This document shows positions 1-64,000 of a stretch of 64,000 nt of DNA, piece by piece; position 1 is the stretch's first letter; each line of letters opens with the position of its first letter. The position numbers were made by a program, and so were the translations under genes. The stretch is taken from NCBI RefSeq assembly GCF_009712225.1, contig NZ_WASP01000006.1, positions 1-64,000 of the forward strand, written 5' to 3'. Origin of the DNA: Desulfovibrio sp. (GTDB lineage Bacteria > Desulfobacterota > Desulfovibrionia > Desulfovibrionales > Desulfovibrionaceae). The notes beneath the pieces were generated by a model. It saw only the letters and a list, made by a program, of their open reading frames with translations, did no database searches and was not told the DNA's origin.

Positions 1-306
1 TCTTCTTCTTTCCCTCACCTGCCATCTCTTGACATTTCCCTTTGATAGCTGCCGTTCAGAACCTGTCAGGGGCTGATTTGCGCAAACCGTTTTTATCGCC
101 CTGAACAGCATCAGCGCAAAACTCTTGATGCACATGTACCTGAGTACGTTGCGCTCGAAATTCCACGCGTTTTTGTCAGGACGAAAAACGCGTATCTTGC
201 TGATCCCCTCAATACTTGCAATCGCTACCGCGTATGCTCCGGCGAGTCTAAGGTGAGCACAGCTTCTATCAGACCCCTTTATCCAACGGCGAAAAGGAGA
301 AACCAT
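1..306 (-). CDS. Unidentified partial ORF running off the left edge
   Basis: The minus strand is open for 102 codons from an ATG at 306 to the window edge, so the C-terminus is missing. The frame stays open a little further upstream, to a TAA near 343. The product is basic, with many Arg and Lys, and ends at the edge in a run of Arg codons. I recognise no family. The basic, Trp- and Arg-rich character would fit the C-terminal part of an insertion-sequence transposase, but no diagnostic motif is visible. No clear ribosome site precedes the ATG. It could be a chance ORF or a gene remnant. Confidence 0.3.
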   Translation of the reverse strand, partial: MVSPFRRWIKGSDRSCAHLRLAGAYAVAIASIEGISKIRVFRPDKNAWNFERNVLRYMCIKSFALMLFRAIKTVCANQPLTGSERQLSKGNVKRWQVRERRR

Positions 307-632
307 ATGCCGATCATACGTCGCAACTTTTTCGCAGGCGAATTACCCAAGCTAGTTGCGAAATAGTCATCTCACCAAGAAGCGAAACTGCATGTTTTGC
401 AATCTGGCGATTTCATTTCGATGTGACCAATTTTTACTAATTTCTCTTTCAACTGTATTTCACACCGATAAAATATAGATTTTGGCAGCCATGCTGGCTA
501 ACATGATAAAAACTGCCTCTGTGCATGGATGATTGCTCTTCGATCATTATTCCGTATTCCCATGAAATAATTCCAAGATATGCGCCTTTCATATAGCCGC
601 ACCCATAATTGCGTGCTGATAGTGGAGCCCCC
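307..632. other. Intergenic region upstream of cooA
   Basis: This 326-base stretch has no convincing gene. A 19-codon ORF at 307-366 has a good AAGGAG site but no recognisable product. The second half is AT-rich; a TTTCAA and TAAAAT pair 16 bases apart near 449-476 is a plausible but weak promoter for cooA. I see no CooA-type palindrome here, so cooA itself does not look obviously autoregulated. Confidence 0.4.
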
Positions 633-1340
633 ATGAAGTTTACTTCTGTCAATTTGCTGGACGAACTTGCCAAGCCCGAATTTTCATCGCTGCTTTCTGC
701 TTTTCAGGAGCGTCGCTTTGCCAGGCAAAGCATGATCTTTTCTCCCAGCTATGATGATGAAACTGACTTCGCGTCTTCGTCTGCGCCAGAAAGGCCCGAG
801 GACCTGAATTCGCCTGACAATTATGTGTTTATTGTCCGGCAGGGGCTAGTGCGTGTGTATCTTGCCTACGGTGAAAAAGAATTTACTATCGCCTTTCTCA
901 AACCTGGTGACGTATACGTGAGCCATTCCAGCGCGCTGGTGCAGGCAGTCGAAGAGACCACCATTCTTGTGGTCGACACAGCCACCTTCAACCGTCGCAT
1001 GATGGCTGTGCCGCAGTTTACTGTAACGGTGGTTCGTGTCTTGGGTGGTATTCTCAAAAACACGTTCAGCATTGTGGATGGCCTTGCCCTGCGCGATGTT
1101 TCAGCCCGCCTGGCCCGTTACCTTGTTTCCACGGCGCAGGAAAACACTCCTGGTCCGGATGGCCGTCGCCGGGTACGCCTGCACCTTTCTGGCGAAAAGT
1201 TGGCTCAAAGCCTCGGGGCGACCCGTCAGACAATTTCAACCCTGCTTACTGACCTCACCCGCTCAGGCATCCTGCTCAAGGAGCAGCGCGGCGTATATTG
1301 CATCATGGATGAAGCCCGCCTGCGCGAATTGCTCGACTAG
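633..1340 (+). CDS. cooA: CooA-type CO-sensing CRP/FNR family regulator
   Basis: A cytoplasmic CRP/FNR activator of 235 residues; CooA proteins bind CO through a haem and switch on CO dehydrogenase genes. The N-terminal cyclic-nucleotide-like fold spans about residues 15-140, and a winged helix-turn-helix (GEKLAQSLGATRQTISTL) lies near 185-205. His98 in the VSHSS segment aligns with the haem ligand His77 of Rhodospirillum rubrum CooA, but the redox-switch ligand Cys75 is Val96 here and the N-terminal Pro ligand is not evident. There is an acidic insertion of about 20 residues near 40-60 before the first conserved strand. The ATG at 633 is preferred over a TTG at 609 because GTGGAG precedes it. 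Position next to cooS and a CooA-like operator supports the call. Confidence 0.85.
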   Translation: MKFTSVNLLDELAKPEFSSLLSAFQERRFARQSMIFSPSYDDETDFASSSAPERPEDLNSPDNYVFIVRQGLVRVYLAYGEKEFTIAFLKPGDVYVSHSSALVQAVEETTILVVDTATFNRRMMAVPQFTVTVVRVLGGILKNTFSIVDGLALRDVSARLARYLVSTAQENTPGPDGRRRVRLHLSGEKLAQSLGATRQTISTLLTDLTRSGILLKEQRGVYCIMDEARLRELLD

Positions 1341-1483
1341 CCATTTGTTTCTTCCTTGCGCAAAACAATGTGGCGGTGTCAGGGACACAGCATTGCAACA
1401 TCACCTCACGACTCGGCTTATGCTTCGGCCTTACGACTTCGATTCAAGCTTTGTGAACTAGGAATTTTGTATCATCTGTGCTT

Positions 1484-1499
1484 TGTCGGCCACCCGACA
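1484..1499. promoter_or_regulatory. CooA operator upstream of cooS
   Basis: TGTCGGCCACCCGACA is a perfect 6-4-6 inverted repeat (TGTCGG and CCGACA). It matches the general form of CooA sites, which are TGTC...GACA palindromes. It lies 90 bases before the chosen cooS start, a reasonable place for class II activation with a start site near 1530. A longer cooS reading frame beginning at 1478 would overlap it, which argues for the later ATG at 1589. Confidence 0.75.
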
Positions 1500-1588
1500 G
1501 ACATCTTTTCATGACTGTGATACCACAAAGTCAAAGATGGCGGCGCAGACTTGGAGCGTCGCAAAACCTCAATGTTTGTGGGGCAGTT

Positions 1589-3484
1589 ATGGAAAGCAAA
1601 AAACGCGATATTAATGACATGTCCATTTGGGATGATGCCAAACGCATGCTGGCCAAGGCCAGAGCCGAGGGCGTAGAAACAGCGTGGGACAGGCTGGATC
1701 AGCAGACACCTCACTGCCGGTTTTGCGAACTTGGCACAACTTGCCGCAACTGCGTCATGGGGCCGTGCCGCATCAGCGCCAAGGCCGAACCCGGCGGGAA
1801 ACTTTCTCGCGGAGTGTGCGGCGCAGATGCCGACGTGATTGTGGCGCGCAATTTTGGCCGGTTTATTGCCGGGGGCTCTGCCGGTCACTCAGACCATGGG
1901 CGCGACGTTATTGAAGCGCTGGAAGCCGTGGTTGAAGGCCGCGCCCCTGGTTATCAGATTCGCGACGAGGAGAAATTGCGTCGCATCGCCGCAGAGCTGG
2001 GCGTCGCCACTGATGGCCGCGATGCCCTTGATGTGGCGGCAGATGTGGTAGAAGTCTGCTACAGCGATTTTGGCAGCAGGCGCAAGGCCGTAAATTTTGT
2101 CTCGCGCGTGCCTGCAAAGCGGCGGGCCCTGTGGGACAAGCTTGGCATAACCCCGCGCGGCGTCGACCGTGAAATTGCCGAAATGATGCACCGCACCCAT
2201 ATGGGCTGCGACAACGACGCACCCAATACCCTTCTGCACGCGGCGCGCTGCGCCCTGGCCGACGGCTGGGCGGGCTCCATGATTGCCACCGAGCTATGCG
2301 ATGTGCTCTTTGGCACGCCCAAGCCCAAGATGGCCACGGCCAACCTTGGCGTTATCAAAAAAGATACTGTCAATATTCTGGTGCACGGGCACAATCCCGT
2401 AGTGTCCGAAATGATTCTGGACGCAGCCCGCGACCCAGAAATGGTCGAGCTTGCCAAAAAGAACGGCGCAACCGGCATCACCGTGGCAGGCCTGTGCTGT
2501 ACCGGCAACGAATTGCTCATGCGGCAGGGCATTCCCATGGCCGGTAACCATCTGATGACAGAGCTTGCCATCGTTACCGGCGCGGTAGAAGCGGTTGTGG
2601 TAGATTATCAGTGCATTATGCCCAGCCTTGTGCAGGTTGCAGGCTGCTACCACACCCGCTTTATCGACACGGCCTCCAAGGCTCGCTTTACCGGCGCGAT
2701 CCATTTTGATTTCCATCCTGAAAACGCCCGTGAAGAAGCCCGCAAGATTGTGCGCATGGCTGTGGATGCCTTTGTGGAGCGCGACCCCAAGCGCGTGGAA
2801 ATTCCCGTTGAACCAGTGAGCATTATGACCGGATTTTCCAACGAGGCTATTCTTGAAGCCCTGGGCGGTTCGCTTGATCCTCTGCTGGATGCCGTAAAGG
2901 CTGGCACGGTGCGTGGTTTTGTGGGTGTGGTTGGCTGCAACAACCCCAAGATCAAGCATGATTCGGCCAACGTGGGGCTGATGAAAGCCCTGATCAAGAA
3001 GGATATAATGGTACTGGCCACAGGCTGCGTAACTACGGCGGCTGGCAAGGCTGGCCTGCTGGTTCCTGAAGGTGCGTCCATGGCGGGCCCTGGCCTGCAA
3101 AGCCTGTGCGGTGCTCTGGGTATTCCCCCGGTGCTGCACCTTGGCAGCTGTGTGGACAACGCACGCATCATGCAGCTCTGCGCCCTCATTGCCAACGCAC
3201 TGGGCGTGGATATTTCCGATCTGCCCGTGGGCGCGTCCTCGCCGGAGTGGTACTCGGAAAAGGCAGCGGCCATCGGCATGTATGCCGTGGCCAGCGGCAT
3301 CTACACCCATCTGGGCCTGCCGCCCAATATTCTTGGTTCGGAAAAAGTGACGGATATCGCCCTTAATGGTCTGGAAGAAATTGTGGGCGCCTCCTTTGTG
3401 GTTAATGACGATCCCGAAAAGGCGGCTGATCTGCTGGATGCCCGCATCCGGCAAAAGCGTCAGGGCCTGGGCTTGCAGCCCTAG
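1589..3484 (+). CDS. cooS: Anaerobic Ni-Fe carbon monoxide dehydrogenase catalytic subunit
   Basis: CooS (631 residues) oxidises CO with water to CO2, two electrons and protons at a Ni-Fe-S C-cluster, as a cytoplasmic homodimer. The N-terminal cysteines are C43, C46, C52, C55, C60 and C77. C43 and C46 form the CX2C pair that in D. vulgaris CODH carries a [2Fe-2S] D-cluster, instead of the CX7C spacing of Rhodospirillum and Carboxydothermus enzymes. C-cluster motifs follow: HGHNPVVSEM (His), GLCCTGNE, DYQCIMPS, VGCNNPK, ATGCVTTAAGKAG and LGSCVDNAR, each with its Cys. Length is typical. No ferredoxin cooF or energy-converting hydrogenase lies beside it, so the electron acceptor must be encoded elsewhere. 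The maturation factor cooC follows 87 bases downstream. Confidence 0.97.
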   Translation: MESKKRDINDMSIWDDAKRMLAKARAEGVETAWDRLDQQTPHCRFCELGTTCRNCVMGPCRISAKAEPGGKLSRGVCGADADVIVARNFGRFIAGGSAGHSDHGRDVIEALEAVVEGRAPGYQIRDEEKLRRIAAELGVATDGRDALDVAADVVEVCYSDFGSRRKAVNFVSRVPAKRRALWDKLGITPRGVDREIAEMMHRTHMGCDNDAPNTLLHAARCALADGWAGSMIATELCDVLFGTPKPKMATANLGVIKKDTVNILVHGHNPVVSEMILDAARDPEMVELAKKNGATGITVAGLCCTGNELLMRQGIPMAGNHLMTELAIVTGAVEAVVVDYQCIMPSLVQVAGCYHTRFIDTASKARFTGAIHFDFHPENAREEARKIVRMAVDAFVERDPKRVEIPVEPVSIMTGFSNEAILEALGGSLDPLLDAVKAGTVRGFVGVVGCNNPKIKHDSANVGLMKALIKKDIMVLATGCVTTAAGKAGLLVPEGASMAGPGLQSLCGALGIPPVLHLGSCVDNARIMQLCALIANALGVDISDLPVGASSPEWYSEKAAAIGMYAVASGIYTHLGLPPNILGSEKVTDIALNGLEEIVGASFVVNDDPEKAADLLDARIRQKRQGLGLQP

Positions 3485-3493
3485 GTTTGCAAG

Positions 3494-3527
3494 GCGGGGC
3501 AGGGCGGGGCATGACTGCCCGCCCCGC
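3494..3527 (+). promoter_or_regulatory. GC-rich hairpin between cooS and cooC
   Basis: GCGGGGC-A-GGGC at 3494-3504 can pair with GCCCGCCCCGC at 3517-3527 with one bulged A and a loop of about 12 bases. There is no T-run, so it is more likely an mRNA-stabilising or partial attenuating structure than a terminator. Such hairpins could lower cooC expression relative to cooS. This role is inference. Confidence 0.5.
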
Positions 3528-3571
3528 AGCACCAAACAGCAAACCCCACAGGCAAATCCCAGGAGGCTTGC

Positions 3572-4384
3572 ATGAAGATTGCCATTTCTGGCAAAGGCGG
3601 CGTGGGCAAAACCTCGCTTACCGCGTGGCTTGGCGATTATCTGGCCCGACACGGCGAAAAGGTCTGGCTGGTGGATGCCGATACGGCACTTTCGCTGGGG
3701 CAGGCATCTGGCCTAGACCGTGCGGCGCTGCCAGAACCCCTCACCGTCCGAGCGGCTCTTATTGAAGAGCGCATTCGGCCCGCTGGCAAGGGCGGCATGA
3801 TGGATCTTGATCCGCACGTGAGCGACCTGCCAGAAGTGCTCTCCGCACCTTTGCCTCTGACTGGCCCTGCCCATGCCGAGCAGGGCGAAAAGCGCCTGCT
3901 GGTCATGGGGCCGCTGACCAATGCCGGGGGCGGGTGCGCCTGCGAAAGCAATGCCCTGCTCAAGGCTCTGCTGGCCCATCTGGTGCTCGACAGGCGTGAG
4001 TGGGTACTGGTGGACATGGAAGCCGGAGTGGAGCATTTGGGGCGCGGAACCGTGGCTCATGTGGATGCGCTGCTGGTTGTATCAGAACCGAGCATACGCT
4101 CGCTTGAAACAGCTGCCGAAGTGGCCCGGATGGCCAGCGACCTGGGGCTGCAGCGTCAGGTGCTGGTGATCAACAAGGCAAGTAAGGGACAGGCCGCGCA
4201 GATGCCACTGCTGGCGTACCTGCCTGAGCAGCGCATAAGCATGCCCGACCTTGAGGCCCTGCGGCAGAGGCAGCTGCATTCTGGCTCTGTGCTGGGGCTT
4301 GGAACGCAGACGGAAGAAGAACTGGACAGATTTTGTGAAGCCCTGCTGCAAAAAATAGAACAGAGCGCCAACATTGCAAAATAA
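3572..4384 (+). CDS. cooC: CO dehydrogenase nickel-insertion ATPase
   Basis: CooC (270 residues) is a MinD/ParA-type ATPase that inserts nickel into the C-cluster of CooS. The deviant Walker A GKGGVGKT lies at residues 7-14 and the switch region DADTALSLG near 35-43. A CXC pair, C122 and C124, in GGCACESN corresponds to the metal-binding cysteines of characterised CooC dimers. The Walker B-like WVLVDMEAG lies near 143-151. The ATG at 3572 is preceded by AGGAGG with good spacing. It is co-directional with cooS and followed by a strong terminator, so cooS-cooC is probably one operon. Confidence 0.95.
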   Translation: MKIAISGKGGVGKTSLTAWLGDYLARHGEKVWLVDADTALSLGQASGLDRAALPEPLTVRAALIEERIRPAGKGGMMDLDPHVSDLPEVLSAPLPLTGPAHAEQGEKRLLVMGPLTNAGGGCACESNALLKALLAHLVLDRREWVLVDMEAGVEHLGRGTVAHVDALLVVSEPSIRSLETAAEVARMASDLGLQRQVLVINKASKGQAAQMPLLAYLPEQRISMPDLEALRQRQLHSGSVLGLGTQTEEELDRFCEALLQKIEQSANIAK

Positions 4385-4439
4385 TGGCAGGTCTGTCCCG
4401 CGTAATCGGTGCGGGCAGACAGTCTGCAGCGTATATTCC

Positions 4440-4467
4440 AGCCCCGGTCATGCCGGGGCTTTTTTGT
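4440..4467 (+). terminator. Rho-independent terminator after cooC
   Basis: AGCCCCGG-TCATG-CCGGGGCT is a perfect stem followed at once by TTTTTT. It ends the plus-strand coo transcript 55 bases past cooC and also separates it from the convergent EIIC-EAL gene. Confidence 0.92.
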
Positions 4468-4509
4468 GCCCGGTGACGGAACCCAAAGAGCTTGCGGCAG
4501 CTGGCGTGC

Positions 4510-6681
4510 CTATTTGTCCTGTCCGGCCCGCGCGTTGAAGTTGCGCACAAAATCCAGGCAATCCCCGCCAGCAAGCGGACGGCTGAAGTAGTAGCCCTGA
4601 AACGTCTGATAGCCAATGCGGGTAAACACGCGCAGCTGCTGTTCGTCTTCCACGCCTTCCACAACCGTTGTTATGTGCAGGCTGCGGCTCAAATCCAGAA
4701 TGCTGCGCACTATCTGTTCCTGCACATTGCTGTTGAGGCTTTCTGTCAACGAGCGGTCAACCTTGACTGTGGTGACAGGAAAGGCCCTGAGGTAGCGCAA
4801 TGAGGTATGCCCCATGCCAAAATCGTCTATGGCGAGGCGTACGCCCAATACCCGCAGGCGGGTAAGCAGATCAAGCGTACGCGAATCCGGCTCGAGAATG
4901 GATGATTCGGTGATCTCCAGCTCCAGCTGGGTTGGTTTTAGTTTTTGTCCATACAGGGTATCCAGCACCATTTTTGCAAAGTTGGCATTGCGCAGCTGGC
5001 GCGGTGTAATATTTACGGCGATCACCAGATCGTGCGGCACGGCGGCGCTCCAGGCCGCGCGCTGCTTGCAGGCCTCAAGCAGAATGAACTTACCAAGCCG
5101 GTCAATGAGGTTCATGTCTTCTGCCAAAGCAACGGTAATGGGCGGCGCAATGGCCCCGTACACAGGGTGATCCCAGCGCAGCAGGGCTTCTACGCCAACC
5201 ACTCGTCCCGTAGCATGGTTGCACTGCGGCTGAAACACCAGATACAGCTGGTTTTCCTTTTCATTGAGGGCGCGTTCCAGATCATTGGCAAGGGTGTGGG
5301 CCAGCCGCCCCACCTCGCCCGGTAAGGTAATGCACTTGCATTTGTCGGGCGCGCTGGATTCGCAGCGGCAGGCAACCTCAAGCAGGGCCTGCATCACCTG
5401 CCTGCCGTGCTTTTCGCGCACAGCGTCTGAAAGGGCCACAAAGGGCAGATAGATCAAAAAGCCTAGTGCCAGGTTTATAAGCTGAATCACCGAACCGTTG
5501 ATGCTGCCCGTGGCCACATAGCCGCTAATCAGCGGGGGAGTTGTCCAAGCTACGCCAATGCTGGTGTACGGTAAAAAATCCATAACCGTGGCTGTATAGG
5601 CCACCACAGTCTGCACGGCTGGCACCAGCAGAAAAGGAATGGCAAAGGCCGGGTTGAGCACCAGCGGTACGCCAAAAATAAGCGGTTCGTTAACATTGCA
5701 GAGGGCAGGCACAAGAGCCAGCAGGCTGAGCTTCTTCATGCCACGGTCGCGGCAGCGCGCCAGAATGGCAAAGCAGAGGGCAAAGGTAGAGCCAGAGCCG
5801 CCCATGCGGGTAAATGTATCAAAAAAAACCTTGGTAAATACAAAAGGGGGCGTTGTGCCGTACATGGCAGCCTTGGCGTTGACCAGGCCAGCCGGAGTGA
5901 GGATGTTAACATCCACGGCGTTGAGCACGTTGGGGCCGTGCGCGCCAAAAAACCAGAGAATCTGCGATGCCGTGCCGTACAACAGCCCAAAGCCCAGCCC
6001 ATTGCCGCTGTGCAAAAAAGGCAGGGCCAGCAGATTGCTTGTGGCCTGCTGCAGGTCTGCAGCGCCATAAATCGTCAGTACAAAGCGTATGCATGTAAAA
6101 AGCAGTATCGTGCCCACGGCTGCGGGCATAACCTTGACCACATCGCGCACCACGGGGTCGTGCCCGGCGACTTCTTCTGGCAGATGAAAAACACGCAACC
6201 GTGCCAGCCGCACAAAAACAGAGCTGCTGGCCATGGCTACAATCATTGCCAGCAAAAGCCCCCTGTCCATGGAAAAACTCATGGTCCATGAGCCGGTTTC
6301 TTCTGGTGCCACAATGACGAAAAAACACGAGAGCACAACAAGTGAGCCCAGCATGGGGCTGATGGCGGGGGCAGACGGGCAGGTGAGGCTGGCGCGCATG
6401 GCGTTTGCCCCACCGAGGGCGCAAGCTAGCGCCAGCGCGGCAATGCCAAAGGTTGCCGAGGTGAGGTTGTCGCATGCGCGTACCCCGGCAGGACCAAGCA
6501 GCGTATCTACAACTTTTTGAGCTTCGGGAAAGGGCAGGTTGCGCAGCAGCAAGGTAAACGAGCCAACCAGAATAAGCGGCAAAACGATGAACAGTCCTCG
6601 CCGGATGGAGAGGAAGGCCGGGCGTCCGCTCAGGTCATCCAGCAGGCACAAAAGTGATTGGGCCAGGTTTCTGCTGTTCAT
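4510..6681 (-). CDS. Membrane PTS EIIC domain fused to EAL phosphodiesterase
   Basis: A 723-residue fusion. Residues about 20-420 form a multi-helix EIIC domain of the cellobiose/lactose PTS family; no EIIA or EIIB is fused or nearby. Residues about 470-705 are an EAL domain with the c-di-GMP phosphodiesterase motifs largely intact: EALLRW, NITPRQL, ELEITES, DDFGMGHTSLRYL, KVDRSL, VVEGVED and QGYYFSRPL. The second-metal DDFG pair and the EGVE glutamate are kept, so it may be active. The likely role is a membrane receptor that couples sugar binding or transport to c-di-GMP breakdown rather than a classical transporter; this is inference from architecture. It is a single gene, convergent with cooC; no strong SD is visible before the ATG. 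Confidence 0.88.
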   Translation of the reverse strand: MNSRNLAQSLLCLLDDLSGRPAFLSIRRGLFIVLPLILVGSFTLLLRNLPFPEAQKVVDTLLGPAGVRACDNLTSATFGIAALALACALGGANAMRASLTCPSAPAISPMLGSLVVLSCFFVIVAPEETGSWTMSFSMDRGLLLAMIVAMASSSVFVRLARLRVFHLPEEVAGHDPVVRDVVKVMPAAVGTILLFTCIRFVLTIYGAADLQQATSNLLALPFLHSGNGLGFGLLYGTASQILWFFGAHGPNVLNAVDVNILTPAGLVNAKAAMYGTTPPFVFTKVFFDTFTRMGGSGSTFALCFAILARCRDRGMKKLSLLALVPALCNVNEPLIFGVPLVLNPAFAIPFLLVPAVQTVVAYTATVMDFLPYTSIGVAWTTPPLISGYVATGSINGSVIQLINLALGFLIYLPFVALSDAVREKHGRQVMQALLEVACRCESSAPDKCKCITLPGEVGRLAHTLANDLERALNEKENQLYLVFQPQCNHATGRVVGVEALLRWDHPVYGAIAPPITVALAEDMNLIDRLGKFILLEACKQRAAWSAAVPHDLVIAVNITPRQLRNANFAKMVLDTLYGQKLKPTQLELEITESSILEPDSRTLDLLTRLRVLGVRLAIDDFGMGHTSLRYLRAFPVTTVKVDRSLTESLNSNVQEQIVRSILDLSRSLHITTVVEGVEDEQQLRVFTRIGYQTFQGYYFSRPLAGGDCLDFVRNFNARAGQDK

Positions 6682-7151
6682 ATATTGGTTGTCGCTTGCA
6701 AACTCACCCTTGGGTCACAGGCGTGCCCTTGCAGCTGGGCTGCGGCAGCGCATGCTCTGTTTTGTAAAGCTGTCGTCGTGGGGGCACGCGAAGCCAATTC
6801 GTCGCATTCAGGCGCAACAATCAGAATCCGTTGGAAAATTACGGTGCGTGCTCAAACTATTAGCAGCCTATGTAATATCAGGAACCAAAACAATCAAGCT
6901 TGCAGACGCATAACACGAACAAATCTGTGCAATTATGAAATTGTTTTGGTTAATATAGGGGGGATTGCAACCTCAAATGGATTGCTTGGCGGGGTTCTGT
7001 TGCGTAGTTGTGATTAACTAATGGTTAATAATGTGCATTTTATATTAAAAAATTGTTTCACTTTTTATTTTATAAATTTATATGTCTAATGTGACATGAG
7101 AATGAATATGGAATGGTTCACCGCGCAACTGGCTTTTGCTGCTTAACTATT
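6682..7151. other. Intergenic region, AT-rich in its second half
   Basis: This 470-base gap separates the EIIC-EAL gene from the 3' end of the DUF599 gene, both on the minus strand. It should hold the EIIC-EAL promoter. From about 6820 to 7110 it is strikingly AT-rich, with TTAACTAATGGTTAATAATG near 7014. I see no gene and no clear terminator for the DUF599 transcript. Confidence 0.4.
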
Positions 7152-7808
7152 TTATTCCTGCCGGTCTTTTCGGGGTGTTTTATCAAGGGCGTAAACAATG
7201 CTGATAAGAAAAACAGTGCCAAAAAGCATAAATTGCGCGCCAAAAATCCAGAACACCAAAGGCACGGTAAAATAAAAGGCCCGCATACCCATGGAAAAAT
7301 GGTTTGCCCCCATGTTGAGGTATTTTTTTGCCATGCAGCTGATCTGTGAGGTGTCTTCAGAAACGGTTTCTGCGCCCAGCATAAAGGCAACATGGGTGTA
7401 TAGACGAAGCGAAGAAGTAAAACAGAAAAATGCCAGAAAAAAATTGAGCAGCAGGGCCAGAACCTTGAAGGCAAACATGTCGGAAGTCACAGAACCAAAA
7501 AAATTCAGCGAGTGCCATGTGTGGCGCACATTTTCGCCATTACCGGTCAGCGAAAGCACGCCTACGGCCAGCAGAACGCTGGTGGAGGCCATAAAGGTAG
7601 AGGCCATGGTGGCATTGCGCAGGGTTTGTACAGCGAGAATAGCGTTCTTTTTTTCAAGTACCGAGGCAACCCACTGAACCCTTGCGGTGCTGGAAATGCC
7701 GTGAATGGTGAAGCCAGGATCGACCGCTTCCTTGTGACGAATGTAGAAATTGTATGCTGCATAGAGGGCCACAGACAGACAGAAAAACAGCAGGTCAAAC
7801 GTATACAT
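7152..7808 (-). CDS. DUF599 family membrane protein
   Basis: A 218-residue integral membrane protein of the DUF599 family. It begins with a helix at MYTFDLLFFCLSVALY, carries the family-like stretch ARVQWVASVLEKKNAILAVQTLRN near 47-70, and has three further hydrophobic segments (about 75-95, 120-145 and 175-210). The function of the family is unknown. A longer frame opens at 7955, but the ATG at 7808 has GGAGGG just upstream and starts directly with the first membrane helix, so it is chosen. It lies about 150 bases downstream of the response regulator on the same strand and is probably the last gene of the sigma-54 operon. Confidence 0.75.
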   Translation of the reverse strand: MYTFDLLFFCLSVALYAAYNFYIRHKEAVDPGFTIHGISSTARVQWVASVLEKKNAILAVQTLRNATMASTFMASTSVLLAVGVLSLTGNGENVRHTWHSLNFFGSVTSDMFAFKVLALLLNFFLAFFCFTSSLRLYTHVAFMLGAETVSEDTSQISCMAKKYLNMGANHFSMGMRAFYFTVPLVFWIFGAQFMLFGTVFLISIVYALDKTPRKDRQE

Positions 7809-7955
7809 GAGCCCTCCATTGGCGCGGGTGATAATTTGCGCCTTATTGGCATATACTACTGTTGCCGCCGGTGAGGCAACAGCAATCCCCGCGTGGTGGA
7901 GGCACAAGAATTGCCGGATGCAGATTTGCTGCATGCCGTGCAGACCTTGCTGCAA

Positions 7956-8330
7956 TCAGGCTTTCAGCCCTTTTTCCAGACGTTTTACGCACTCCGTAAT
8001 GTCTCCAAGCTTGAAGGGTTTGGCCACAAAATCAAATGCCCCCTTTCGGAACGATTCCTTGGCCGTATCGAGCGTGGCAAACCCGGTTATGACCACAATG
8101 CGCGCCTGCGGCAGTAGCTGGCGGGCGCGTTCAAGTACCTGAAAGCCGTCGGCTCCTTCCATCTTGAGGTCGGTTATCACAACATCAAAGGCTTTTTCGG
8201 TCATGCGCAGCAAGGCCGCCGCGCTGTCGGTGAAGGTTTCCACTTCGTACCCGGCTTTTTGAAAGGCCGGTTTTAGCCGTTTGCAGACAATGGGTTCGTC
8301 ATCAAGCACCAGTATGCGCAGTGCTGTCAT
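7956..8330 (-). CDS. Single-domain response regulator
   Basis: A CheY-like receiver of 124 residues with no output domain. The acidic pocket DDE is at residues 10-12, the phosphoacceptor Asp54 is in VVITDLKM, Thr84 is in VVITGFAT, and Lys106 is in FVAKPF. The start overlaps the last 29 bases of the PEP-synthase-like gene, so the two are translationally linked. It probably passes a phosphosignal within this pathway. Its N-terminus closely resembles that of the sigma-54 activator at 14820 (both contain DDEPxVCKRL), which suggests a shared kinase partner or a duplication. Confidence 0.9.
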   Translation of the reverse strand: MTALRILVLDDEPIVCKRLKPAFQKAGYEVETFTDSAAALLRMTEKAFDVVITDLKMEGADGFQVLERARQLLPQARIVVITGFATLDTAKESFRKGAFDFVAKPFKLGDITECVKRLEKGLKA

Positions 8331-10923
8331 GGTTTTCTCCCGTGTGGCTGCCGTGGTCGGCAGTGGCTATGGATTCGATGGCCTCAATAAAGGCCAGCGC
8401 GTGTTGTGTAATCTGTTCGTCATTGCTCATGCGCGCGTCAAGCTGGCGGGCATAGGCCACAAGGCCGCCCAGCATGTGCATGCGAACAAGCATGCGCGAC
8501 GCGGAAAGTTTTTTTATTCTGCCCACCACCAGATCGCCGTGAACCTCAACCCTGAAATCAAACCTGTCCAGCACATCGGCCACAAAACGCGCCCTTCGCG
8601 AGCGCCGCACCAGTTCGGTAACGCCGCCAAGAAAGCGAAAATAGATATAGTTGTCGTTGATCTGGTCAGAAATGTAGGCATCAATGGTATTGTAGTGGTA
8701 GCCCAGCCGCATGTTTACGTTCATGTAGTCGCGCAGGGCCACCGCCAGGTTACGGCCCACCCTGTCTGGCCCCGCCTGCGAGGCTGTGAATGTGCGGGTA
8801 AAGCTGGACATGAAGCTGCCAAGATCAACAGGAACCGGGTCCGTATCCCACATGCCGGACATTTCCAGCCCGTGCATGAAAGCCCGCAGCGGAACGGAAG
8901 TTATCTCATCCATGCGCAGTGTTGTTGCAGCCTGTTCGCAGCTGGTTCCACCGCCAGCGTCAATGACCGTAAGCCCCAGGGGCGGTCCGTCTGTGAGCCT
9001 GCGGGCAGGTGCGTGGTGCAGGGCATCGTGGCGCTGGCTCAGGGCCACAAGGGCCTCAACGGCTTTTTCGTGAATATAGCGAGTAATATCGTGATAGGTG
9101 CGGCATGCCTGCGGCCTGAAATTGTCTGAGTGCGGATCCACAAGGTTGAGGGGGGCAATGTGTTTGAGAAGCCGGCGCAGCAGGCGGTATTCGTACGATT
9201 CTTCAAACATGTCGGGCTCTGTGCGTTCAAATCTGTCCAGTTCGGCAATGCGGCCCTGATAAACCACGTTTTGCGTGGCATCGAGGGTAATTTCATCGCC
9301 GTCACGCAGCAGGCTGGTGGCTACCTCTGTGTTGACCAGAGCGGGAACCCGTTGCTCTCGGGCAATGGTGGCCATGTGGCCTGTGGGCGAGCCAACGTCG
9401 GTGATGATGCCGCTGGCGCGCCGCATAACGCGGGCATAGCGGGGCGAGGTGTACTTGGAAACAAGAATGCCGCCCTCGGGAAACTGGTCGAGGTCTGTGT
9501 TGTGGTCAACCAGCACCACCTTGCCCACGGCCACGCCGCGCTGCGCCACCAGCCCCTTGCCCGCAAAGATGACTTCGGCGTTCTGGGTGGCGGCCTGAAC
9601 AGGGATGGAAAGGCCGTAATCGCCGCCCGAGCGCAAGGGGCGCGACTGCAGAATGTGCAGCTGACCCTGTGCGTCAAATGTCCATTCCACATCCTGCGGG
9701 CGCTTGTAATATCGCTCAAGCGACATGCCCACCCGGGCAAGCTCGGCCAGTTGCCCTGCCGCTAGGCAGGGAATGCCCTGCAGCGGTTCTGGCACTTCCT
9801 CCCACACAAGGTCGCCCTTGGGTGCTGCTGCAAGCCTGCGCGTTTTGTGCGAAATGGCATGGCTCTGCATCGGGTATGGGGGCGTACGGCTCAGAAAAAA
9901 TGTGTCGGTGGCGGTTTCGCCCGAAACGACGGCAGCGCCACCGCCCCAGGTAGCGCTGATAACCATGGTTTCACACGACTGGCCGGGGGTCTGCGTACAG
10001 GTAAAGAGCACACCGCTGACGTGGCTTTCGACCATCAGCTGACAGCCCACGGCCATAGCCACCTCGTTTTCGTGGTAGCCGCGATCCATGCGGTAGCGCC
10101 ACGCTTCAATGGAATAGGTGCTGGCAATAACCCGCTTATAGGCTTCAACCACGCGGGCGGGGGGCACGTTAAGCTCTGTGCCGTATTGCCCGGCAAAGCT
10201 CGAATCTCCGTCTTCGCCCCAGGCGCTGCTGCGCAGGGCAAGGCGCAAGGGCTTGTTGTTCTGCACGCCCAGCACGTCCACCATGGCGTCTATCTGCGCC
10301 ACCAGCCGCCAGGGAAGGGGGGAATCCATGATGCGTGTCTGCACAATGTCAGAGAGTTCGTGCAGGCCCAGTTCCGAGCCATCCCACTGCTCAAGGCCAT
10401 CCTTGACCAGCTCGAGCAGGCCGTTGCGCGACATGAATGCAAAAAAGGCCGTGGTGGTGATGGCAAAGCCGTTGGGCGTTTGCAGGTGCAGGCGGTTGGC
10501 GAGATCGCCAAGCTGCGAAATCTTGCCGCCCACCTCGTCTTCGGCTTCGATGCCGATATTTTTGAAAGGCAGCACCATGCGCCCGCCCTCAACCTGCCGG
10601 CGGCCCGCAATTTCCTCCTGCAGGCAGTGTTGCACGCGTTCAAAGGCAAGAAACAGTGCGGCATTCTTGTTTTGCGTCAGCACACTCATGTCTGAAATGA
10701 GCTTGAAAACCTGGTCGTTGAGTTCGGAACAGGCATCTTCGATATATTTTCGGTCAAAAATGTATTCGCCACCAAGCTTGTCGCCCATGTCGGCCATGAG
10801 CTCGAGAATACGGTTGTTGCGTTCGAGAATGCTTTTGAATTTTTTGAACAGCAGGGCAAAGGTTACGCCTTGTTCGCTGCGCCAACCTGTCAGCATGTCG
10901 GCCAGACGTGCCAGAATTTCCAT
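8302..10923 (-). CDS. PEP-synthase-like ATP-binding/phosphohistidine protein
   Basis: An 873-residue protein related to phosphoenolpyruvate synthase and pyruvate phosphate dikinase. After an alpha-helical N-terminus (1-120), an ATP-grasp PPDK_N-type domain covers about 125-480, with GGKISQLGDL and RSSAWGEDGDSSFAGQY. A phosphohistidine domain covers about 530-620, with GSPTGHMATIAREQRVPALV supplying the swivelling His. The TIM-barrel PEP/pyruvate-binding domain of true PpsA is absent; instead there is an unfamiliar C-terminal region of about 230 residues. It may therefore phosphorylate another acceptor, as rifampin phosphotransferases do, or act as a sensor. The ATG at 10923 has AGGAGG upstream and is chosen over a longer frame. 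It is the fourth gene of the Usp-TauE operon. Confidence 0.85.
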   Translation of the reverse strand: MEILARLADMLTGWRSEQGVTFALLFKKFKSILERNNRILELMADMGDKLGGEYIFDRKYIEDACSELNDQVFKLISDMSVLTQNKNAALFLAFERVQHCLQEEIAGRRQVEGGRMVLPFKNIGIEAEDEVGGKISQLGDLANRLHLQTPNGFAITTTAFFAFMSRNGLLELVKDGLEQWDGSELGLHELSDIVQTRIMDSPLPWRLVAQIDAMVDVLGVQNNKPLRLALRSSAWGEDGDSSFAGQYGTELNVPPARVVEAYKRVIASTYSIEAWRYRMDRGYHENEVAMAVGCQLMVESHVSGVLFTCTQTPGQSCETMVISATWGGGAAVVSGETATDTFFLSRTPPYPMQSHAISHKTRRLAAAPKGDLVWEEVPEPLQGIPCLAAGQLAELARVGMSLERYYKRPQDVEWTFDAQGQLHILQSRPLRSGGDYGLSIPVQAATQNAEVIFAGKGLVAQRGVAVGKVVLVDHNTDLDQFPEGGILVSKYTSPRYARVMRRASGIITDVGSPTGHMATIAREQRVPALVNTEVATSLLRDGDEITLDATQNVVYQGRIAELDRFERTEPDMFEESYEYRLLRRLLKHIAPLNLVDPHSDNFRPQACRTYHDITRYIHEKAVEALVALSQRHDALHHAPARRLTDGPPLGLTVIDAGGGTSCEQAATTLRMDEITSVPLRAFMHGLEMSGMWDTDPVPVDLGSFMSSFTRTFTASQAGPDRVGRNLAVALRDYMNVNMRLGYHYNTIDAYISDQINDNYIYFRFLGGVTELVRRSRRARFVADVLDRFDFRVEVHGDLVVGRIKKLSASRMLVRMHMLGGLVAYARQLDARMSNDEQITQHALAFIEAIESIATADHGSHTGENHDSTAHTGA

Positions 10924-11000
10924 GCTTTCCTCCTGCTGTTGCCGGGTTTGCGTCGCAAGGCACGGGAGAGCGCTGCCGCTCCCCCGCGCCCTGCGCAAGA

Positions 11001-11756
11001 CTAATGCGCGCCGCCCTTGCTCTGGCAGAGCAGGCCGATGGCCAGACCACCAAAGATTGCCACCAGGGTGGACAAGATGCCGTAGAGCAGGCTGCTGTTT
11101 TTGGCCATGTCGTCTATCCATGCGGGCATGCCCACAAGCTTTACGCTCACTGGGGCAGATACGCTGCCCGCAATGGAGCCTTCGTTCAGGGCAAATATCT
11201 CAACCGCGTATGTGCCGGGCGACAGCCGCGAGGGAATGCGCAGATCAGCGGAAAAACGGCCGTTTTCTGCTGTTGTAATGCCCCCGGTAGTTTCTCGGTA
11301 CAGGCCGTCCTGCTGCTTCAGTTTTATGAGCTCGGCGGCAAGGTCGAGGTCGTTCGCCATTTGTTCCTGAACCTTTATGCCGTTGTGTACGGCGGCCAGT
11401 CCCAGTTCGTCGCCGTGAACCCGGGCCAGAGGCTGGGATGAGGTCACCAGAAAGACAGTTGGTACGTGTTGCAGGTGCACCGTGCCAAGGTTCATCCACA
11501 ACAGGTTAAAGACTTTTCCCTTCTGGCGCAGGGCCAGGTCGGCAGGAGCGCCCGTAAAGCGGGCCACGATTTCGCTGCCCTTGGGGGCCAGGCCTTCAAC
11601 GTGCAGCACCGTGCCCCGATATGAGGCAGAAATGTCTATGTTGTCTGGTTTGATGGTGAGCTCGACCGCATCACCAGCCTGCGCCGTGGTGGCGCTGCCC
11701 AGCGACAAAACCAGCGCCGCCGCAGAAACAAAACGTAAAATTGCCTTACAGCGCAT
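11001..11756 (-). CDS. TIGR02186-type exported membrane protein
   Basis: A 251-residue protein with a Sec signal peptide (cleavage likely after TTAQA, about residue 27), a beta-rich periplasmic domain to about residue 215, and one C-terminal membrane anchor (LLYGILSTLVAIFGGLAIGLL). It matches the TIGR02186 (Alph_Pro_TM) family, whose genes usually sit beside TauE/SafE transporters, exactly as here. It is probably a periplasmic accessory of the transporter; the biochemical function is unknown. Its start lies 2 bases after the TauE stop, so the two are translationally coupled. Confidence 0.82.
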   Translation of the reverse strand: MRCKAILRFVSAAALVLSLGSATTAQAGDAVELTIKPDNIDISASYRGTVLHVEGLAPKGSEIVARFTGAPADLALRQKGKVFNLLWMNLGTVHLQHVPTVFLVTSSQPLARVHGDELGLAAVHNGIKVQEQMANDLDLAAELIKLKQQDGLYRETTGGITTAENGRFSADLRIPSRLSPGTYAVEIFALNEGSIAGSVSAPVSVKLVGMPAWIDDMAKNSSLLYGILSTLVAIFGGLAIGLLCQSKGGAH

Positions 11757-11758
11757 GG

Positions 11759-12697
11759 TTAATGCCCCCCCGCATAGGCCAGCAAAACATCTGGCCGGGC
11801 CAGCAGATCGTAGAGAATTTTGCCCATGACCACCAAGACCAGGGTGGCAAGCAGTATCTTGAGCTGGTCTGCGTGCAGCTTTTTGCCAATGCGGGTACCC
11901 AGTTGCGCGCCAATGGATGATCCGATGAGCAGCAGCAGGGCAAGAATGAAGTCCACCGTGTGGTTTTCAATGGACTGCATGATGGTCACGTTGACGCAGG
12001 TAAAAAGAATCTGAAACAGGCTGGTGCCAACCACCACATGCATGGGCATGCGCAGCAGGTACACCATGACGGGAACCATGATAAAACCGCCGCCAACACC
12101 CATGATAGCCGCAAGTATGCCCACAAGCGTGCCAAGCCCCAGTGGCATGAGCACGGAAAGACGCACGCCGGACCGCACAAAGTCCATCTGCCAGGGCAGG
12201 TTGCGCAGGCCTCGCTGATAGCTTGATTCGCCTCTGGCTGGCTTGGTGCTGGCCGTGCTGGTCTTGGGCGCACGCATGGATTGCAGGCTTTCGTAAAACA
12301 TGTAGCCGCCCACAAGGCCCAGCATGAGAACGTAGGTCAGGTTTATGAGGAAATCAGCGTTGCCCAGCGCCCGCAGCAGCTTGATGACCCGCACGCCCAC
12401 ACAGCCACCTGCCACGCCGCCCGCCAGCAGCAGGAATCCCATTTTGAAATCAACGTTGCCCAGCCTGAAATGGGCCAGTGTGCCAGAGGTGGATGCGCCG
12501 ATAATCTGGTTTGAGTCAGATGCGGCGGCCACGGTTGGGGGAATGCCCAACATGATGAGCAGCGGGGTCATAAAAAAGCCGCCCCCAACGCCAAAAATGC
12601 CCGAAAGTAGCCCCACAGCTCCGCCCAAACCCAGAATTGCAGCCATGTTTACGCTGTTGCCCGCAATGGGCAGGTACATATACAGCGGTATGTTCAT
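11759..12697 (-). CDS. TauE/SafE family sulfite or sulfonate exporter
   Basis: A 312-residue inner-membrane transporter of the TauE/SafE (DUF81) family, with about eight helices in two repeated halves. Each half carries the glycine-rich signature: GIFGVGGGFFMTPLL near residue 35 and AAIMGVGGGFIMVPVM near 190-205. A basic cytoplasmic loop (about 135-165) joins the halves. Family members export sulfite, sulfoacetate or related sulfur anions, which is relevant for a sulfate reducer. The start overlaps the Usp stop by 4 bases (ATGA), indicating translational coupling. Confidence 0.9.
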   Translation of the reverse strand: MNIPLYMYLPIAGNSVNMAAILGLGGAVGLLSGIFGVGGGFFMTPLLIMLGIPPTVAAASDSNQIIGASTSGTLAHFRLGNVDFKMGFLLLAGGVAGGCVGVRVIKLLRALGNADFLINLTYVLMLGLVGGYMFYESLQSMRAPKTSTASTKPARGESSYQRGLRNLPWQMDFVRSGVRLSVLMPLGLGTLVGILAAIMGVGGGFIMVPVMVYLLRMPMHVVVGTSLFQILFTCVNVTIMQSIENHTVDFILALLLLIGSSIGAQLGTRIGKKLHADQLKILLATLVLVVMGKILYDLLARPDVLLAYAGGH

Positions 12698-13110
12698 ACG
12701 TCAGCCTCGTGGTGTTGCGTCAACTGTTTTTGTGAATTTACTATTTCAACCCTGCAGGAAATTCTGTGTCGAACTGACTGCAATACAGAAAAATTCCGTT
12801 CAAACTGTCCCATATCTGCACGTTCAAGTTCGTGAATAAAAAGTGTTATTCCGTTATTCTGAATGAATGCTATTATTGATTCCTGGTATCCTCCCTCAAG
12901 AATTGTGTATTCAACGTGTATTCCTTCTGTTCTGGCATATCCCACAAGCAGTTCCAGACGCTGCCGTGCCGGGTTTGTGATCACGCACGCCTTTTTGTGC
13001 ACAAACAGCACATACAGCCGCGCCTGAATGCGTTTTGCCAATGAGCATGCGTGTGCCATGGCTTCGTGCTGGGGATGTAACTGATCAACGGCCACCAAAA
13101 TACGTTCCAT
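12694..13110 (-). CDS. Universal stress protein (UspA-like) family protein
   Basis: A 138-residue single-domain Usp-like protein, first gene of the sigma-54 operon. It begins MERILVAVDQLHPQHEAMAHA, the usual first strand and helix of the fold. The C-terminal ATP-binding G-X2-G-X9-G motif of ATP-binding Usp proteins is not evident, so it probably belongs to the non-ATP-binding type. The SD-like GAGGTG lies 6-10 bases before the ATG at 13110, within the short leader that the sigma-54 promoter predicts. Confidence 0.78.
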   Translation of the reverse strand: MERILVAVDQLHPQHEAMAHACSLAKRIQARLYVLFVHKKACVITNPARQRLELLVGYARTEGIHVEYTILEGGYQESIIAFIQNNGITLFIHELERADMGQFERNFSVLQSVRHRISCRVEIVNSQKQLTQHHEADV

Positions 13111-13134
13111 GCGCCACCTCGTGGCAGCGCTTAG

Positions 13135-13150
13135 GCAAATGTGATGCCAA
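13135..13150 (-). promoter_or_regulatory. Sigma-54 promoter of the Usp-TauE operon
   Basis: Read on the minus strand, TTGGCATCACATTTGC gives the -24 GG (13147-13148) and the -12 GC (13135-13136) with exactly 10 bases between, close to the TGGCAC-N5-TTGC consensus. The predicted transcription start is near 13123, about 13 bases before the Usp ATG. A sigma-54 activator gene lies less than 2 kb away, which strengthens the call. Confidence 0.85.
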
Positions 13151-13224
13151 GGCTGATTTTGAAAAAAATGTTTTTTAAAAAAGCTGGTTATGTGGAGATG
13201 TAGATGAAATTTGAAAATCTGTTG

Positions 13225-13280
13225 TTTTCATTTTGAAAAGCATGTAAAAAATACTCGTGAAAAATGTTTCAAAATGAAAA
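13225..13280. promoter_or_regulatory. Paired palindromes, likely activator binding sites
   Basis: Two near-identical palindromes occur: TTTTCATTTTGAAAA at 13225-13239 and GTTTCAAAATGAAAA at 13266-13280, both of the form TTTCA-N3-TGAAA. Their centres are 41 bases apart, about four helical turns, and lie about 110 and 150 bases upstream of the predicted sigma-54 start. That is the usual position for enhancer sites of a sigma-54 activator, most simply the one encoded at 14820. Confidence 0.65.
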
Positions 13281-13328
13281 CTTGGCAGGTTTGTGCCTGT
13301 GCTGCTGCGGCGGCGGGGGAGAAAATTC

Positions 13329-14816
13329 ATGGAGAATACGGCCAGCGGGGGCCTTGCGGCAACCGGGGGAATACATCGTATCTTTGCGGATTCTGGCGAT
13401 TTTTTTCATTCCATCAAGGGCAAGATATTTATTCTCTTCGCGGTTACGTTTCTGTCCATCGGGGTACTGGCGGGGCTGAATTACTGGAGCCTCTCGACCG
13501 TAAGCCAGCGCCTCTTTCTGGGAGAAAAATACGACGACCTGCTCAACAACATTCTTGAAGTGCGCAGGTACGAAAAAAATTATTTTTTTTACAATGATGC
13601 AGAAAGCCTGCGCGAAGGCATCGTGTATCTTGACCGTCTGGATGACCTTGCCGCCGAGCTTGGCAACGACATGGCCATGCTGGCTGGCGATGCGCAGCAA
13701 AAGTATTTTATGGGGCTGCTTGCCCGCTACGGACAGGCTATGCGCACGCTGGCACACGGTGGAGCAGCGGGGCAGGAGGAGTTGCGTACGCTTGGCAAAT
13801 CGCTGACTGAAGCGGCCGACCAGATACGCAGCCAAAAGCGCGAGCGTGCACATAAGGCGCTCAAGCATACCCACATCATGCCGGTGGCTTTTTTGTCGGT
13901 CTTTTTGTTGCTCATGGTTCTGGTGATCAAGCTGATTTCGCAGGGCGTGCTGCGTCCGCTGGGCATTGTAGCGGCGGGCACAGCGCGTGTTGGGCGCGGC
14001 GATTTCAGCCCCATTGCCACCGGGGCCGAACAGTTGAGCGAAATTGCCGATTTTATACAGGCGTTTAACCGAATGTCGCACGAGCTGGCCGTGCATCAGG
14101 AACATCTGCTGCAAGCCCGCAAAATGGCTGCACTGGGAACATTCACGGCGGGTATTGCCCACGAGCTCAACAACCCCATCAACAATGTGCTGTTGAGTGC
14201 AGAAGGACTGCGCGAGGATTACAAGGAATCCATCGACGCCAACGGGCAGGAAATGATCGACGACATCATGCAGCAGGCCGAACGGGCCTCAGATATCGTG
14301 CGTAATCTGCTCAATTTTTCCCGTACGGGGCACCCTGCCTCAGAGGGGCTGTGCCCTGCAACGGTGGTGGGTTCAACGGTGAACCTGCTCAAAAATCAGG
14401 TGCTGCTGGCAGGAGTTACCCTGAATGTGGATGTGCCGGAATCCCTGCCCGATATCTGTGGCGATTTGCGCAGCCTGCAGCAGGTTTTTATGAATCTGCT
14501 GCTCAACGCCATTCAGGCCACGCCCGGCGGCGGTACTGTGAGTATAAGTGCCCGCAAGCGTGAGCAGGGTATGGTTGCCTTTGAAATAAGCGACACAGGC
14601 CCCGGCATACCGGCAGACATACAGGAAAATATTTTTGAGCCCTTTTTTTCAACCAAGGAGGTCGGCAAGGGCACCGGGCTGGGCCTTGCCGTAACCTATG
14701 CGCTGGTGCACCGTTACAAGGGGCAGATCATGATGCGCAGCGCGCAGGGAGAAGGTGCTGTGTTTACCGTGGTGCTGCCAAGCATCAATGCAGAAAAGCC
14801 GTGTGAAAAGGAGTAA
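13329..14816 (+). CDS. Membrane sensor histidine kinase
   Basis: A 495-residue kinase. The first membrane helix is about residues 30-52, a helical periplasmic sensor region of about 125 residues follows, and the second helix is about 183-205. Next come HAMP (about 206-260), HisKA with the phosphoacceptor His278 in GIAHELNNP, and an ATPase domain with the N-box [16 protein letters not shown], and [17 protein letters not shown]. The ATG at 13329 has GGGGGAGA upstream, better than a GTG at 13293. It is three bases upstream of the sigma-54 activator, so they form a two-component pair. The gene is divergent from the Usp-TauE operon, its probable target. Confidence 0.92.
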
Positions 14817-14819
14817 GGG

Positions 14820-16163
14820 ATGCCCCTGCGAGTTGCCATAGTTGACGACGAGCCGGTTGTCTGCAAACGCCTGAGCCAGGCGCTTGCCAAGGAAGGCTAT
14901 GCTGTGGAGGCCTTTGTGAGCGCCCGCTCGTTTCTTGAAGCCATGATCGAGCGACCTTTCGACGTGGTTTTTTCAGACATGCTGCTGCCCGACATGAACG
15001 GCCTTGAACTTTTGCCCAGGATCAAGGGGTTGAGGTCGGAAACCGAGGTTATCATCGTTACGGGCCACGGCACCATTTCCACCGCCATCGAGGCCATGCG
15101 CGAGGGAGCCTTTCACTACGTCACCAAGCCAGTGAATTTTACGGAAATTCGCACGCTGGCCCGCCACGCGCAGGAAAAAATCGCCATGCGCATGGAAAAT
15201 ACCCGCCTGCGCGAGGCCCTGCTTGGGGCAAACGGGCTGTCGTCCATTGTGGGCAACAGCCCTGCCATGCAGGAGCTGTTTGCGCTTATCCGCAAGGTGG
15301 CGCCGGTTGACTGCAATGTGCTTGTTCAGGGCGACAGTGGCACGGGCAAGGCCCTTGTGGCCCTGGCCCTGCACCACCTGAGTCCGCGTCGCAACCAGCC
15401 TTTTGTTACCTTCAACTGCGGCGGCTTTACCGAGGAGCTGATCAGCAGCGAACTTTTTGGCTACGAAAAAGGCGCTTTTACAGGGGCTGTGAACGCCAAG
15501 GTGGGCTTGCTCGAGGCTGCCACGGGCGGCACGGTCTTTTTGGACGAGGTGGGTGAAATGCCGCTTGCCATGCAGGTGCGGCTGCTGCATGTGCTGCAGG
15601 AGCGGCGTATTTTGCGGGTTGGCGGAACCCGCCCCATTGATCTGAGCATTCGTATTATCGCAGCCACAAACCGCGAACTGAAAACTGAAGTGGAGAAGGG
15701 CAACTTTCGCGAAGATCTTTTTTTCAGGCTCAATGTGGTCAGCACCACCTTGCCCCGTCTGGCAGACCGACGCGAGGACATTCCCCTTCTTGTAAGGCAC
15801 TTTATTGAAAAATACCGTCTGGCATTTCGCAAGCAGGTATATGATCTGGACGATCAGGCCCTTGCGGCTTTGGTGGGTTACAGCTTTCCCGGCAATGTGC
15901 GTGAACTTGAGAATATCATTGAGCGGGCAGTGGCGCTTGCCGATGGCGAAACCATCAGCCTTGCCGACCTGCCAGAAGACATCAGAAGGCTTGAATTTGA
16001 TACGCTTGAGGGTGATGGCTTGCCCACGCTGGCAGAAATGGAACGTCGGTATGTGATTAAAATACTGGAAAAAACAGGCTACAATAAAAAACTTGCGGCA
16101 GAGGTGCTGGGCATGCCCCGCACAACGCTGTGGCGCAAGCTCAAGGAATACGGCGTGGAATAA
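14820..16163 (+). CDS. NtrC-type sigma-54 dependent response regulator
   Basis: A 447-residue activator. The receiver (1-120) has phosphoacceptor Asp53 in VVFSDMLLPDMNG. The AAA+ domain (about 138-370) has Walker A GDSGTGKA, the sigma-54 contact loop GAFTGA, and Walker B GGTVFLDEVGEM. Walker A deviates from the usual GESGTGKE by ending in Ala. A Fis-type helix-turn-helix ends the protein (KLAAEVLGMPRTTLWRKLKEYG). It is cotranscribed with the upstream kinase. Its likely target is the sigma-54 promoter at 13135-13150, through the paired palindromes between them. Confidence 0.95.
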   Translation: MPLRVAIVDDEPVVCKRLSQALAKEGYAVEAFVSARSFLEAMIERPFDVVFSDMLLPDMNGLELLPRIKGLRSETEVIIVTGHGTISTAIEAMREGAFHYVTKPVNFTEIRTLARHAQEKIAMRMENTRLREALLGANGLSSIVGNSPAMQELFALIRKVAPVDCNVLVQGDSGTGKALVALALHHLSPRRNQPFVTFNCGGFTEELISSELFGYEKGAFTGAVNAKVGLLEAATGGTVFLDEVGEMPLAMQVRLLHVLQERRILRVGGTRPIDLSIRIIAATNRELKTEVEKGNFREDLFFRLNVVSTTLPRLADRREDIPLLVRHFIEKYRLAFRKQVYDLDDQALAALVGYSFPGNVRELENIIERAVALADGETISLADLPEDIRRLEFDTLEGDGLPTLAEMERRYVIKILEKTGYNKKLAAEVLGMPRTTLWRKLKEYGVE

Positions 16164-16197
16164 ATGCCTGCAGCCGTTGAAAACACGCATCTGCCAG

Positions 16198-16230
16198 CAC
16201 GCGGCCCGGCGGGTTGTGCGGGGCCGCGTG
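16198..16230. terminator. Inverted repeat between convergent genes
   Basis: CACGCGGCCC at 16198-16207 pairs perfectly with GGGCCGCGTG at 16221-16230. It sits between the convergent sigma-54 activator and the oxidase-like gene, where a bidirectional terminator would be expected, but there is no T-run on either side. Confidence 0.5.
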
Positions 16231-16250
16231 CGTGGGCGTATGGAATATGC

Positions 16251-16649
16251 CTAGAAGGTGAACGATTCCGGTATATTGCCTGTGAAGTCAAACATGTATG
16301 CGGTGCCGTGATCTACGCTGAAAACGGTAAATTCAGGGCTTTCGGCAGAGCCGTAGATGGAGCGCACAAGGCTGTTGTTTTCAATAATACGTTTTTTGAT
16401 CTGCATGTTGTCGTCCAGATTGGCCTCGCCCTTTACCCGCAGGGTGACCATGTTGGGCGACACGCACGAAAATTCCAGCCGGGGGTCAGCCTGCAGCTGG
16501 GCAAAAGTCTGCTTGCTGCGGCCCGTGCAGAACCAGAGGCGGCCATCTTCCGCAAACTGAAACTGAAAAGGCCTCACTCGCGCCGAGCCGTCTGAAGTTG
16601 CTAGAAAGACCGTGGTATTGGCCGAAAGGAAGTCGATAACTTTTTGCAT
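16251..16649 (-). CDS. Pyridoxamine 5'-phosphate oxidase family protein
   Basis: A 132-residue split-barrel flavin or haem binding protein of the PNPOx-like superfamily. The typical start IDFLSANTTVFLATSDGSARVRPF is followed by the strand LWFCTGRSKQTFAQL. It is shorter than true PdxH and lacks its C-terminal substrate region, so a general FMN-dependent reductase or stress role is more likely than vitamin B6 synthesis. The ATG at 16649 has AGGAGC upstream; a longer frame to 16751 would run through the operator at 16666. It is the probable target of the neighbouring MarR regulator. Confidence 0.85.
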   Translation of the reverse strand: MQKVIDFLSANTTVFLATSDGSARVRPFQFQFAEDGRLWFCTGRSKQTFAQLQADPRLEFSCVSPNMVTLRVKGEANLDDNMQIKKRIIENNSLVRSIYGSAESPEFTVFSVDHGTAYMFDFTGNIPESFTF

Positions 16650-16665
16650 AATTGCTCCTTTTATG

Positions 16666-16677
16666 TTCGATATCGAA
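16666..16677. promoter_or_regulatory. MarR operator upstream of the oxidase-like gene
   Basis: TTCGATATCGAA, a perfect 12-base palindrome (14 with the flanking G and C), lies 17-28 bases before the oxidase ATG. The same 12 bases recur upstream of the marR-like gene at 17214-17225. Two identical sites at the two neighbouring genes point to control by the MarR protein encoded between them. Confidence 0.82.
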
Positions 16678-16759
16678 CTATTACTATACAATAAAACGCG
16701 CATGATGCGCGGTTTTATCTGCACAGTGCACCGCCAGCTGTAGCGAGACACTGGGACGG

Positions 16760-17200
16760 TCAGCTGCTGGCTTTGGCGCTGATATTGCGCAAAACTTTTT
16801 CCAGTCCCTGCACGAGAGCTTCTTTTTCAGTCTGTGGCATGTCACCCCACACTGCGGCCAGCAGGGTTTGGGATATGGCGGCAAAATCTGGCCCAGCTGC
16901 CACCGCCCTGGGAGAAAGTGAAACCAGGGTAACCCGCGAATCTTCTCGCGAGGGAGTCTTGAGCACATACCCGGCCTGCTCAAGCTTGCCGACCAGTGTG
17001 GTTACGGTGTTTTTCTGCTTGCTAATGGCCTCTGCCAACGCGGTCATGGGCATGGGCCCGCGCTCCGCAAGGGCGTGCAGAATGGCCCCGTGCGAGGGGG
17101 CAAGGCCGCTGTGACCGCTTTTTGCCAGCTCTGCCACAAGCAGATTGTTGGCCTGCTCGCGTATGCGGCTCACAAGTGCGACGATGTGATCGGTCTTCAT
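16760..17200 (-). CDS. MarR family transcriptional regulator
   Basis: A 146-residue winged-helix repressor. The helix-turn-helix spans about residues 49-70 (MPMTALAEAISKQKNTVTTLVGKLEQAG) and the wing contains TPSREDSRVTLVSLSPRA, both typical of MarR. The ATG at 17200 is chosen although its SD is poor, because an upstream ATG at 17239 would place the operator palindrome inside the coding region. It probably represses its own gene and the oxidase-like gene downstream through the shared palindrome. The effector is unknown; redox compounds or phenolics are common for the family. Confidence 0.9.
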   Translation of the reverse strand: MKTDHIVALVSRIREQANNLLVAELAKSGHSGLAPSHGAILHALAERGPMPMTALAEAISKQKNTVTTLVGKLEQAGYVLKTPSREDSRVTLVSLSPRAVAAGPDFAAISQTLLAAVWGDMPQTEKEALVQGLEKVLRNISAKASS

Positions 17201-17213
17201 GGGGGGATAATGA

Positions 17214-17225
17214 TTCGATATCGAA
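17214..17225. promoter_or_regulatory. MarR operator, autoregulatory copy
   Basis: TTCGATATCGAA is identical to the site at 16666-16677 and lies 14-25 bases before the chosen marR ATG, where bound repressor would block the promoter. Confidence 0.82.
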
Positions 17226-17394
17226 CCAATGTCAAGCATGCCCCGCAAGCAAAATTACCCGATATGCATTTGTTGGCCAGCAAACCACTGAAATACCTCG
17301 TTGCACTTGCCTGAATCCGCAAAAATCCCCGGCCCTGCCTGTGGCAAAACCGGGGATTGCATGATGCTGTGCACGTTTTGCACGCAGCAGATAT

Positions 17395-18465
17395 TTATTT
17401 GTCGGACTGCAACTTGAGGCCAGCCTCAAAGTGGTTGAGCTTCATGGCCCTGCGCACTTTTTCGAGGGTTGTGGCCGCCTTGTTGTAGGCCTTTTCCGTG
17501 CCTTTTTTGAGCACGTCGATGACAAAGGGAATGTCCTGCACGTATTCCTGGCGGCGGGTGCGGATGGGGCCAAGAATCTGCTGCATGACTTCGTTGAGGA
17601 ACTTTTTGACCGCCACGTCGCCCAGGCCGCCGCGCTGATAGTGGGCCTTCATTTCGTCAAGGTTGGGGTAGGGCGAGTTGAACTTGGCAAAGTCCTCGGG
17701 CATGGCAAAGGCGTCCAGGTAGGTGAACACCGTATTGCCCTCGATCTTGCCGGGGTCAGAGGCCTTGAGGTGGCCGGGGTCGGTGAACATGCTGAAAATC
17801 TTGTCGTGCACTTCTTTTTCAGAATCGCTCAGGTAGATGCAGTTGCCGATGGACTTGCTCATCTTGGCCTTGCCGTCAATGCCGGGCAGGCGCAGGCAGG
17901 CGGAGTTCTGCTCAAGCAGGATCTGCGGTTCCACAAGGGTGTCACCGTAGGTGCTGTTGAATTTTCGTACGATTTCAACCGTCTGTTCCAACATGGGCTT
18001 CTGGTCTTCGCCCACGGGCACGGTGGTGGCTTCAAAGGCCGTGATATCGGCAGCCTGGCTGATGGGGTAGGTGAAAAAGCCCACGGGAATGCTCTGTTCA
18101 AAATTCTTCTGGGCAATTTCGGCCTTGACCGTGGGGTTGCGCTGCAGGCGCGACACGGTGACAAGGTTCATGTAGTGGAAGCTCAGCTCATAAAGCTGGG
18201 GCAGCTGCGACTGAATGAAGATGGAGGACTTTTCGGGATCAATGCCGCAGGCAAGGTAGTCCAGCGCCACTTCAAGAATGTTGTTGCGCACCTTTTCAGG
18301 ATTGTCGGCATTGTCGGTCAGTGCCTGCGCGTCGGCCAGCATGATGTAGATTTCATCAAAGTTGCCAGAATTCTGCAGCAGGACGCGCTGCTTGAGAGAT
18401 CCGGCAAAGTGTCCGATGTGCAGCTTTCCCGTGGGGCGATCCCCGGTCAGAATGATCTTGCTCAT
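17395..18465 (-). CDS. trpS: Tryptophanyl-tRNA synthetase
   Basis: A class I synthetase of 356 residues that charges tRNA-Trp in the cytoplasm. The HIGH signature is in [17 protein letters not shown] near residues 8-24 and the KMSKS loop is in GKAMKMSKS-type form as [15 protein letters not shown] near 190-204. The ATG at 18465 gives the usual N-terminus [16 protein letters not shown]; a longer frame to 18633 adds unrelated residues. AGGAG lies rather far upstream (about 15 bases), within a weak CCTGA/TCAGG hairpin. It stands alone, with no trp genes nearby. Confidence 0.97.
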
Positions 18466-18936
18466 AATGTTCTGCGCATGCTCCTGACACGTGGCATCAG
18501 GAATGCAGCCTCCATTGGTGATTTTTTTGCTGTTGAAGCGAGAGCCTGCCCGCAAAATACAGCCGCTTCGCAGTGATTGCGCAACGGGCTGGGCGTAGCT
18601 TTTCTGTATACACCAAGCGTGCTCGGGCCACAAGGGGCAGGTCTCCGGCGTTTTGTCGTATGCGCTTTTACCGGGTTTTGCCTGCCGGTCTGGCTTGCTT
18701 GTGTTCCTGCATGAAAAATTGGGGTGGGGCGCTGGCTACGGGGCTGGCAGACCAGCACCGCGTACCATGGGGACATGTGGAGTATGTGACTTTATTCACT
18801 TGCGGCTGGCTGGGCGCGGGCGTATGCTCTGACCGCAGGCAGGGGATAGCTTCCTGCGATTTTACGGGTCTTTTGGGGGAACTGGCTTGTGCCGAATGGA
18901 TTTTGATGGGTTTGTTCCTGTAACGGGAGTGTAATT
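18466..18936. other. Divergent intergenic region, trpS and cupin
   Basis: This 471-base GC-rich region must hold both promoters. I looked for a T-box leader for trpS on the minus strand and found no T-box core sequence. No other gene or clear structure is visible. Confidence 0.4.
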
Positions 18937-19365
18937 ATGAAAAAGATGCTTTTTGCCGCAGCGCTGTGCTCGCTGGTATTTGCCGGAACCGCTCTGGCGG
19001 GCGAGCCCCAGCTGTACACCAAGGAAACGCTGAAAACCTGGAACCGTGACAACGTGGCCGGGGGGCAGGGTACCCTGTTCGGGCAGTTTGGCTTTAACCG
19101 TAACGACGCAACCAAGGATATGGTCATCAAGGAAATAGGCTGGATGACCCTGCAACCCGGCGCATCCATCGGCATGCACAAGCATGAAAACAACGAGGAC
19201 GCCTACATCATCGTTTCCGGCGAAGGCGTGTTTACAGACACCGCAGGCAAGGAAACCCCGGTCAAGGGCGGCGATATTACCATTGCCCGTCCCGGCGACA
19301 CCCATGCCCTGAAAAACAGCGGGAAGGAACCCCTGGTGTTTCTGGATGTGATAGGTCAGCGTTAA
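18937..19365 (+). CDS. Secreted cupin-domain protein
   Basis: A 142-residue protein with a clean Sec signal peptide (MKKMLFAAALCSLVFAGTALA, cleavage after about residue 21) and a single cupin barrel. Metal-binding cupin motif 1 is GASIGMHKHENNEDAYIIVSGEG (two His and a Glu) and motif 2 is PGDTHALKNSGKEPL. Such small periplasmic cupins bind a metal and often a small ligand; the substrate is unknown. GGGAG precedes the ATG. It is a single gene followed by a strong inverted repeat. Confidence 0.85.
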   Translation: MKKMLFAAALCSLVFAGTALAGEPQLYTKETLKTWNRDNVAGGQGTLFGQFGFNRNDATKDMVIKEIGWMTLQPGASIGMHKHENNEDAYIIVSGEGVFTDTAGKETPVKGGDITIARPGDTHALKNSGKEPLVFLDVIGQR

Positions 19366-19402
19366 TCTTGCGATTGTTGCCAGCGTTGCCCGTGCAACGC
19401 AT

Positions 19403-19441
19403 AAAACGCCGCCCCGGCTGCGCAGACCAGGGGCGGCGTTT
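19403..19441. terminator. Bidirectional terminator-like inverted repeat
   Basis: AAACGCCGCCCC at 19403-19414 pairs perfectly with GGGGCGGCGTTT at 19430-19441. It lies between the convergent cupin and EamA genes. The A and T ends give only short T-runs, but placement and 12-base stem fit a shared terminator. Confidence 0.75.
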
Positions 19442-19463
19442 GCCATAAAATGCGGGCAGCGGG

Positions 19464-20333
19464 TTATTCGCCCGTTTTGTCGGTGGTGAGCAAAAATACG
19501 GCACTAAGTACCAGCGCGCCGCCAAACCAGCCAGCCGCGCTGAAGCTCTCGTTCCAGAAAAGCCATACCCACAGCGTGCCAAGCACTGGCTCCAGATGGC
19601 AGGTAACGGCTGCCCGCACAAGGCTTATGCGTTTGAGCCCTTGCCCGTAACAGATGTAGGCCATGTAGCAGGTGAGCAGGCCCAGGGCAAACAGCCAGCC
19701 CCATGTATCCGGGGTGTGGCTGATGTGTACGGGGCCGCCCATGCCAAGGGCCGCAACGCCGCCCAACAGCATGTAGCCGTAGATGCTGGCCGTGGAGTAG
19801 CGGCTTTGCCACCAGCGGTAGAAGGGATAGTGCGTGGCGTAGCACAGGCCGGAAAGCAGGCCAAAGGCTATGCCCGCAAGGGACGCATGCCCCGGCAGGC
19901 TGCCGCCGGAAAAACAGACCAGGGCTGTGCCGCAAAGAGCAATACCCACGGCCAGTGCCTTGCGCCTGGTGATGCGCTCACCAAACAGAAATCGCGAAAA
20001 AACAGCCACCCACACGGGTGCCGTGTACAACAGCACCACTGCTGTTGCACCGCCGCTGAGCTTGATGGCCATTTGCATGGCCCCAAAAAATACGCCCACT
20101 CCCCAGCCACCAAATAGCGCAAAAATAAGAGCATGGCGCACAGGTATGCGCAGCCCGCCCGTAAGCCCGGCGTGCGCCAGAAAAAAGATGCAGCCGATGC
20201 CCGCCCGCCAGAAGGCAGTTTCAATGGGCAGCACTCCCGCGTGCTGGCAAAATTTGGAAATAACGCCGAGCAGCGACCACAACAGGGCCGCGAGAAGAAT
20301 CCACACGTATCCGTTAACAGAATTTTGCCGCAT
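19464..20333 (-). CDS. EamA (DMT superfamily) transporter
   Basis: A 289-residue inner-membrane transporter with ten predicted helices in two EamA repeats, about residues 8-140 and 150-285. The first opens with VWILLAALLWSLLGVISKF and the halves end with the usual conserved tail (TAPVWVAVFSRFLFGERI and EPVLGTLWVWLFWNES). Family members export amino acids or metabolites; the substrate cannot be told. The gene is 25 bases upstream of nothing obvious on its strand, and the next minus-strand genes (21128 and 20358) precede it closely, so it may be cotranscribed with them. Confidence 0.87.
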   Translation of the reverse strand: MRQNSVNGYVWILLAALLWSLLGVISKFCQHAGVLPIETAFWRAGIGCIFFLAHAGLTGGLRIPVRHALIFALFGGWGVGVFFGAMQMAIKLSGGATAVVLLYTAPVWVAVFSRFLFGERITRRKALAVGIALCGTALVCFSGGSLPGHASLAGIAFGLLSGLCYATHYPFYRWWQSRYSTASIYGYMLLGGVAALGMGGPVHISHTPDTWGWLFALGLLTCYMAYICYGQGLKRISLVRAAVTCHLEPVLGTLWVWLFWNESFSAAGWFGGALVLSAVFLLTTDKTGE

Positions 20334-20357
20334 GATCTTTTATAAGGCTACAGGGTG

Positions 20358-21128
20358 TCAGGCTATGCCCAGCGCGTCGCATACTAGGGCTGCGATCTGC
20401 GTCTGGTCTTGCGGCAGGGGGGGGCTGCTCCGCCAGGTCTCGCCGGTCAGCCACAGGGGCACGCATCGGCAGGCGTCGCTTACATCGTTGTGGTTGCCGT
20501 CGGCAGCCATTCCGTGGTCGCTGGTAACCAGCACTTCATAGCCAGCTTCGGCCCAGCGGGGCAACCAGCGGGCCAGCAGACCGTCGGCCCTGCGGACGGC
20601 GTTGCGGTATTCGCGGCTTTCTGCGCCATAGAGATGCCCGGCATTGTCTATGCCCATGCTGTGTACCAGCAGCAGATGCGGATTGTAGCGCAGCTGAAGG
20701 CTGGCGGCATCGTAAAAAACTTCTTCATCGGGATAGGAATCAGTGCTGTAAAAATGGCCGTGGGCAATGGGCAGGGCGGGGTTGTCCGTGTGCCGGTCGC
20801 GGGCGGGTTCAAAGGGGCCCGCGTTGCACAGCTCACTCATCCAGTGGTAGGCAGCCGCGGCCCTGATCAGACCCGCAGACTGCGCGCGGCTGAAGATATG
20901 GGGCTCCGGGCAGGGGCGCGTGTCGTCATTGCGAGCAATGCCGCTTTCAACCGGGCGCTTGCCGCAGAGCAGGGTGGCGTAAATGGGGCGCGAAGCGGGC
21001 GGCAGCTCTGCTGTAAGCTCGGTGTAGCGGGCCTTGCCCGCATCAACCAGTGACTGCATGTAGCCCATGCAGTGGCGGGCGGTGGAAGCAGCCAGACCAT
21101 CAAGCAGTACAAAGACAATACGCGGCAT
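20358..21128 (-). CDS. Alkaline phosphatase superfamily phosphodiesterase
   Basis: A 256-residue hydrolase of the nucleotide pyrophosphatase/phosphodiesterase type. The first metal Asp is in FVLLDGL near residue 10, the nucleophile region is ELPPASRPIYATLLCGKRP near 40-58, and the second metal set is MGIDNAGHLYG near 160 and VTSDHGM near 200. No signal peptide is seen, so it would act in the cytoplasm. The ATG at 21128 overlaps the stop of the upstream deacetylase gene (TGATG), showing translational coupling. It probably hydrolyses a phosphoester of the glycan made by the neighbouring cluster; this is inference. Confidence 0.75.
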   Translation of the reverse strand: MPRIVFVLLDGLAASTARHCMGYMQSLVDAGKARYTELTAELPPASRPIYATLLCGKRPVESGIARNDDTRPCPEPHIFSRAQSAGLIRAAAAYHWMSELCNAGPFEPARDRHTDNPALPIAHGHFYSTDSYPDEEVFYDAASLQLRYNPHLLLVHSMGIDNAGHLYGAESREYRNAVRRADGLLARWLPRWAEAGYEVLVTSDHGMAADGNHNDVSDACRCVPLWLTGETWRSSPPLPQDQTQIAALVCDALGIA

Positions 21129-22153
21129 CACCAGTCACCCTTGCCAGCAGGGCGCGGGCCAAGATCAAGGCCGGGAGCCTGGGCGCGCAGCTGGGCGGCG
21201 GTGACACCGCGCACAGCGTGGTTGCGGGCAAGCCAGGCCAGAAAATCATAAATCTTGCCATACAGCGCATCTGCGGCCTTCTGGTCGGGGATATTGGGGG
21301 AGCCGCCGGGTAGCATTTCGGACGAGTGCCAGAACAGGCTCAAAACCCTGCCGCCGCGTGCCATGTGCAAACGCGTGGCCGCCCGCATGACGGCTGCGCT
21401 GTGCCACACCGGGTTGGGGCTCAGCGCGCCCCAGAAGTGGAATCTGTCGACCCAGTCGGCCCCTTTTGCGCAGTTGTGCCACAGCCTTGCCAGCGAGCGC
21501 GAAAGCGGAATCTGCGTGACGGGCGATTCCAGCAGGTTGGGGGCGTCGTCCAGCCAGTAGGGGTCGGAAGGCGCAAGAAAGTGGTCTGGCCCGTCATGAA
21601 ATACCCGCAGCGGGCAAACAGAACTGTCAAAGGTAATGCCTTCTTCGGCCAGCAGGGGGCGCACCGATGCCTTCAGATCCCAGCGGCCCATGCGAAAGCT
21701 GGTGAGCGGCGCGCCCTGAAATTCACGTCCCGCGTCAAGCAGGGTGCGCAGACGCTGGCGCAGCAGCTGTCGCGGCAGGCGGTCTGTACGTGTAGGCGGC
21801 CCGTTTTTTTCGGCCTGTGGGGTATTTTGCGCGTCGTCGAGGGGCGGGGTGCTCCAGTGGTGCAGGTGGGCGGCGATTTCTGCATTGCAGTGGTCGCGCA
21901 TCCAGGCCAGATGCTCACAGGCCTCGGCATTGGTAAAAACCGTATGGGCGCAAAACAGCGTCAGCGGAAAGCCCAGTTCGTTGGTGAGCGGGGCAAGTCT
22001 GCGCAGCAGAGCCACATTGCGCACACCGCAGCCGGTGGCGGCGTAATTGCCGGAAAAAAGTCCCTCTTCTTCAACATCGAGGCTTACAATAACGCGCAGT
22101 TCGGGCTCGTAAGGATCCATGGCGCTGTCGAGGGTGTTATTGCTATGAGTCAT
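21128..22153 (-). CDS. Polysaccharide deacetylase-like protein
   Basis: A 341-residue protein of the NodB/polysaccharide deacetylase fold. The early metal-ligand strand is RVIVSLDVEEEGLF near residue 20-30, and AEIAAHLHHWS near 90-100 supplies the HXXXH-like His ligands. No signal peptide is visible, so cytoplasmic action on a nucleotide- or lipid-linked sugar is likely. The start is uncertain: ATG at 22153 is used, but ATGs at 22219 and near 22117 are also in frame and none has a good SD. It is divergent from the glycosyltransferase operon and coupled to the hydrolase downstream. Confidence 0.75.
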   Translation of the reverse strand: MTHSNNTLDSAMDPYEPELRVIVSLDVEEEGLFSGNYAATGCGVRNVALLRRLAPLTNELGFPLTLFCAHTVFTNAEACEHLAWMRDHCNAEIAAHLHHWSTPPLDDAQNTPQAEKNGPPTRTDRLPRQLLRQRLRTLLDAGREFQGAPLTSFRMGRWDLKASVRPLLAEEGITFDSSVCPLRVFHDGPDHFLAPSDPYWLDDAPNLLESPVTQIPLSRSLARLWHNCAKGADWVDRFHFWGALSPNPVWHSAAVMRAATRLHMARGGRVLSLFWHSSEMLPGGSPNIPDQKAADALYGKIYDFLAWLARNHAVRGVTAAQLRAQAPGLDLGPRPAGKGDW

Positions 22154-22384
22154 CAGATAATCATAAGCCCAAGCGCCGCATATGGCAATGAAAAGGCGCG
22201 TATTGCCCCTGCCTTGCATTTGTCATCGTGGATAATGCTGGATAAATGCATATATTTTATGGCGTTGAGCACTCTGTGCCGCGCTGGTCTTGCAAAACCG
22301 GCCGGAATGCATACAATAATGCTTATGGAATAGGGCCTGTTCGACTGCCCCTGTTCATCTACACAGAGTTTTTTAAGGAGCAGC

Positions 22385-23479
22385 ATGACCAAGCCCTTGC
22401 GCGTCCTCTTTCTGATGGAGGATCTTTGTTTTGGCGGCACACAGCGCCAGACTCTTGAACTGGCCCGCCGGCTGGATCGCAGCCGTTTTACGCCTGTCAT
22501 GCTTACTCTTACCGGTCCCACCGATCTGGACAAAGCCGCGCAGGACGCGGGCATAGAGCTGCACCACATGGGGCAGGGCCGCAAGGTTTGGCCCCTGTTT
22601 TTTGCGGCACTTTGCTGGCGTCTGCGTGCCTTGTGCCCTGATGTTATCGTGCCCTGCACGGCCCTGCCCAATATTTGGGGTCGCATATGGGGCAGGCTGG
22701 CCTGGTTGGGCAGCAGTGGGAACGCACCGCTGGTGGTGGGAACCTGCCGTGGTGGCGGCGGCCCCAAGAGGCAGCATGAGCGCTGGCTCTGGCGGCTCAC
22801 GGACCATATGATTTGCAATTCAGAGGCGCTGCGCGAGATTTTGCAGGGTTTTGGTGTGCCTGCGGCACAGCTGAGCTATATACCCAACGGGGTGGATACA
22901 GAATTTTTTGCGCCCACCGGAACAACACCCTCGGCCCGCTCGCCCGAGATTTTGTGCGTGGCGCGGCTTGCAGGCGACAAGGACCACATGACCCTGCTGC
23001 GCGCCTTTGAGCTTGTGCTGCAACGTCACCCCAACGCCCGCCTGCGCATTGTGGGCGATGGCCCGGAAGAAGCCAACCTGCATACTTGGGCCGGGGAGCA
23101 CGTCGCTGGAACCAATGTGGACTTTATCGCAGGGGGGCTCGACATGCGCGCCCACTATGCGGGAGCCCGCGTATTCGCCCTTTCGTCTGTGCGCGAGGGG
23201 CAGCCCAATGTCATTCTTGAGGCAATGGCCTGCGGTCTGCCGGTGTGCGCAACCTCTGTGGGGGGTATACCCCGGCTTGTGGAAGATGGCGTGAACGGTT
23301 TTCTTTCCGTTGCGGGCGATGCCGGAGCGCTGGCGGAAAACTGCTGCAGGCTGCTTGCCGACGGCGAGTTGTGTGATGCCATGGGCCAAGCTGGCCGTGC
23401 CCGCGTGGAAAAGGATTTTTCTTTCACGGCTATGGTAGATGCGCATCAGGGCATTTTTGCCGGGCCGCGCACCTACTGA
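22385..23479 (+). CDS. Glycosyltransferase family 4
   Basis: A 364-residue GT-B glycosyltransferase. The N-terminal acceptor domain opens with VLFLMEDLCFGGTQRQTLELARRL, including the glycine-rich GGTQR loop. The C-terminal donor domain has ILCVARLAGDKDHMTLLRAFELV, RIVGDGPEE and the E-X7-E region SSVREGQPNVILEAMACGLPV. It transfers a nucleotide-activated sugar to a growing glycan or lipid in the cytoplasm. AAGGAG lies 6 bases before the ATG. It is the first gene of the plus-strand glycan operon. Confidence 0.93.
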   Translation: MTKPLRVLFLMEDLCFGGTQRQTLELARRLDRSRFTPVMLTLTGPTDLDKAAQDAGIELHHMGQGRKVWPLFFAALCWRLRALCPDVIVPCTALPNIWGRIWGRLAWLGSSGNAPLVVGTCRGGGGPKRQHERWLWRLTDHMICNSEALREILQGFGVPAAQLSYIPNGVDTEFFAPTGTTPSARSPEILCVARLAGDKDHMTLLRAFELVLQRHPNARLRIVGDGPEEANLHTWAGEHVAGTNVDFIAGGLDMRAHYAGARVFALSSVREGQPNVILEAMACGLPVCATSVGGIPRLVEDGVNGFLSVAGDAGALAENCCRLLADGELCDAMGQAGRARVEKDFSFTAMVDAHQGIFAGPRTY

Positions 23480-23536
23480 TACCTTGCATTAAAAAAACGC
23501 ATTTGGCGCATTGTGCTGAATGCAGCAGGAATACAA

Positions 23537-24085
23537 GTGGAATTGATCTATCAAAAATTGCGTACCCGGGTGCTGCCTGCGGCGAGACGCACGGGCCTGA
23601 AACATGCGGTCCTGTGTCTTGCCTGTTTAGTCTGCCTTGGGGCACAGGCAGTAAGCGCCGCAGAGGCTGCGCCAGAAGCAGCGGCAGCTGCGTCCGTTTC
23701 TGGTGCTACAACGGGCCCAACTGCCGGGCAGGAATCTGCCGCTTCTGACAGCCCAGTGGAAGTGCGCGAGCTGTGGACTGGCTCGCTCTATTCTTCAACC
23801 TACCGTGTGGGCCTGTGTTTTTCCGCGCAGGGCAAGGTTCGCGGGGTGGTGCATCTGCGACTGTACAACGGCAAAGTTGACGTGTACCACATAGATGGAA
23901 CGGTGCAGAACAACGACATTGAAGCGCACCATTCATCCGGCCACAAATTCAAGGGACGCCTGGTTTCGGCAGATACTGTCGAAGGTGTCATAAGTCTGAA
24001 AAACGGCATGAACATAAAGCTTGAAGGCAAACGCGCGCACGATGTGGCTCTTGTGCCTGAGGACTGCGCGCCTCTGCCGCAATAG
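23537..24085 (+). CDS. Secreted protein of unknown function
   Basis: A protein of 182 residues if it starts at the GTG at 23537, which has CAGGAA upstream; a GTG at 23513 is an alternative. A long basic N-region and hydrophobic core (about 20-42, ending GAQAVSAAE) form a Sec signal peptide. An Ala/Pro/Ser/Thr linker follows to about residue 70. The mature C-terminal half is beta-rich with repeating short strands (WTGSLYSSTYRVGLCF, VHLRLYNGKVDVYHIDGTV, FKGRLVSADTVEGVISLKNG). I recognise no named family. It lies between two glycosyltransferase genes and may act on or bind the exported glycan. Confidence 0.65.
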   Translation: MELIYQKLRTRVLPAARRTGLKHAVLCLACLVCLGAQAVSAAEAAPEAAAAASVSGATTGPTAGQESAASDSPVEVRELWTGSLYSSTYRVGLCFSAQGKVRGVVHLRLYNGKVDVYHIDGTVQNNDIEAHHSSGHKFKGRLVSADTVEGVISLKNGMNIKLEGKRAHDVALVPEDCAPLPQ

Positions 24086-24200
24086 CTGTTACCGGGGTAA
24101 CCCGGCCAGTGTTGTGCCTGGTCTGCCAGCGTTTTCTCCGTCATGACCGGTGCCTGTGTTCGAGGTGCCTTTTCTTAAAACGACGAGTAAAGGAGTGCCT

Positions 24201-25376
24201 ATGTTCTGGATATGGTTTTTGCTGGCCACCTCCCAATGCGCTCTGCTGTATATTCTGGCCCGAAGGGGCGAAAGCATGCCCCGCCGCATTCAGGAAGAGG
24301 CCGAGGCCAATAGGGCTGTGCCTGAAGACAAATGGCCCTCTGTGGGGCTGATCGTGCCCGTGGCAGGGCGCGACCCACGCATGGAAGGCGCTTTGCGCAG
24401 CCTGCTGACGCAGGACTACCCCCGGTTTGTGCCGGTGCTGGTCACCGCCGAAGAAAACGAACCCGCCGCCGAGCTTGTGGCCCGCCTCAAGCAGGAATTT
24501 CCCGGCTTGCGTCATGTTGTGGCTGGTACTGCCACCGGTTGCGGACAGAAAAACCACAACAGTCTTCAGGGCATTGCGGCCCTTGGGGATGAAGTGGACG
24601 CTTACGCCTTTTGCGACAGCACCCACATGGCCGACCCCGACTTTTTGCGCCACCTTGTGGCGCCCATGGCCAGGGGCGAGGCCTCGTTCAGCACCGGCTA
24701 CCATGTGGTGGAGCCGCGCGACAACCAGCGCACTACGCTGGCCTACGCGCTTTGTGTCATGCTTATGCGCTACCTGCAGGCCATGTCGGCCTTTACCCAG
24801 CTGTGGGGCGGGGCCATGGCCATGACCCGCGCCGCCTATGTCAAATACGCCGTGGCGCAGCTGTGGGTTGAAAACGTGGTGGACGACTGCTCGCTCAGCG
24901 CCCTGCTGCAGGTGCGCGGAGCCAAGGTAAAGCTTTGCCCCGGTGCTCTGCTGCACACCGATGCCATAAACCATTCCCAGTCCGTTTGGCGGGCGTGGAT
25001 GGACCGGCAGGTGCTGTTTCTCAAGTTTTGCATGCCCGGCCAGTGGAAGCTGCTGGGCCTCATGTGCGTTATGATGGCCCTGCCCATGGTTTGCGCTGGT
25101 CTTGCCCTTTTGGGTTGGGTTTTCAGCGTGGGCAGCGGCGCGGGCGTGTTACTGGCGGTTTTCTGGCTGGCGGCCATAGTGAGCGCACTGCACCTGTGGC
25201 GCGGCCTGCTGGCAAAGCCTGTTCCTCTGCTGCGGTGGTGCCTGGCCTTTGTGGATGCAGTGCGCATGTTCTCTTCCGTTTACTGGCAGAGCATCAAGGC
25301 GTGGAGCATTGTTTGGCACGGCATACGCTATGAGGTCGGCAGGGGCGGCGTTGTGTTGCGTTCTGAACGCAGCTAA
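24201..25376 (+). CDS. Membrane glycosyltransferase family 2 (ceramide glucosyltransferase-like)
   Basis: A 391-residue membrane glycosyltransferase. An N-terminal helix (1-18) is followed by a GT-A catalytic domain (about 45-260) with SVGLIVPVAGRDPRMEGALRSLLTQDYP, a DST metal-site region in AFCDSTHMADPDF, and the catalytic-type ENVVDDCSLS. Two or three membrane helices close the protein (about 275-345). This layout resembles GT21 and hopanoid-type HpnI enzymes that glycosylate lipids. The ATG at 24201 has AAAGGAG upstream; the longer frame from 24150 is rejected. It is the third gene of the glycan operon. Confidence 0.88.
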   Translation: MFWIWFLLATSQCALLYILARRGESMPRRIQEEAEANRAVPEDKWPSVGLIVPVAGRDPRMEGALRSLLTQDYPRFVPVLVTAEENEPAAELVARLKQEFPGLRHVVAGTATGCGQKNHNSLQGIAALGDEVDAYAFCDSTHMADPDFLRHLVAPMARGEASFSTGYHVVEPRDNQRTTLAYALCVMLMRYLQAMSAFTQLWGGAMAMTRAAYVKYAVAQLWVENVVDDCSLSALLQVRGAKVKLCPGALLHTDAINHSQSVWRAWMDRQVLFLKFCMPGQWKLLGLMCVMMALPMVCAGLALLGWVFSVGSGAGVLLAVFWLAAIVSALHLWRGLLAKPVPLLRWCLAFVDAVRMFSSVYWQSIKAWSIVWHGIRYEVGRGGVVLRSERS

Positions 25377-25618
25377 CCCGCACATCAGGCGGGCTGCCGG
25401 ATACTGTTGTTGCCGCCCGGGGCAAAGGGCAAATCTGGATTTTGACATGCACCTGTAGTGTCGTGTATTGTCTTTTGCCCTTTTGCCTCGGGTGGCGAAC
25501 AGCTCCATATGGTCTGGCGTTCAATCCGGCAGCTGGATGCGGCAATGGCGTTGCGCATGTGCGCGGCAGGAGCCATGGCTTTTTTTTACTGTTTTATTGT
25601 CAGAGTAGTGATTGCACC

Positions 25619-26809
25619 ATGATCGCAATGTCAGACCTTATTCGCGTCAGCCTCAGGCAAGTTGTGCGTCAGCGCGGCTTTGGGGTGATGCTTTCTATCG
25701 CGCTGGGCATCACGGCGTTTATCGTCCTGGCGGTGCTTGGCCGCGAGATCCGCTACAAGGTTGGTCAGGACATGGTGCTTATGGGTGGCGTAAACGTCAT
25801 CCAGGTATACATGGACGATGCCCAGTACCCGGGCCAGCCTGACCGCGAATTTTACCCCGAAACCATCGAGGCCCTTTCGCAGTTGCCCGGTGTGAGCCTT
25901 GTGAGTCGCAACCTGCGCGACAGCAAGCCATTCAGCATTCGCGGCACTGGCGAACGTACACTGGCCGTGGATTTTATTGGTATCGATCAGTATTTTGCCG
26001 AGGTGTATTCCATCGACCTTGTGGCAGGGCGGCAGCTCGACGCCGCCGATGTGGACGCCCACCGGCGTGTATGCCTGCTGGGCAGGGATGCGGCCAGAAA
26101 TCTCTTTGGCGGCTCGGAAGAATCCATTGGCAAACTGCTGTTTCTCGAACAGGACGTTTTTGAGGTCGTGGGCGTTGTAAGCGGCGTAATGCTTGGCAGC
26201 TGGAGCCAGGGCGGCTTTTTGCCCTATACCACCATGGCCGACCGTAACTGGGGCCGTGGCAAGGTGCGGCGGCTCTTCATACGCGCCATCGGCTGGGAAG
26301 ACGTGCCCCCGCTTGTAAAAGTTATTCCCCAGGTGGTGCGCGAGCATCAGTCGGCTCCGTATATCGTTGTGCAAACCCAGGAAGACCAGCTCAAGCGCAT
26401 CAAAACCACCTTTATGTGGGTTGAAGCTCTGCTGTGGCTTGGTATTGCCGCATCGCTCATGTTGGGCGGCTTTGGCATCTGGTACGGCACATTTGCGGCG
26501 GTTCGCGCCAGAACGCGCGAAGTGGGGCTTAAAAAGGCCATGGGCGGCTCGGATGTGGACATCCTTGCGCAGTTTCTGGCCGAGGCCCTGTGCAAATCGG
26601 TTGCAGGCGGCATACTGGGCATAGTGATTGGCTGCGCTCTGGTCGAAATCGGTTCCCTTTCACTGGGAACGGGCATTTCGTATTCGCTGCTGTTTGCCAG
26701 CAGTATTGGCAGTATTGTTTTTTCTGCCGTTATCGGTATCGCAGGCGGTTTGTATCCTGCCGTTCAGGCTAGCCGCATGGACGTGGTAACCGCTCTGCGG
26801 TTTGAATAG
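25619..26809 (+). CDS. FtsX/MacB-type ABC transporter permease
   Basis: A 396-residue permease with the MacB topology: one N-terminal helix (about 23-43), a large periplasmic domain (about 45-270) and three C-terminal helices (about 275-390). The FtsX signature is near the end (RARTREVGLKKAMGGSDVDILAQFLAEAL). It would work with the ABC ATPase domain encoded next. Such exporters move lipoproteins, lipids, peptides or glycolipids by a mechanical process. The start at 25619 is uncertain; another ATG is at 25628 and SD signals are weak. The neighbourhood suggests a glycolipid or polysaccharide-related substrate. Confidence 0.88.
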   Translation: MIAMSDLIRVSLRQVVRQRGFGVMLSIALGITAFIVLAVLGREIRYKVGQDMVLMGGVNVIQVYMDDAQYPGQPDREFYPETIEALSQLPGVSLVSRNLRDSKPFSIRGTGERTLAVDFIGIDQYFAEVYSIDLVAGRQLDAADVDAHRRVCLLGRDAARNLFGGSEESIGKLLFLEQDVFEVVGVVSGVMLGSWSQGGFLPYTTMADRNWGRGKVRRLFIRAIGWEDVPPLVKVIPQVVREHQSAPYIVVQTQEDQLKRIKTTFMWVEALLWLGIAASLMLGGFGIWYGTFAAVRARTREVGLKKAMGGSDVDILAQFLAEALCKSVAGGILGIVIGCALVEIGSLSLGTGISYSLLFASSIGSIVFSAVIGIAGGLYPAVQASRMDVVTALRFE

Positions 26810-26870
26810 TACACAATGCGCGGGCGCGCCCGCGTTGCAGCGGCCTGGCCGCGCACGGACAAGGTGGATC

Positions 26871-28853
<1,983 letters not shown>

Positions 28854-28872
28854 GCCCCGCCGGGAGAGCGTC

Positions 28873-30330
28873 ATGGATTTTGACGGAGTGCGCGTATTGG
28901 TTGTGGGCGATGTGATGCTTGATCATTACATTGCCGGTCAGGTGAAAAGAATATCACCAGAGGCTCCCGTGCCCGTGGTATCTGTGGCAAAGCGGTGGTC
29001 TGTGCCTGGCGGCGCGGCCAACGTGGCCCGCAACCTGGTTCGCCTGGGCGTGGATGTGGCCGTGGCTGGCGTGGTGGGGCAGGATGCCGCCGCCGACGAC
29101 CTGCGCGCGGCCCTTGCCGCCGAGGGCATTGTGGATGGCCTTGCCGCCTCTGCCACCCGCCGCACTACCTGCAAAACACGCGTGCTCGCGCAAGGGCAGC
29201 AGTTGCTGCGTCTGGATGAGGAAGTATGCGCGCCCCTTTCGGCAGAAGAAGCCGAGGCGCTTGGCGCCCGGGTACTCTCGCTTTTGCAAGGGCGGCAGGC
29301 CGTAATTTTGTCAGACTACGCCAAGGGCGTGCTGCTTGAAACGGCCAACGGCATCAATTTGTGCCGCATTGTTATTGAAGAAGCGCGCCGTCTGGGCATC
29401 GCCGTACTGGTCGACCCCAAGGGCAGCGACTGGCAGCGGTATGCTGGTGCGCACTGCGTTACGCCCAATGCGGGTGAATTTGATGTGGCCTGCGGGCTTG
29501 AACCCGGCGCAAAACTCGACAGACCCCGGCGTGAATCGCTCGCCGCAGAACTGCGAGCCCGACACGGCATCGAGCGGCTGCTTGTAACCCGCGGCCCCAA
29601 GGGCATGGTGTTGTTCAGCCCCGGCGAAGCGCCCGTGTACTGCCGCGCCAGCGTGCGCGAGGTTGCCGATGTTTCTGGCGCTGGCGATACCGCCATTGCC
29701 ACTCTGGCTGCCTGCGTGGGCAAGGGTTTGCCCTGGGCCGAGAGCATGCATCTGGCCAATGCCGCGGCGGGTGTTGCCGTGGGCAAGATGGGCACGGCCC
29801 CGGTTTCGCTGGCCGAGCTTAACGAGGCCCTGCGCGAACAGGCAGACAATCCCAAACTTTTTGACCTGCCCGGCCTTGTGGAAAAAACTGAAGAGTGGCG
29901 CAGAAAGGGCGAAACCATCGTATTTACCAACGGGTGTTTTGACCTGCTGCACCCCGGCCACATTTCGCTTATCCGCCAGAGCGCCGCTCAGGGAGACCGC
30001 CTGATTGTGGGCCTCAACAGCGATGCCTCCGTGCGCCGCCTCAAGGGGCCCACGCGTCCCATCCAGAACGAAAACAGCCGCGCGCTCCTGCTGGCGGCTC
30101 TGTCCGATGTCGATGGCATTGTGCTGTTTGACCAGGATACCCCCCTTGAACTTATCACGGCCTTGCGCCCCGACGTACTGGTTAAAGGCAGCGACTACAC
30201 CATCGGTTCGGTTGTGGGCGCTGATGTCGTGCAGCAGGGGGGTGGCAGGGTGCACCTTGCCCGTCTGGTAGACGGTTGCAGCACAACCGGCATTGTGCGC
30301 AAGATCGATAACCAGAAGGATGTTCCGTAA
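28873..30330 (+). CDS. hldE: Bifunctional heptose-7-P kinase / heptose-1-P adenylyltransferase
   Basis: HldE (485 residues) makes ADP-heptose for the lipopolysaccharide inner core. The N-terminal PfkB-type sugar kinase (about 1-315) has VVGDVMLDHYIAG, the GGAANVARNLVRLG motif and the catalytic ADVSGAGDTAIATLAA. The C-terminal nucleotidyltransferase (about 340-485) has FTNGCFDLLHPGHI and ends with the usual KGSDY and ST-type stretch. Length and domain order match the full bifunctional enzyme. GGGAG precedes the ATG, 19 bases after the ABC-GT gene, so it belongs to the same operon and ties the cluster to envelope glycan synthesis. Confidence 0.96.
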   Translation: MDFDGVRVLVVGDVMLDHYIAGQVKRISPEAPVPVVSVAKRWSVPGGAANVARNLVRLGVDVAVAGVVGQDAAADDLRAALAAEGIVDGLAASATRRTTCKTRVLAQGQQLLRLDEEVCAPLSAEEAEALGARVLSLLQGRQAVILSDYAKGVLLETANGINLCRIVIEEARRLGIAVLVDPKGSDWQRYAGAHCVTPNAGEFDVACGLEPGAKLDRPRRESLAAELRARHGIERLLVTRGPKGMVLFSPGEAPVYCRASVREVADVSGAGDTAIATLAACVGKGLPWAESMHLANAAAGVAVGKMGTAPVSLAELNEALREQADNPKLFDLPGLVEKTEEWRRKGETIVFTNGCFDLLHPGHISLIRQSAAQGDRLIVGLNSDASVRRLKGPTRPIQNENSRALLLAALSDVDGIVLFDQDTPLELITALRPDVLVKGSDYTIGSVVGADVVQQGGGRVHLARLVDGCSTTGIVRKIDNQKDVP

Positions 30331-30354
30331 CCTGCAGACAGCCGGCAACAGTCT

Positions 30355-31353
30355 ATGCAACGCATATTCGCAGCCGATATAGGCGGAACAAACGCACGCT
30401 TCGCCTTGTTCACCGGGCACGAGGGCAGCCTCGGGCTTGACACTGTGGTGTGGGAAAAGTCTGCTGATCTGCGCACTGCGGAAGATCTGCTGCAAATCAT
30501 GCAGCGGCAGTTGCAGACCCCCCTTGCAGAAGGTGACATGCTGGTCATTGCCCTGGCTGGCCCCACGCACGGATTGCGAGGCAAGCTTACAAACGGGCCA
30601 CTGCAGGTTGATCTTGGCGGGGTGGGGCAGCGATACGGCCTTTCGTGCTGTCTGTTGATCAATGATTTTACCGCTCAGGCCTTTGCCGCGCTGACGCCCC
30701 GGGGAGCAGGGGCCAAAGTAGTACGCGGCAGGGCACTTCCCGATACAGAATCCACACAGACTAAAGCCGTATTTGGCGCTGGAACGGGCCTTGGAGCGGC
30801 ATCGCTTGTTTGCTGCGGCGGTGAGGCCGGTTTCAGGCACTGGCTGGCTGTTCCCTCTGAGGCCGGGCATGCGCCCTTTGCCTTTGTGGGCGCAGAAGAA
30901 CATGCCTATCAGGGCTTTCTGGCGCGCGATCTTGGGTGCGACATGCCCACGGCTGAAAATGTGCTTTGCGGCGAAGGCCTTTCCCTGCTGCACTATTATC
31001 TGAGCGGGCAGTTTTATTACCCCGCCATGGTGGGTGAGCAGGTTCTTTCACACGACACCCCCACCCTTCACTGGTACGCCCGTTTTTTGGGGCGCTTTTG
31101 CCGTCAGTGGATATTGAACACCCTAAGCCGCGGAGGGCTGTGGATCGCTGGTGGCATTGTCGCCAAAAATCCGCAGTGCGTTGAGCATCCAGCCTTTTTG
31201 CAGGAACTTGCCGCTGGGGGGGATGTGGGCGGAATAGTGCACGCCACGCCAATTTTGCTGACAACCGATGCCAACAGCGGTCTGTGGGGGGCTGCGCGTG
31301 CGGGCCTTGAACACCTGCGTGGGCAGACTCTGGCCGCCAGTGCCAAGGGGTAG
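30355..31353 (+). CDS. glk: Glucokinase
   Basis: A 332-residue glucokinase of the Glk (PF02685) family, phosphorylating glucose to glucose-6-phosphate with ATP. The phosphate-binding loop is AADIGGTNARFALF near residues 6-19, the second glycine-rich motif is VFGAGTGLGAASLV near 140, and the substrate region LPSEAGHAPF-like VPSEAGHAPFAFVG lies near 165. The C-terminal LWIAGGIVAKN fits the adenosine motif. It follows hldE by 24 bases, so it may supply glucose phosphate to the glycan pathway. Confidence 0.92.
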   Translation: MQRIFAADIGGTNARFALFTGHEGSLGLDTVVWEKSADLRTAEDLLQIMQRQLQTPLAEGDMLVIALAGPTHGLRGKLTNGPLQVDLGGVGQRYGLSCCLLINDFTAQAFAALTPRGAGAKVVRGRALPDTESTQTKAVFGAGTGLGAASLVCCGGEAGFRHWLAVPSEAGHAPFAFVGAEEHAYQGFLARDLGCDMPTAENVLCGEGLSLLHYYLSGQFYYPAMVGEQVLSHDTPTLHWYARFLGRFCRQWILNTLSRGGLWIAGGIVAKNPQCVEHPAFLQELAAGGDVGGIVHATPILLTTDANSGLWGAARAGLEHLRGQTLAASAKG

Positions 31354-31656
31354 ATGAGCAGCACGGGCCATTGCAAAAAAAACAGCTCACTTCTTGACGC
31401 TTTTCTGAAAGTTATTTATTTACCCGCTCTGTAATGATGCGGTTTGATGGGCCTTGGCCCCAATGGAAAAAGGTTGGATTTTTTTGCTGCACCGGCCAGA
31501 CTGAGCCGCTTTTTTTTCTGTCCTGCAACCATGTTTCCGATAATGACCAGTCATTGCAGGTATTTTTTGCTGAACGCAAGTCTTAGTCTTTTAGTTGAGT
31601 TTGGGCTTGACAGCAGTCCACGATAACAGTAATTTTTACCAACACTGGAGGCTGGT
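31354..31656 (+). promoter_or_regulatory. Intergenic region with sigma-70 promoter of the perR-like gene
   Basis: TTGACA at 31607-31612 and TAATTT at 31630-31635 are separated by exactly 17 bases, giving a strong sigma-70 promoter that ends 21 bases before the perR-like ATG. The rest of the 303 bases includes the end of the glk transcript; a GGGCCTTGGCCC palindrome near 31450 may help terminate it, but there is no ideal terminator. Confidence 0.75.
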
Positions 31657-32064
31657 ATGGCCCAAACACAAACACGAATGACCCGGCAGCGGGCTGTTAT
31701 TCTGGAAGAACTGCGCAAGCTCAAGAGCCACCCCACGGCAGACGAGCTATACAGCATTGTGCGCGAGCGTTTGCCCCGAATCAGCCTGGGTACTGTGTAT
31801 CGGAATCTGGACTTTCTGGCGGACAGCGGCGAAATTCGTCGTCTTGAGGCCGCTGGTTCAACCAAACGTTTTGACGGTGACATCTCGCACCACCAGCATG
31901 TTCGCTGCGTTTACTGCGGCCGCATTGGTGATGTGGAAGATGTGAAGCTGGCTCCCACAGTTGAGGGTATGCACGCCATGGGATTTGCGAGCATACTCAA
32001 CTCGCGGGTGGAGTATGACGGCGTTTGCGAAATCTGCGCCAAATCTCTGGAAGCAACCCAATAA
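31657..32064 (+). CDS. Fur family regulator, PerR-like
   Basis: A 135-residue Fur superfamily repressor. The winged helix occupies residues 1-80 (MTRQRAVILEELRKLKSHPTADELYSIV, then SLGTVYRNLDFLADSGEI). The regulatory metal site is supplied by FDGDISHHQHVRCVYCGRIGDV, and the structural zinc cysteines are the CVYC pair and the C-terminal CEIC. The His/Asp pattern fits PerR, and the genes just downstream (bacterioferritin, rubredoxin) are typical oxidative stress targets. Whether it senses peroxide or iron cannot be settled from sequence alone. GGAGG precedes the ATG. Confidence 0.87.
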   Translation: MAQTQTRMTRQRAVILEELRKLKSHPTADELYSIVRERLPRISLGTVYRNLDFLADSGEIRRLEAAGSTKRFDGDISHHQHVRCVYCGRIGDVEDVKLAPTVEGMHAMGFASILNSRVEYDGVCEICAKSLEATQ

Positions 32065-32097
32065 TACCAGAAATCTTGTTTGGCGCGCTCCGCCTGC

Positions 32098-32126
32098 TTG
32101 TGGCATTTTGCCATTCGTACTATACA
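32098..32126 (+). promoter_or_regulatory. Sigma-70 promoter of bfr-rubredoxin operon
   Basis: TTGTGG at 32098-32103 and TATACA at 32121-32126 are 17 bases apart, 40 bases upstream of the bfr ATG. No clear Fur-type palindrome overlaps it. Confidence 0.65.
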
Positions 32127-32166
32127 AAAAGAATCTTGAACCTGTTATAACCAAGGAGCTTGCGTC

Positions 32167-32706
32167 ATGGCTGAAAACAGGGAAAGCCGTAAGGCTAAAG
32201 TTATCGAAGTGCTCAATAAGGCGCGTGCCATGGAGCTGTTCGCCATCCATCAGTATATGAACCAGCATTACAATCTGGACGACATGGATTACGGCGAACT
32301 GGCGGCCAACATGAAGCTTATCGCTATTGACGAAATGCGTCATGCCGAAAATTTTGCCGAGCGCATCAAGGAACTGGGCGGCGAACCTACCACCCAGAAA
32401 GACGGCAAGATTGTGACCGGTCAGGAAGTATCCGTTATTTACGAGGCCGACGCCAATCAGGAAGAAAACACCATCGAGGCTTACAGCGGCTTTCTTGCCA
32501 TCTGTAAGGAAGCGGGCGATATCGTCAGCGCGCGCCTCTTTGAGCGTATCATTGATGAAGAACAGGCCCACCTTACCTATTACGACAACATTGACGGCCA
32601 CATCAAAAAGCTGGGCGACACCTATCTTGCCAAGATAGCCGGCACGCCTTCCACCACTGGTCCCGCCACCAAGGGCTTTGTAACCGCAACACCCGCAGCT
32701 GGCTAG
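32167..32706 (+). CDS. bfr: Bacterioferritin
   Basis: A 179-residue haem ferritin that oxidises Fe(II) at a di-iron site and stores iron in a 24-mer shell. Ferroxidase ligands are visible: Glu23 in AMELFAIHQY, Glu56 and His59 in DEMRHAE, and the later DEEQAHL (Glu and His); Glu in EENTIEAY completes the set. Met57 in DEMRHAE is the expected axial haem ligand. The length and gene order match D. desulfuricans bacterioferritin, which binds Fe-coproporphyrin III and pairs with rubredoxin-2. AAGGAG lies upstream of the ATG. The rubredoxin gene follows after 12 bases. Confidence 0.96.
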   Translation: MAENRESRKAKVIEVLNKARAMELFAIHQYMNQHYNLDDMDYGELAANMKLIAIDEMRHAENFAERIKELGGEPTTQKDGKIVTGQEVSVIYEADANQEENTIEAYSGFLAICKEAGDIVSARLFERIIDEEQAHLTYYDNIDGHIKKLGDTYLAKIAGTPSTTGPATKGFVTATPAAG

Positions 32707-32718
32707 TTGGAGAGGCAA

Positions 32719-32907
32719 ATGGCAGAACCCAAGGATATGTGGCGTTGTCAGATGGTGAATTGCGGCTACGTGTACGACCCCGACCGGGGCGACAAGCGCC
32801 ACAAGGTGCCAGCCGGAACCCGTTTTGAAGATCTGCCTGAAGATTGGAAGTGCCCCGTGTGCGGAGCCACCAAAAAGAGTTTTCGTCCTTTGAGCGACGA
32901 AGGCTAG
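32719..32907 (+). CDS. Rubredoxin type 2 (CX4C first knuckle)
   Basis: A 62-residue one-iron electron carrier. The first metal knuckle is CQMVNC (Cys10 and Cys15), two residues longer than the usual CX2C; the second is WKCPVCG. This CX4C variant is the hallmark of the Desulfovibrio rubredoxin-2 encoded next to bacterioferritin and proposed to deliver electrons to it. The ATG at 32719 has GGAGAGG upstream; an earlier in-frame start at 32707 lacks one. It is cotranscribed with bfr and followed by a strong terminator. Confidence 0.95.
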
Positions 32908-32933
32908 ACAGTCAGGCTCATAGCTGAAAAAAG

Positions 32934-32987
32934 GCCCGTTTCCCCATGCTGTATCGGCAGTGCAAGGAAACGGGCTTCTGTTTTTTT
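32934..32987 (+). terminator. Rho-independent terminator of bfr-rubredoxin operon
   Basis: GCCCGTTTCC at 32934-32943 pairs perfectly with GGAAACGGGC at 32966-32975, followed by TTCTGTTTTTTT. The same hairpin can serve the convergent PhzF gene, whose end lies 12 bases away. Confidence 0.9.
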
Positions 32988-32998
32988 GCGGCGGGGTT

Positions 32999-33847
32999 TT
33001 ACTGCATTTTGGCCAGAGAACCGCGCACAAGAATGCGCACTTCTCCGCTTACCAGCATGTTGCCGGTGGTGGCCTGAGCGCAGACATGAATTTCTGAATC
33101 ACGGCCCACAAAGCGCCCCTGACGCAACGTGATGGGATCGCGGGCTGCAAACCTGCCGTGCCTGTACAGATAGGCTCCAACCGGCCCGGCAGCGCTGCCG
33201 GTGGCCACGTCTTCTACCTGTCCTGCGTTGTCCCAGGTTCTTCCTTCCACGGCATTTACGTCAAACACATAGGCAAACTTTGCGCCGATCTGCGCCAGCT
33301 GGCTTTCGTAATCTGCGGTAACTATGCGGGCCTGTGCAAGGCCAGAGGTTATCGGTACAAGCAGGTAGGGCAGGCCAGTGGAAACGACCTGTAGCGGATA
33401 CCCGGCTGAAACATGACATTGGCTCAGATTCAGCGGCCGCAGAAATTGCTGGTAGATTTCTGGTTCAAGGCTGCGCACAAATTCTGCCGGACCCTGGTCC
33501 ATGCAGCTATGAAATGCGAGACCCTGCTGCTTGCAGGTTACAGACACCTGCCTGCTGTTGAGATTAAAAACAATGCCGGTGTCGTCGCACATGAATTCCT
33601 GCCGCACAACAGCGGCGGCACCAAGAATGGGGTGCCCGGCAAAATCCAGCTCTTCCTCAACCGTAAAAATGCGCGCATCAAAAACACTCTGCCCGCGCTG
33701 TACAAGGAATATGGTTTCAAACTGCCGGAATTCCTGTGCCATGCGCTGCATGACGTCAGACTGGGGAAAAGTATCGGCAACAATCACGGTAAGGCCGTTG
33801 CCGGTCATTGGCTCCTTGCAAAACACATCTGCATGAAAGTACAGCAC
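32999..33847 (-). CDS. PhzF family isomerase-like protein
   Basis: A protein of about 282 residues with the two-fold PhzF/diaminopimelate epimerase-type fold. The first half has FCKEPMTGNGLTVIVAD, the catalytic-type FETIFL (Glu) and the conserved ELDFAGHPILGAAAVV. The second half has VEDVATGSAAGPVGAYLYRHG, diagnostic for the family. The GTG at 33847 has GGAGA with good spacing and is preferred to the TTG at 33868. The substrate is unknown; many PhzF proteins outside phenazine clusters are orphan isomerases. It may be the last gene of the kinase-ybaK run on the same strand. Confidence 0.88.
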   Translation of the reverse strand: MLYFHADVFCKEPMTGNGLTVIVADTFPQSDVMQRMAQEFRQFETIFLVQRGQSVFDARIFTVEEELDFAGHPILGAAAVVRQEFMCDDTGIVFNLNSRQVSVTCKQQGLAFHSCMDQGPAEFVRSLEPEIYQQFLRPLNLSQCHVSAGYPLQVVSTGLPYLLVPITSGLAQARIVTADYESQLAQIGAKFAYVFDVNAVEGRTWDNAGQVEDVATGSAAGPVGAYLYRHGRFAARDPITLRQGRFVGRDSEIHVCAQATTGNMLVSGEVRILVRGSLAKMQ

Positions 33848-33966
33848 GGGCTCTCCTGTGGTGCGCAAAACCCTGCTTTACCCCCAAAAAGCGGCAATGC
33901 ACGGCAGCACAACCATGCCTGCCGGGGCAGGCGCGTTATGTTTGCAGAAAAAGAGAAAAGATATGG

Positions 33967-34455
33967 TCAGGGTCGGGCCAGAGGGGCGTATTGGCCCTCT
34001 ACGGCGCGCAGCAGATCGTCTGGACTGAGGCGCAGCTGTACACCTCGTTGCCCGGCGCTCACAAAGATGTTTTCGTGCAGAATGGCGCTTTCGTCCATAT
34101 AGACGGGATAGGCCTTCTTGGCGCCAAGGGGCGAACAGCCGCCGCGCATATAACCGGTGAGGGGACGTACATCCTTGAGCGGCACCATTTCTGCGTGTTT
34201 GTTGCCAGAGGCGGCAGCAAGGGCTTTGAGGTCCAGTTCTGCCGCAGCGGGAATGCAGGCCATGATCACACCTGTCTTGTCACCACGGGCCACCAGAGTT
34301 TTGAACACGCAGGCCGGGTCAACGTCCAGCTTGTGGGCCATGGTGACGGCAGAAAGATCGCTCTCGTCCACCTCGGCCATGTGCAGTTCAAAGGGTATGC
34401 CCAGACCTTCAAGAATTCTGGCGGCATTGGTTTTGGAAACTTTTGCGGCGGACAT
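33967..34455 (-). CDS. ybaK: Cys-tRNA(Pro) deacylase YbaK/EbsC
   Basis: A 162-residue YbaK-type editing domain that hydrolyses Cys-tRNA(Pro) and so corrects mischarging by ProRS. The conserved catalytic Lys region is CVFKTLVARGD near residue 45-55, followed by VIMACIPAAAELDLKALA and the motif RPLTGYMRGGCSPLGAKKAYPVYMDES. The length is normal for free-standing YbaK. It begins 9 bases after the stop of the hybrid kinase gene, so the two are probably cotranscribed. Confidence 0.93.
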   Translation of the reverse strand: MSAAKVSKTNAARILEGLGIPFELHMAEVDESDLSAVTMAHKLDVDPACVFKTLVARGDKTGVIMACIPAAAELDLKALAAASGNKHAEMVPLKDVRPLTGYMRGGCSPLGAKKAYPVYMDESAILHENIFVSAGQRGVQLRLSPDDLLRAVEGQYAPLARP

Positions 34456-34464
34456 GGCGGGGGG

Positions 34465-36522
34465 TCAGCGCAGGTTAAGCCAGGATGCTAGCTTTTTGCG
34501 TAGCGTTTCGATGCTGAAGGGCTTGGCGATGTGGTCGTTCATGCCGGCATTGATGATTTCAGCGATATTGTCTGGCATGGTGGCGGCGGTGAGGGCGATG
34601 ATGGGCAGCTTCTTTTTGTCGTCGTCCTGGGGCAGCTTGCGGCGGATTTCTCTAGTGGCGGTCAGGCCATCCATCTCGGGCATGTTTATGTCCATCAGCA
34701 CAATATCATATGGGGTTTCCATTGCCATGCGCAGAGCTTCCTTGCCATTGGACGCAATGTCGCATTCAAAGCCCAGTTGGCGCAGCATGGCGCGCAGTAT
34801 TTCCACGTTGATATCGTTGTCTTCAGCCACCAGAATGCTGCACGCCTCCGCGCCTTCCAGGGGTTCGGGCAGGGCGGCGATGTGCCCTGTGGGACAATAG
34901 ACATTGCGGGCCGGGGCGCAGGGAATGCAAAGGTGAAAGGTAGAACCCTTGCCCAGTTCGCTTTCGCACCACAGCACGCCATGCATAAGCTCGGCAATAC
35001 GCTTGCAGATGCTGAGCCCCAGACCTGTGCCACCGAATCGGCGGCTGATGCTCGCATTGGCCTGGGTATACGGGTCGAAAAGGTGCTGCTGGTATTCGCG
35101 ACTGATGCCCATGCCCGTATCAGAAATTCTGAAATGCAGGTTGTCGGTGTCGCCCGAGCTTTCACGCTCGATGCTCAGCGAAATCTTGCCTTCGGCGGTG
35201 AATTTGACGGCATTGCTCATGAGGTTGAGCAAAACCTGTTTGAGACGCAGGCTGTCGCCCCACAGTTTGTGCGGTACTTCGTCGCCAATCCTGCAAACGT
35301 ACTCAAGCCCTTTTTGCTCAATGGGAAAGCGCAGCGAGGTGTGCACGAATTCCAGTACGTCTTCCAGCGGGTAGTTGGTGTTTTCAAGCATCATCTTGTT
35401 GGCCTCGATCTTGGAGAGATCGAGAATATCATTGATGATGGCAAGAAGATTGGTGGCGGAAGAGCGGATTTTCTGCAGGTAGTTTTTCTGGTCGTCGCTG
35501 GGGTTCGATTGCAGGGCCAGATGGGTAAGACCAATGATGCCGTTCATGGGGGTGCGTATTTCGTGGCTCATGTGGGCCAGAAATTCGCTTTTTGCCTGCG
35601 AGGCTACCTCTGCATTCTGCTTTTCGCGCTGGGTTTGCAGCAGATCGGTCACATCGCGCGAAATGCTCAGGCGAACAGTTTTGTCATTGTCCCACCTGAT
35701 GGCCTTGTCCACCACCGTGTAGGTGCGGCGTGTGGTCTTGTTTTCATACGTCCAGTGGTAGGGCTCGTCAGAAGCCGCAATGATGGCATTGGTGCAGAAC
35801 GGGCAGGGTGTATCGCGGCCCATGAGCCGCTTATAGCAGAGATTTGAAAGGGAATCGTCCTTTCTAGGGTATGTTTCTTCGACGCTGTGATTGACAAAAA
35901 GAATCTTATACGTCTCCATGTCTACTATGCAGACAGGATCGGTGAAGGCGTCAAGAATATCGTGCAGCTGGCGGTGCTTGCGCTGCAGCTGCGAGTACAG
36001 CCGGAAATGCGTAAGTGTAATGGCAAGAATATTGCCCAGAAGATGGCAGAGACTTGAATCTTCGATTGTCCATTTGCCTATGTAGCGATGGCGCAACAGG
36101 CAGATGCCGCCAAAAAGCTGGCCATCGTGGGCAATGGGTACGCAGATTGCAGATTTTATGCCCCGCGAAAGAAAGAGTGTTTTTTGCGGTCCCTCGGGCA
36201 TGGTGGATGTATCGGCCACGCACAGGCTGCTGCCATCCTGAAACACACTGAGGACGGGCTCAATATCCTTCAGGGTAACCTCTTGCACACTTACATCGCT
36301 GGAACGTATGCCAGAACGCCAGACCACAGGGGCAGACCAGTGCTCGTCGTCAAACTCCACCAATGACACTAGATCACAGTGCAGTGACTCGCCAATGCTG
36401 GACATTGCTGCTCTGAGAAAAGGCTCTTTGCTGACGTGCAGAAGTGCTGAGCTTGATATTTCCAAAGCCAGAACCAGGGGGTTGGCTAGGTTGCCCTGAT
36501 ACGGCTGCTGTGATTCTGACAT
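34465..36522 (-). CDS. Cytoplasmic GAF-PAS hybrid sensor histidine kinase
   Basis: A 685-residue soluble hybrid kinase with no membrane segment. GAF occupies about 20-175, PAS about 180-300 with a cysteine cluster (LCYKRLMGRDTPCPFC near 230-245) like iron or redox-binding PAS modules, HisKA about 310-375 (phosphoacceptor His in FLAHMSHEIRTPMNGII), the ATPase about 420-540 (DTGMGISREYQQ, RFGGTGLGLSICKRI), and a C-terminal receiver about 563-683 (phosphoacceptor Asp in DIVLMDINMPEMDG). The ATG at 36522 is used; the earlier start is a TTG. The target of phosphotransfer is not encoded nearby. Confidence 0.93.
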   Translation of the reverse strand: MSESQQPYQGNLANPLVLALEISSSALLHVSKEPFLRAAMSSIGESLHCDLVSLVEFDDEHWSAPVVWRSGIRSSDVSVQEVTLKDIEPVLSVFQDGSSLCVADTSTMPEGPQKTLFLSRGIKSAICVPIAHDGQLFGGICLLRHRYIGKWTIEDSSLCHLLGNILAITLTHFRLYSQLQRKHRQLHDILDAFTDPVCIVDMETYKILFVNHSVEETYPRKDDSLSNLCYKRLMGRDTPCPFCTNAIIAASDEPYHWTYENKTTRRTYTVVDKAIRWDNDKTVRLSISRDVTDLLQTQREKQNAEVASQAKSEFLAHMSHEIRTPMNGIIGLTHLALQSNPSDDQKNYLQKIRSSATNLLAIINDILDLSKIEANKMMLENTNYPLEDVLEFVHTSLRFPIEQKGLEYVCRIGDEVPHKLWGDSLRLKQVLLNLMSNAVKFTAEGKISLSIERESSGDTDNLHFRISDTGMGISREYQQHLFDPYTQANASISRRFGGTGLGLSICKRIAELMHGVLWCESELGKGSTFHLCIPCAPARNVYCPTGHIAALPEPLEGAEACSILVAEDNDINVEILRAMLRQLGFECDIASNGKEALRMAMETPYDIVLMDINMPEMDGLTATREIRRKLPQDDDKKKLPIIALTAATMPDNIAEIINAGMNDHIAKPFSIETLRKKLASWLNLR

Positions 36523-36685
36523 TTTTTGCTTCAACTGATACTTTTGGTCAAAATTTTTAAAGGTTGCCTATACGCGAATATGGCGAATAGTGTCAAGAAA
36601 TGCGAACTAACTCTAAAACTTCATGGAATCTGAACTGATAGGCTATTTCGTATTGCACTTTTTCTCTGTAAAAAGTTGTTTTTTA

Positions 36686-38263
36686 TTATTGCCACAGTCG
36701 GGCAAGGTGCAGTGCAAGGGCCTGTTCATCTTTCTGATCTTTTGCCCGCATGGTTGCAAGAAACTGCTGCGCATGGTCGCAGAGAGCTTTTGCAGAGCCA
36801 TCGTTGTCAACCACAGAGTCGCAGGCAGCCATTTTACGGTCCTGCGCCCACTGCCAGCCTTCAATAGCTTCCAGCTTATCCTGCGGCCAGCCGCGGTTTG
36901 CCTCGATGCGCTGCGCCCGCAGTGACAGGGGGCAGCGTATGCCCACCACATGTGGCCGGGGTTCAAAATTGTGCTGCCAGCCAGATTCAAAGAACAACGG
37001 TACTTCGGCAACAGCAAGCGGGGCCCCGAGCGATTCCTGCTTTGCCCAGAACGACTCAAGGGCGGCGTGGGTCAAGGCGTGCACAATGCCCTCAACCTCG
37101 CGACGCAGGGCGGGGTTGTCGCGCATGGCTTCCATCAGTGCGATTTTGTCAACCGAACCGTCGGGGGCGAGCAACGAAGTCTGGCTGTTGAGTCGGCCTA
37201 TCCATTTGGCAGCTTCGCCACGGGGGGCATATAGCTCGGCCACGGCGGCATCAGCGCTGAAGGTGGGGGCACCAAGGTCGGCCAGACAGCTGGTAAAGGC
37301 AGATTTGCCGCTGCCCGGATTGCCCGTAACAACAATGCGCCGCATACGATGACAGGCGCTTAGCGCGGCCAGCAGCATGTCGTCCGGCGGGGGGCAGGCA
37401 AAGCTTATGGGCGCGCCAGTGGCGGGGTGGGTAAAGCTGATGCGCCATGCGTGCAGCATCTGGCGCGGGGCCATGGCCTGCACCGGTTTGGGTGCGTAAA
37501 GTCTGTCGCCCAGCAGGGGATGCCCCACATGGGTCATGTGCACGCGTATCTGGTGGGTGCGCCCGGTGTGGATGCGTACCGCCAGCAGCGAAAAACGCCT
37601 GTCTGGCGCAGACCACAGGGTTTTCCATTCGGTATGTGCGGCGCGACCACCGCGCGATTCTGGCACAACGGCCATTTTTACCTTGGCGGTGGGGTGCCGG
37701 CCAATGGGCTCAAAGCACTGTCCTTCAGCCGCGGGCACGCCGCTGACAAGGGCAAGGTATTCCTTGTGCACCTCACGCTGGGCAAATGCCTCGCTGAGCG
37801 CAAGACGGTCCTGCTCTGTAAGGGCCACCAGCAAAATGCCACTGGTGTCCTTGTCCAGCCGGTGCACGATACCCGGGCGCTGGCCCTCGATCTTGCCCAG
37901 CTGCGGGAACCGCCCCAGCAGGCGCTGCACCAGTGTCTGTTCCGGGCACGAGGGGCAGGGGTGTACTGTCAGGCCCGCAGGCTTGTTGCACACCACCAGG
38001 TGATCATCCTGCCACAGCAGTTCCAGATGGCCCTCCTCGGCCTGCAGGGTCGTGGAAGTTTCCGGCAGGCAGAGCACAATGGTCTGCCCGGCCCGTATCT
38101 TTGCATTGGCGCGTGTTTCGGGCAGGCCGTCTATCTGGCAGTGCCCAGCCTGAACCGCCTTTTGCAGGGCCGCGCGCGAAAGCTCCGGGGCTGCCTGACT
38201 CAGCAGCCGGTCGAGGCGTTGCCCCGCGTCGTCAGCGGTTGTGGTAAGGCGCAGTTCTTTCAC
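36686..38263 (-). CDS. RluD-type pseudouridine synthase fused to dephospho-CoA kinase
   Basis: A 525-residue fusion of two housekeeping enzymes. Residues 1-305 are an S4 domain plus an RluA/RluD pseudouridine synthase with the catalytic Asp137 in HRLDKDTSG and the motif IHTGRTHQIRVHM. Residues about 309-520 are CoaE, the last step of coenzyme A synthesis, with P-loop GNPGSGKS, DxxxAELYAP and the CoA-binding EVPLFFESGW. The CoaE part begins with VVTGNPGSGKS, with no stop or restart in between, so it is a true fusion. Its GTG start overlaps the stop of the NlpC/P60 gene (GTGA), showing coupling. Confidence 0.93.
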   Translation of the reverse strand: MKELRLTTTADDAGQRLDRLLSQAAPELSRAALQKAVQAGHCQIDGLPETRANAKIRAGQTIVLCLPETSTTLQAEEGHLELLWQDDHLVVCNKPAGLTVHPCPSCPEQTLVQRLLGRFPQLGKIEGQRPGIVHRLDKDTSGILLVALTEQDRLALSEAFAQREVHKEYLALVSGVPAAEGQCFEPIGRHPTAKVKMAVVPESRGGRAAHTEWKTLWSAPDRRFSLLAVRIHTGRTHQIRVHMTHVGHPLLGDRLYAPKPVQAMAPRQMLHAWRISFTHPATGAPISFACPPPDDMLLAALSACHRMRRIVVTGNPGSGKSAFTSCLADLGAPTFSADAAVAELYAPRGEAAKWIGRLNSQTSLLAPDGSVDKIALMEAMRDNPALRREVEGIVHALTHAALESFWAKQESLGAPLAVAEVPLFFESGWQHNFEPRPHVVGIRCPLSLRAQRIEANRGWPQDKLEAIEGWQWAQDRKMAACDSVVDNDGSAKALCDHAQQFLATMRAKDQKDEQALALHLARLWQ

Positions 38264-39642
38264 TGAAGCGTATCCGCCGGGGTGCTCAACGTGCGCAGCC
38301 TGTCGGCAAAAGTGGTTGTGCGATAAAGGTTCTTGAGCTCTGAGCCGGGCGTGATGGAGGTGACCACGGCCCTGCCGATGACAAAGCGGTGGTCGGTGTC
38401 GCTGCCTTCAACCGTGCGCACGCCCCAAACGTTGTGGAAAATAACGGGCCTGCCGTTGTACTTGCCCAGGTACAGCATGATGTGCCCACGCATACCCACA
38501 AGACTGAGGAAGGGAACGCCATTGCGCATGATCTGTTCTTCCTTGGTCTCTGTGGGCATGCCCTCAAGCATGGTTATGGAACCCGTGCGGGCCTGCGATA
38601 CAGAGTTGCGCGGCAGCCATATGCCGAAGGTCGCAAGCAGCTCGCGCGTGAGGGCCGAGCAGTCGCGGTCGCCAAACATGCCGCCCCAGCCGTATGGCTG
38701 GCCTGCCATCACGTTGCCCACTTTTGCCACATTGCCGGGGGTCATGCGCATGGGCCAGGGTACGGCATCGGCGTTGGTGGTTGTGGCAGGGGCCAGTTCC
38801 GCCATACCGTCAGCGCCACGAACTGGCGCCATAAGCTGAATGGTCTGCGCACCGGCATCCGCCCCTTCATAGGCTGCAGAGCTGCCCCGCATGGGCAGTA
38901 TGGTACCGATGTTTGCGGTTATGGAGCCCATGGGCGTTGCAAGGTTTACCTTGTCGCGGATAAAGGCCGCAAAAGTGCTGTTTCTGTACATGTGCTTGAA
39001 TTCGGCGCTTACCGGGGCGAGGTCTTCGTCCGCGACCCAGCCACCGGCGATGGCGCACTCAACATAATGCCAGCGCCCGTCGCGGCTGGTGTGGGCAATC
39101 AGAACCGGGGTACCCACAGGCAGCAGGGAGTACTGGAAATAATCGAAAGGATTGGCCTTGGGGTCGGGGGTTGGCTCTGAAAAACGCGGTTCGTTGGTGG
39201 GCAGTTCGCGCAGGTTGGTGTTGCGCACTGCAATGGCTGCCTGGCTGCGCGAGGGGAATGACCCCAGAGCGGCGTTGGCGCTCATGGCGTCCCATTCTGA
39301 CTGCGTCCAGCGGGTATAACCGTCTTTGTAGCCGCGGGCCTTGTTGAACAGCACGGCCACATCGCGTTTGCGGGTAGATGTTTTGACCATTTCCCACGGG
39401 CCAAAGGTAAGACGCATGAATCTGGCGGCCTGGTTGGCCTGTTCCGCCGGGGAAATAAGCAGCTTGTCCTCTCCTGCGGCCTTGGCGTATTCAGTGAGGT
39501 TTTGCGGGTAGCGTCGCAGGTCTTCCAGGGTTCCCATCCATGTGGGCAGGGTGCCATCGCGGGTGGGAATGACCTTGCCACCACATGCGGCCAAAAGGGC
39601 AAAACAGGCGATCAGCAGGGGAAGGTGAAGACGAGATTTCAT
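38260..39642 (-). CDS. SH3-domain NlpC/P60 peptidoglycan endopeptidase lipoprotein
   Basis: A 460-residue secreted cell-wall hydrolase. The N-terminus MKSRLHLPLLIACFALLAACGG has a lipobox (LLAAC), so it is anchored as a lipoprotein. A helical N-terminal region and two SH3-like domains cover about 30-320, and the NlpC/P60 domain about 330-450 holds the catalytic Cys in FGDRDCSALTRELL and the His in RGHIMLYLG. The layout matches the D. vulgaris gamma-D-glutamyl-diamino acid endopeptidase of known structure. The ATG at 39642 has AAGGAG upstream; the longer frame is rejected. It is first in the operon with RluD-CoaE. Confidence 0.93.
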   Translation of the reverse strand: MKSRLHLPLLIACFALLAACGGKVIPTRDGTLPTWMGTLEDLRRYPQNLTEYAKAAGEDKLLISPAEQANQAARFMRLTFGPWEMVKTSTRKRDVAVLFNKARGYKDGYTRWTQSEWDAMSANAALGSFPSRSQAAIAVRNTNLRELPTNEPRFSEPTPDPKANPFDYFQYSLLPVGTPVLIAHTSRDGRWHYVECAIAGGWVADEDLAPVSAEFKHMYRNSTFAAFIRDKVNLATPMGSITANIGTILPMRGSSAAYEGADAGAQTIQLMAPVRGADGMAELAPATTTNADAVPWPMRMTPGNVAKVGNVMAGQPYGWGGMFGDRDCSALTRELLATFGIWLPRNSVSQARTGSITMLEGMPTETKEEQIMRNGVPFLSLVGMRGHIMLYLGKYNGRPVIFHNVWGVRTVEGSDTDHRFVIGRAVVTSITPGSELKNLYRTTTFADRLRTLSTPADTLQ

Positions 39643-39794
39643 GAGGGCTGCTCCTTCCTTCGGGCGAATTTGAGCCGCCGCCAGCGGCTTCAACATATCT
39701 ACCACTTGGGAACGTGTCCGGCAACGGCTCATTTTAATGGCTGTGTATGAAATACTTGACAAACCAGGCCTTGCCCCGTATGTATCCTTTCGTT

Positions 39795-39870
39795 GTCACC
39801 ATCGTCTATCCGGTTAGGACGGCGGCCTCTCAAGCCGTTAAGACGGGTTCAAATCCCGTTGGTGACGCCA
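39795..39870 (+). tRNA. tRNA-Glu(CUC)
   Basis: A complete 76-base cloverleaf. Acceptor GTCACCA pairs with TGGTGAC, the D stem is GTCT/GGAC, the anticodon arm GCGGC-CTCTCAA-GCCGT gives anticodon CTC, the variable loop is TAAG, and the T arm is ACGGG-TTCAAAT-CCCGT. The discriminator G and CCA are encoded. The sequence downstream becomes AT-rich and decayed, so this tRNA is a likely integration target. Confidence 0.96.
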
Positions 39871-39880
39871 AATTAAATCA

Positions 39881-39920
39881 GGTGCTTGCAGTAATATGCT
39901 GCAAGCACCTTTTATTTTTT
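39881..39920 (+). terminator. Rho-independent terminator after tRNA-Glu
   Basis: GGTGCTTGCAG at 39881-39891 pairs perfectly with CTGCAAGCACC at 39899-39909, followed by TTTTATTTTTT. It terminates the tRNA transcript. Confidence 0.92.
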
Positions 39921-40374
39921 CCAACCCTATTTCCAACCTTTTTGCTGAAAGTCTTTGCTGCGTAATAAAAGCTGTGATTATATCCAGTCGTCTCAATAGA
40001 GCCTTCACCCCGCAAAGTAGTCCTTGAATGTATGCTGGGGGAAAGGTTCATTTCAAACGCAAAAGTAAAAAAAGTAATTTTAGTAACCTGCTATAATCCC
40101 CCATCTTTTTGTGGTGTCAAAGGGGAAACGCGACATGATTTGGCTATGAACTTTCAATACGCGAAATTATTGAAATTTTTTCATACAAGAAGGCTTGTAA
40201 CCCCATAGTAGCTGTAACTTATATGAAAAAACGAACGGCAAGAGTTAAAGATATTCAGCGAAAGTTTCAACGTTGGATCTACTCGCTGATCATAATGATT
40301 GCCGGGGATGTACAGGTGGTCTAAGCCCCCCCAAAAAAGTAGTCGTATTTAGCTTTGATCATGTATTTTTTTAG

Positions 40375-40479
40375 GAATCCGTTCCGGGGACTGTTGAAAA
40401 CTGGCAGCAGGATTATAGCCAGCGCAGGCGCACAGTTTATCTGGGACTGACTACACATGAATACTGCGGAAGGACATAG
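40375..40479 (+). pseudogene. IS3-family transposase OrfB C-terminal remnant
   Basis: One frame reads ENWQQDYSQRRRTVYLGLTT and ends with a TAG at 40477-40479. This resembles the end of IS3-type OrfB transposases, where a W..DYN..RPHSSLGYLTPAEY-like stretch is typical. Only about 35 codons remain and the catalytic DDE part is missing, so this is a fragment of a dead insertion sequence. Confidence 0.6.
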
Positions 40480-40536
40480 ACAGAGAATCAATTAAACTAG
40501 CTGCGTGGCAGTAGCTCTCGATGTGAAGGGCATGGC

Positions 40537-40942
40537 TCACTTGCTGTTCCCATCAGCAAGATCATCCTTGGTTGACGTGGCTACATGGTCCACATTCTTA
40601 ATACCTGCGCTACGCCTGATCCATAACTTCCATCATCTGCCCGTAAGGAACATTTTTGTCTGCTCGCACAAAAAACTGGCGTCCACAGTCTTTTACACGC
40701 ATGGTCAAAGCTTGCAATAGACTTTCCATGTAGGGCTGCTGTTCGTTGAGAAAGGATAGGCCGCCTGATTTTGTCATAAGCATCACATGGTCTTCATCAG
40801 CGGGCAGAACTTTATGCGCTTTCCCTGCCAGCAGCTTTACATCCAGCCCTTCTGTCATCATGTGGGGCCAGCTCTCCTTGGTTATTTTTTTAGCTAGCGC
40901 TGGCACATTGTTTTCTTCGCGTGCTGCGGCGATGGGATCAGT
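40537..40942 (-). pseudogene. Frameshifted, 5'-truncated exbD/tolR remnant
   Basis: The minus strand encodes the periplasmic part of an ExbD/TolR-type proton-channel subunit: GLDVKLLAGKAHKVLPADED, then the diagnostic FFVRADKNVPYGQMMEVMD. A TAG at 40610-40612 ends this frame. The next frame continues the family tail (SAGIKNVDHVATSTKDD) to a TGA at 40537-40539, so one base change has broken the gene. The N-terminal membrane helix expected of ExbD is missing; an in-frame TAA at 40943-40945 closes the frame upstream. No exbB or tonB is intact nearby. Confidence 0.72.
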
Positions 40943-41386
40943 TTAATTTGTGGCCGATGCACGTTATTAAGCAATAGGTCACCGCCACCTGTATTTTTTG
41001 CTTACGTCTTTACTGCTTGAAGCAGCATGCGTGACAGTTCATAACACGCCTTTTCCTCAGTAAAAAATATCCCATATTCTGCTAGAATGCCCACAGTCGT
41101 GTGCGTCCAGTATTTGCTGTCCCTGTGGGATTACATCTTTGATCTCCACCTCATGTCCTCGCCCTCCATGTGTCGCGCCGCATGGGGTGGTTCGCCATGC
41201 CTACATGAGCTCGCGACCACACGGCGGATATCTGCTCGCACTGATGTCAGCGCCTCAGCAGCATAAAAATAAATGGTCTCTCAAAAAAAAGATACATCAT
41301 CACATTTTTGCAATTTTGTATGGCTGTGGTTTTGTCAGTCAATAATTTTATTGTTGAATATAAAATAGTTATATTTTCAATATGAA

Positions 41387-41402
41387 TGGCACGGTAGTTG
41401 CT
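41387..41402 (+). promoter_or_regulatory. Sigma-54 promoter of the TauE-sulfotransferase operon
   Basis: TGGCACGGTAGTTGCT matches the TGGCAC-N5-TTGCW consensus perfectly, with the -24 GG at 41388-41389 and the -12 GC at 41400-41401. Transcription should start near 41413. This excludes the ATG at 41382 as the TauE start and supports the one at 41439. Upstream are AT-rich palindromes: CAATAA-TT-TTATTG at 41340-41353 and an imperfect TTGAATAT...TTTTCAA repeat at 41354-41380; these could bind the activator or IHF but lie unusually close to the promoter. Confidence 0.88.
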
Positions 41403-41438
41403 CAATGCAAGACAACGTCATGCATTCGGAGCATATTT

Positions 41439-42182
41439 ATGTTCATTCTTCTTGCGTTAATTGCCGTTCTTGTAGGCGCGCTCATTGGCACGGTCGGCGT
41501 TGGCGGTATTCTGCTCATTCCCGCCCTCAACGGCTTTGCCGACCTTCCCATTCATGTCTCCATGGGAACGTCCTTGTTCAGCTTCATCTTCACTGGAGTA
41601 CTGGGCACATGGCTATACCAGCGTCACGGAAGCATAGACTGGGGCATTACCATCCCTGTATGTGCCGGGGCGCTGCTGTCAGGCTATGCCGGGGCGTTAT
41701 GCAACGGCTACGCCTCGCCGCGCCTACTGGGGGTGCTCCTAGGCGTCGTCATCATCTTTGCAGGCATTTATGCCCTGCTGCCTCCCCACCAAAATTCCCC
41801 AGAGAACCATAACCGGCGGCGTCTGCCCCTATTGCTGGGCATAGGTGCACTGGTGGGTTTTGGTTCAGGCCTTACTGGCGTGGGCGGTCCTGTGCTTTCG
41901 GTACCGCTTATGGTCATTTTGGGATTTGCCCCGCTCACGGCCATCGCTACAAGCCAGGTCATTCAGATCACGGCAGCGCTTTCCGGTACGTTAGGCAATG
42001 TTTCCAACGGTGCCATCAATTTTTCGGTTGCGTCATGGGTGACGGTACTGGAGCTTGGCGGTGTCATTCTTGGCGCGCGCTTGGCCCATACGGTATCTAC
42101 CGCAACTCTGAAAAAAACTGTTTCTGTGGTGTGTATACTCGTCGGCAGCTTTGTGCTGGCGAGGGAGTTACTGCAATTCTAA
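41439..42182 (+). CDS. TauE/SafE family anion exporter
   Basis: A 247-residue inner-membrane protein with about eight helices in two repeats, each with the TauE/SafE glycine signature: GTVGVGGILLIPAL near residue 20-35 and GLTGVGGPVLSVPL near 145-160. The start at 41439 (MFILLALIAVLVGALIG) has GGAG 8 bases upstream and lies downstream of the sigma-54 promoter. It is a different member of the family from the TauE at 11759. The sulfotransferase follows 18 bases later, so the transporter probably moves a sulfur-containing or organic anion linked to that enzyme. Confidence 0.9.
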   Translation: MFILLALIAVLVGALIGTVGVGGILLIPALNGFADLPIHVSMGTSLFSFIFTGVLGTWLYQRHGSIDWGITIPVCAGALLSGYAGALCNGYASPRLLGVLLGVVIIFAGIYALLPPHQNSPENHNRRRLPLLLGIGALVGFGSGLTGVGGPVLSVPLMVILGFAPLTAIATSQVIQITAALSGTLGNVSNGAINFSVASWVTVLELGGVILGARLAHTVSTATLKKTVSVVCILVGSFVLARELLQF

Positions 42183-42200
42183 TTTTACAAGGAGTACTAT

Positions 42201-43355
42201 ATGCCCATTACACTTGATGAACGTCCCATATTCATGATCGGTGCGGAACGCTCTGGCACCACGCTGGTTATGGCGCTTCTCGGTAGTCATTCACGCATCG
42301 CTGTCCCGGAGGTCGTGTGGTATTATCCCCGCTTTTATCCGTATCTGCATACTTACGGTGATCTTGGCAAGTCCGAGAATTTCCGTACGTTAGCCAGCGA
42401 AATGGTCTTTGGTCTTAAGACCCCCCTGTGGGGTATGAAGGTTAACCCTCGGACAATCCTCGACGAGGTCATTGAATTAGCCCCTGAGCGCAGTTTCGCA
42501 GGGCTTTACGCAGCCATGCACCAGCGCTTCGCTCAATACAGCAACAAACCACGCTGGGGCGAAAAAACACCGCACAATCTCTATTTTATTGATGCGATGC
42601 ACCGCGATTTTCCCAATGCCCAGTTTATTTACATTACTCGCGACGGGCGCGATTCCTGCGTGGACTACATGGAATCCTCTTTTGGCCCCACCAATATTTA
42701 CTGCGCCGCCCACTCTTGGAAGCGCTGCTGGAATGCAGTTAAAGACTGGCGTAAACCGCTCTCGGACAAAGGGCTGTGGCTGGATGTGCGCTATGAAGAC
42801 CTTGTGCGCAAACCAGACCAAATCATGCGTGGTGTATGCGAATTCCTTGGCGAAAATTTTGAAACGGGCATGTTCGACTTCTACAAGACTGACATGGCCA
42901 AAGCGCGTGGCGCTTCGCGCGATCACGCACCTCTGGGGCACGCCATCAGCGATAAGTATGTGGGCATTTATAAAGACTTGTTGAGTCAGCGTGATCAGCG
43001 CATTTTTGCTGCCGTTGCAGGAAAAGAACTTGAGGAAGCCGGTTACAAGAATGATGTAACGCCTGAAATGCCTTCCGAGAAAATGATTAGCAAATACGTA
43101 GAATTTGATGGACGCATCCGCGCTGCTACGCTGGACGGTTTCGAAGGGCACATTGTATTTGAAAGCTACAACGATTGGCTTATTAACCAGCGCGAAGAAC
43201 GCCGCAAAAAAGGTATTTGGGCCGAAGCCGACAATCCTCATGCATTCCCGCAGGGCGACCCGGATGAGGAAATGATCATGGGCATGCGGGCCTGGAGTAC
43301 GTGGAAGAAACATTTTTCCATCAAGCGTCAATATGTAGGCGATGTCGTGCTGTAG
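42201..43355 (+). CDS. Sulfotransferase family protein
   Basis: A 384-residue protein with the PAPS-dependent sulfotransferase fold. The 5'-phosphosulfate loop is FMIGAERSGTTLVMALLGSH near residues 11-30, and the 3'-phosphate motif is YITRDGRDSCVDYMES near 143-158. It would transfer sulfate from PAPS to an alcohol, sugar or phenol acceptor in the cytoplasm; no membrane segment or signal is seen. AAGGAG precedes the ATG. The length exceeds typical 270-300 residue bacterial enzymes because of a C-terminal extension of about 100 residues. A PAPS-using enzyme in a dissimilatory sulfate reducer, inside a transport operon, is unusual. Confidence 0.85.
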   Translation: MPITLDERPIFMIGAERSGTTLVMALLGSHSRIAVPEVVWYYPRFYPYLHTYGDLGKSENFRTLASEMVFGLKTPLWGMKVNPRTILDEVIELAPERSFAGLYAAMHQRFAQYSNKPRWGEKTPHNLYFIDAMHRDFPNAQFIYITRDGRDSCVDYMESSFGPTNIYCAAHSWKRCWNAVKDWRKPLSDKGLWLDVRYEDLVRKPDQIMRGVCEFLGENFETGMFDFYKTDMAKARGASRDHAPLGHAISDKYVGIYKDLLSQRDQRIFAAVAGKELEEAGYKNDVTPEMPSEKMISKYVEFDGRIRAATLDGFEGHIVFESYNDWLINQREERRKKGIWAEADNPHAFPQGDPDEEMIMGMRAWSTWKKHFSIKRQYVGDVVL

Positions 43356-43368
43356 TGGAAGCGAACTT

Positions 43369-43400
43369 CCCCCTGCAGGTCATAACTACCCTGCAGGGGG
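43369..43400 (+). promoter_or_regulatory. Perfect intercistronic hairpin
   Basis: CCCCCTGCAGG at 43369-43379 pairs perfectly with CCTGCAGGGGG at 43390-43400 around a 10-base loop. It lies between the sulfotransferase and the transporter genes and has no T-run. It probably protects the upstream mRNA or lowers read-through into the transporter gene. Confidence 0.72.
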
Positions 43401-43465
43401 TTGAGGCAAACTTCCAGCCCTTTTCAAAATTTCTTCAAAATTGGAATTTTTTTAGAGAGGTAAGT

Positions 43466-44998
43466 ATGCTGCAGGATTCACCATCTACTACGCCTTGCCC
43501 TCGTTTTGGACTAGCCCGCTTTTTGACTACTCTGTGGGGTAACGCCGACATGGCGGGAGTATCTCCAAAGAAATCATTTCTTGGTTTTATTCTTGCGTGG
43601 GTTGTTTTTTTGGGCATCATATTATTCATGCCACAACCGGAAGGGCTCTCACAGCAAGGCAAGGCGACCTTGGCGGTGGTTGCATGGGCCAGCATAATTT
43701 GGGTTTCCGAAGCCATCCCTGTGGGCATAACCGGGGTAGCGATTCCCATGCTGCTTACCCTGAGCGGGGCCGTTGACAAATTTCCTAAAGCCGTTTCAGG
43801 CTTTACCTCCAATGCATATTTTATCTGCATGATAGCGTTTATCATGGCCGCCATCATACAGGTCGCAGGTATAGATAAACGCATTGCCATAACCCTGCTG
43901 CACAAACTGCGCATTAAAAGCGCCAACAGCACCATTATGGGCCTCTTCGGCGTCAATTTTATTCTTTCCATTATTGTCCCCGGAGCGAATCCCCGCGGAG
44001 CGCTGTTGCTGCCCATTGTTAACGGCATCACGAATCTTTTTGGTGATACGCCAGCCGAGCGCGCCGTAAAAAAGCATATTATGATTCAGGTGCTCGTCTA
44101 TGGTTCCATGATTTCCGGTATGTGCATCCTTACTTCGCATTTGCCCAACCTTGTTCTCGTGGGTCTGTTCAGTAAAGAGTTGCATCTTGATATATCCTAT
44201 CTTGATTGGTTCATTCTGCAATGGCCATATCTTGGTATGTTTTTTCTGACTAACTTCTGGCTGCGCTCACATTTCAAGACAAAAAATATGGGAATTGAAG
44301 GCGGAGCCCAGGTGTTGACAGAGCAGTTCAAGCGCCTGCCCCAGATTTCGCAAAGCGAGATTCTCATCCTGCTTATTTTTGGATTTACTGCAACACTGTG
44401 GATGACACAAAGCTGGCACCATATTCCCAGCCATGTTGTAGCCATGCTCGGCCTGATTTTACTTTTTATCCCGGGAATTTTCCCCTTCACCTGGAAACAG
44501 ATTCAGGAACGCACCATATGGGGAACACTGATCATGTTGGGCGGGGCCCTCTCCATGTCTCAGTGCATGGGCAGCTCCGGTCTTGCTGCATGGCTCGCTG
44601 AACATATACACATTTTTGCCGTTGGGCATCCGTGGTGGCTGATCTTGCTTATCATCATGGTTGGCACGCACATCATCCGTCTTGGCATGCTGTCTAATGT
44701 GGCTGCGGTCAGCTTGTTTGCTCCTATTCTTGTCAAACTGGCCCCGACTCTCGGCCTGCATCCCGTGGCTTTTACCATGCTTGTGGCCGACACGGATACC
44801 TTTGCTTACATTCTGCCCACGCAGATCACTGTTGCGGTAATTGCATACAGCAGTAACACTTTTTCCATGGCTGACTATGCAAAGGCGGGGTGGGTGTCTG
44901 TCTTGATGGCTATTGGATACGGCATATTCGTTATGGTCCCTTGGTATGCATTTCTTGGGCTGCCAGTGTGGGATCCAACCGCCCCGTGGCCTTTCTAG
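43466..44998 (+). CDS. DASS/SLC13 family anion transporter
   Basis: A 510-residue secondary transporter of the divalent anion:sodium symporter family, with about twelve helices. Landmarks are WVSEAIPVGITGVAIPMLLT near residues 75-95, the GANPRGALLLPIVNG stretch near 175, and the C-terminal pseudo-repeat with LSNVAAVSLFAPI and AYSSNTFSMADYAKAG. Family members carry dicarboxylates, citrate, sulfate or organosulfonates. AGAGAGG precedes the ATG at 43466; the frame open from 43301 overlaps the sulfotransferase and is rejected. As third gene of the sigma-54 operon it probably imports the substrate or counter-ion of the pathway. Confidence 0.92.
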   Translation: MLQDSPSTTPCPRFGLARFLTTLWGNADMAGVSPKKSFLGFILAWVVFLGIILFMPQPEGLSQQGKATLAVVAWASIIWVSEAIPVGITGVAIPMLLTLSGAVDKFPKAVSGFTSNAYFICMIAFIMAAIIQVAGIDKRIAITLLHKLRIKSANSTIMGLFGVNFILSIIVPGANPRGALLLPIVNGITNLFGDTPAERAVKKHIMIQVLVYGSMISGMCILTSHLPNLVLVGLFSKELHLDISYLDWFILQWPYLGMFFLTNFWLRSHFKTKNMGIEGGAQVLTEQFKRLPQISQSEILILLIFGFTATLWMTQSWHHIPSHVVAMLGLILLFIPGIFPFTWKQIQERTIWGTLIMLGGALSMSQCMGSSGLAAWLAEHIHIFAVGHPWWLILLIIMVGTHIIRLGMLSNVAAVSLFAPILVKLAPTLGLHPVAFTMLVADTDTFAYILPTQITVAVIAYSSNTFSMADYAKAGWVSVLMAIGYGIFVMVPWYAFLGLPVWDPTAPWPF

Positions 44999-45357
44999 TA
45001 ATTCCTTCACGGGATACACAGTGTTATGTATGACTGTAAGAAAGGAATTTTTGCGCAAGGGATATCACCCGATGATCTCCAGCAGGAATAAAAAGCGTAT
45101 TTCTTGAGAGATAGCCGAAGGCCACTGTGAAAACTCTTCAGGGTAAAGAGGAACCTGTTGTTGGCAGCATCACCCCGGCTTGCCGCGGCTGGGAATGACA
45201 TTGTATACAACCACTGTGCGATTTTTTCTTGTTTCATATCTTGTAATGTACTGCTTTCTTTCTCCTTACGACGGTCGTTGTATGACATCGACCGTCGTTT
45301 CTTGTATTGATACGCAGAATGCGATAGTGTTGGTGCAATAACAGATCGGGAGTATGT
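44999..45357 (+). promoter_or_regulatory. Intergenic region with a perfect hairpin before the activator gene
   Basis: ACGACGGTCG at 45268-45277 and CGACCGTCGT at 45289-45298 form a perfect 10-base inverted repeat with an 11-base loop, followed by TTCTTGTATT. It may terminate the transporter operon or act as an operator for the sigma-54 activator gene 60 bases further on. No other gene is visible in the 359 bases. Confidence 0.5.
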
Positions 45358-47307
45358 ATGGATAAAAAGGATTTCAGATTTGCCTTTGTTTCCAACTCTA
45401 GTGCTATTGCCGCCACGGTACATGATTATGCCGCAAGGCTGGGCATTGGAATGGAAATTAGCCTTGCCACCATGGAAAAAGCCGTCCCCGTGGCCCGTTC
45501 TCTACTGGAAAAAGGTACTGAAGTTATCCTTGGCGGCGGCGCCACTGGTAAACTTTTGCGCCAACAGTTGCACAAGCCGGTGGTCACCATCGCCCGTAGC
45601 CATCTGGATGTGCTGCGGGCGTTATTGTACGCAAGGCGCCACACGCACCACATTGCATTGACCTGTTACGATGCCCCACCCACGGGCTGGGAAGTGCTTG
45701 AAAAATTATTGGGAATACGCATTGTCACCATTTCTTTCACCACAACAGAAACCTTACGAGAGGGGATCAACCAAGCGGTGGCAAATGGCGTGGGATGTGT
45801 TGTTGGCGGTGGTATCTGTGCGGAAATAGCCCGTAACTTGGGATGCGAAGGTGTGGTGGTCACGCCGGGCAGTGACGTCATGCAAAGAGCACTGGAAGAA
45901 GCCGTTAATATTGCTGTTTCCCAACGGCTGGAGCGCGAGCAGGCAGCATGGCTGCGGGGTATTCTGGATTCCCTGCACGAAGGTATTGTGGGAGTTGACG
46001 CACAGGGTAAGGTCATTACCTGTAATTCTAGAGCCACGCAACTCCTGGAGGCGGACGCACGCAAAACCACACCCTTCGTAACCGCTGCCTTGCGCAGTAT
46101 GGGTATTCCCGATGCGCTGCAACGCTCGGAGCAGGGTAAGGATACAGTACGCCAGGTGGGAAAATACGAATTTATAGTCAATTCGCGCCCCATCCTTGTC
46201 AATAGCGAAGTGCGCGGAGCCGTGGCCGCCTTCCGCCCCGTCGAAGATATCCGAAGCATTGATGTAAAGCTGCGCGCTCACCTGCGCAGCAAGGGGTTTG
46301 CCACACGGCATGATCTAGATACGCTGACAGGCAATAGCTCCGTCATGTGCCAGCTGCGCGGCAAGGCACGTCGTTTTGCCAGCACCGAAGCCTCCGTGCT
46401 CATCCAGGGGGAAACCGGTACAGGTAAGGAATTATTGGCACACGGCATTCATGCCGCCAGCCCGCGCTGTCAGCAACCCTTCGTCGCCATCAACTGCGCA
46501 GCGCTGTCGGAAACCCTGCTTGAAAGCGAGCTTTTTGGCCATGACGAAGGGGCCTTCACCGGCGCGCGACGCGGCGGCAAGGATGGGCTTTTCGCGCTAG
46601 CCAACGAAGGCAGCATTTTTCTGGATGAAATTGGCGATATTTCTCCCGCACTGCAAGCGCTGCTGCTGCGAGTGCTGGAGTCGGGGGAAATTATGCGTGT
46701 CGGCGGTGACAGGGTTATTCCGGTCAATGTGCGCGTCATCAGTTCATCATGGAAAAACCTGGTAGACGAAGTGCATGCCGGGCGTTTCCGCGCCGACCTC
46801 TACTACCGTCTGACCACACTGAGCCTACATCTGCCGCCGCTACGTCACAGGCTTGAAGATATACCATCCATCGTACGCACCTTGCTCGCTCGCAGAGGGC
46901 TGCCAGACCATTTTTCCCTACATGGCCTGAGAATGCTGTCTGAGTATACTTGGCCGGGTAATATTCGTGAGTTGGAGTCCCTAGTGTGCCGTTACACCCT
47001 GCTGCTGGACAATGGCGTCCCCGATGACACTCTGCTAGCAGAATTGTTGGAGGAATTGCGTGCCATGCAAACCGTCCCCCCCTCTGGCACCATGCACCCG
47101 TTATCCCTTGAAAATGACTGTATGCCCTCCCAGTTTCAGCAATTTCCCAGCCCTCTGACACTCAAAGAACAACTGGAGGTGTGCGAATGCAGCATTCTGA
47201 AAAAAACTCTGGTAAGCACCAACCATAATCGAGCGCTAGCCGCACGCACGCTGGGCATCAGCTCCAACACCCTTTGGCGCAAGCTCAAGGTTTGCAAACT
47301 CTGTTAA
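45358..47307 (+). CDS. PrpR-type sigma-54 dependent activator
   Basis: A 649-residue activator without a receiver domain. Residues about 1-185 are a PrpR_N-type sensor (AATVHDYAARLGIGMEISLA, GGGATGKLLRQQ, VVTPGSDVMQRALEEA), which in relatives binds small organic acids. A PAS domain covers about 198-310 (LDSLHEGIVGVDAQGKVITCNSRA), the AAA+ domain about 322-555 (GETGTGKE, GAFTGA, GSIFLDEIGDI), and a Fis-type helix-turn-helix about 605-645 (NRALAARTLGISSNTLWRKLK). It lies just downstream of the TauE-sulfotransferase-DASS operon, whose promoter is sigma-54 dependent, so it is the likely ligand-responsive activator of that operon. Confidence 0.93.
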   Translation: MDKKDFRFAFVSNSSAIAATVHDYAARLGIGMEISLATMEKAVPVARSLLEKGTEVILGGGATGKLLRQQLHKPVVTIARSHLDVLRALLYARRHTHHIALTCYDAPPTGWEVLEKLLGIRIVTISFTTTETLREGINQAVANGVGCVVGGGICAEIARNLGCEGVVVTPGSDVMQRALEEAVNIAVSQRLEREQAAWLRGILDSLHEGIVGVDAQGKVITCNSRATQLLEADARKTTPFVTAALRSMGIPDALQRSEQGKDTVRQVGKYEFIVNSRPILVNSEVRGAVAAFRPVEDIRSIDVKLRAHLRSKGFATRHDLDTLTGNSSVMCQLRGKARRFASTEASVLIQGETGTGKELLAHGIHAASPRCQQPFVAINCAALSETLLESELFGHDEGAFTGARRGGKDGLFALANEGSIFLDEIGDISPALQALLLRVLESGEIMRVGGDRVIPVNVRVISSSWKNLVDEVHAGRFRADLYYRLTTLSLHLPPLRHRLEDIPSIVRTLLARRGLPDHFSLHGLRMLSEYTWPGNIRELESLVCRYTLLLDNGVPDDTLLAELLEELRAMQTVPPSGTMHPLSLENDCMPSQFQQFPSPLTLKEQLEVCECSILKKTLVSTNHNRALAARTLGISSNTLWRKLKVCKLC

Positions 47308-47884
47308 CCGGCTACGGATTCTCAATAGCTTTTTTGTGTTTATCGACAAAGTGTGTACATTTATCTTTGACATACGTAATGTTGTGTAAATAATTACATG
47401 TAGATTACTAAATGTACATCTCTTAGCATTCTAGATAATACTGATTTTTCCGTACAACTTGTTAATCTGGTAGCAATCAGATTAATGCTGGTCACATGCC
47501 AATCAGCCTCACCTCAAGGGGTGTCTCACAAGCACTTCGTCCACGTCATCTTTCCTGAATATACGGCAGGCTCCTCTGTGGCCGAGCACATGTGGCACCT
47601 CTATCCATTTGTAAAAGCTCTCGTTAGTCTCTTTAAAATAGAAATAGTATTCATTGACTGTCAGTTAGCGTTCGTCAATTTAAATGTTTTACTGTTTTTT
47701 TGAATTGCATATAAAAAAATGGAAAATACAAGCAAGTTAAGCCAAATAGTATCAACTTTTATAAAGGATTGTTCTTAAAAATTGTTACTTTTAAGAAATG
47801 ACAGCGTATGCTATCTAACTGATATATAAGATTTCCTTAAGTGATGTGTCCTTGTGCTGAAAAGTTAGTGTTCCTAAGATAGGA
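47308..47884. other. AT-rich intergenic region
   Basis: These 577 bases are AT-rich and hold no convincing gene. The 72-codon frame near 47485 has no SD and no family resemblance. Nothing else is recognised. Confidence 0.45.
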
Positions 47885-48149
47885 GTGCACAAGAATAAAA
47901 CCAAGCAGGTTCACGCAGAGCAGATTATTGGGTTACTGCGGTAATCGGTGGCTGGAGAGTCCGGACGATCAACTCCGTCAAAGTGGCTTATCGGATGCGA
48001 CCTTTTACAAATTGCGCAGCAGTCGGTGGGATGAGTATCTCTGACGCCAGCGGCTACGCCAGTTGGAGGAAGAGGGCGTCCGGCTGAAAAGGCTGGTGGG
48101 CGAACAGGTGCTTGATATCGTCGTCCTGGGCGATGGATTTTGTAAGTGA
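47885..48149 (+). pseudogene. IS3-family transposase OrfA remnant
   Basis: From a GTG with AGGA upstream the frame reads KNKTKQVHAEQIIGLLR and then hits a TAA at 47942. The next frame continues the typical OrfA helix-turn-helix and leucine-rich segments: QSGLSDATFYKLRSSRWDEY, a TGA, then RQLEEEGVRLKRLVGEQVLD, ending at a TGA at 48147-48149. This pattern (SDATFYKWR..., RQLEEEN.RLK) is diagnostic of IS3/IS911-type OrfA. The frameshift and stops show it is dead, and OrfB is absent. Confidence 0.82.
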
Positions 48150-48368
48150 CTCCCTTATAGATGGGTGACACCTCCGGATTTTGACAATTGTCGATTTGTG
48201 GGATCGCTCAAGCCCAGTGCTCGAAGTGGATATGTCATTGATGGGTGTTAAAGCCGCACGTGTTTCTTTCCCTTGCGCCCGGACTGCATGATTATAGTCA
48301 GCGGTGACCACATAGCTTATTGGGTTGACTGCCTCCAGAAGAATTTCGCGAAAAGAATATAACCTGAG
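48150..48368 (-). pseudogene. Unidentified gene fragment abutting the IS3 remnant
   Basis: The minus strand carries an open stretch that reads like real protein: LYSFREILLEAVNPISYVVT, followed by a region containing AALTPINDISTSSTGLERS and KSTIVKIRRCHPSIRE. It stops resembling coding sequence exactly where the IS3 remnant begins, as if the gene had been interrupted. I cannot name the family. The longer 147-codon frame from 48497 is not a believable whole gene because both ends are overprinted on the MCP 3' end and the IS. Confidence 0.4.
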
Positions 48369-48432
48369 CCCACTAGGAGCCACTAACTTACAAGTGGTAT
48401 GTGCGGAGGGTAAGGGCAGGACGAGTAACCTC

Positions 48433-50181
48433 TTACGTCGACATGGCAAGATAGAGGTTATCAAGCTCGTCAAACAACGTTTGGCGAACTTCTTCAAATT
48501 CAGGCATAATGTCTTGTGCTTCTCTCTTGTTACCTTGTTCGACCAAGGCTGCTATGCGGATAGCCAAAGCATGTACCTGTTCGTGGAGTTTTCCTATTTC
48601 CTGAAAGATTGGGTTGTTACCCCAATTGCGTTGTCCTTCACCGTCATACCATTTACCGAAGGCGCACTGGTGGTGATCGATCATCTCTGCGGACTTCAGG
48701 AACATATGTCCTTGCAGTACCGCTTCCAAGCGTGACCGCCATGCCAAATGCGCAGTTTTGATGGCACCCACATCAAAAGGTTCATCACCAAGGTTGAATT
48801 CGCAAATGGATTTGTTCATCCCTTTGGTCAAACTGGTTAGTTCCCTAGCCGAAGAATTGACCTGAATGGTGCTGGTAGCCATCTCTGCAATTGTAGAATT
48901 AACAGACTTTACATTTTGAGATATATTTTGGACTGAGAGATGCCCTTTGTGGACTCTGTCGCGCATATTGTCCATTATTTCAGCTATAGTTGTCATCATT
49001 TTTTCAATGTTTACAGAGGCTTGTGAATGCTCACCTGTGGCTTTTGAAGAACTAAACATCATGTCTTTGAGAGCATTAACGTCAGAATTAATGCCACCGA
49101 CTTCTTGACTCACAATGTGCATAGCTTCCATAAGGCTGTCAGTTTCACGAATCTGCTCTTCGGCCACACTCATACTTTTTTCGATTGCAGTCACGGCATG
49201 TTCCGTTGAAGCAAGATTGCTGCTGGCCATTGTTTGGATAGATCTTATTGCCGTTTCCACATCTTTGGTTGCATTCATAGTCTTTTCTGCAAGCTTGCGT
49301 ACTTCATCGGCAACAACTGCGAATCCCCTGCCTGATTCTCCAGCCCTGGCGGCTTCAATGGCTGCATTTAACGCGAGGAGATTCGTTTGGTCTGCGATGT
49401 CAGCAATAACACCCAAAATCGCACCAATAGACTGACTGTCCTGGCCTAATGCTTCCATATCCGTTCTGAGAGATACTGCCTGTTCCCGTACACCTGCGAT
49501 TGAATCGTTGAGGTTGCGTAAGCCAACAATGCCTTGTGCGGCCTGTTCTCCAAGTGATTCAATGCGAAGAGAGTTTTCACGGGCGGTATGTGATACCTGC
49601 TCCGCAGCTTCCAGAGCACTTTTCATGTTACTGGCAATGGATTGGCTTGATTGACACATTTGGCTTACACCTGTAGCAATCCCGGCGACATGGCTAGCAA
49701 CTTCTCTGGCGGACAAATCAATAGATTCCATCTCACCTAAGAGGAGCAGAGTTTCATCATTAATGGCGGAAGTGTCACTTTGAGCTGTCTGGGCTTTAGT
49801 GCTGGCTTGGTCAGAGTTTTTTTCAAAATCAATGCTATAAGCTGAGATAGTCGAGATAGCATTTCGATCTTTAATGGCGTAAGTGCGCATTCGCATAATC
49901 GCGGAACAACTTTCACTGGAACTATGGCAGCCACTCAAGTTTCCAGTAGCCAGTCGATCTATTGCGTTTCGATGTATACTAAGCTGGTGTGCCATTGGGC
50001 GCAAACAAGAAAAGCCGAACCATATGCACAATACAGTGAATACTGTCCAACCCGCAGCAAGTGTTGGCATTAACGAAAAAGTAGATGCAAACACTACATG
50101 GATAGTCAGGACAAAATTAATAATAAGAAGACTAACAAGTGTGAAATAAAACTTAATGTAACTCCTAGGTGCCTTAGGCAT
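48433..50181 (-). CDS. Methyl-accepting chemotaxis protein with C-terminal CZB domain
   Basis: A 582-residue chemoreceptor. Two membrane helices (about 9-32 and 38-58) are joined by a very short loop, so there is no periplasmic sensor. The signalling domain tip is [36 protein letters not shown]-terminal CZB domain (about 450-530) has the zinc ligands in [10 protein letters not shown] and [14 protein letters not shown] domains sense zinc and hypochlorous acid. A Cys pair, C85 and C92 in GCHSSSESC, lies just after the second helix and could be redox-active. GAGGAG precedes the ATG at 50181. The catalase gene lies upstream on the same strand. Confidence 0.92.
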
Positions 50182-50355
50182 GACTCTCTCCTCATTCAAA
50201 GCGAAAACAATGCGCCTCAATAAAGTTTTTATTATCCTATGGTCGGCATATAGCTGTTTATCTTTAGGGTAGTGCACAAGGCACTACCCTAAAGTGTTAT
50301 GGTCTGTTGCAGAAAGATTGTGATTCTGCCGAATCATTACCGTAATGGTATGGAA

Positions 50356-51816
50356 CTAGATTTTTTCTGCCGGCATACCGCAAGCTCGTGCCACTCCCGC
50401 TCCATATGCCGGATCAGCTTTTGCGCAGTTCCTAATGTGTCGCAGCTTTATTTCTTCGGGAGCATCTCCGAGGGCGCGGGCGGTATTACCAAACAATACC
50501 TCTTGTTGCTCAGGACTCATTATTCTGAACAATTTCCCTGGTTGCTCGAAATAGTCCGCATCATCGCACGGATATGACCAATGGTCAGCATCTCCGCTGA
50601 TTTTTAAAGGCGGTTCGATAAATTCTGCTTGTTCCTGCCATATCCCATGGCTGTTAGGCTCATAATTGGTGAGCCCCCCATAGTTGCCGTCTACACGCAT
50701 CTGACCATCACGGTGGTAACTGTGGAAGGGGCAGCGCGATTTGTTTACAGGAATGAGGTGGTGGTTAACGCCCAGCCGGTAGCGTTGGGCGTCCCCATAA
50801 GAGAACAGCCTTCCCTGTAACATTTTGTCAGGAGACAAGCCTATGCCCGGTACAATATTGGTGGGGTTAAAAGCGGCTTGTTCAACTTCTGCAAAATAGT
50901 TTTCCGGGTTACGATTGAGCTCCAGAACGCCAACCTCAATGAGAGGGCAATCCTTATGGTACCACACCTTTGTCAGGTCAAAAGGATGGTAGGGAAGTTT
51001 TTCTGCTGCAGCTTCTGGCATGACCTGAACAAATAGCGTCCAACGTGGGAAATCACCTTTTTCAATATGTTCGAAAAGGTCCCTTTGGTGGCTGTCGCGA
51101 TCCTTACCAACTAGTTCCTGCGCTTCGGCGTCAGTGAGGTTTTTAATGCCTTGCTGCGTGCGAAAATGGAACTTCACCCAATAGCGCTCATTCTGTGCAT
51201 TGATAAAGCTGAATGTGTGGCTGCCGAAACCGTGCATGTGCCGATATGAAGCAGGAATGCCACGATCACTCATGACGACGGTAACCTGATGCAACGCTTC
51301 TGGCAGGAGCGACCAAAAGTCCCAGTTATCCGCCGCACTGTGCATGTTGGTGCGGGGATTTCGTTTGACCACATGGTTGAGGTCAGGAAACTTTAGGGGG
51401 TCTCTCAAAAAAAACACAGGGGTGTTGTTGCCAACAAGATCCCAGTTGCCCTGATCTGTATAAAATTTGATGGCAAAGCCGCGAATATCCCGTTCTGCAT
51501 CGGCTGCGCCTCGCTCGCCCGCAACGGTTGAAAACCGCACGAACAGATCTGTTTTTTTGCCAATTTTAGAAAATACTGATGCCTTTGTGTAACGTGTGAT
51601 GTCGTGCGTTACTGTGAAGGTGCCATAAGCACCGGAACCTTTGGCGTGCATTCGACGTTCCGGGATCACCTCCCGGTCAAAATGAGCCAGTTTTTCAAGA
51701 AACCAAACGTTCTGAAGAAGCATCGGCCCTTGGGGCCCGGCGGTCAGTACACGATTGTTATCGGCAACAGGGGCTCCGGCGTTGTTGGTAAGTTTGTTAC
51801 TATGATCATTTTTCAT
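50356..51816 (-). CDS. katA: Monofunctional haem catalase, small-subunit clade
   Basis: A 486-residue catalase that splits hydrogen peroxide. Distal-side residues are in [18 protein letters not shown] (His) and [12 protein letters not shown] (Asn), and the proximal Tyr haem ligand is in [14 protein letters not shown]. The length fits the small-subunit, NADPH-binding clade. GGGGAA lies before the ATG. A near-consensus Fur/PerR-type box lies about 200 bases upstream. It is on the same strand as the CZB chemoreceptor, 175 bases ahead of it, forming a small oxidative stress group. Catalase is patchily distributed among Desulfovibrio, consistent with acquisition by transfer. Confidence 0.97.
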
Positions 51817-52772
51817 GCTGTTCCCCTTTGGCTATAGGTTAGCAAGAACTGCAACCACCTCACATGCAGTAAAAAAAGAGGGCCTGTTCTTAGGGATGGA
51901 TTGATTGGTTGTTTGCCGTCATTTCCATGAGATCTCCTACAAATAGCAACTGTCATTCAGCGAGGTTGTTCAATCCGCCTGAGTTTTATGGCACGAATAA
52001 CTAGCTATGTAAATGATAATGATATTCATTATCATTATATTTATTCATCTGCTTACATCTGTGATCATATATCTTTCAATAGCTGGCAGCTGACCCCAAG
52101 GGGAGGACCTCTATAAACCAGTAATATGTGTATAGTTTTTTATAAAAACAGCAGACTGTTACGAGGCATTTACGTGGAAGGCTCAGGTGTTAAAAAATTC
52201 CCGCCAAGAAATCGTAAGTCTTCCTCACCAGTATGAATGCTACGTGCAGAGCAGTCTGCCATTGATGTCAAACCAAACACGAAAACTCAAATGAGAGGAT
52301 AAAGCCTTCCTCCTGCGCTCATGGCAAACCCTGACTTAAACATGGTCTGTAGAATGCTATAGCCGATCAGCCAAGGCGATTGCGTTAATATCCGCTACCA
52401 AGAGGAAACATTTTTTATCTGGTGTTATCATCATAAAACTGCATAATAGCTCTATATCAGTGATATTTATTCTATGAATTTGCAATGCCTTTAATAAAAG
52501 CCGGTATCAAAGATATCACATAGCTGGCGCCGATCAACAGTTAGTACTTCAGTCGCAGATTGCCTCAATATCCCAAGAATAGCTCGTTCCAGAACCTGCT
52601 TCGTTTTATTTTTATGCGCTTAATATCGGGGGCGTTCTAACCTTAGTTGCGTTCGAGATAATTTGTCGTGCAAGTTTGTACTTGTTTGTTATTGATGTTA
52701 GATAGTTATACTATAGTGGCGCATCTGATGAATATTAAAACATATCAGTAAATGTAATTGTCATTGAATATG
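51817..52772. other. Long intergenic region upstream of katA
   Basis: These 956 bases, AT-rich, hold the katA promoter region and the Fur box listed separately. A minus-strand stretch at about 52270-52420 reads partly like coding sequence with several stops, but I cannot identify it. No intact gene is seen. Confidence 0.4.
52015..52033. promoter_or_regulatory. Fur-type operator upstream of katA
   Basis: GATAATGATATTCATTATC differs at one position from the 19-base Fur consensus (GATAATGATAATCATTATC). With its flanks it forms an 11-base inverted repeat around TAT (52012-52036). It lies about 200 bases upstream of the katA start and no gene lies on the other side within 700 bases, so katA is the probable target. 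Confidence 0.82.
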
Positions 52773-53717
52773 CTACAATTTGAGCAATAATTCCTCTGTA
52801 AGCTGCGCTGCATATTCTTTAATTATGCTTACTAGTCTGTTTATATATACATCATTTTGCCTGTGGTCAGAAATAATTATTCCATAATCGTTGCATGGAA
52901 GGACATGGTCAACAGGAATTGCCACAATGTCATCCAAGAATTTATTTCTAATATCAAGGAGACATATCTCATCAACAACAGCAGCACCAAGGCCTTGGCG
53001 CACTAAATCATATGTGACAAGGTAGTTGTTAGTAGAGATTGTGGAGTTAATCTCATATAATTGCAGCATATTGAGGCGTTCTTGAGAGGCGATACTCGAT
53101 AGAGTGATGTCTTCAACATTGAACCCAATAAGAGGCAATCGGCGCAATTCTTCCAACGAGGGTTTGGCTGAAATGCCCCAAGGGCTATCCTTGGGTAAAA
53201 TAAGTACTCTTCTTGCGGTGAACAAAACTTTCATTTTTTCTTCGCTTGGCAAAGTCAAACCGCCAGCAGCTACCATATCAACTCTGCCGTCATGCAGAGC
53301 GCTTAATCCCTGAACGCAAGTACACTCAAAAATTTTTATATTTGAATTGTTAAAACTGGTAAACTGCGCAATAGATTGCGTAAGAAAAGGTGAAAAGGCC
53401 ATGTTAGTTGCTATTGTTATGTTAGTTCTGAAGTTGTTTTTATAAGAAAAAATATCTAAATTCATCTTTTCAAATAAAATGAAAATTTCTACTGCCCAAT
53501 TTAAAAGTTTTATTCCGGATTGTGTAAGGATTAATTTTTTTTTTGATCTGTCAAAAAGAGCAATTCCAAGTTCATGCTCCAGACTGCGTATCTGGTAACT
53601 AATTGTCGATACATTGCGATGCATATGCTCGGCAGCCTTACTAAGGTTGCCAGTTTTCGCCACAAAGTAAAATCCCCTGAGCCACTGCAAAAAATCTCCA
53701 CTTCGCTCTCTAATCAC
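52773..53717 (-). CDS. LysR family transcriptional regulator
   Basis: A 314-residue LysR regulator. The N-terminal helix-turn-helix is GNLSKAAEHMHRNVSTISYQIRSLEHELGIALFDR (about 23-57), followed by a linker helix and a two-lobed effector domain (about 90-300). Cysteines are present in FECTCVQG and VDEICLLD but not in the OxyR arrangement, so peroxide sensing is not implied. It is strongly AT-rich compared with the core genes, which suggests transfer. It stands alone; the catalase is downstream on the same strand but more than 900 bases away. No target can be named. Confidence 0.9.
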   Translation of the reverse strand: MIRERSGDFLQWLRGFYFVAKTGNLSKAAEHMHRNVSTISYQIRSLEHELGIALFDRSKKKLILTQSGIKLLNWAVEIFILFEKMNLDIFSYKNNFRTNITIATNMAFSPFLTQSIAQFTSFNNSNIKIFECTCVQGLSALHDGRVDMVAAGGLTLPSEEKMKVLFTARRVLILPKDSPWGISAKPSLEELRRLPLIGFNVEDITLSSIASQERLNMLQLYEINSTISTNNYLVTYDLVRQGLGAAVVDEICLLDIRNKFLDDIVAIPVDHVLPCNDYGIIISDHRQNDVYINRLVSIIKEYAAQLTEELLLKL

Positions 53718-55671
53718 CGCGACCTCACTTCAATTATGACTAGAATATTAATAGAAAATTAGTGTGTTGTGTGAAAAAAAGTAATGATTTAATTAGTTTT
53801 ATAAGAAGCGCATTGCTTGGTCTTATACTTTGGTGTGTTTTTTAATACACATCGAATATGCTTTGGTACATATTGCAACTGCTTTAGTTTCCTCTGTTAA
53901 TGCTTTGTAAATTTTATAATTACATCCAGTTTTAGACAAAACTCAATGCAATAATTTCGAATGATAGTTTAATTTTATCGAATATCTGCGGTGCTGTTGG
54001 GTCGATAAGTAGATTGGCACTTCTTAGTAGGGGTTGCTTTTGCAACGGGGTTCAGCGCGCACCATTTTGATGGGATCGGCCTGAAGGAGTACGGCCAGCA
54101 GAAACAAAATGCCGAAGATCTCTATGCCATAGAATGGGCGGATTGTGGGTGATTCAGACCTGAAGTCGTGACAGGTAGCTTTGCGTAGATTTGCTGCAGG
54201 GGTGATGGGTGTGCTATGAGTTCAGCAAAATCTGTGCTGTTTTACTAGAGAAAAACGCTTACTCGTCGTTGTAATCCGCAATGTCGGTCTAAAATTTGAT
54301 AGGACTTTGGCAGGGCTGCAGGGCAGGGTAGGAAAGACATGGTTTTGAACGCTTATTTGCTTTTGGCGTTTTGTTTGGATGTTGCATTTGCCTGCAGCCC
54401 AAGGAACAGACTGCCTAACAGGGAGATGAAGTTCGGATGAAGGAATTCATGTCAAGATCGGGCACCTCGCAGTGAAGGAACATTTTTTTTACCGCAAGCC
54501 TTTGCCAAAATTTGTGCTTCGAACAAAGACGTAAAATTGTCGACACAGCTATCCCACGCTTGATTTCGGCCCATGGTTAAATTTTCAAACAGCAACGATC
54601 ACGTGCTATTATCCGTAGATCAACGAATTTAACTACAATTTATCTTTCATGAAATGTATCATAAATTTTTTTGAAGTTGTTGCAGATTGGATAAGAAAAT
54701 TACACAACATATAAAGCGATGGATAATCACAAATTAGTTGTAATTGAGTACGAAATGCATGCTTAAGTGGGAGATGTGCAGTCTGCAAGAGGCCGAAAGA
54801 CAAACCAATAAAATTTGAATTACACGATGTATCATCACCTGTTACGGCAAAGCAATTGCAATGTTGGACTATGCATGTGCGATATCATGTACATCACGAT
54901 GCGGCGCAGCATTTTGTATCAGGTGGCTATTATGAACTGGCACTGTCAACGCCAAGCGATGCTCTTTTGGTGCAAGACGAACTCCAGTTGTGCTGGTTTC
55001 TGTGTGCCCGCTGGAAATGTGATGAACAGCTTTAACAAACACAAATATTTAATAATTACATTATGATATGAATTTTGGGCTACAAGTATGCACGGACGCT
55101 AGGGCGGTTAATGTTCGCATCTTTATGGTTGAGCTTGGGCGTTTTGGGCAGCGTAATAAAGGAATGGCACTGGCGTGATCTGAAGCAACAATATCTGTAT
55201 TTATGGGTGGTAGAGATAGAGCGTGCGTTTCGTTCTGCCCACAAAAATTTGACAGTACGAAGCGGATGGACAGCCTTAGCAGCTCAAGCCAAGGGGAGTT
55301 CCTCCACGGCTTGACCCCAAATGTGGCGGCATGTCCATTAAACTCAATTTTTTATTTTGCCGTTGATAGTCTCACATGTAGCATCCTTACCTAAGCTACT
55401 GTCGGATTGGCCACAATAATTCCCTATCAAATTCTCTGAGTCTTATTCTTGTGTCCACATGTCTGGAGCACCTGCTTATAAAAGGCTCATTTTGCGAGGA
55501 GACGTTAAGTCTGTCTATCCAACCATCCTTCTTAATTGGATATATAGTAAATTCAAATCAGTATTTAAAACTTTCGAATTGACTATATTCACGTTCTATA
55601 TGAAATATTTATACGAATACGAAGAAGAATGTTTATCAAATTTTATGCATAGCTATAAGGGAACTTAAAAG
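53718..55671. other. Two-kilobase gene-poor AT-rich region
   Basis: No intact gene is convincing. A plus-strand frame at about 54034-54151 reads like a gene remnant (contains FATGFSAHHFDGIGLKEYGQ, then a stop at about 54149). A 69-codon frame at 55459-55668 (+) ends just before a terminator and could be a small gene, but it lacks an SD and any recognised family. A 33-codon signal-peptide-like frame begins at about 54340. The region looks like eroded sequence. Confidence 0.45.
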
Positions 55672-55706
55672 CCGCTGACGGAATACCTCCTCAGTGGTCT
55701 TTTTTT
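55672..55706 (+). terminator. Rho-independent terminator
   Basis: CCGCTGA at 55672-55678 pairs with TCAGTGG at 55691-55697 (one G-T pair), followed by TCTTTTTTT. It terminates some plus-strand transcript from the preceding gene-poor region and insulates the PilZ-like gene downstream. Confidence 0.72.
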
Positions 55707-55752
55707 AGGATCCATTACGTAATCTTGCAAATTACTTGAAGGTAAATGAAAT

Positions 55753-56709
55753 ATGAACGCATATCAGAAGATTAAGTGGTTTTTTATAAAAAAATTGTTT
55801 ATATTTTATAATATGAGTGCATTAAAAATAATGTATGTCGGAGAAAAAAACTGTATTCCAGTACGGCTTTATTTTATTAATAGGCAATCATTGATGCAAA
55901 ATATCCTTTGCGACATTATAAATGTTGATTTAAAAAAAATTATTTTAAAATCAGATAAAAAAATAATTCCAGATACATTGCATGGAGAAAAGTGTAGTGT
56001 GTATATAAAAATACCAAATACTATTTCAAAAACCAAATTAAAAATTAAAAACACCAATTCATTTAACTGTTTTTTATGTAATTCTTATGTTATAAAGAAT
56101 ACGTTTTCAAGAAAAAATAACTGTTCATATATTGAAGTTGCAACCCCAGACAACTTTATCGAAAAACAACTTCAACGCCACGAACGAGTATATGTAACAA
56201 AAAGAATGGTGAAAGAGATTGGGTTGTGGTTTTGCGCAGACACCATTTCTGACGTATCAGAGCTTGGCATTCCCAATTATTGTTGTAGTGAAAATGAGAG
56301 TGATGAAAAAATTAGGGTTGTAAATATTTCTGCTGGTGGCGTGCGGATAGAAATCGACCAAGTTTGTGATGTCGTAAAGCTTAAGGAATCTTTTTCAAAA
56401 AAAAATGTACTTAAATTAATTTTATACAAAACACTAAAAAAGGAACTGGAAATTATTGTTGTATGCCGATGCGTAAATACACATTATAGCATCCAAGCAA
56501 AGCGTTTGACTCTTTTTTTATGTTTCACTCATCATTATTATGATTCTACTGATAATATCGGATGGAAGAGTGTTGGAAAAGACGGTATTCACTGTATAAT
56601 AGAATGGATTGAAGATGATTTCTATAATATTATAGAAAAACAAAAGAGCATACCCCAAGAGTTGTGCAGCAGGTTGGACTTGAATCCTTGTCTTGTGCAA
56701 AAAAAATAG
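55753..56709 (+). CDS. PilZ-domain-like (YcgR-type) protein, degenerate
   Basis: A 318-residue, Lys- and Ile-rich protein, extremely AT-rich in DNA. The N-terminal half (about 30-130) looks like the beta-barrel that precedes PilZ in YcgR. The C-terminal part resembles PilZ: LQRHERVYV at 140-148 stands where the RxxxR c-di-GMP motif should be, and VVNISAGGVRIEI at 189-201 is a good (D/N)xSxxG motif. The first motif lacks the second Arg (Tyr147 in its place), so c-di-GMP binding is doubtful. The ATG at 55753 has AAGG about 12 bases upstream. It precedes the hybrid kinase by 108 bases on the same strand. Confidence 0.62.
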   Translation: MNAYQKIKWFFIKKLFIFYNMSALKIMYVGEKNCIPVRLYFINRQSLMQNILCDIINVDLKKIILKSDKKIIPDTLHGEKCSVYIKIPNTISKTKLKIKNTNSFNCFLCNSYVIKNTFSRKNNCSYIEVATPDNFIEKQLQRHERVYVTKRMVKEIGLWFCADTISDVSELGIPNYCCSENESDEKIRVVNISAGGVRIEIDQVCDVVKLKESFSKKNVLKLILYKTLKKELEIIVVCRCVNTHYSIQAKRLTLFLCFTHHYYDSTDNIGWKSVGKDGIHCIIEWIEDDFYNIIEKQKSIPQELCSRLDLNPCLVQKK

Positions 56710-56817
56710 TTCATATGGTATACCTGCCAAAGACTGATTAGTCTGTTTTGTGGCTTCCTGTGGAATGCAGAAAAAATCAAAGCACATTTATAGTTAAAAA
56801 GTAACTAGAGTCGTATA

Positions 56818-59355
56818 ATGTATAGAAATAGAATTACAGAATATTTTTATTATGTAATATTTTGTACAGTCGCTCTTGCGACGACAGTTCCCATTGCCCT
56901 CTCCTTCTGGCTGTCGTTTGAAGCCGGAAAAAGAGAAATAGAAAACGATTTGCATGGGGCTTTTATTCAAATTCAATCTATTTTTGATTCTGCAATTGAC
57001 GATAGTATTCATTCATTTGAAGCAATAACAGAATATCTTGTAAGGAATGAAATAAATTTTTTAAGTATGAGTAATGCTCAAATAGACAAGCTTGCCTCCT
57101 TCTTGACCTCAATGTCAGCATTTAATGCTTACACTTCCATATATATTTTGGACACGGATCTTGACATAGTCATTTCTGACAGAAATATTTCATCCCTCAT
57201 AGATAAGGCGCGAATCGCATCCACTATTGACGAAAACAGACAGGATCCCAGTGTCATAAAAGTGTTAAATTCTAGCGACAGAAAATATTTATACATTATT
57301 TCAGAATTCTTAGAAAAAGGATTGCACACGGGATTTGCTCTCATTGCTATTGATCAATCCAAGATGATCAATGGAGAGCTAACGCGATATAGAACTGATC
57401 TGGCCTATAAAATGGTTTTATCTAACTCAAGGGATATTTTATATTCAGACTTGGATGAATATAGTAATTTGTCTTGCTTTGTTTCTGGTGAAATAAAGAA
57501 TGATGCAATTTTAGAGGTCCGAGGGAAATCATATTTAGTTAAGAAAATCGGCATTGATTTAGGGGGAATAAATTTATTTTTATTGTTCGATGAGGACAGC
57601 TTAGGCTTAAGCCATTCATACCTGTTCAAATTAGGTATGATGTTATCATTAACTTTTTTGATAATATCATTCTTGCTTATAGTTTGTTTAGCCAACTATT
57701 TTCGAAAAGTTCTTGATAAGGGGAAACTGTATTTGGAAGATATTATTAATGCTGCACGCATATATACATATGACTATGATGTCCCAAGTGGAATATTCTA
57801 TCACAATGAGCAATGGTGCAATTTTTGGAAGTATCCAGGCCCCCCCCATAAAGGTAAAAAACGCATTGAATTTATATATAATAATTGGGATTCCTCTACT
57901 CGTCTCCAATTTGACAAGCTGCTGGCCTCAGAAAAACAAGTTGAAGATGTTTATAATTTAGAGTTTAAAATGCAAATATGCTCTGGAGAAATGCGTTGGT
58001 CGAGGCACAGAGGGCAAGTGGTTGAGGTTGATTTGCACGGAAAACCAAAGCGTATTATTGGTATTGGCGTTGATATAACTGCTGAAAAAAAATTACAAGA
58101 TAAACATATTGTATTTGCGCGAAAGTTAAAATCGTTGATAAAAAAAAGAACATACGATCTTGAAATTAGTAAAAAATCTGCTGAAGCAGCATTAAAAGCA
58201 AAAAGTAATTTTTTATCAACAATAAGTCATGAAATACGTACTCCATTAAATGCTATTCTCGGTTTTCTACAGTTACTTGAAATGCATGATGCTTCTGAGT
58301 TACAAAGATCATATTTCACTAAGATGAAATTTTCTTCAGAAATTCTATTGACAATTATTAATGATACACTCGATCTTGCAAAAATAGAAGCAGGAAAGCT
58401 TGAACTTGAAGCAACGAATACATGTTTACCCGTTTTGCTCTCAAGGGTCGCCAGCATTGCCGAACCGCTGGCCAAAGCAAAAGCGCTTTGTTTTAAACGC
58501 CATTTTTCTGAAGACCTTCCAGACTGCATTTTTTGTGATTCCAACAGGCTGTCACAAATATTATTTAATCTTTTGAATAACGCTATAAAATTTACCGATG
58601 CTGGCAACATTACCTTTGCAGCATCTGTTGAACCAGATAGCACGGATTCTACGAAAAAAAGTGTTTTCTTTAGTGTTGCGGATACAGGGATAGGTCTCTC
58701 CCCTGAACAGGCAAAACAACTTTTTCAGCCTTTTTCACAAGCTGATAGCTCAATAAGCAGGCGGTATGGGGGGACAGGTCTGGGGCTGGCTATTTGCCGC
58801 CTGCTTGTCGAAATGATGGATGGCGAAATCAATGTTAAATCACAGTTATCGCAGGGCTCAACATTCTCTTTTTCAATACCTCTCGTAGTTTCTCAGGAAT
58901 GCAGGATCAGCTCAGATATGAATATAGCTTGTGATGACAGCATGCTAACAGATTATTCAAAAAGCACGATTCTTGTCGTAGAAGATAATGAGATCAATCA
59001 GGAAATAATTATTGAAATACTTAAGTCATTGGGTATTTCGAATGTTGACATTGCCATCAACGGTGTATTTGCTTTGGAAAGATTCATGACCAACCATTAT
59101 GATTTGATTTTTATGGACGTTCAAATGCCTATTATGGATGGAATTGTGGCCACACGCAAAATCCGGGAGCTGCATTTGGAGAGCTATGGAGCGCCCTTAA
59201 GCGACCCACAAACCGTACCCATCATTGCTATGACTGCTAACGCATTTCAGGAGGACATAAATCAATGCCTTGCTGCGGGCATGAATGACTACTTATCAAA
59301 ACCACTAGAGTTATCAAAGATTATGCAGGCCTTAAAAAAATGGCTTAAGCGGTAG
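56818..59355 (+). CDS. Membrane hybrid sensor histidine kinase
   Basis: An 845-residue hybrid kinase. Membrane helices at about 12-33 and 270-292 flank a periplasmic sensor of about 235 residues, probably double-Cache-like. A PAS domain lies at about 305-425 (ending GIGVDITAEKKLQ), a coiled coil at 425-460, HisKA at 462-528 (His in FLSTISHEIRTPLNAIL), the ATPase at about 570-690 (NNAIKFTDAG, DTGIGLSPEQ, YGGTGLGLAICRLL) and a receiver at about 720-842 (Asp in DLIFMDVQMPIMDG). It is AT-rich like the PilZ-like gene before it, with which it may form a signalling unit. The partner phosphotransfer protein is not nearby. Confidence 0.93.
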   Translation: MYRNRITEYFYYVIFCTVALATTVPIALSFWLSFEAGKREIENDLHGAFIQIQSIFDSAIDDSIHSFEAITEYLVRNEINFLSMSNAQIDKLASFLTSMSAFNAYTSIYILDTDLDIVISDRNISSLIDKARIASTIDENRQDPSVIKVLNSSDRKYLYIISEFLEKGLHTGFALIAIDQSKMINGELTRYRTDLAYKMVLSNSRDILYSDLDEYSNLSCFVSGEIKNDAILEVRGKSYLVKKIGIDLGGINLFLLFDEDSLGLSHSYLFKLGMMLSLTFLIISFLLIVCLANYFRKVLDKGKLYLEDIINAARIYTYDYDVPSGIFYHNEQWCNFWKYPGPPHKGKKRIEFIYNNWDSSTRLQFDKLLASEKQVEDVYNLEFKMQICSGEMRWSRHRGQVVEVDLHGKPKRIIGIGVDITAEKKLQDKHIVFARKLKSLIKKRTYDLEISKKSAEAALKAKSNFLSTISHEIRTPLNAILGFLQLLEMHDASELQRSYFTKMKFSSEILLTIINDTLDLAKIEAGKLELEATNTCLPVLLSRVASIAEPLAKAKALCFKRHFSEDLPDCIFCDSNRLSQILFNLLNNAIKFTDAGNITFAASVEPDSTDSTKKSVFFSVADTGIGLSPEQAKQLFQPFSQADSSISRRYGGTGLGLAICRLLVEMMDGEINVKSQLSQGSTFSFSIPLVVSQECRISSDMNIACDDSMLTDYSKSTILVVEDNEINQEIIIEILKSLGISNVDIAINGVFALERFMTNHYDLIFMDVQMPIMDGIVATRKIRELHLESYGAPLSDPQTVPIIAMTANAFQEDINQCLAAGMNDYLSKPLELSKIMQALKKWLKR

Positions 59356-59958
59356 AGACAGCATTTTGTATTTTGTTTGCGTGTGTCTTGATCGGCTCCA
59401 ATTCTAGGAACTGCATGGTCAATTTTACTACAATTTTTCATTCTGTCCGTTATGTCGCGTGACTTTTTTGTGATTACGGCGTGCAACTCTCTTGGACAGT
59501 GAGAAGACTTGTCTTCTATAGCAGTAGAAGACGCCCGACTTCACCTGCTTCTTTTAACTTTTGCTCCTCTTTACTCTATTCTGGATGGGACAGTATAACT
59601 TAGTTTGAGGTTGGTTACAGAGCACCAAATGCGCAAGGTGTTACTTTTGCAATTAGTATGATTTCGCCCACCGGCTTGTGCATCTACTTACGCTTATGCT
59701 CTTCGTGCTGTTTGTGGGTCTGATTGTCCCTTCCTCAAAAAGCATGTGGGTAAAAGCTGGTACTCCCAAATTGATAGTTCATGGCTTAAGCGATGATGAA
59801 GGCGGATTTACCCCACAAAACTGCCCGCTCCAAATTTATAATAGACGAATAAACTTGCTAAGCGAGAGCAACTCAGGGCATTTATCAATTTTAGATAGGC
59901 TCTGATTTAAGTGTTGATTCTTTCCTTTTGGTGAAATCCCGGATTAGCCCATTTCTGC
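59356..59958. other. Intergenic region
   Basis: About 600 bases without a convincing gene. A 75-codon plus-strand frame at 59678-59905 starts with GTG and a hydrophobic segment but has no SD and no recognised family. An ACTTGTCTTCTATAGCAGTAGAAGACGCCCG stretch near 59505 contains a short GTCTTCTA/TAGAAGAC repeat. Confidence 0.4.
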
Positions 59959-60012
59959 AAGGATAATACCCAACATTGTAACACTAATATGGCCTTGTTG
60001 GGCATTATCCTT
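59959..60012 (-). terminator. Large hairpin ending the CobS-like operon
   Basis: AAGGATAATACCCAACA at 59959-59975 and TGTTGGGCATTATCCTT at 59996-60012 are complementary at 16 of 17 positions (the mismatch can be a G-T pair) around a 20-base loop. It lies 6 bases beyond the last codon of the small ORF on the minus strand. There is no T-run, so it may act as a processing or stabilising structure as well as a terminator. Confidence 0.68.
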
Positions 60013-60017
60013 CACAT

Positions 60018-60125
60018 CTAGGCTTTCAATTCATCCCAGATAGCCTTTGCAGCTTTTAGCAGGGCAATTGCAATGACAAGCCATGATGAGGCCTCAAGAC
60101 TGTGAGCAGAGGGATTTTCAGCCAT
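60018..60125 (-). CDS. Overlapping 35-residue small ORF at the end of the cassette
   Basis: A 35-codon ORF starting at the ATG at 60125, which overlaps the last 8 bases of the VWA-protein gene in another frame. It has a strong ribosome site (AAGGAG, 6 bases away) and ends just before the large hairpin, so it has all the marks of a real translated gene. The product begins MAENPSAHSLEASSW and then has an amphipathic, Ala-rich helix (LVIAIALLKAAKAIWDELKA), possibly membrane-associated. No family is recognised. It could be a small regulator or partner of the ATPase complex. Confidence 0.62.
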   Translation of the reverse strand: MAENPSAHSLEASSWLVIAIALLKAAKAIWDELKA

Positions 60126-61815
60126 TCTTAGCTCCTTTTAATAGCCCCGTCTGCAGCATGGCAAACATGGCAGGCACCAGATCGGGCAAGTCGTTGACCA
60201 CCTTGCTGGTGTGCGGCAGCAGGAAGGTTATGTGTTCATTTCTGATGCCAAGACCATAAACTTCAAAGCCAAGTTTTTGTGCCACCCCGATGGCGTTGTT
60301 TGCAGCTAGCGGGTTGTCCGGCATGCCGTCAGTAATAACCAGAATCATCCTACGCTGCTCTTTAAGGGGCAGCATAGTTTGCAGCACCCACCATAAAGCC
60401 GCAGCCAACGGTGTCCCGCCAGAAGCCCGAATATCAAACAAGTCTGGCACTGCCTGCCCGTGCCGCATGATGGGGAATACAGAGTTCGTGCCTGCAGTAG
60501 CAGGGAAGGCAGTCACTGCCGGATTCACGCCACGAATGTGCCCCAGCGCCTTTGCCACGGCAAAGCAGGCCCGATTGGCGAGATTAATCGGTGCACCGGC
60601 CATGCTGCCGCTTACGTCCAGCAGGATGTGGACAGCAGTGTTAATGCCCTGCTGCTGTGATTCTTTTTGGAAAACACGAGTATTGCCAACCTGTAGGCGG
60701 TGCAGAGAACTGGTATGGAGTTTGCCCCTGCGTCCAGTGATACAACGTCTGTAGGTTTGCGCCTGCAGAAAACCTTGCAGCCGTGTGCGCAGGGCGATGC
60801 TAGCCTGAAGTGCTTGCAGCTTCTGTTCTGCAGGCAAGGCGGCTGTTTGTCGGATGCCTTCTTCAGCGACAGTCTGCGCATCGCCCGCGGACTCAACGCT
60901 GCAATTGGCAAGCTCATTCGCTATGATTTCCCCGATGTTTTGGGGTAGATCCTGGGTTTCAGCATGAAAAAGGGCCTTGAGCGGTAAAGCGCTTAAGGCC
61001 TGCAATGGGTCTAATGCTTCAGGCGAATAGGCATGATGCTCTTGCTGTTCAATTTGCGTGCTAGAATCGTTGGGCTTTTCTGTCGCTCGAGGCGCAGTAC
61101 CGTTATCGTTTGTGTTGCCTTTGCGCGGTGATTCGTCGTGGATTCGTTCGTTTTGCGTGGTGTTTTCGTGGGGCATACGTAGTTGTTGTGACGGCTCCCA
61201 CTGCCGGATGTACATGGCAATTTGTTGAGCATACCCGACTGCTGCCGCTGTATCTGGGCAATGGATGTGGACCTTGACCAAGATGGCATCCAGAGCCTCT
61301 TTCAGACCGGGGAAATGCTGCGCCATGATGCTCGCCGCGTATTGGCGTGCCGGGGTCACTTCGTCCACATCCCAGGCTCGCACCGTCAGCAGCACATAGT
61401 CCAAAACAGCAAGGGCCGGGGATGATTCCCCGGCCCTTGGCTGTGCTCGCTCTACAAGGAATCGTCGTATCAGCCAGTTCAGATTTTTCCGGCAGCCAGG
61501 GAAAAAGTCTGACAGCTTCTTTTCAATGCGCCAGTCCTCAAGGCTGTTGAACAAATAGAAGGTCACAGAATCAAGGTTTGCGGCCCTAAGCACACTAAAA
61601 TTAGTGTGCCGTATATGGGCAGCCTCATGGTCTGTGAAACCCTTAGCCAGTGCCAGTAATTCAGGCTCGCAATCCATAGGCAATGAGGGCAAGTGAATGA
61701 CCTTGCCGTTGGTGCAGGCCTCCTTGCCGCCGATACGAACCTGCACTCCATAATGGTCACCAAGGATGGACGCCAGCAGGGGCAGACAGTTGAGTACATC
61801 TTTTGTGCGTATCAT
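60118..61815 (-). CDS. CobT-like VWA-domain protein with HEXXH motif
   Basis: A 565-residue protein of the CobT-like VWA group found with CobS-like ATPases in plasmids, phages and integrative elements. The N-terminal domain (1-210) holds HEAAH at residues 63-67, a zinc-peptidase-like motif. A low-complexity acidic and Gln/Asn-rich linker follows (about 225-300). The C-terminal VWA domain (about 392-560) has the metal-binding MIDAS motif DVSGS at 400-404 and a later TDG (ITDGMPDN). The ATG at 61815 lies 4 bases after the DUF3150 stop. It probably works with the ATPase as a chelatase- or remodelling-type complex, not in cobalamin synthesis. Confidence 0.85.
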   Translation of the reverse strand: MIRTKDVLNCLPLLASILGDHYGVQVRIGGKEACTNGKVIHLPSLPMDCEPELLALAKGFTDHEAAHIRHTNFSVLRAANLDSVTFYLFNSLEDWRIEKKLSDFFPGCRKNLNWLIRRFLVERAQPRAGESSPALAVLDYVLLTVRAWDVDEVTPARQYAASIMAQHFPGLKEALDAILVKVHIHCPDTAAAVGYAQQIAMYIRQWEPSQQLRMPHENTTQNERIHDESPRKGNTNDNGTAPRATEKPNDSSTQIEQQEHHAYSPEALDPLQALSALPLKALFHAETQDLPQNIGEIIANELANCSVESAGDAQTVAEEGIRQTAALPAEQKLQALQASIALRTRLQGFLQAQTYRRCITGRRGKLHTSSLHRLQVGNTRVFQKESQQQGINTAVHILLDVSGSMAGAPINLANRACFAVAKALGHIRGVNPAVTAFPATAGTNSVFPIMRHGQAVPDLFDIRASGGTPLAAALWWVLQTMLPLKEQRRMILVITDGMPDNPLAANNAIGVAQKLGFEVYGLGIRNEHITFLLPHTSKVVNDLPDLVPAMFAMLQTGLLKGAKNG

Positions 61816-61819
61816 GACG

Positions 61820-62854
61820 TCACCACAGGCCCAGGCTGGGTATGGCAGGATGCGGCAACGGGCTGTCCGCCTCGGTGATGTCGGGCAGAATGGGCTCGTC
61901 ATCTTCTTCATCAACAGCACCATCTACCTGCATCGTGCTTTCATCCTGTTCAACTATAGCGCCCGGACCGGCCAGCAGCGCATCCAATACAGAGGCCGGG
62001 CCATAACCCTCAACAACTTTTTGGGCGTGGGGCACAAGGGCCGTACTGTCCTTGAGCAGGCAAACTAGACCCTGCAACAGCAGCAGATCTGTGCCGGTGA
62101 TGTTGCCCTTCTTGGGCATGCGCAGCAGTGCAGCCTGCACGATGTCAGCCACCGGGGTTACATGAGGCTCTACGAAGGACAAGCCTGTGAGCTTGGCATG
62201 CAGGGTGCGCAGCGGCGAAAGTGCCTTGTGGGTCACTTCCGTCCTTCCGTAGTAAACTCTGCGCCATATATCGTCAGCTGACTTGGCCACCTCATCAAAC
62301 AGCGTGCCACCGAGGCCCTGTACCTCTTCCGCTAATCCGGCTTCCAGTACAGCGGTGTTGTCTGCGTGCTGCTCAAGCGGGGCCACCTTATACAGCTGCC
62401 AGCGGAAATCCATGCGGGCGCGTACATAATCAGGCCCTACAAGGGAGTTGCGGATAATTTTGCCCCATTGATGGTGCTTCTCAATCCATGCCTGCACATT
62501 TTGGTCATAGTCAGCCAGAAATGCTTCCTTTTCTTTCTGGAATTCGGTGCGGATGTTGAGCAGCTCCTGCACGATCTCGCCAGCCTTTTCTTCAGGGATG
62601 GCCCAGCCAGACATGAACCGTACCCCGTGCCGGTCAAGATAGTTGAAGGCGCGGGCCTTGAGTGTGCCGAATACTTTGAGGTTTTCCGGATCGGCAATGC
62701 GCTTGGAACCCAGCGATGCCAAGTCTTCAGGGGGCAGCTTTGCGCCGCCCAGGTCTTCCTGACTCATTTTGCGTCGGGCTGACCACAAACTGACGTTAAG
62801 GTTGAGGGCCAATAAATTGTCCAAAATGCGGATGTCAGAAACAAGTTGTGTCAT
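61820..62854 (-). CDS. DUF3150 family protein
   Basis: A 344-residue cytoplasmic protein of the DUF3150 type, which occurs beside CobS/CobT-like genes in mobile elements. It is mainly alpha-helical (VSLWSARRKMSQEDLGG near residue 22, later FQKEKEAFLADYDQNVQAW), with an acidic C-terminal tail (EQDESTMQVDGAVDEEDDEP). No catalytic motif is evident, so it may be a scaffold or adaptor. AGGAGG lies 4 bases before the ATG and overlaps the end of the ATPase gene, which stops 8 bases upstream. Function unknown. Confidence 0.85.
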   Translation of the reverse strand: MTQLVSDIRILDNLLALNLNVSLWSARRKMSQEDLGGAKLPPEDLASLGSKRIADPENLKVFGTLKARAFNYLDRHGVRFMSGWAIPEEKAGEIVQELLNIRTEFQKEKEAFLADYDQNVQAWIEKHHQWGKIIRNSLVGPDYVRARMDFRWQLYKVAPLEQHADNTAVLEAGLAEEVQGLGGTLFDEVAKSADDIWRRVYYGRTEVTHKALSPLRTLHAKLTGLSFVEPHVTPVADIVQAALLRMPKKGNITGTDLLLLQGLVCLLKDSTALVPHAQKVVEGYGPASVLDALLAGPGAIVEQDESTMQVDGAVDEEDDEPILPDITEADSPLPHPAIPSLGLW

Positions 62855-62862
62855 TTAGCCTC

Positions 62863-63888
62863 CTACATTGATTTATCGGAAAATGTAGCGTTGAGACCTT
62901 CAGTCTCCACTAGTTGCGGGAACATGCGTTGAGCCAATTCATGCAACATGGCGCGAGTTTCACGGCTTGCGCGGAAAGCCAGAGCACGATCAAGGGCATA
63001 GGTAACGGGCTGTATGCCCTGATGGGCCAGCGGCTGAAAGCGAACGGTCAGATCACCCCAGCGAAGCAAGCTGCGAGTGGAGAATGTTACTTCGATGGTA
63101 TTGGTCAGATTGCTGGTGGTAGCCTCACCCATGAAGAGTTTTCGAACCTCATTGGCATAGTCCACCATGGTGTCGCACAACGATTCGGGCAGTGAAGGGA
63201 AGTGTCGGGTAAGCAGGCTCTTTTCTACATCGGCAGAAGGGTAGCCCACTTCGCAGATAGTAAAGCGGTCCAGCCAGGCAAGATTCTGCCGATGGGTTCC
63301 TTGGTAAAGGCCAGTGTCATCGCCACCACCATTGGTGTTGGCCGTGGCAACCAGGCGGAACATGGGGTGCGGCGCAATCAGTTCTCCGCCATTTTCAGCT
63401 ATGCACAGGGGGGAGCCGTCCAGCACGCTGTTCAAGCCTGCCGCAATTTCAGGGGATGTTAGGTCGATCTCATTCAGCAGCAAAAGTGCGCCGCAGCGTA
63501 TGGCAAGCGCAAGCGGGCCATATTCAAAGGTCATGTTGCTGTTTTTGACTGTCAGGTGACCAACCAGGTCGGCAAATTCCAGCCGCCCGTGTCCGGTAAC
63601 CTCAAAGACAGGGTAGTTAAGTCTGGCTGCCAGCTGCTTGATGCAGCTGGTTTTGCCGCAACCAGTGGGGCCGAAGACGTACAGTGGTTCCTGTGGGTTG
63701 AGAAACCAGACCACAACATCGCGGCTGGACTCATGGAAAATATAGTCGTGGTTAATTGCCGGGGTGTAGGCCGAAGGAACAGCGTAGCCCCTGACCGTGG
63801 TGCCGGAGGGCTTGCCGCTGAAAATATGACCGGCATCGAGGTCGATGGGGGTAAGAGAATCAAGCTCATCAGTAAGGGGAGTTTGCAT
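62863..63888 (-). CDS. CobS/MoxR-like AAA+ ATPase
   Basis: A 341-residue AAA+ ATPase of the MoxR/CobS group, first gene of the cassette. Walker A is GPTGCGKT at residues 73-80. Walker B is LLLLNEIDLT near 135, with Asn in place of the usual Asp before the Glu. Sensor 1 is VATANTNGGGD near 180 and the arginine-finger region follows (QNLAWLDRFTICEVGYP). The ATG at 63888 has AGGAG upstream; the longer frame is rejected. MoxR-type ATPases act with VWA proteins to remodel or activate a target; here the VWA partner is encoded two genes downstream. Confidence 0.9.
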   Translation of the reverse strand: MQTPLTDELDSLTPIDLDAGHIFSGKPSGTTVRGYAVPSAYTPAINHDYIFHESSRDVVVWFLNPQEPLYVFGPTGCGKTSCIKQLAARLNYPVFEVTGHGRLEFADLVGHLTVKNSNMTFEYGPLALAIRCGALLLLNEIDLTSPEIAAGLNSVLDGSPLCIAENGGELIAPHPMFRLVATANTNGGGDDTGLYQGTHRQNLAWLDRFTICEVGYPSADVEKSLLTRHFPSLPESLCDTMVDYANEVRKLFMGEATTSNLTNTIEVTFSTRSLLRWGDLTVRFQPLAHQGIQPVTYALDRALAFRASRETRAMLHELAQRMFPQLVETEGLNATFSDKSM

Positions 63889-63908
63889 TATTACTCCTGT
63901 GTGTTCTA

Positions 63909-63937
63909 TTGACACGTTTGTCTTGAATGTACACAAT
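63909..63937 (+). promoter_or_regulatory. Sigma-70 promoter of the antitoxin-like gene
   Basis: TTGACA at 63909-63914 and CACAAT at 63932-63937 are 17 bases apart, 19 bases before the ATG at 63957. TTTGTC at 63917-63922 and GACAAA at 63941-63946 form an inverted repeat over the -10 region, a likely autoregulatory site. Confidence 0.6.
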
Positions 63938-63956
63938 AATGACAAAGGAGATTCCC

Positions 63957-64000
63957 ATGTCTACGGTAACAGCGCGATTGGATGCGGATACGCAGGCGCA
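63957..64000 (+). CDS. Start of a ribbon-helix-helix antitoxin-like gene (partial)
   Basis: Only 14 codons are inside the window: MSTVTARLDADTQA. AAAGGAG lies 6 bases before the ATG. The start strongly resembles RelB/DinJ-type or other ribbon-helix-helix antitoxins, which begin with a beta strand of the form xxVTARLDxxT. It is divergent from the CobS-like cassette, with a good promoter and a palindrome that would suit autoregulation. A toxin gene would be expected just beyond the edge. Confidence 0.55.
   Translation, partial: MSTVTARLDADTQA

What the first reader, a model, noticed from the sequence alone, without database searches (positions are those of the whole stretch)
20358..31353. Envelope glycan cluster built on an ABC-glycosyltransferase fusion
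The fusion of a MacB/LolD-type ATPase and a GT4 enzyme, directly after its FtsX permease and with a GT2, a GT4, a deacetylase, an AlkP-type hydrolase, a secreted protein and hldE, suggests a pathway that couples glycosylation of a lipid or lipoprotein with its export. MacB-type exporters are not usually part of glycan synthesis.
Basis: partly seen in the sequence, partly recalled or inferred. Interest (0 to 1): 0.68.

Follow-up and report, generated by a model that had tools for sequence, protein, structure and literature searches.

The report
Lipid-exporter ATPase with fused glycosyltransferase module
A Desulfovibrio-type bacterium carries an export-pump ATPase permanently joined to a sugar-transferring-enzyme fold that has lost conserved residues, and relatives link this pump to sphingolipid-type lipid genes, which makes it a candidate for how some bacteria move such lipids out of the inner membrane.

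Summary
The fusion is real. One frame (26871-28853) encodes a MacB/LolD-type ATPase plus a GT-B glycosyltransferase, directly after its FtsX/MacB_PCD permease. It is complete in 60 of 69 assessable genus genomes, unfused in 19 of 19 sister-genus loci read, and probably arose once. GT4, secreted barrel and GT2 all lie upstream in 50 of 51 full-fusion loci with enough sequence.

Two results change the interpretation. (1) The unfused exporter of sister genera sits 66-326 nt from a serine-palmitoyltransferase-like gene in 33 of the 36 genomes that have one, with TolC and MacA genes in 14 of 14 such loci scanned. Desulfovibrio keeps related amino-lipid genes elsewhere. So the exporter probably moves a glycosylated sphingolipid-type lipid rather than LPS or lipoprotein. 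(2) The fused GT lost four residues present in all 30 free homologues (kept in 0, 0, 0 and 2 of 61), gained its own motif, and lost its donor domain in one clade. I think it mainly recognises glycan, like the Wzt carbohydrate-binding module.

Substrate and activity are inferred; nothing was assayed. hldE is an inconstant neighbour.

The parts
26871..28853 (+). ABC ATPase - GT4-type fusion protein (ORF opens at TTG 26802; residue numbering in this report counts from there)
26871..27566 (+). ATPase (NBD) domain, residues 24-255; Walker A, LSGGEQQR signature, Walker B and the H-loop region invariant in 19 aligned orthologues
   Evidence: invariant columns; best NCBIfam models DarD, LolD, L_ocin_972, FtsE, MacB, DevA, all below cut-off
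27603..28199 (+). GT-B N-terminal (acceptor-side) domain, residues 268-466; W276, F284, W394 of free homologues lost; fused-specific motif Y316-x-L-P-L/M-A/P-V-R323
28287..28850 (+). GT-B C-terminal (donor-side) domain, residues 496-683; R504 lost, K509, D589, E597 kept; deleted in one clade
25619..26809 (+). FtsX/MacB-type permease (MacB_PCD + FtsX), partner of the ATPase
24150..25376 (+). membrane GT2, HpnI / ceramide-glucosyltransferase-like (GT21-like); possible later start 24201
   Evidence: PF13641, PF13506; TIGR03472 78.8 bits, cut-off 310; 74 of 79 genus genomes
23513..24085 (+). secreted protein (Sec), predicted eight-stranded beta barrel (avidin/lipocalin-like shape)
22385..23479 (+). 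soluble GT4 glycosyltransferase (GT4a); best NCBIfam models stp2 and EpsE, below cut-off
21128..22219 (-). putative NodB-like deacetylase (DeAc); found upstream in 35 of 46 full-fusion loci with 6.5 kb; homologues in sister-genus clusters and at a second locus of this genome
   Evidence: no family hit
20358..21131 (-). AlkP-superfamily phosphodiesterase-like protein (PF01663), upstream in 23 of 46 such loci
28873..30330 (+). HldE; follows in 32 of 56 full-fusion loci with enough sequence, judged not a core member
30355..31353 (+). glucokinase; neighbour only

Best explanation
The permease (25619-26809) and the ATPase form a type VII (MacB/LolD-like) ABC exporter. It extracts a glycosylated, sphingolipid-type (amino-acid-derived, N-acylated) lipid from the inner membrane. 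Steps: an alpha-oxoamine synthase (own contig C2) makes a long-chain base; a ceramide-synthase-like GNAT and a CerR-like reductase (own contig C5) finish the lipid; the membrane GT2, then GT4a and free GT4s, add sugars and DeAc trims an acetyl group; the exporter extracts the product, with the secreted barrel and MacA/TolC-type partners handling it in the periplasm. The GT fold fused to the ATPase is a relative of free GT4s of the same gene neighbourhood. It now acts mainly as a glycan/glycolipid-recognition and recruitment module, so that ATP use is coupled to a correctly glycosylated cargo, as the carbohydrate-binding module does on Wzt. Shown: sequence, conservation, linkage, co-occurrence, residue losses, domain loss. 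Inferred: substrate, order of steps, partners, recognition role.
For: Exporter family linked to sphingolipid-type genes: SPT-like gene in 36 of 345 order genomes, 33 of these with it 66-326 nt from the permease gene; of the 14 such loci scanned, 14 have TolC and MacA and 8 a GNAT nearby. Outside the genus permease and GNAT co-occur: both 40, permease only 11, GNAT only 2, neither 213. The GNAT is 31% identical over nearly full length to a GNAT in a Caulobacteraceae contig with AMP-binding, CerR-like, SPT-like and LptF/G genes, the Caulobacter ceramide arrangement (PMC11324152, passages). Desulfovibrio has GNAT in 78 of 79 genomes, beside a CerR-like gene in 6 of 6 loci read (five genus, one neighbour genus), and an alpha-oxoamine synthase in 77 of 79 (76 of them at 67% identity or more), 51-52% identical to the one linked to this exporter in G224 and G217. 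Bridge: one contig of G224 carries synthase-MP591-permease-ATPase-TolC-MacA and Wzx-GT2-GT4a-DeAc-free GTf-AsnB-GNAT-CerR. Recognition rather than catalysis: W276, F284, W394, R504 in 30 of 30 free homologues, in 0, 0, 0, 2 of 61 fused; fused-specific motif present in all 7 donor-domain-less forms, one with P to S. Mean pairwise identity ABC 0.86, permease 0.73, GT-N 0.47, GT-C 0.51. Precedent: Wzt (PMC11231755 passages; PMC9445017 abstract).
Against: No lipid or activity was measured. The Desulfovibrio synthase scores best to BioF (342.8 bits, cut-off 426.45), not SPT (278.1, cut-off 640), so 'sphingolipid' is not established. None of the 36 genomes with the sister-type SPT is in the genus. 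None of the lipid genes, MacA or TolC lies within 10 kb of the exporter in the 71 genus or neighbour-genus loci scanned; the pathway genes lie on three contigs in this genome. 11 of 51 non-genus genomes with the permease lacked GNAT, among them 6 of 7 in genus g32. GNAT was found in only 1 of the 3 Caulobacteraceae genomes searched. The fused GT keeps K509 (55/61), D589 (54/61, 4 more E) and E597 (60/61), so donor binding, or even catalysis, may persist. The donor domain is kept in 60 of 69 assessable genus genomes. The 30 free rows are not independent: 10 are the two C2 paralogues of this genome and their kin in the genus.
Confidence: 0.42

Rival explanations
1. The fused GT is an active, specificity-changed transferase that adds a sugar to the lipid at the mouth of the exporter (the first reader's coupling model, with a sphingolipid-type or other glycolipid as cargo).
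For: GT-B fold in the model with BshA/MshA/PimA-type matches; K509, D589, E597 and glycine motifs conserved; 60 of 69 assessable genus genomes keep the whole domain; GT4a-Sec-GT2 no longer beside the exporter in most genomes that lost the donor domain.
Against: R504 and W276/F284/W394 lost in nearly all fused forms but invariant in 30 free ones; GT domains diverge much faster than the ATPase; a clade of 9 genomes lives without the donor domain.
Confidence: 0.28
2. The exporter was repurposed in Desulfovibrio for another envelope cargo (lipoprotein, LPS-related lipid or a small molecule), and the sphingolipid-type linkage of sister genera is only history.
For: No SPT, synthase, GNAT, CerR, MacA or TolC homologue within 10 kb of the exporter in 71 loci; the ATPase scores to LolD, DarD and FtsE models as well as MacB; hldE follows in 32 of 56 loci; the permease stays when GT4a-Sec-GT2 are not beside it.
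Against: Synthase and GNAT are near-universal in the genus even in 1.4-Mb genomes; GT2, GT4a, Sec and DeAc have homologues in the sister clusters.
Confidence: 0.18
3. GT2 is an HpnI-type hopanoid transferase and the exporter moves glycosylated hopanoids.
For: Best NCBIfam match of GT2 is HpnI (78.8 bits); the CerR-like gene resembles HpnA (63.7 bits, cut-off 367.65).
Against: HpnI score far under its cut-off of 310; squalene-hopene cyclase TIGR01507 found in 0 of 79 genus genomes.
Confidence: 0.03

Closest known systems
MacAB-TolC and other type VII ABC systems (MacB, LolCDE, FtsEX, YbbAP-TesA)
   Same: NBD motifs, permease with MacB_PCD between the first two of four hydrophobic segments; sister genera have MacA and TolC genes next to the pair. 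[quoted passage not shown]
   Different: ATPase and permease are separate proteins and the ATPase carries a C-terminal GT-B module; neighbours are lipid- and glycan-synthesis genes.
Wzm/Wzt O-antigen exporter with carbohydrate-binding module on the NBD
   Same: A glycan-related module fused C-terminally to the ATPase of an envelope exporter (PMC11231755 passages; PMC9445017 abstract).
   Different: Here the module is a GT-B fold, not the Wzt module, and the transporter is type VII, not Wzm-type.
Caulobacter ceramide/sphingolipid cluster (aasR-cerR-acpR-spt ... lptF2/lptG2 ... cerS)
   Same: Sister-genus clusters hold SPT-like, GNAT (cerS-like) and, in some, CerR-like genes; GNAT homology checked against a Caulobacteraceae contig of that layout.
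   Different: A MacB-type permease-ATPase-TolC-MacA set stands where Caulobacter has second LptF/G copies (PMC11324152, passages).
WcaL/EpsE/stp2-type GT4 glycosyltransferases
   Same: GT-B fold; the longer free matches are 30-38% identical.
   Different: Fused form lost W276, F284, W394, R504 and gained the Y316-x-L-P motif.

Membership tests
Type VII (MacB/LolD-type) ABC system | NBD with Walker A/B, signature, H-loop | tested here: met
   PF00005; invariant columns in 19 orthologues
Type VII (MacB/LolD-type) ABC system | permease with large periplasmic domain and 4 TM segments | tested here: met
   PF12704 and PF02687; four hydrophobic segments by a simple hydropathy scan
MacAB-TolC tripartite pump | MacA and TolC partners | tested here: inconclusive
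   Not within 10 kb of the exporter in the genus; next to the pair in sister genera; a HlyD/OEP pair lies about 4 kb from the synthase gene on own contig C2
LolCDE | LolD equivalog score and LolC/LolE pair | tested here: not met
   LolD model 189.2 bits, cut-off 307.75; single permease gene in the cluster
GT4 glycosyltransferase (catalytic) | GT-B fold | tested here: met
   PF00534/PF13692; model of the GT part matches GT4 structures
GT4 glycosyltransferase (catalytic) | Conserved donor-site Arg and Lys (G-R..K-G) | tested here: not met
   R504 kept in 2 of 61 fused, 30 of 30 free; K509 in 55 of 61. That the Arg is catalytic is recalled
GT4 glycosyltransferase (catalytic) | acidic pair eight residues apart (E/D-x7-E) | tested here: met
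   D or E at 589 in 58 of 61, E597 in 60 of 61
GT4 glycosyltransferase (catalytic) | Transferase activity | not testable with these tools
   needs protein
Wzm/Wzt | Wzm-type permease and Wzt carbohydrate-binding module | tested here: not met
   permease is FtsX/MacB_PCD, module is GT-B
Bacterial ceramide synthesis (spt, cerS/bCerS, cerR) | SPT by curated cut-off | tested here: not met
   sister type 400.5 of 640 bits; Desulfovibrio synthase 278.1 of 640, BioF 342.8 of 426.45
Bacterial ceramide synthesis (spt, cerS/bCerS, cerR) | cerS-like GNAT paired with CerR-like reductase | tested here: met
   homology to the GNAT of a Caulobacteraceae cluster, 31%, E 1.7e-52, in 1 of 3 genomes searched; pairs in L303, L306-L310
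Bacterial ceramide synthesis (spt, cerS/bCerS, cerR) | ceramide product | not testable with these tools
   lipidomics needed
HpnI hopanoid glycosyltransferase | equivalog score; hopene cyclase in genome | tested here: not met
   78.8 of 310 bits; TIGR01507 in 0 of 79

The most novel reading that the evidence does not exclude
Desulfovibrionaceae use a dedicated MacB-type ABC machine to move sphingolipid-type lipids out of the inner membrane, and in Desulfovibrio a pseudo-glycosyltransferase fused to its ATPase serves as a glycan checkpoint. That would be a new kind of recognition module on an ABC motor and a candidate answer to how bacterial sphingolipids leave the inner membrane.
Probability: 0.33. 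Interest if true: 0.85.

Novelty: new variant of a known kind. Interest (0 to 1): 0.7.

Why it matters
How sphingolipids get from the inner to the outer membrane is stated to be unknown (PMC11324152, passage seen); Caulobacter candidates are extra Lpt parts and a flippase. A MacB-type exporter that sits beside serine-palmitoyltransferase-like genes in 33 of 36 genomes is a concrete, testable alternative. The genus provides natural domain-deletion variants (full, N-domain only, no GT) that allow the role of an ATPase-fused glycan module to be dissected. It also extends the Wzt idea, an export motor that reads its glycan, to a different transporter class.

Tried and rejected
Sequencing-error origin: rejected by 61 further full fusions.

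Hopanoid pathway: disfavoured by absence of squalene-hopene cyclase in 79 genomes (in the control set the search rang in 2 of 14 genomes, none over the cut-off, so the control is weak).

LPS/hldE pathway: hldE linkage inconstant (32 of 56) and not part of the sister clusters scanned (one weak partial hit, L301).

My first reading, that GT4a-Sec-GT2 are lost with the GT donor domain, was wrong for GT2: it is elsewhere in 7 of the 8 genomes where it is not beside the permease, together with GT4a and Sec in 3 of those 7. In the other four only GT2 was seen in the stretch, and GT4a and Sec were not sought genome-wide. GT2 was not found in G086 (86% complete).

A tie-up with SPT inside Desulfovibrio by the sister-type SPT failed (no genus genome among the 36 positives); the more distant synthase on C2 was found instead.

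Structure of the whole fusion: mean pLDDT 67, ATPase half poor, so no domain-packing claim is made. Foldseek on the barrel gives TM about 0.4-0.5; VIA Z 10-13 to designed barrels and avidins, about 8 to lipocalins, so only the barrel shape is claimed. The GNAT has no PDB sequence match.

Survey limits: the broad species scan uses exact peptide words; of 104 stretches encoding a relative the best 80 (79 loci) were returned, and the 51 loci from other groups match the ATPase part alone (query residues up to 282). Distant ABC-GT fusions of other origin were not looked for. Literature: searches listed no paper whose title or abstract start describes an ABC-GT fusion of this type or a MacB-type sphingolipid exporter; only openly licensed papers and only the listed rows were seen.

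Rows dropped before counts. Genus n = 79: 60 full, 7 N-domain only, 2 ATPase only; not assessable: 6 cut by contig ends (G020, G035, G075, G083, G095, G096), 1 split over two contigs and not fetched (G011), 3 without a permease hit (G078, G080, G085). G011 and G035 show both halves of the fusion on separate contigs but are not counted. The 62 full fusions are these 60 plus G231 and G232 of a neighbouring genus. The 19 unfused sister loci are those with a readable ATPase among 20 fetched, out of 47 non-genus genomes with a strong permease hit outside g41 and g56; the state in g56 (G346, G347) is unknown, contigs end. The residue comparison used 61 of 62 fused (G015 left out, it touches a contig end) and 30 distinct free rows (35 rows less one donor-domain-less fused protein, L275, that had slipped in, and less duplicates). 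GT2 alone: within 1.6 kb upstream of the permease in 58 of 59 assessable full loci (52 within 600 nt) and 1 of 8 assessable truncated ones (its label ABC-only also held G347, not counted). The two further N-domain losses rest on weakly supported branches (0.71 and 0.28). Fisher values ignore relatedness (the truncated forms are one clade) and are not used; one search used hit lists copied, whose genome samples differ by three, with permease hits at about 1e-70 or better.
Full report
What is there. The region is a Desulfovibrio-type gene cluster; named records of close relatives are mostly labelled Desulfovibrio. The frame 26802-28853(+) is open throughout and joins an ABC ATPase to a GT4-type glycosyltransferase; orthologues start at the ATG at 26871. 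The ATPase motifs are invariant in 19 aligned orthologues. The preceding gene is an FtsX/MacB_PCD permease with four hydrophobic segments. Upstream on the same strand are a membrane GT2 that resembles HpnI and ceramide glucosyltransferase (below the HpnI cut-off), a secreted protein predicted as an eight-stranded barrel, and a GT4. Divergently there are a NodB-like putative deacetylase (no family hit) and a PF01663 protein. hldE and a glucokinase follow.

How widespread. The permease occurs in 76 of 79 genus genomes (the three misses are genomes 67 to 81% complete). Of 69 genus genomes where the end of the ATPase gene can be read, 60 have the full fusion, 7 have ATPase plus the GT N-domain only, and 2 have the ATPase alone. 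Two genomes of a neighbouring genus also have the full fusion. In 19 of 19 sister-genus loci read the ATPase ends 2 to 20 residues after its domain, so it is unfused. A tree of permease plus ATPase puts all fusion-bearing and truncated forms in one clade (support 0.83), and all nine truncated forms in one subclade (0.99). The simplest reading is one fusion, one loss of the donor domain, and two further losses of the N-domain (weakly supported branches). In a scan of about 85,000 species, the 51 returned loci from other groups matched the ATPase part alone (exact-word scan, best 80 of 104 kept).

Linkage. Of 51 full-fusion loci with at least 4.5 kb upstream, 50 have GT4a, the secreted barrel and GT2 all upstream of the permease (G027 lacks GT4a); of six truncated loci with as much sequence, none has any of the three. 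G010, in the truncated clade but on a shorter stretch, still has all three, so the donor domain went first. In the truncated clade GT2 is found elsewhere in seven genomes, with GT4a and Sec in three of them. This is one clade, so it is one evolutionary observation, not several. hldE follows in 32 of 56 full-fusion loci with enough sequence and is judged a neighbour. No SPT, synthase, GNAT, CerR, MacA, TolC or AsnB homologue lies within 10 kb of the exporter in the 71 genus and neighbour-genus loci scanned.

What the exporter family is tied to. In sister genera the unfused pair is commonly preceded by a serine-palmitoyltransferase-like gene. SPT-like genes occur in 36 of 345 order genomes, none of them in the genus, and in 33 of these the gene lies 66 to 326 nt from the permease gene; the other three are G143, G145 and G235. 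Of the 14 SPT-adjacent loci scanned, 14 have TolC and MacA genes and 8 a GNAT nearby. The GNAT is 31% identical over nearly full length to a GNAT in a Caulobacteraceae contig with AMP-binding, CerR-like, SPT-like and LptF/G genes; the other two Caulobacteraceae genomes searched had no match. The layout matches the published Caulobacter ceramide region (PMC11324152, passages). Outside the genus, permease and GNAT occur together in 40 genomes, permease alone in 11, GNAT alone in 2, neither in 213. In genera g49 and g36 the listed genomes with a strong permease hit are exactly those with GNAT: three each.

The same pieces in Desulfovibrio. A related alpha-oxoamine synthase is in 77 of 79 genomes at 1e-60, 76 of them at 67% identity or more, 55 of 55 good genomes. 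In this genome it heads a run synthase-GT-DeAc homologue-GT-AsnB on contig C2, with a HlyD/OEP pair about 4 kb away. It is 51-52% identical to the synthase linked to this exporter in G224 and G217. GNAT is in 78 of 79 and is next to a CerR-like gene in the six loci read, L303 and L306-L310, five from the genus and one from the neighbour genus. The bridging genome G224 holds on one contig synthase-membrane protein-permease-ATPase-TolC-MacA and Wzx-GT2-GT4a-DeAc-free GTf-AsnB-GNAT-CerR. G189 has GNAT-CerR-free GTf-DeAc-GT2 with Wzx opposite, G285 and G312 have GNAT-CerR beside AsnB-free GTf-GT2, and G227 has DeAc-GT4a-free GTf on the SPT-exporter contig. So the fused GT has free-standing homologues in the same neighbourhood as the exporter: a domain-fusion link between genes that were already neighbours.

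Is the fused GT an enzyme? Against 30 distinct free homologues (20 from sister genera, 10 the two C2 paralogues and their kin in the genus), the fused domain has lost W276, F284, W394 and R504 (30 of 30 free each; 0, 0, 0 and 2 of 61 fused), and E282 and H391 (24 of 30 free each; 0 of 61 fused). K509 is kept in 55, D589 in 54 (4 more E) and E597 in 60 of 61. It has gained Y316 (60/61), L318 (61/61), P319 (60/61), L298 (61/61) and W381 (59/61), in 0, 1, 5, 0 and 0 of 30 free ones, and the Y-x-L-P stretch persists in all seven donor-domain-less proteins, with one P-to-S change. Mean pairwise identity is 0.86 for the ATPase, 0.73 for the permease, 0.47 and 0.51 for the two GT halves. The fused forms are monophyletic on a long branch. 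The pattern fits a module that was given a new binding role. A changed but active transferase remains possible, because part of the donor site is kept. The functional meaning of the Arg is recalled from GT4 enzymology, not tested here.

Mechanism. I favour a type VII exporter of a glycosylated sphingolipid-type lipid whose ATPase carries a GT-fold recognition module, in analogy to the carbohydrate-binding module of Wzt (PMC11231755 passages; PMC9445017 abstract). [quoted passage not shown] Spt and bCerS are cytoplasmic and CerR periplasmic in Caulobacter (PMC11087976 abstract and discussion), which requires export of the lipid. In Black Sea metalipidomics, 1-deoxyceramides were tentatively ascribed to Desulfobacterota and/or Bacteroidota (PMC11334938 passages), so such lipids in the wider group are plausible but unproven for Desulfovibrio.

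Weak points. The synthase is not assigned to SPT by curated cut-offs. The pathway is spread over three contigs in this genome. MacA and TolC partners for the Desulfovibrio exporter are not identified. 11 of 51 non-genus permease genomes lack GNAT at the threshold used, among them six of seven in genus g32, whose sampled member G185 is the closest sister genus to Desulfovibrio in the tree. The whole-fusion model is poor in its ATPase half.

Noticed in passing
L125:5734-9564 (G025): A paralogous, unfused permease-ATPase pair (46% and 56% identical) next to a larger ABC protein in one Desulfovibrio genome; in the tree it is sister to the fusion clade.
   Followed up: partly
L305 (G000:C2:99000-118500): Second glycan locus of this genome: Wzx-like, HlyD, OEP, alpha-oxoamine synthase, two free GTf homologues, a DeAc homologue and an AsnB close to the XrtA-type amidotransferase model, below its cut-off.
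   Followed up: partly
L324:6530-8991 (G157): GNAT-CerR pair in a genome of another genus (89% complete) where no permease orthologue was found at 1e-30.
   Followed up: no
window 41382-47307: TauE-type exporter, sulfotransferase (PF13469), sodium:sulfate symporter-type protein and PrpR-type sigma-54 regulator in a row.
   Followed up: no
window 52000-60000: Low-G+C stretch (33-40%, against 47-54% in the adjoining 2-kb blocks) with a hybrid histidine kinase at 56818-59355, an ORF without Pfam match at 55753-56709 and a LysR regulator; possibly acquired DNA.
   Followed up: no
window 60118-61923: CobT-like protein with a VWA-type C-terminus on the minus strand.
   Followed up: no
L126 (G027): A full-length fusion whose GT donor domain is degraded around the G-x..K-G and D-x7-E motifs; this genome (80% complete) also lacks GT4a in the locus and the synthase and GNAT hits.
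   Followed up: no
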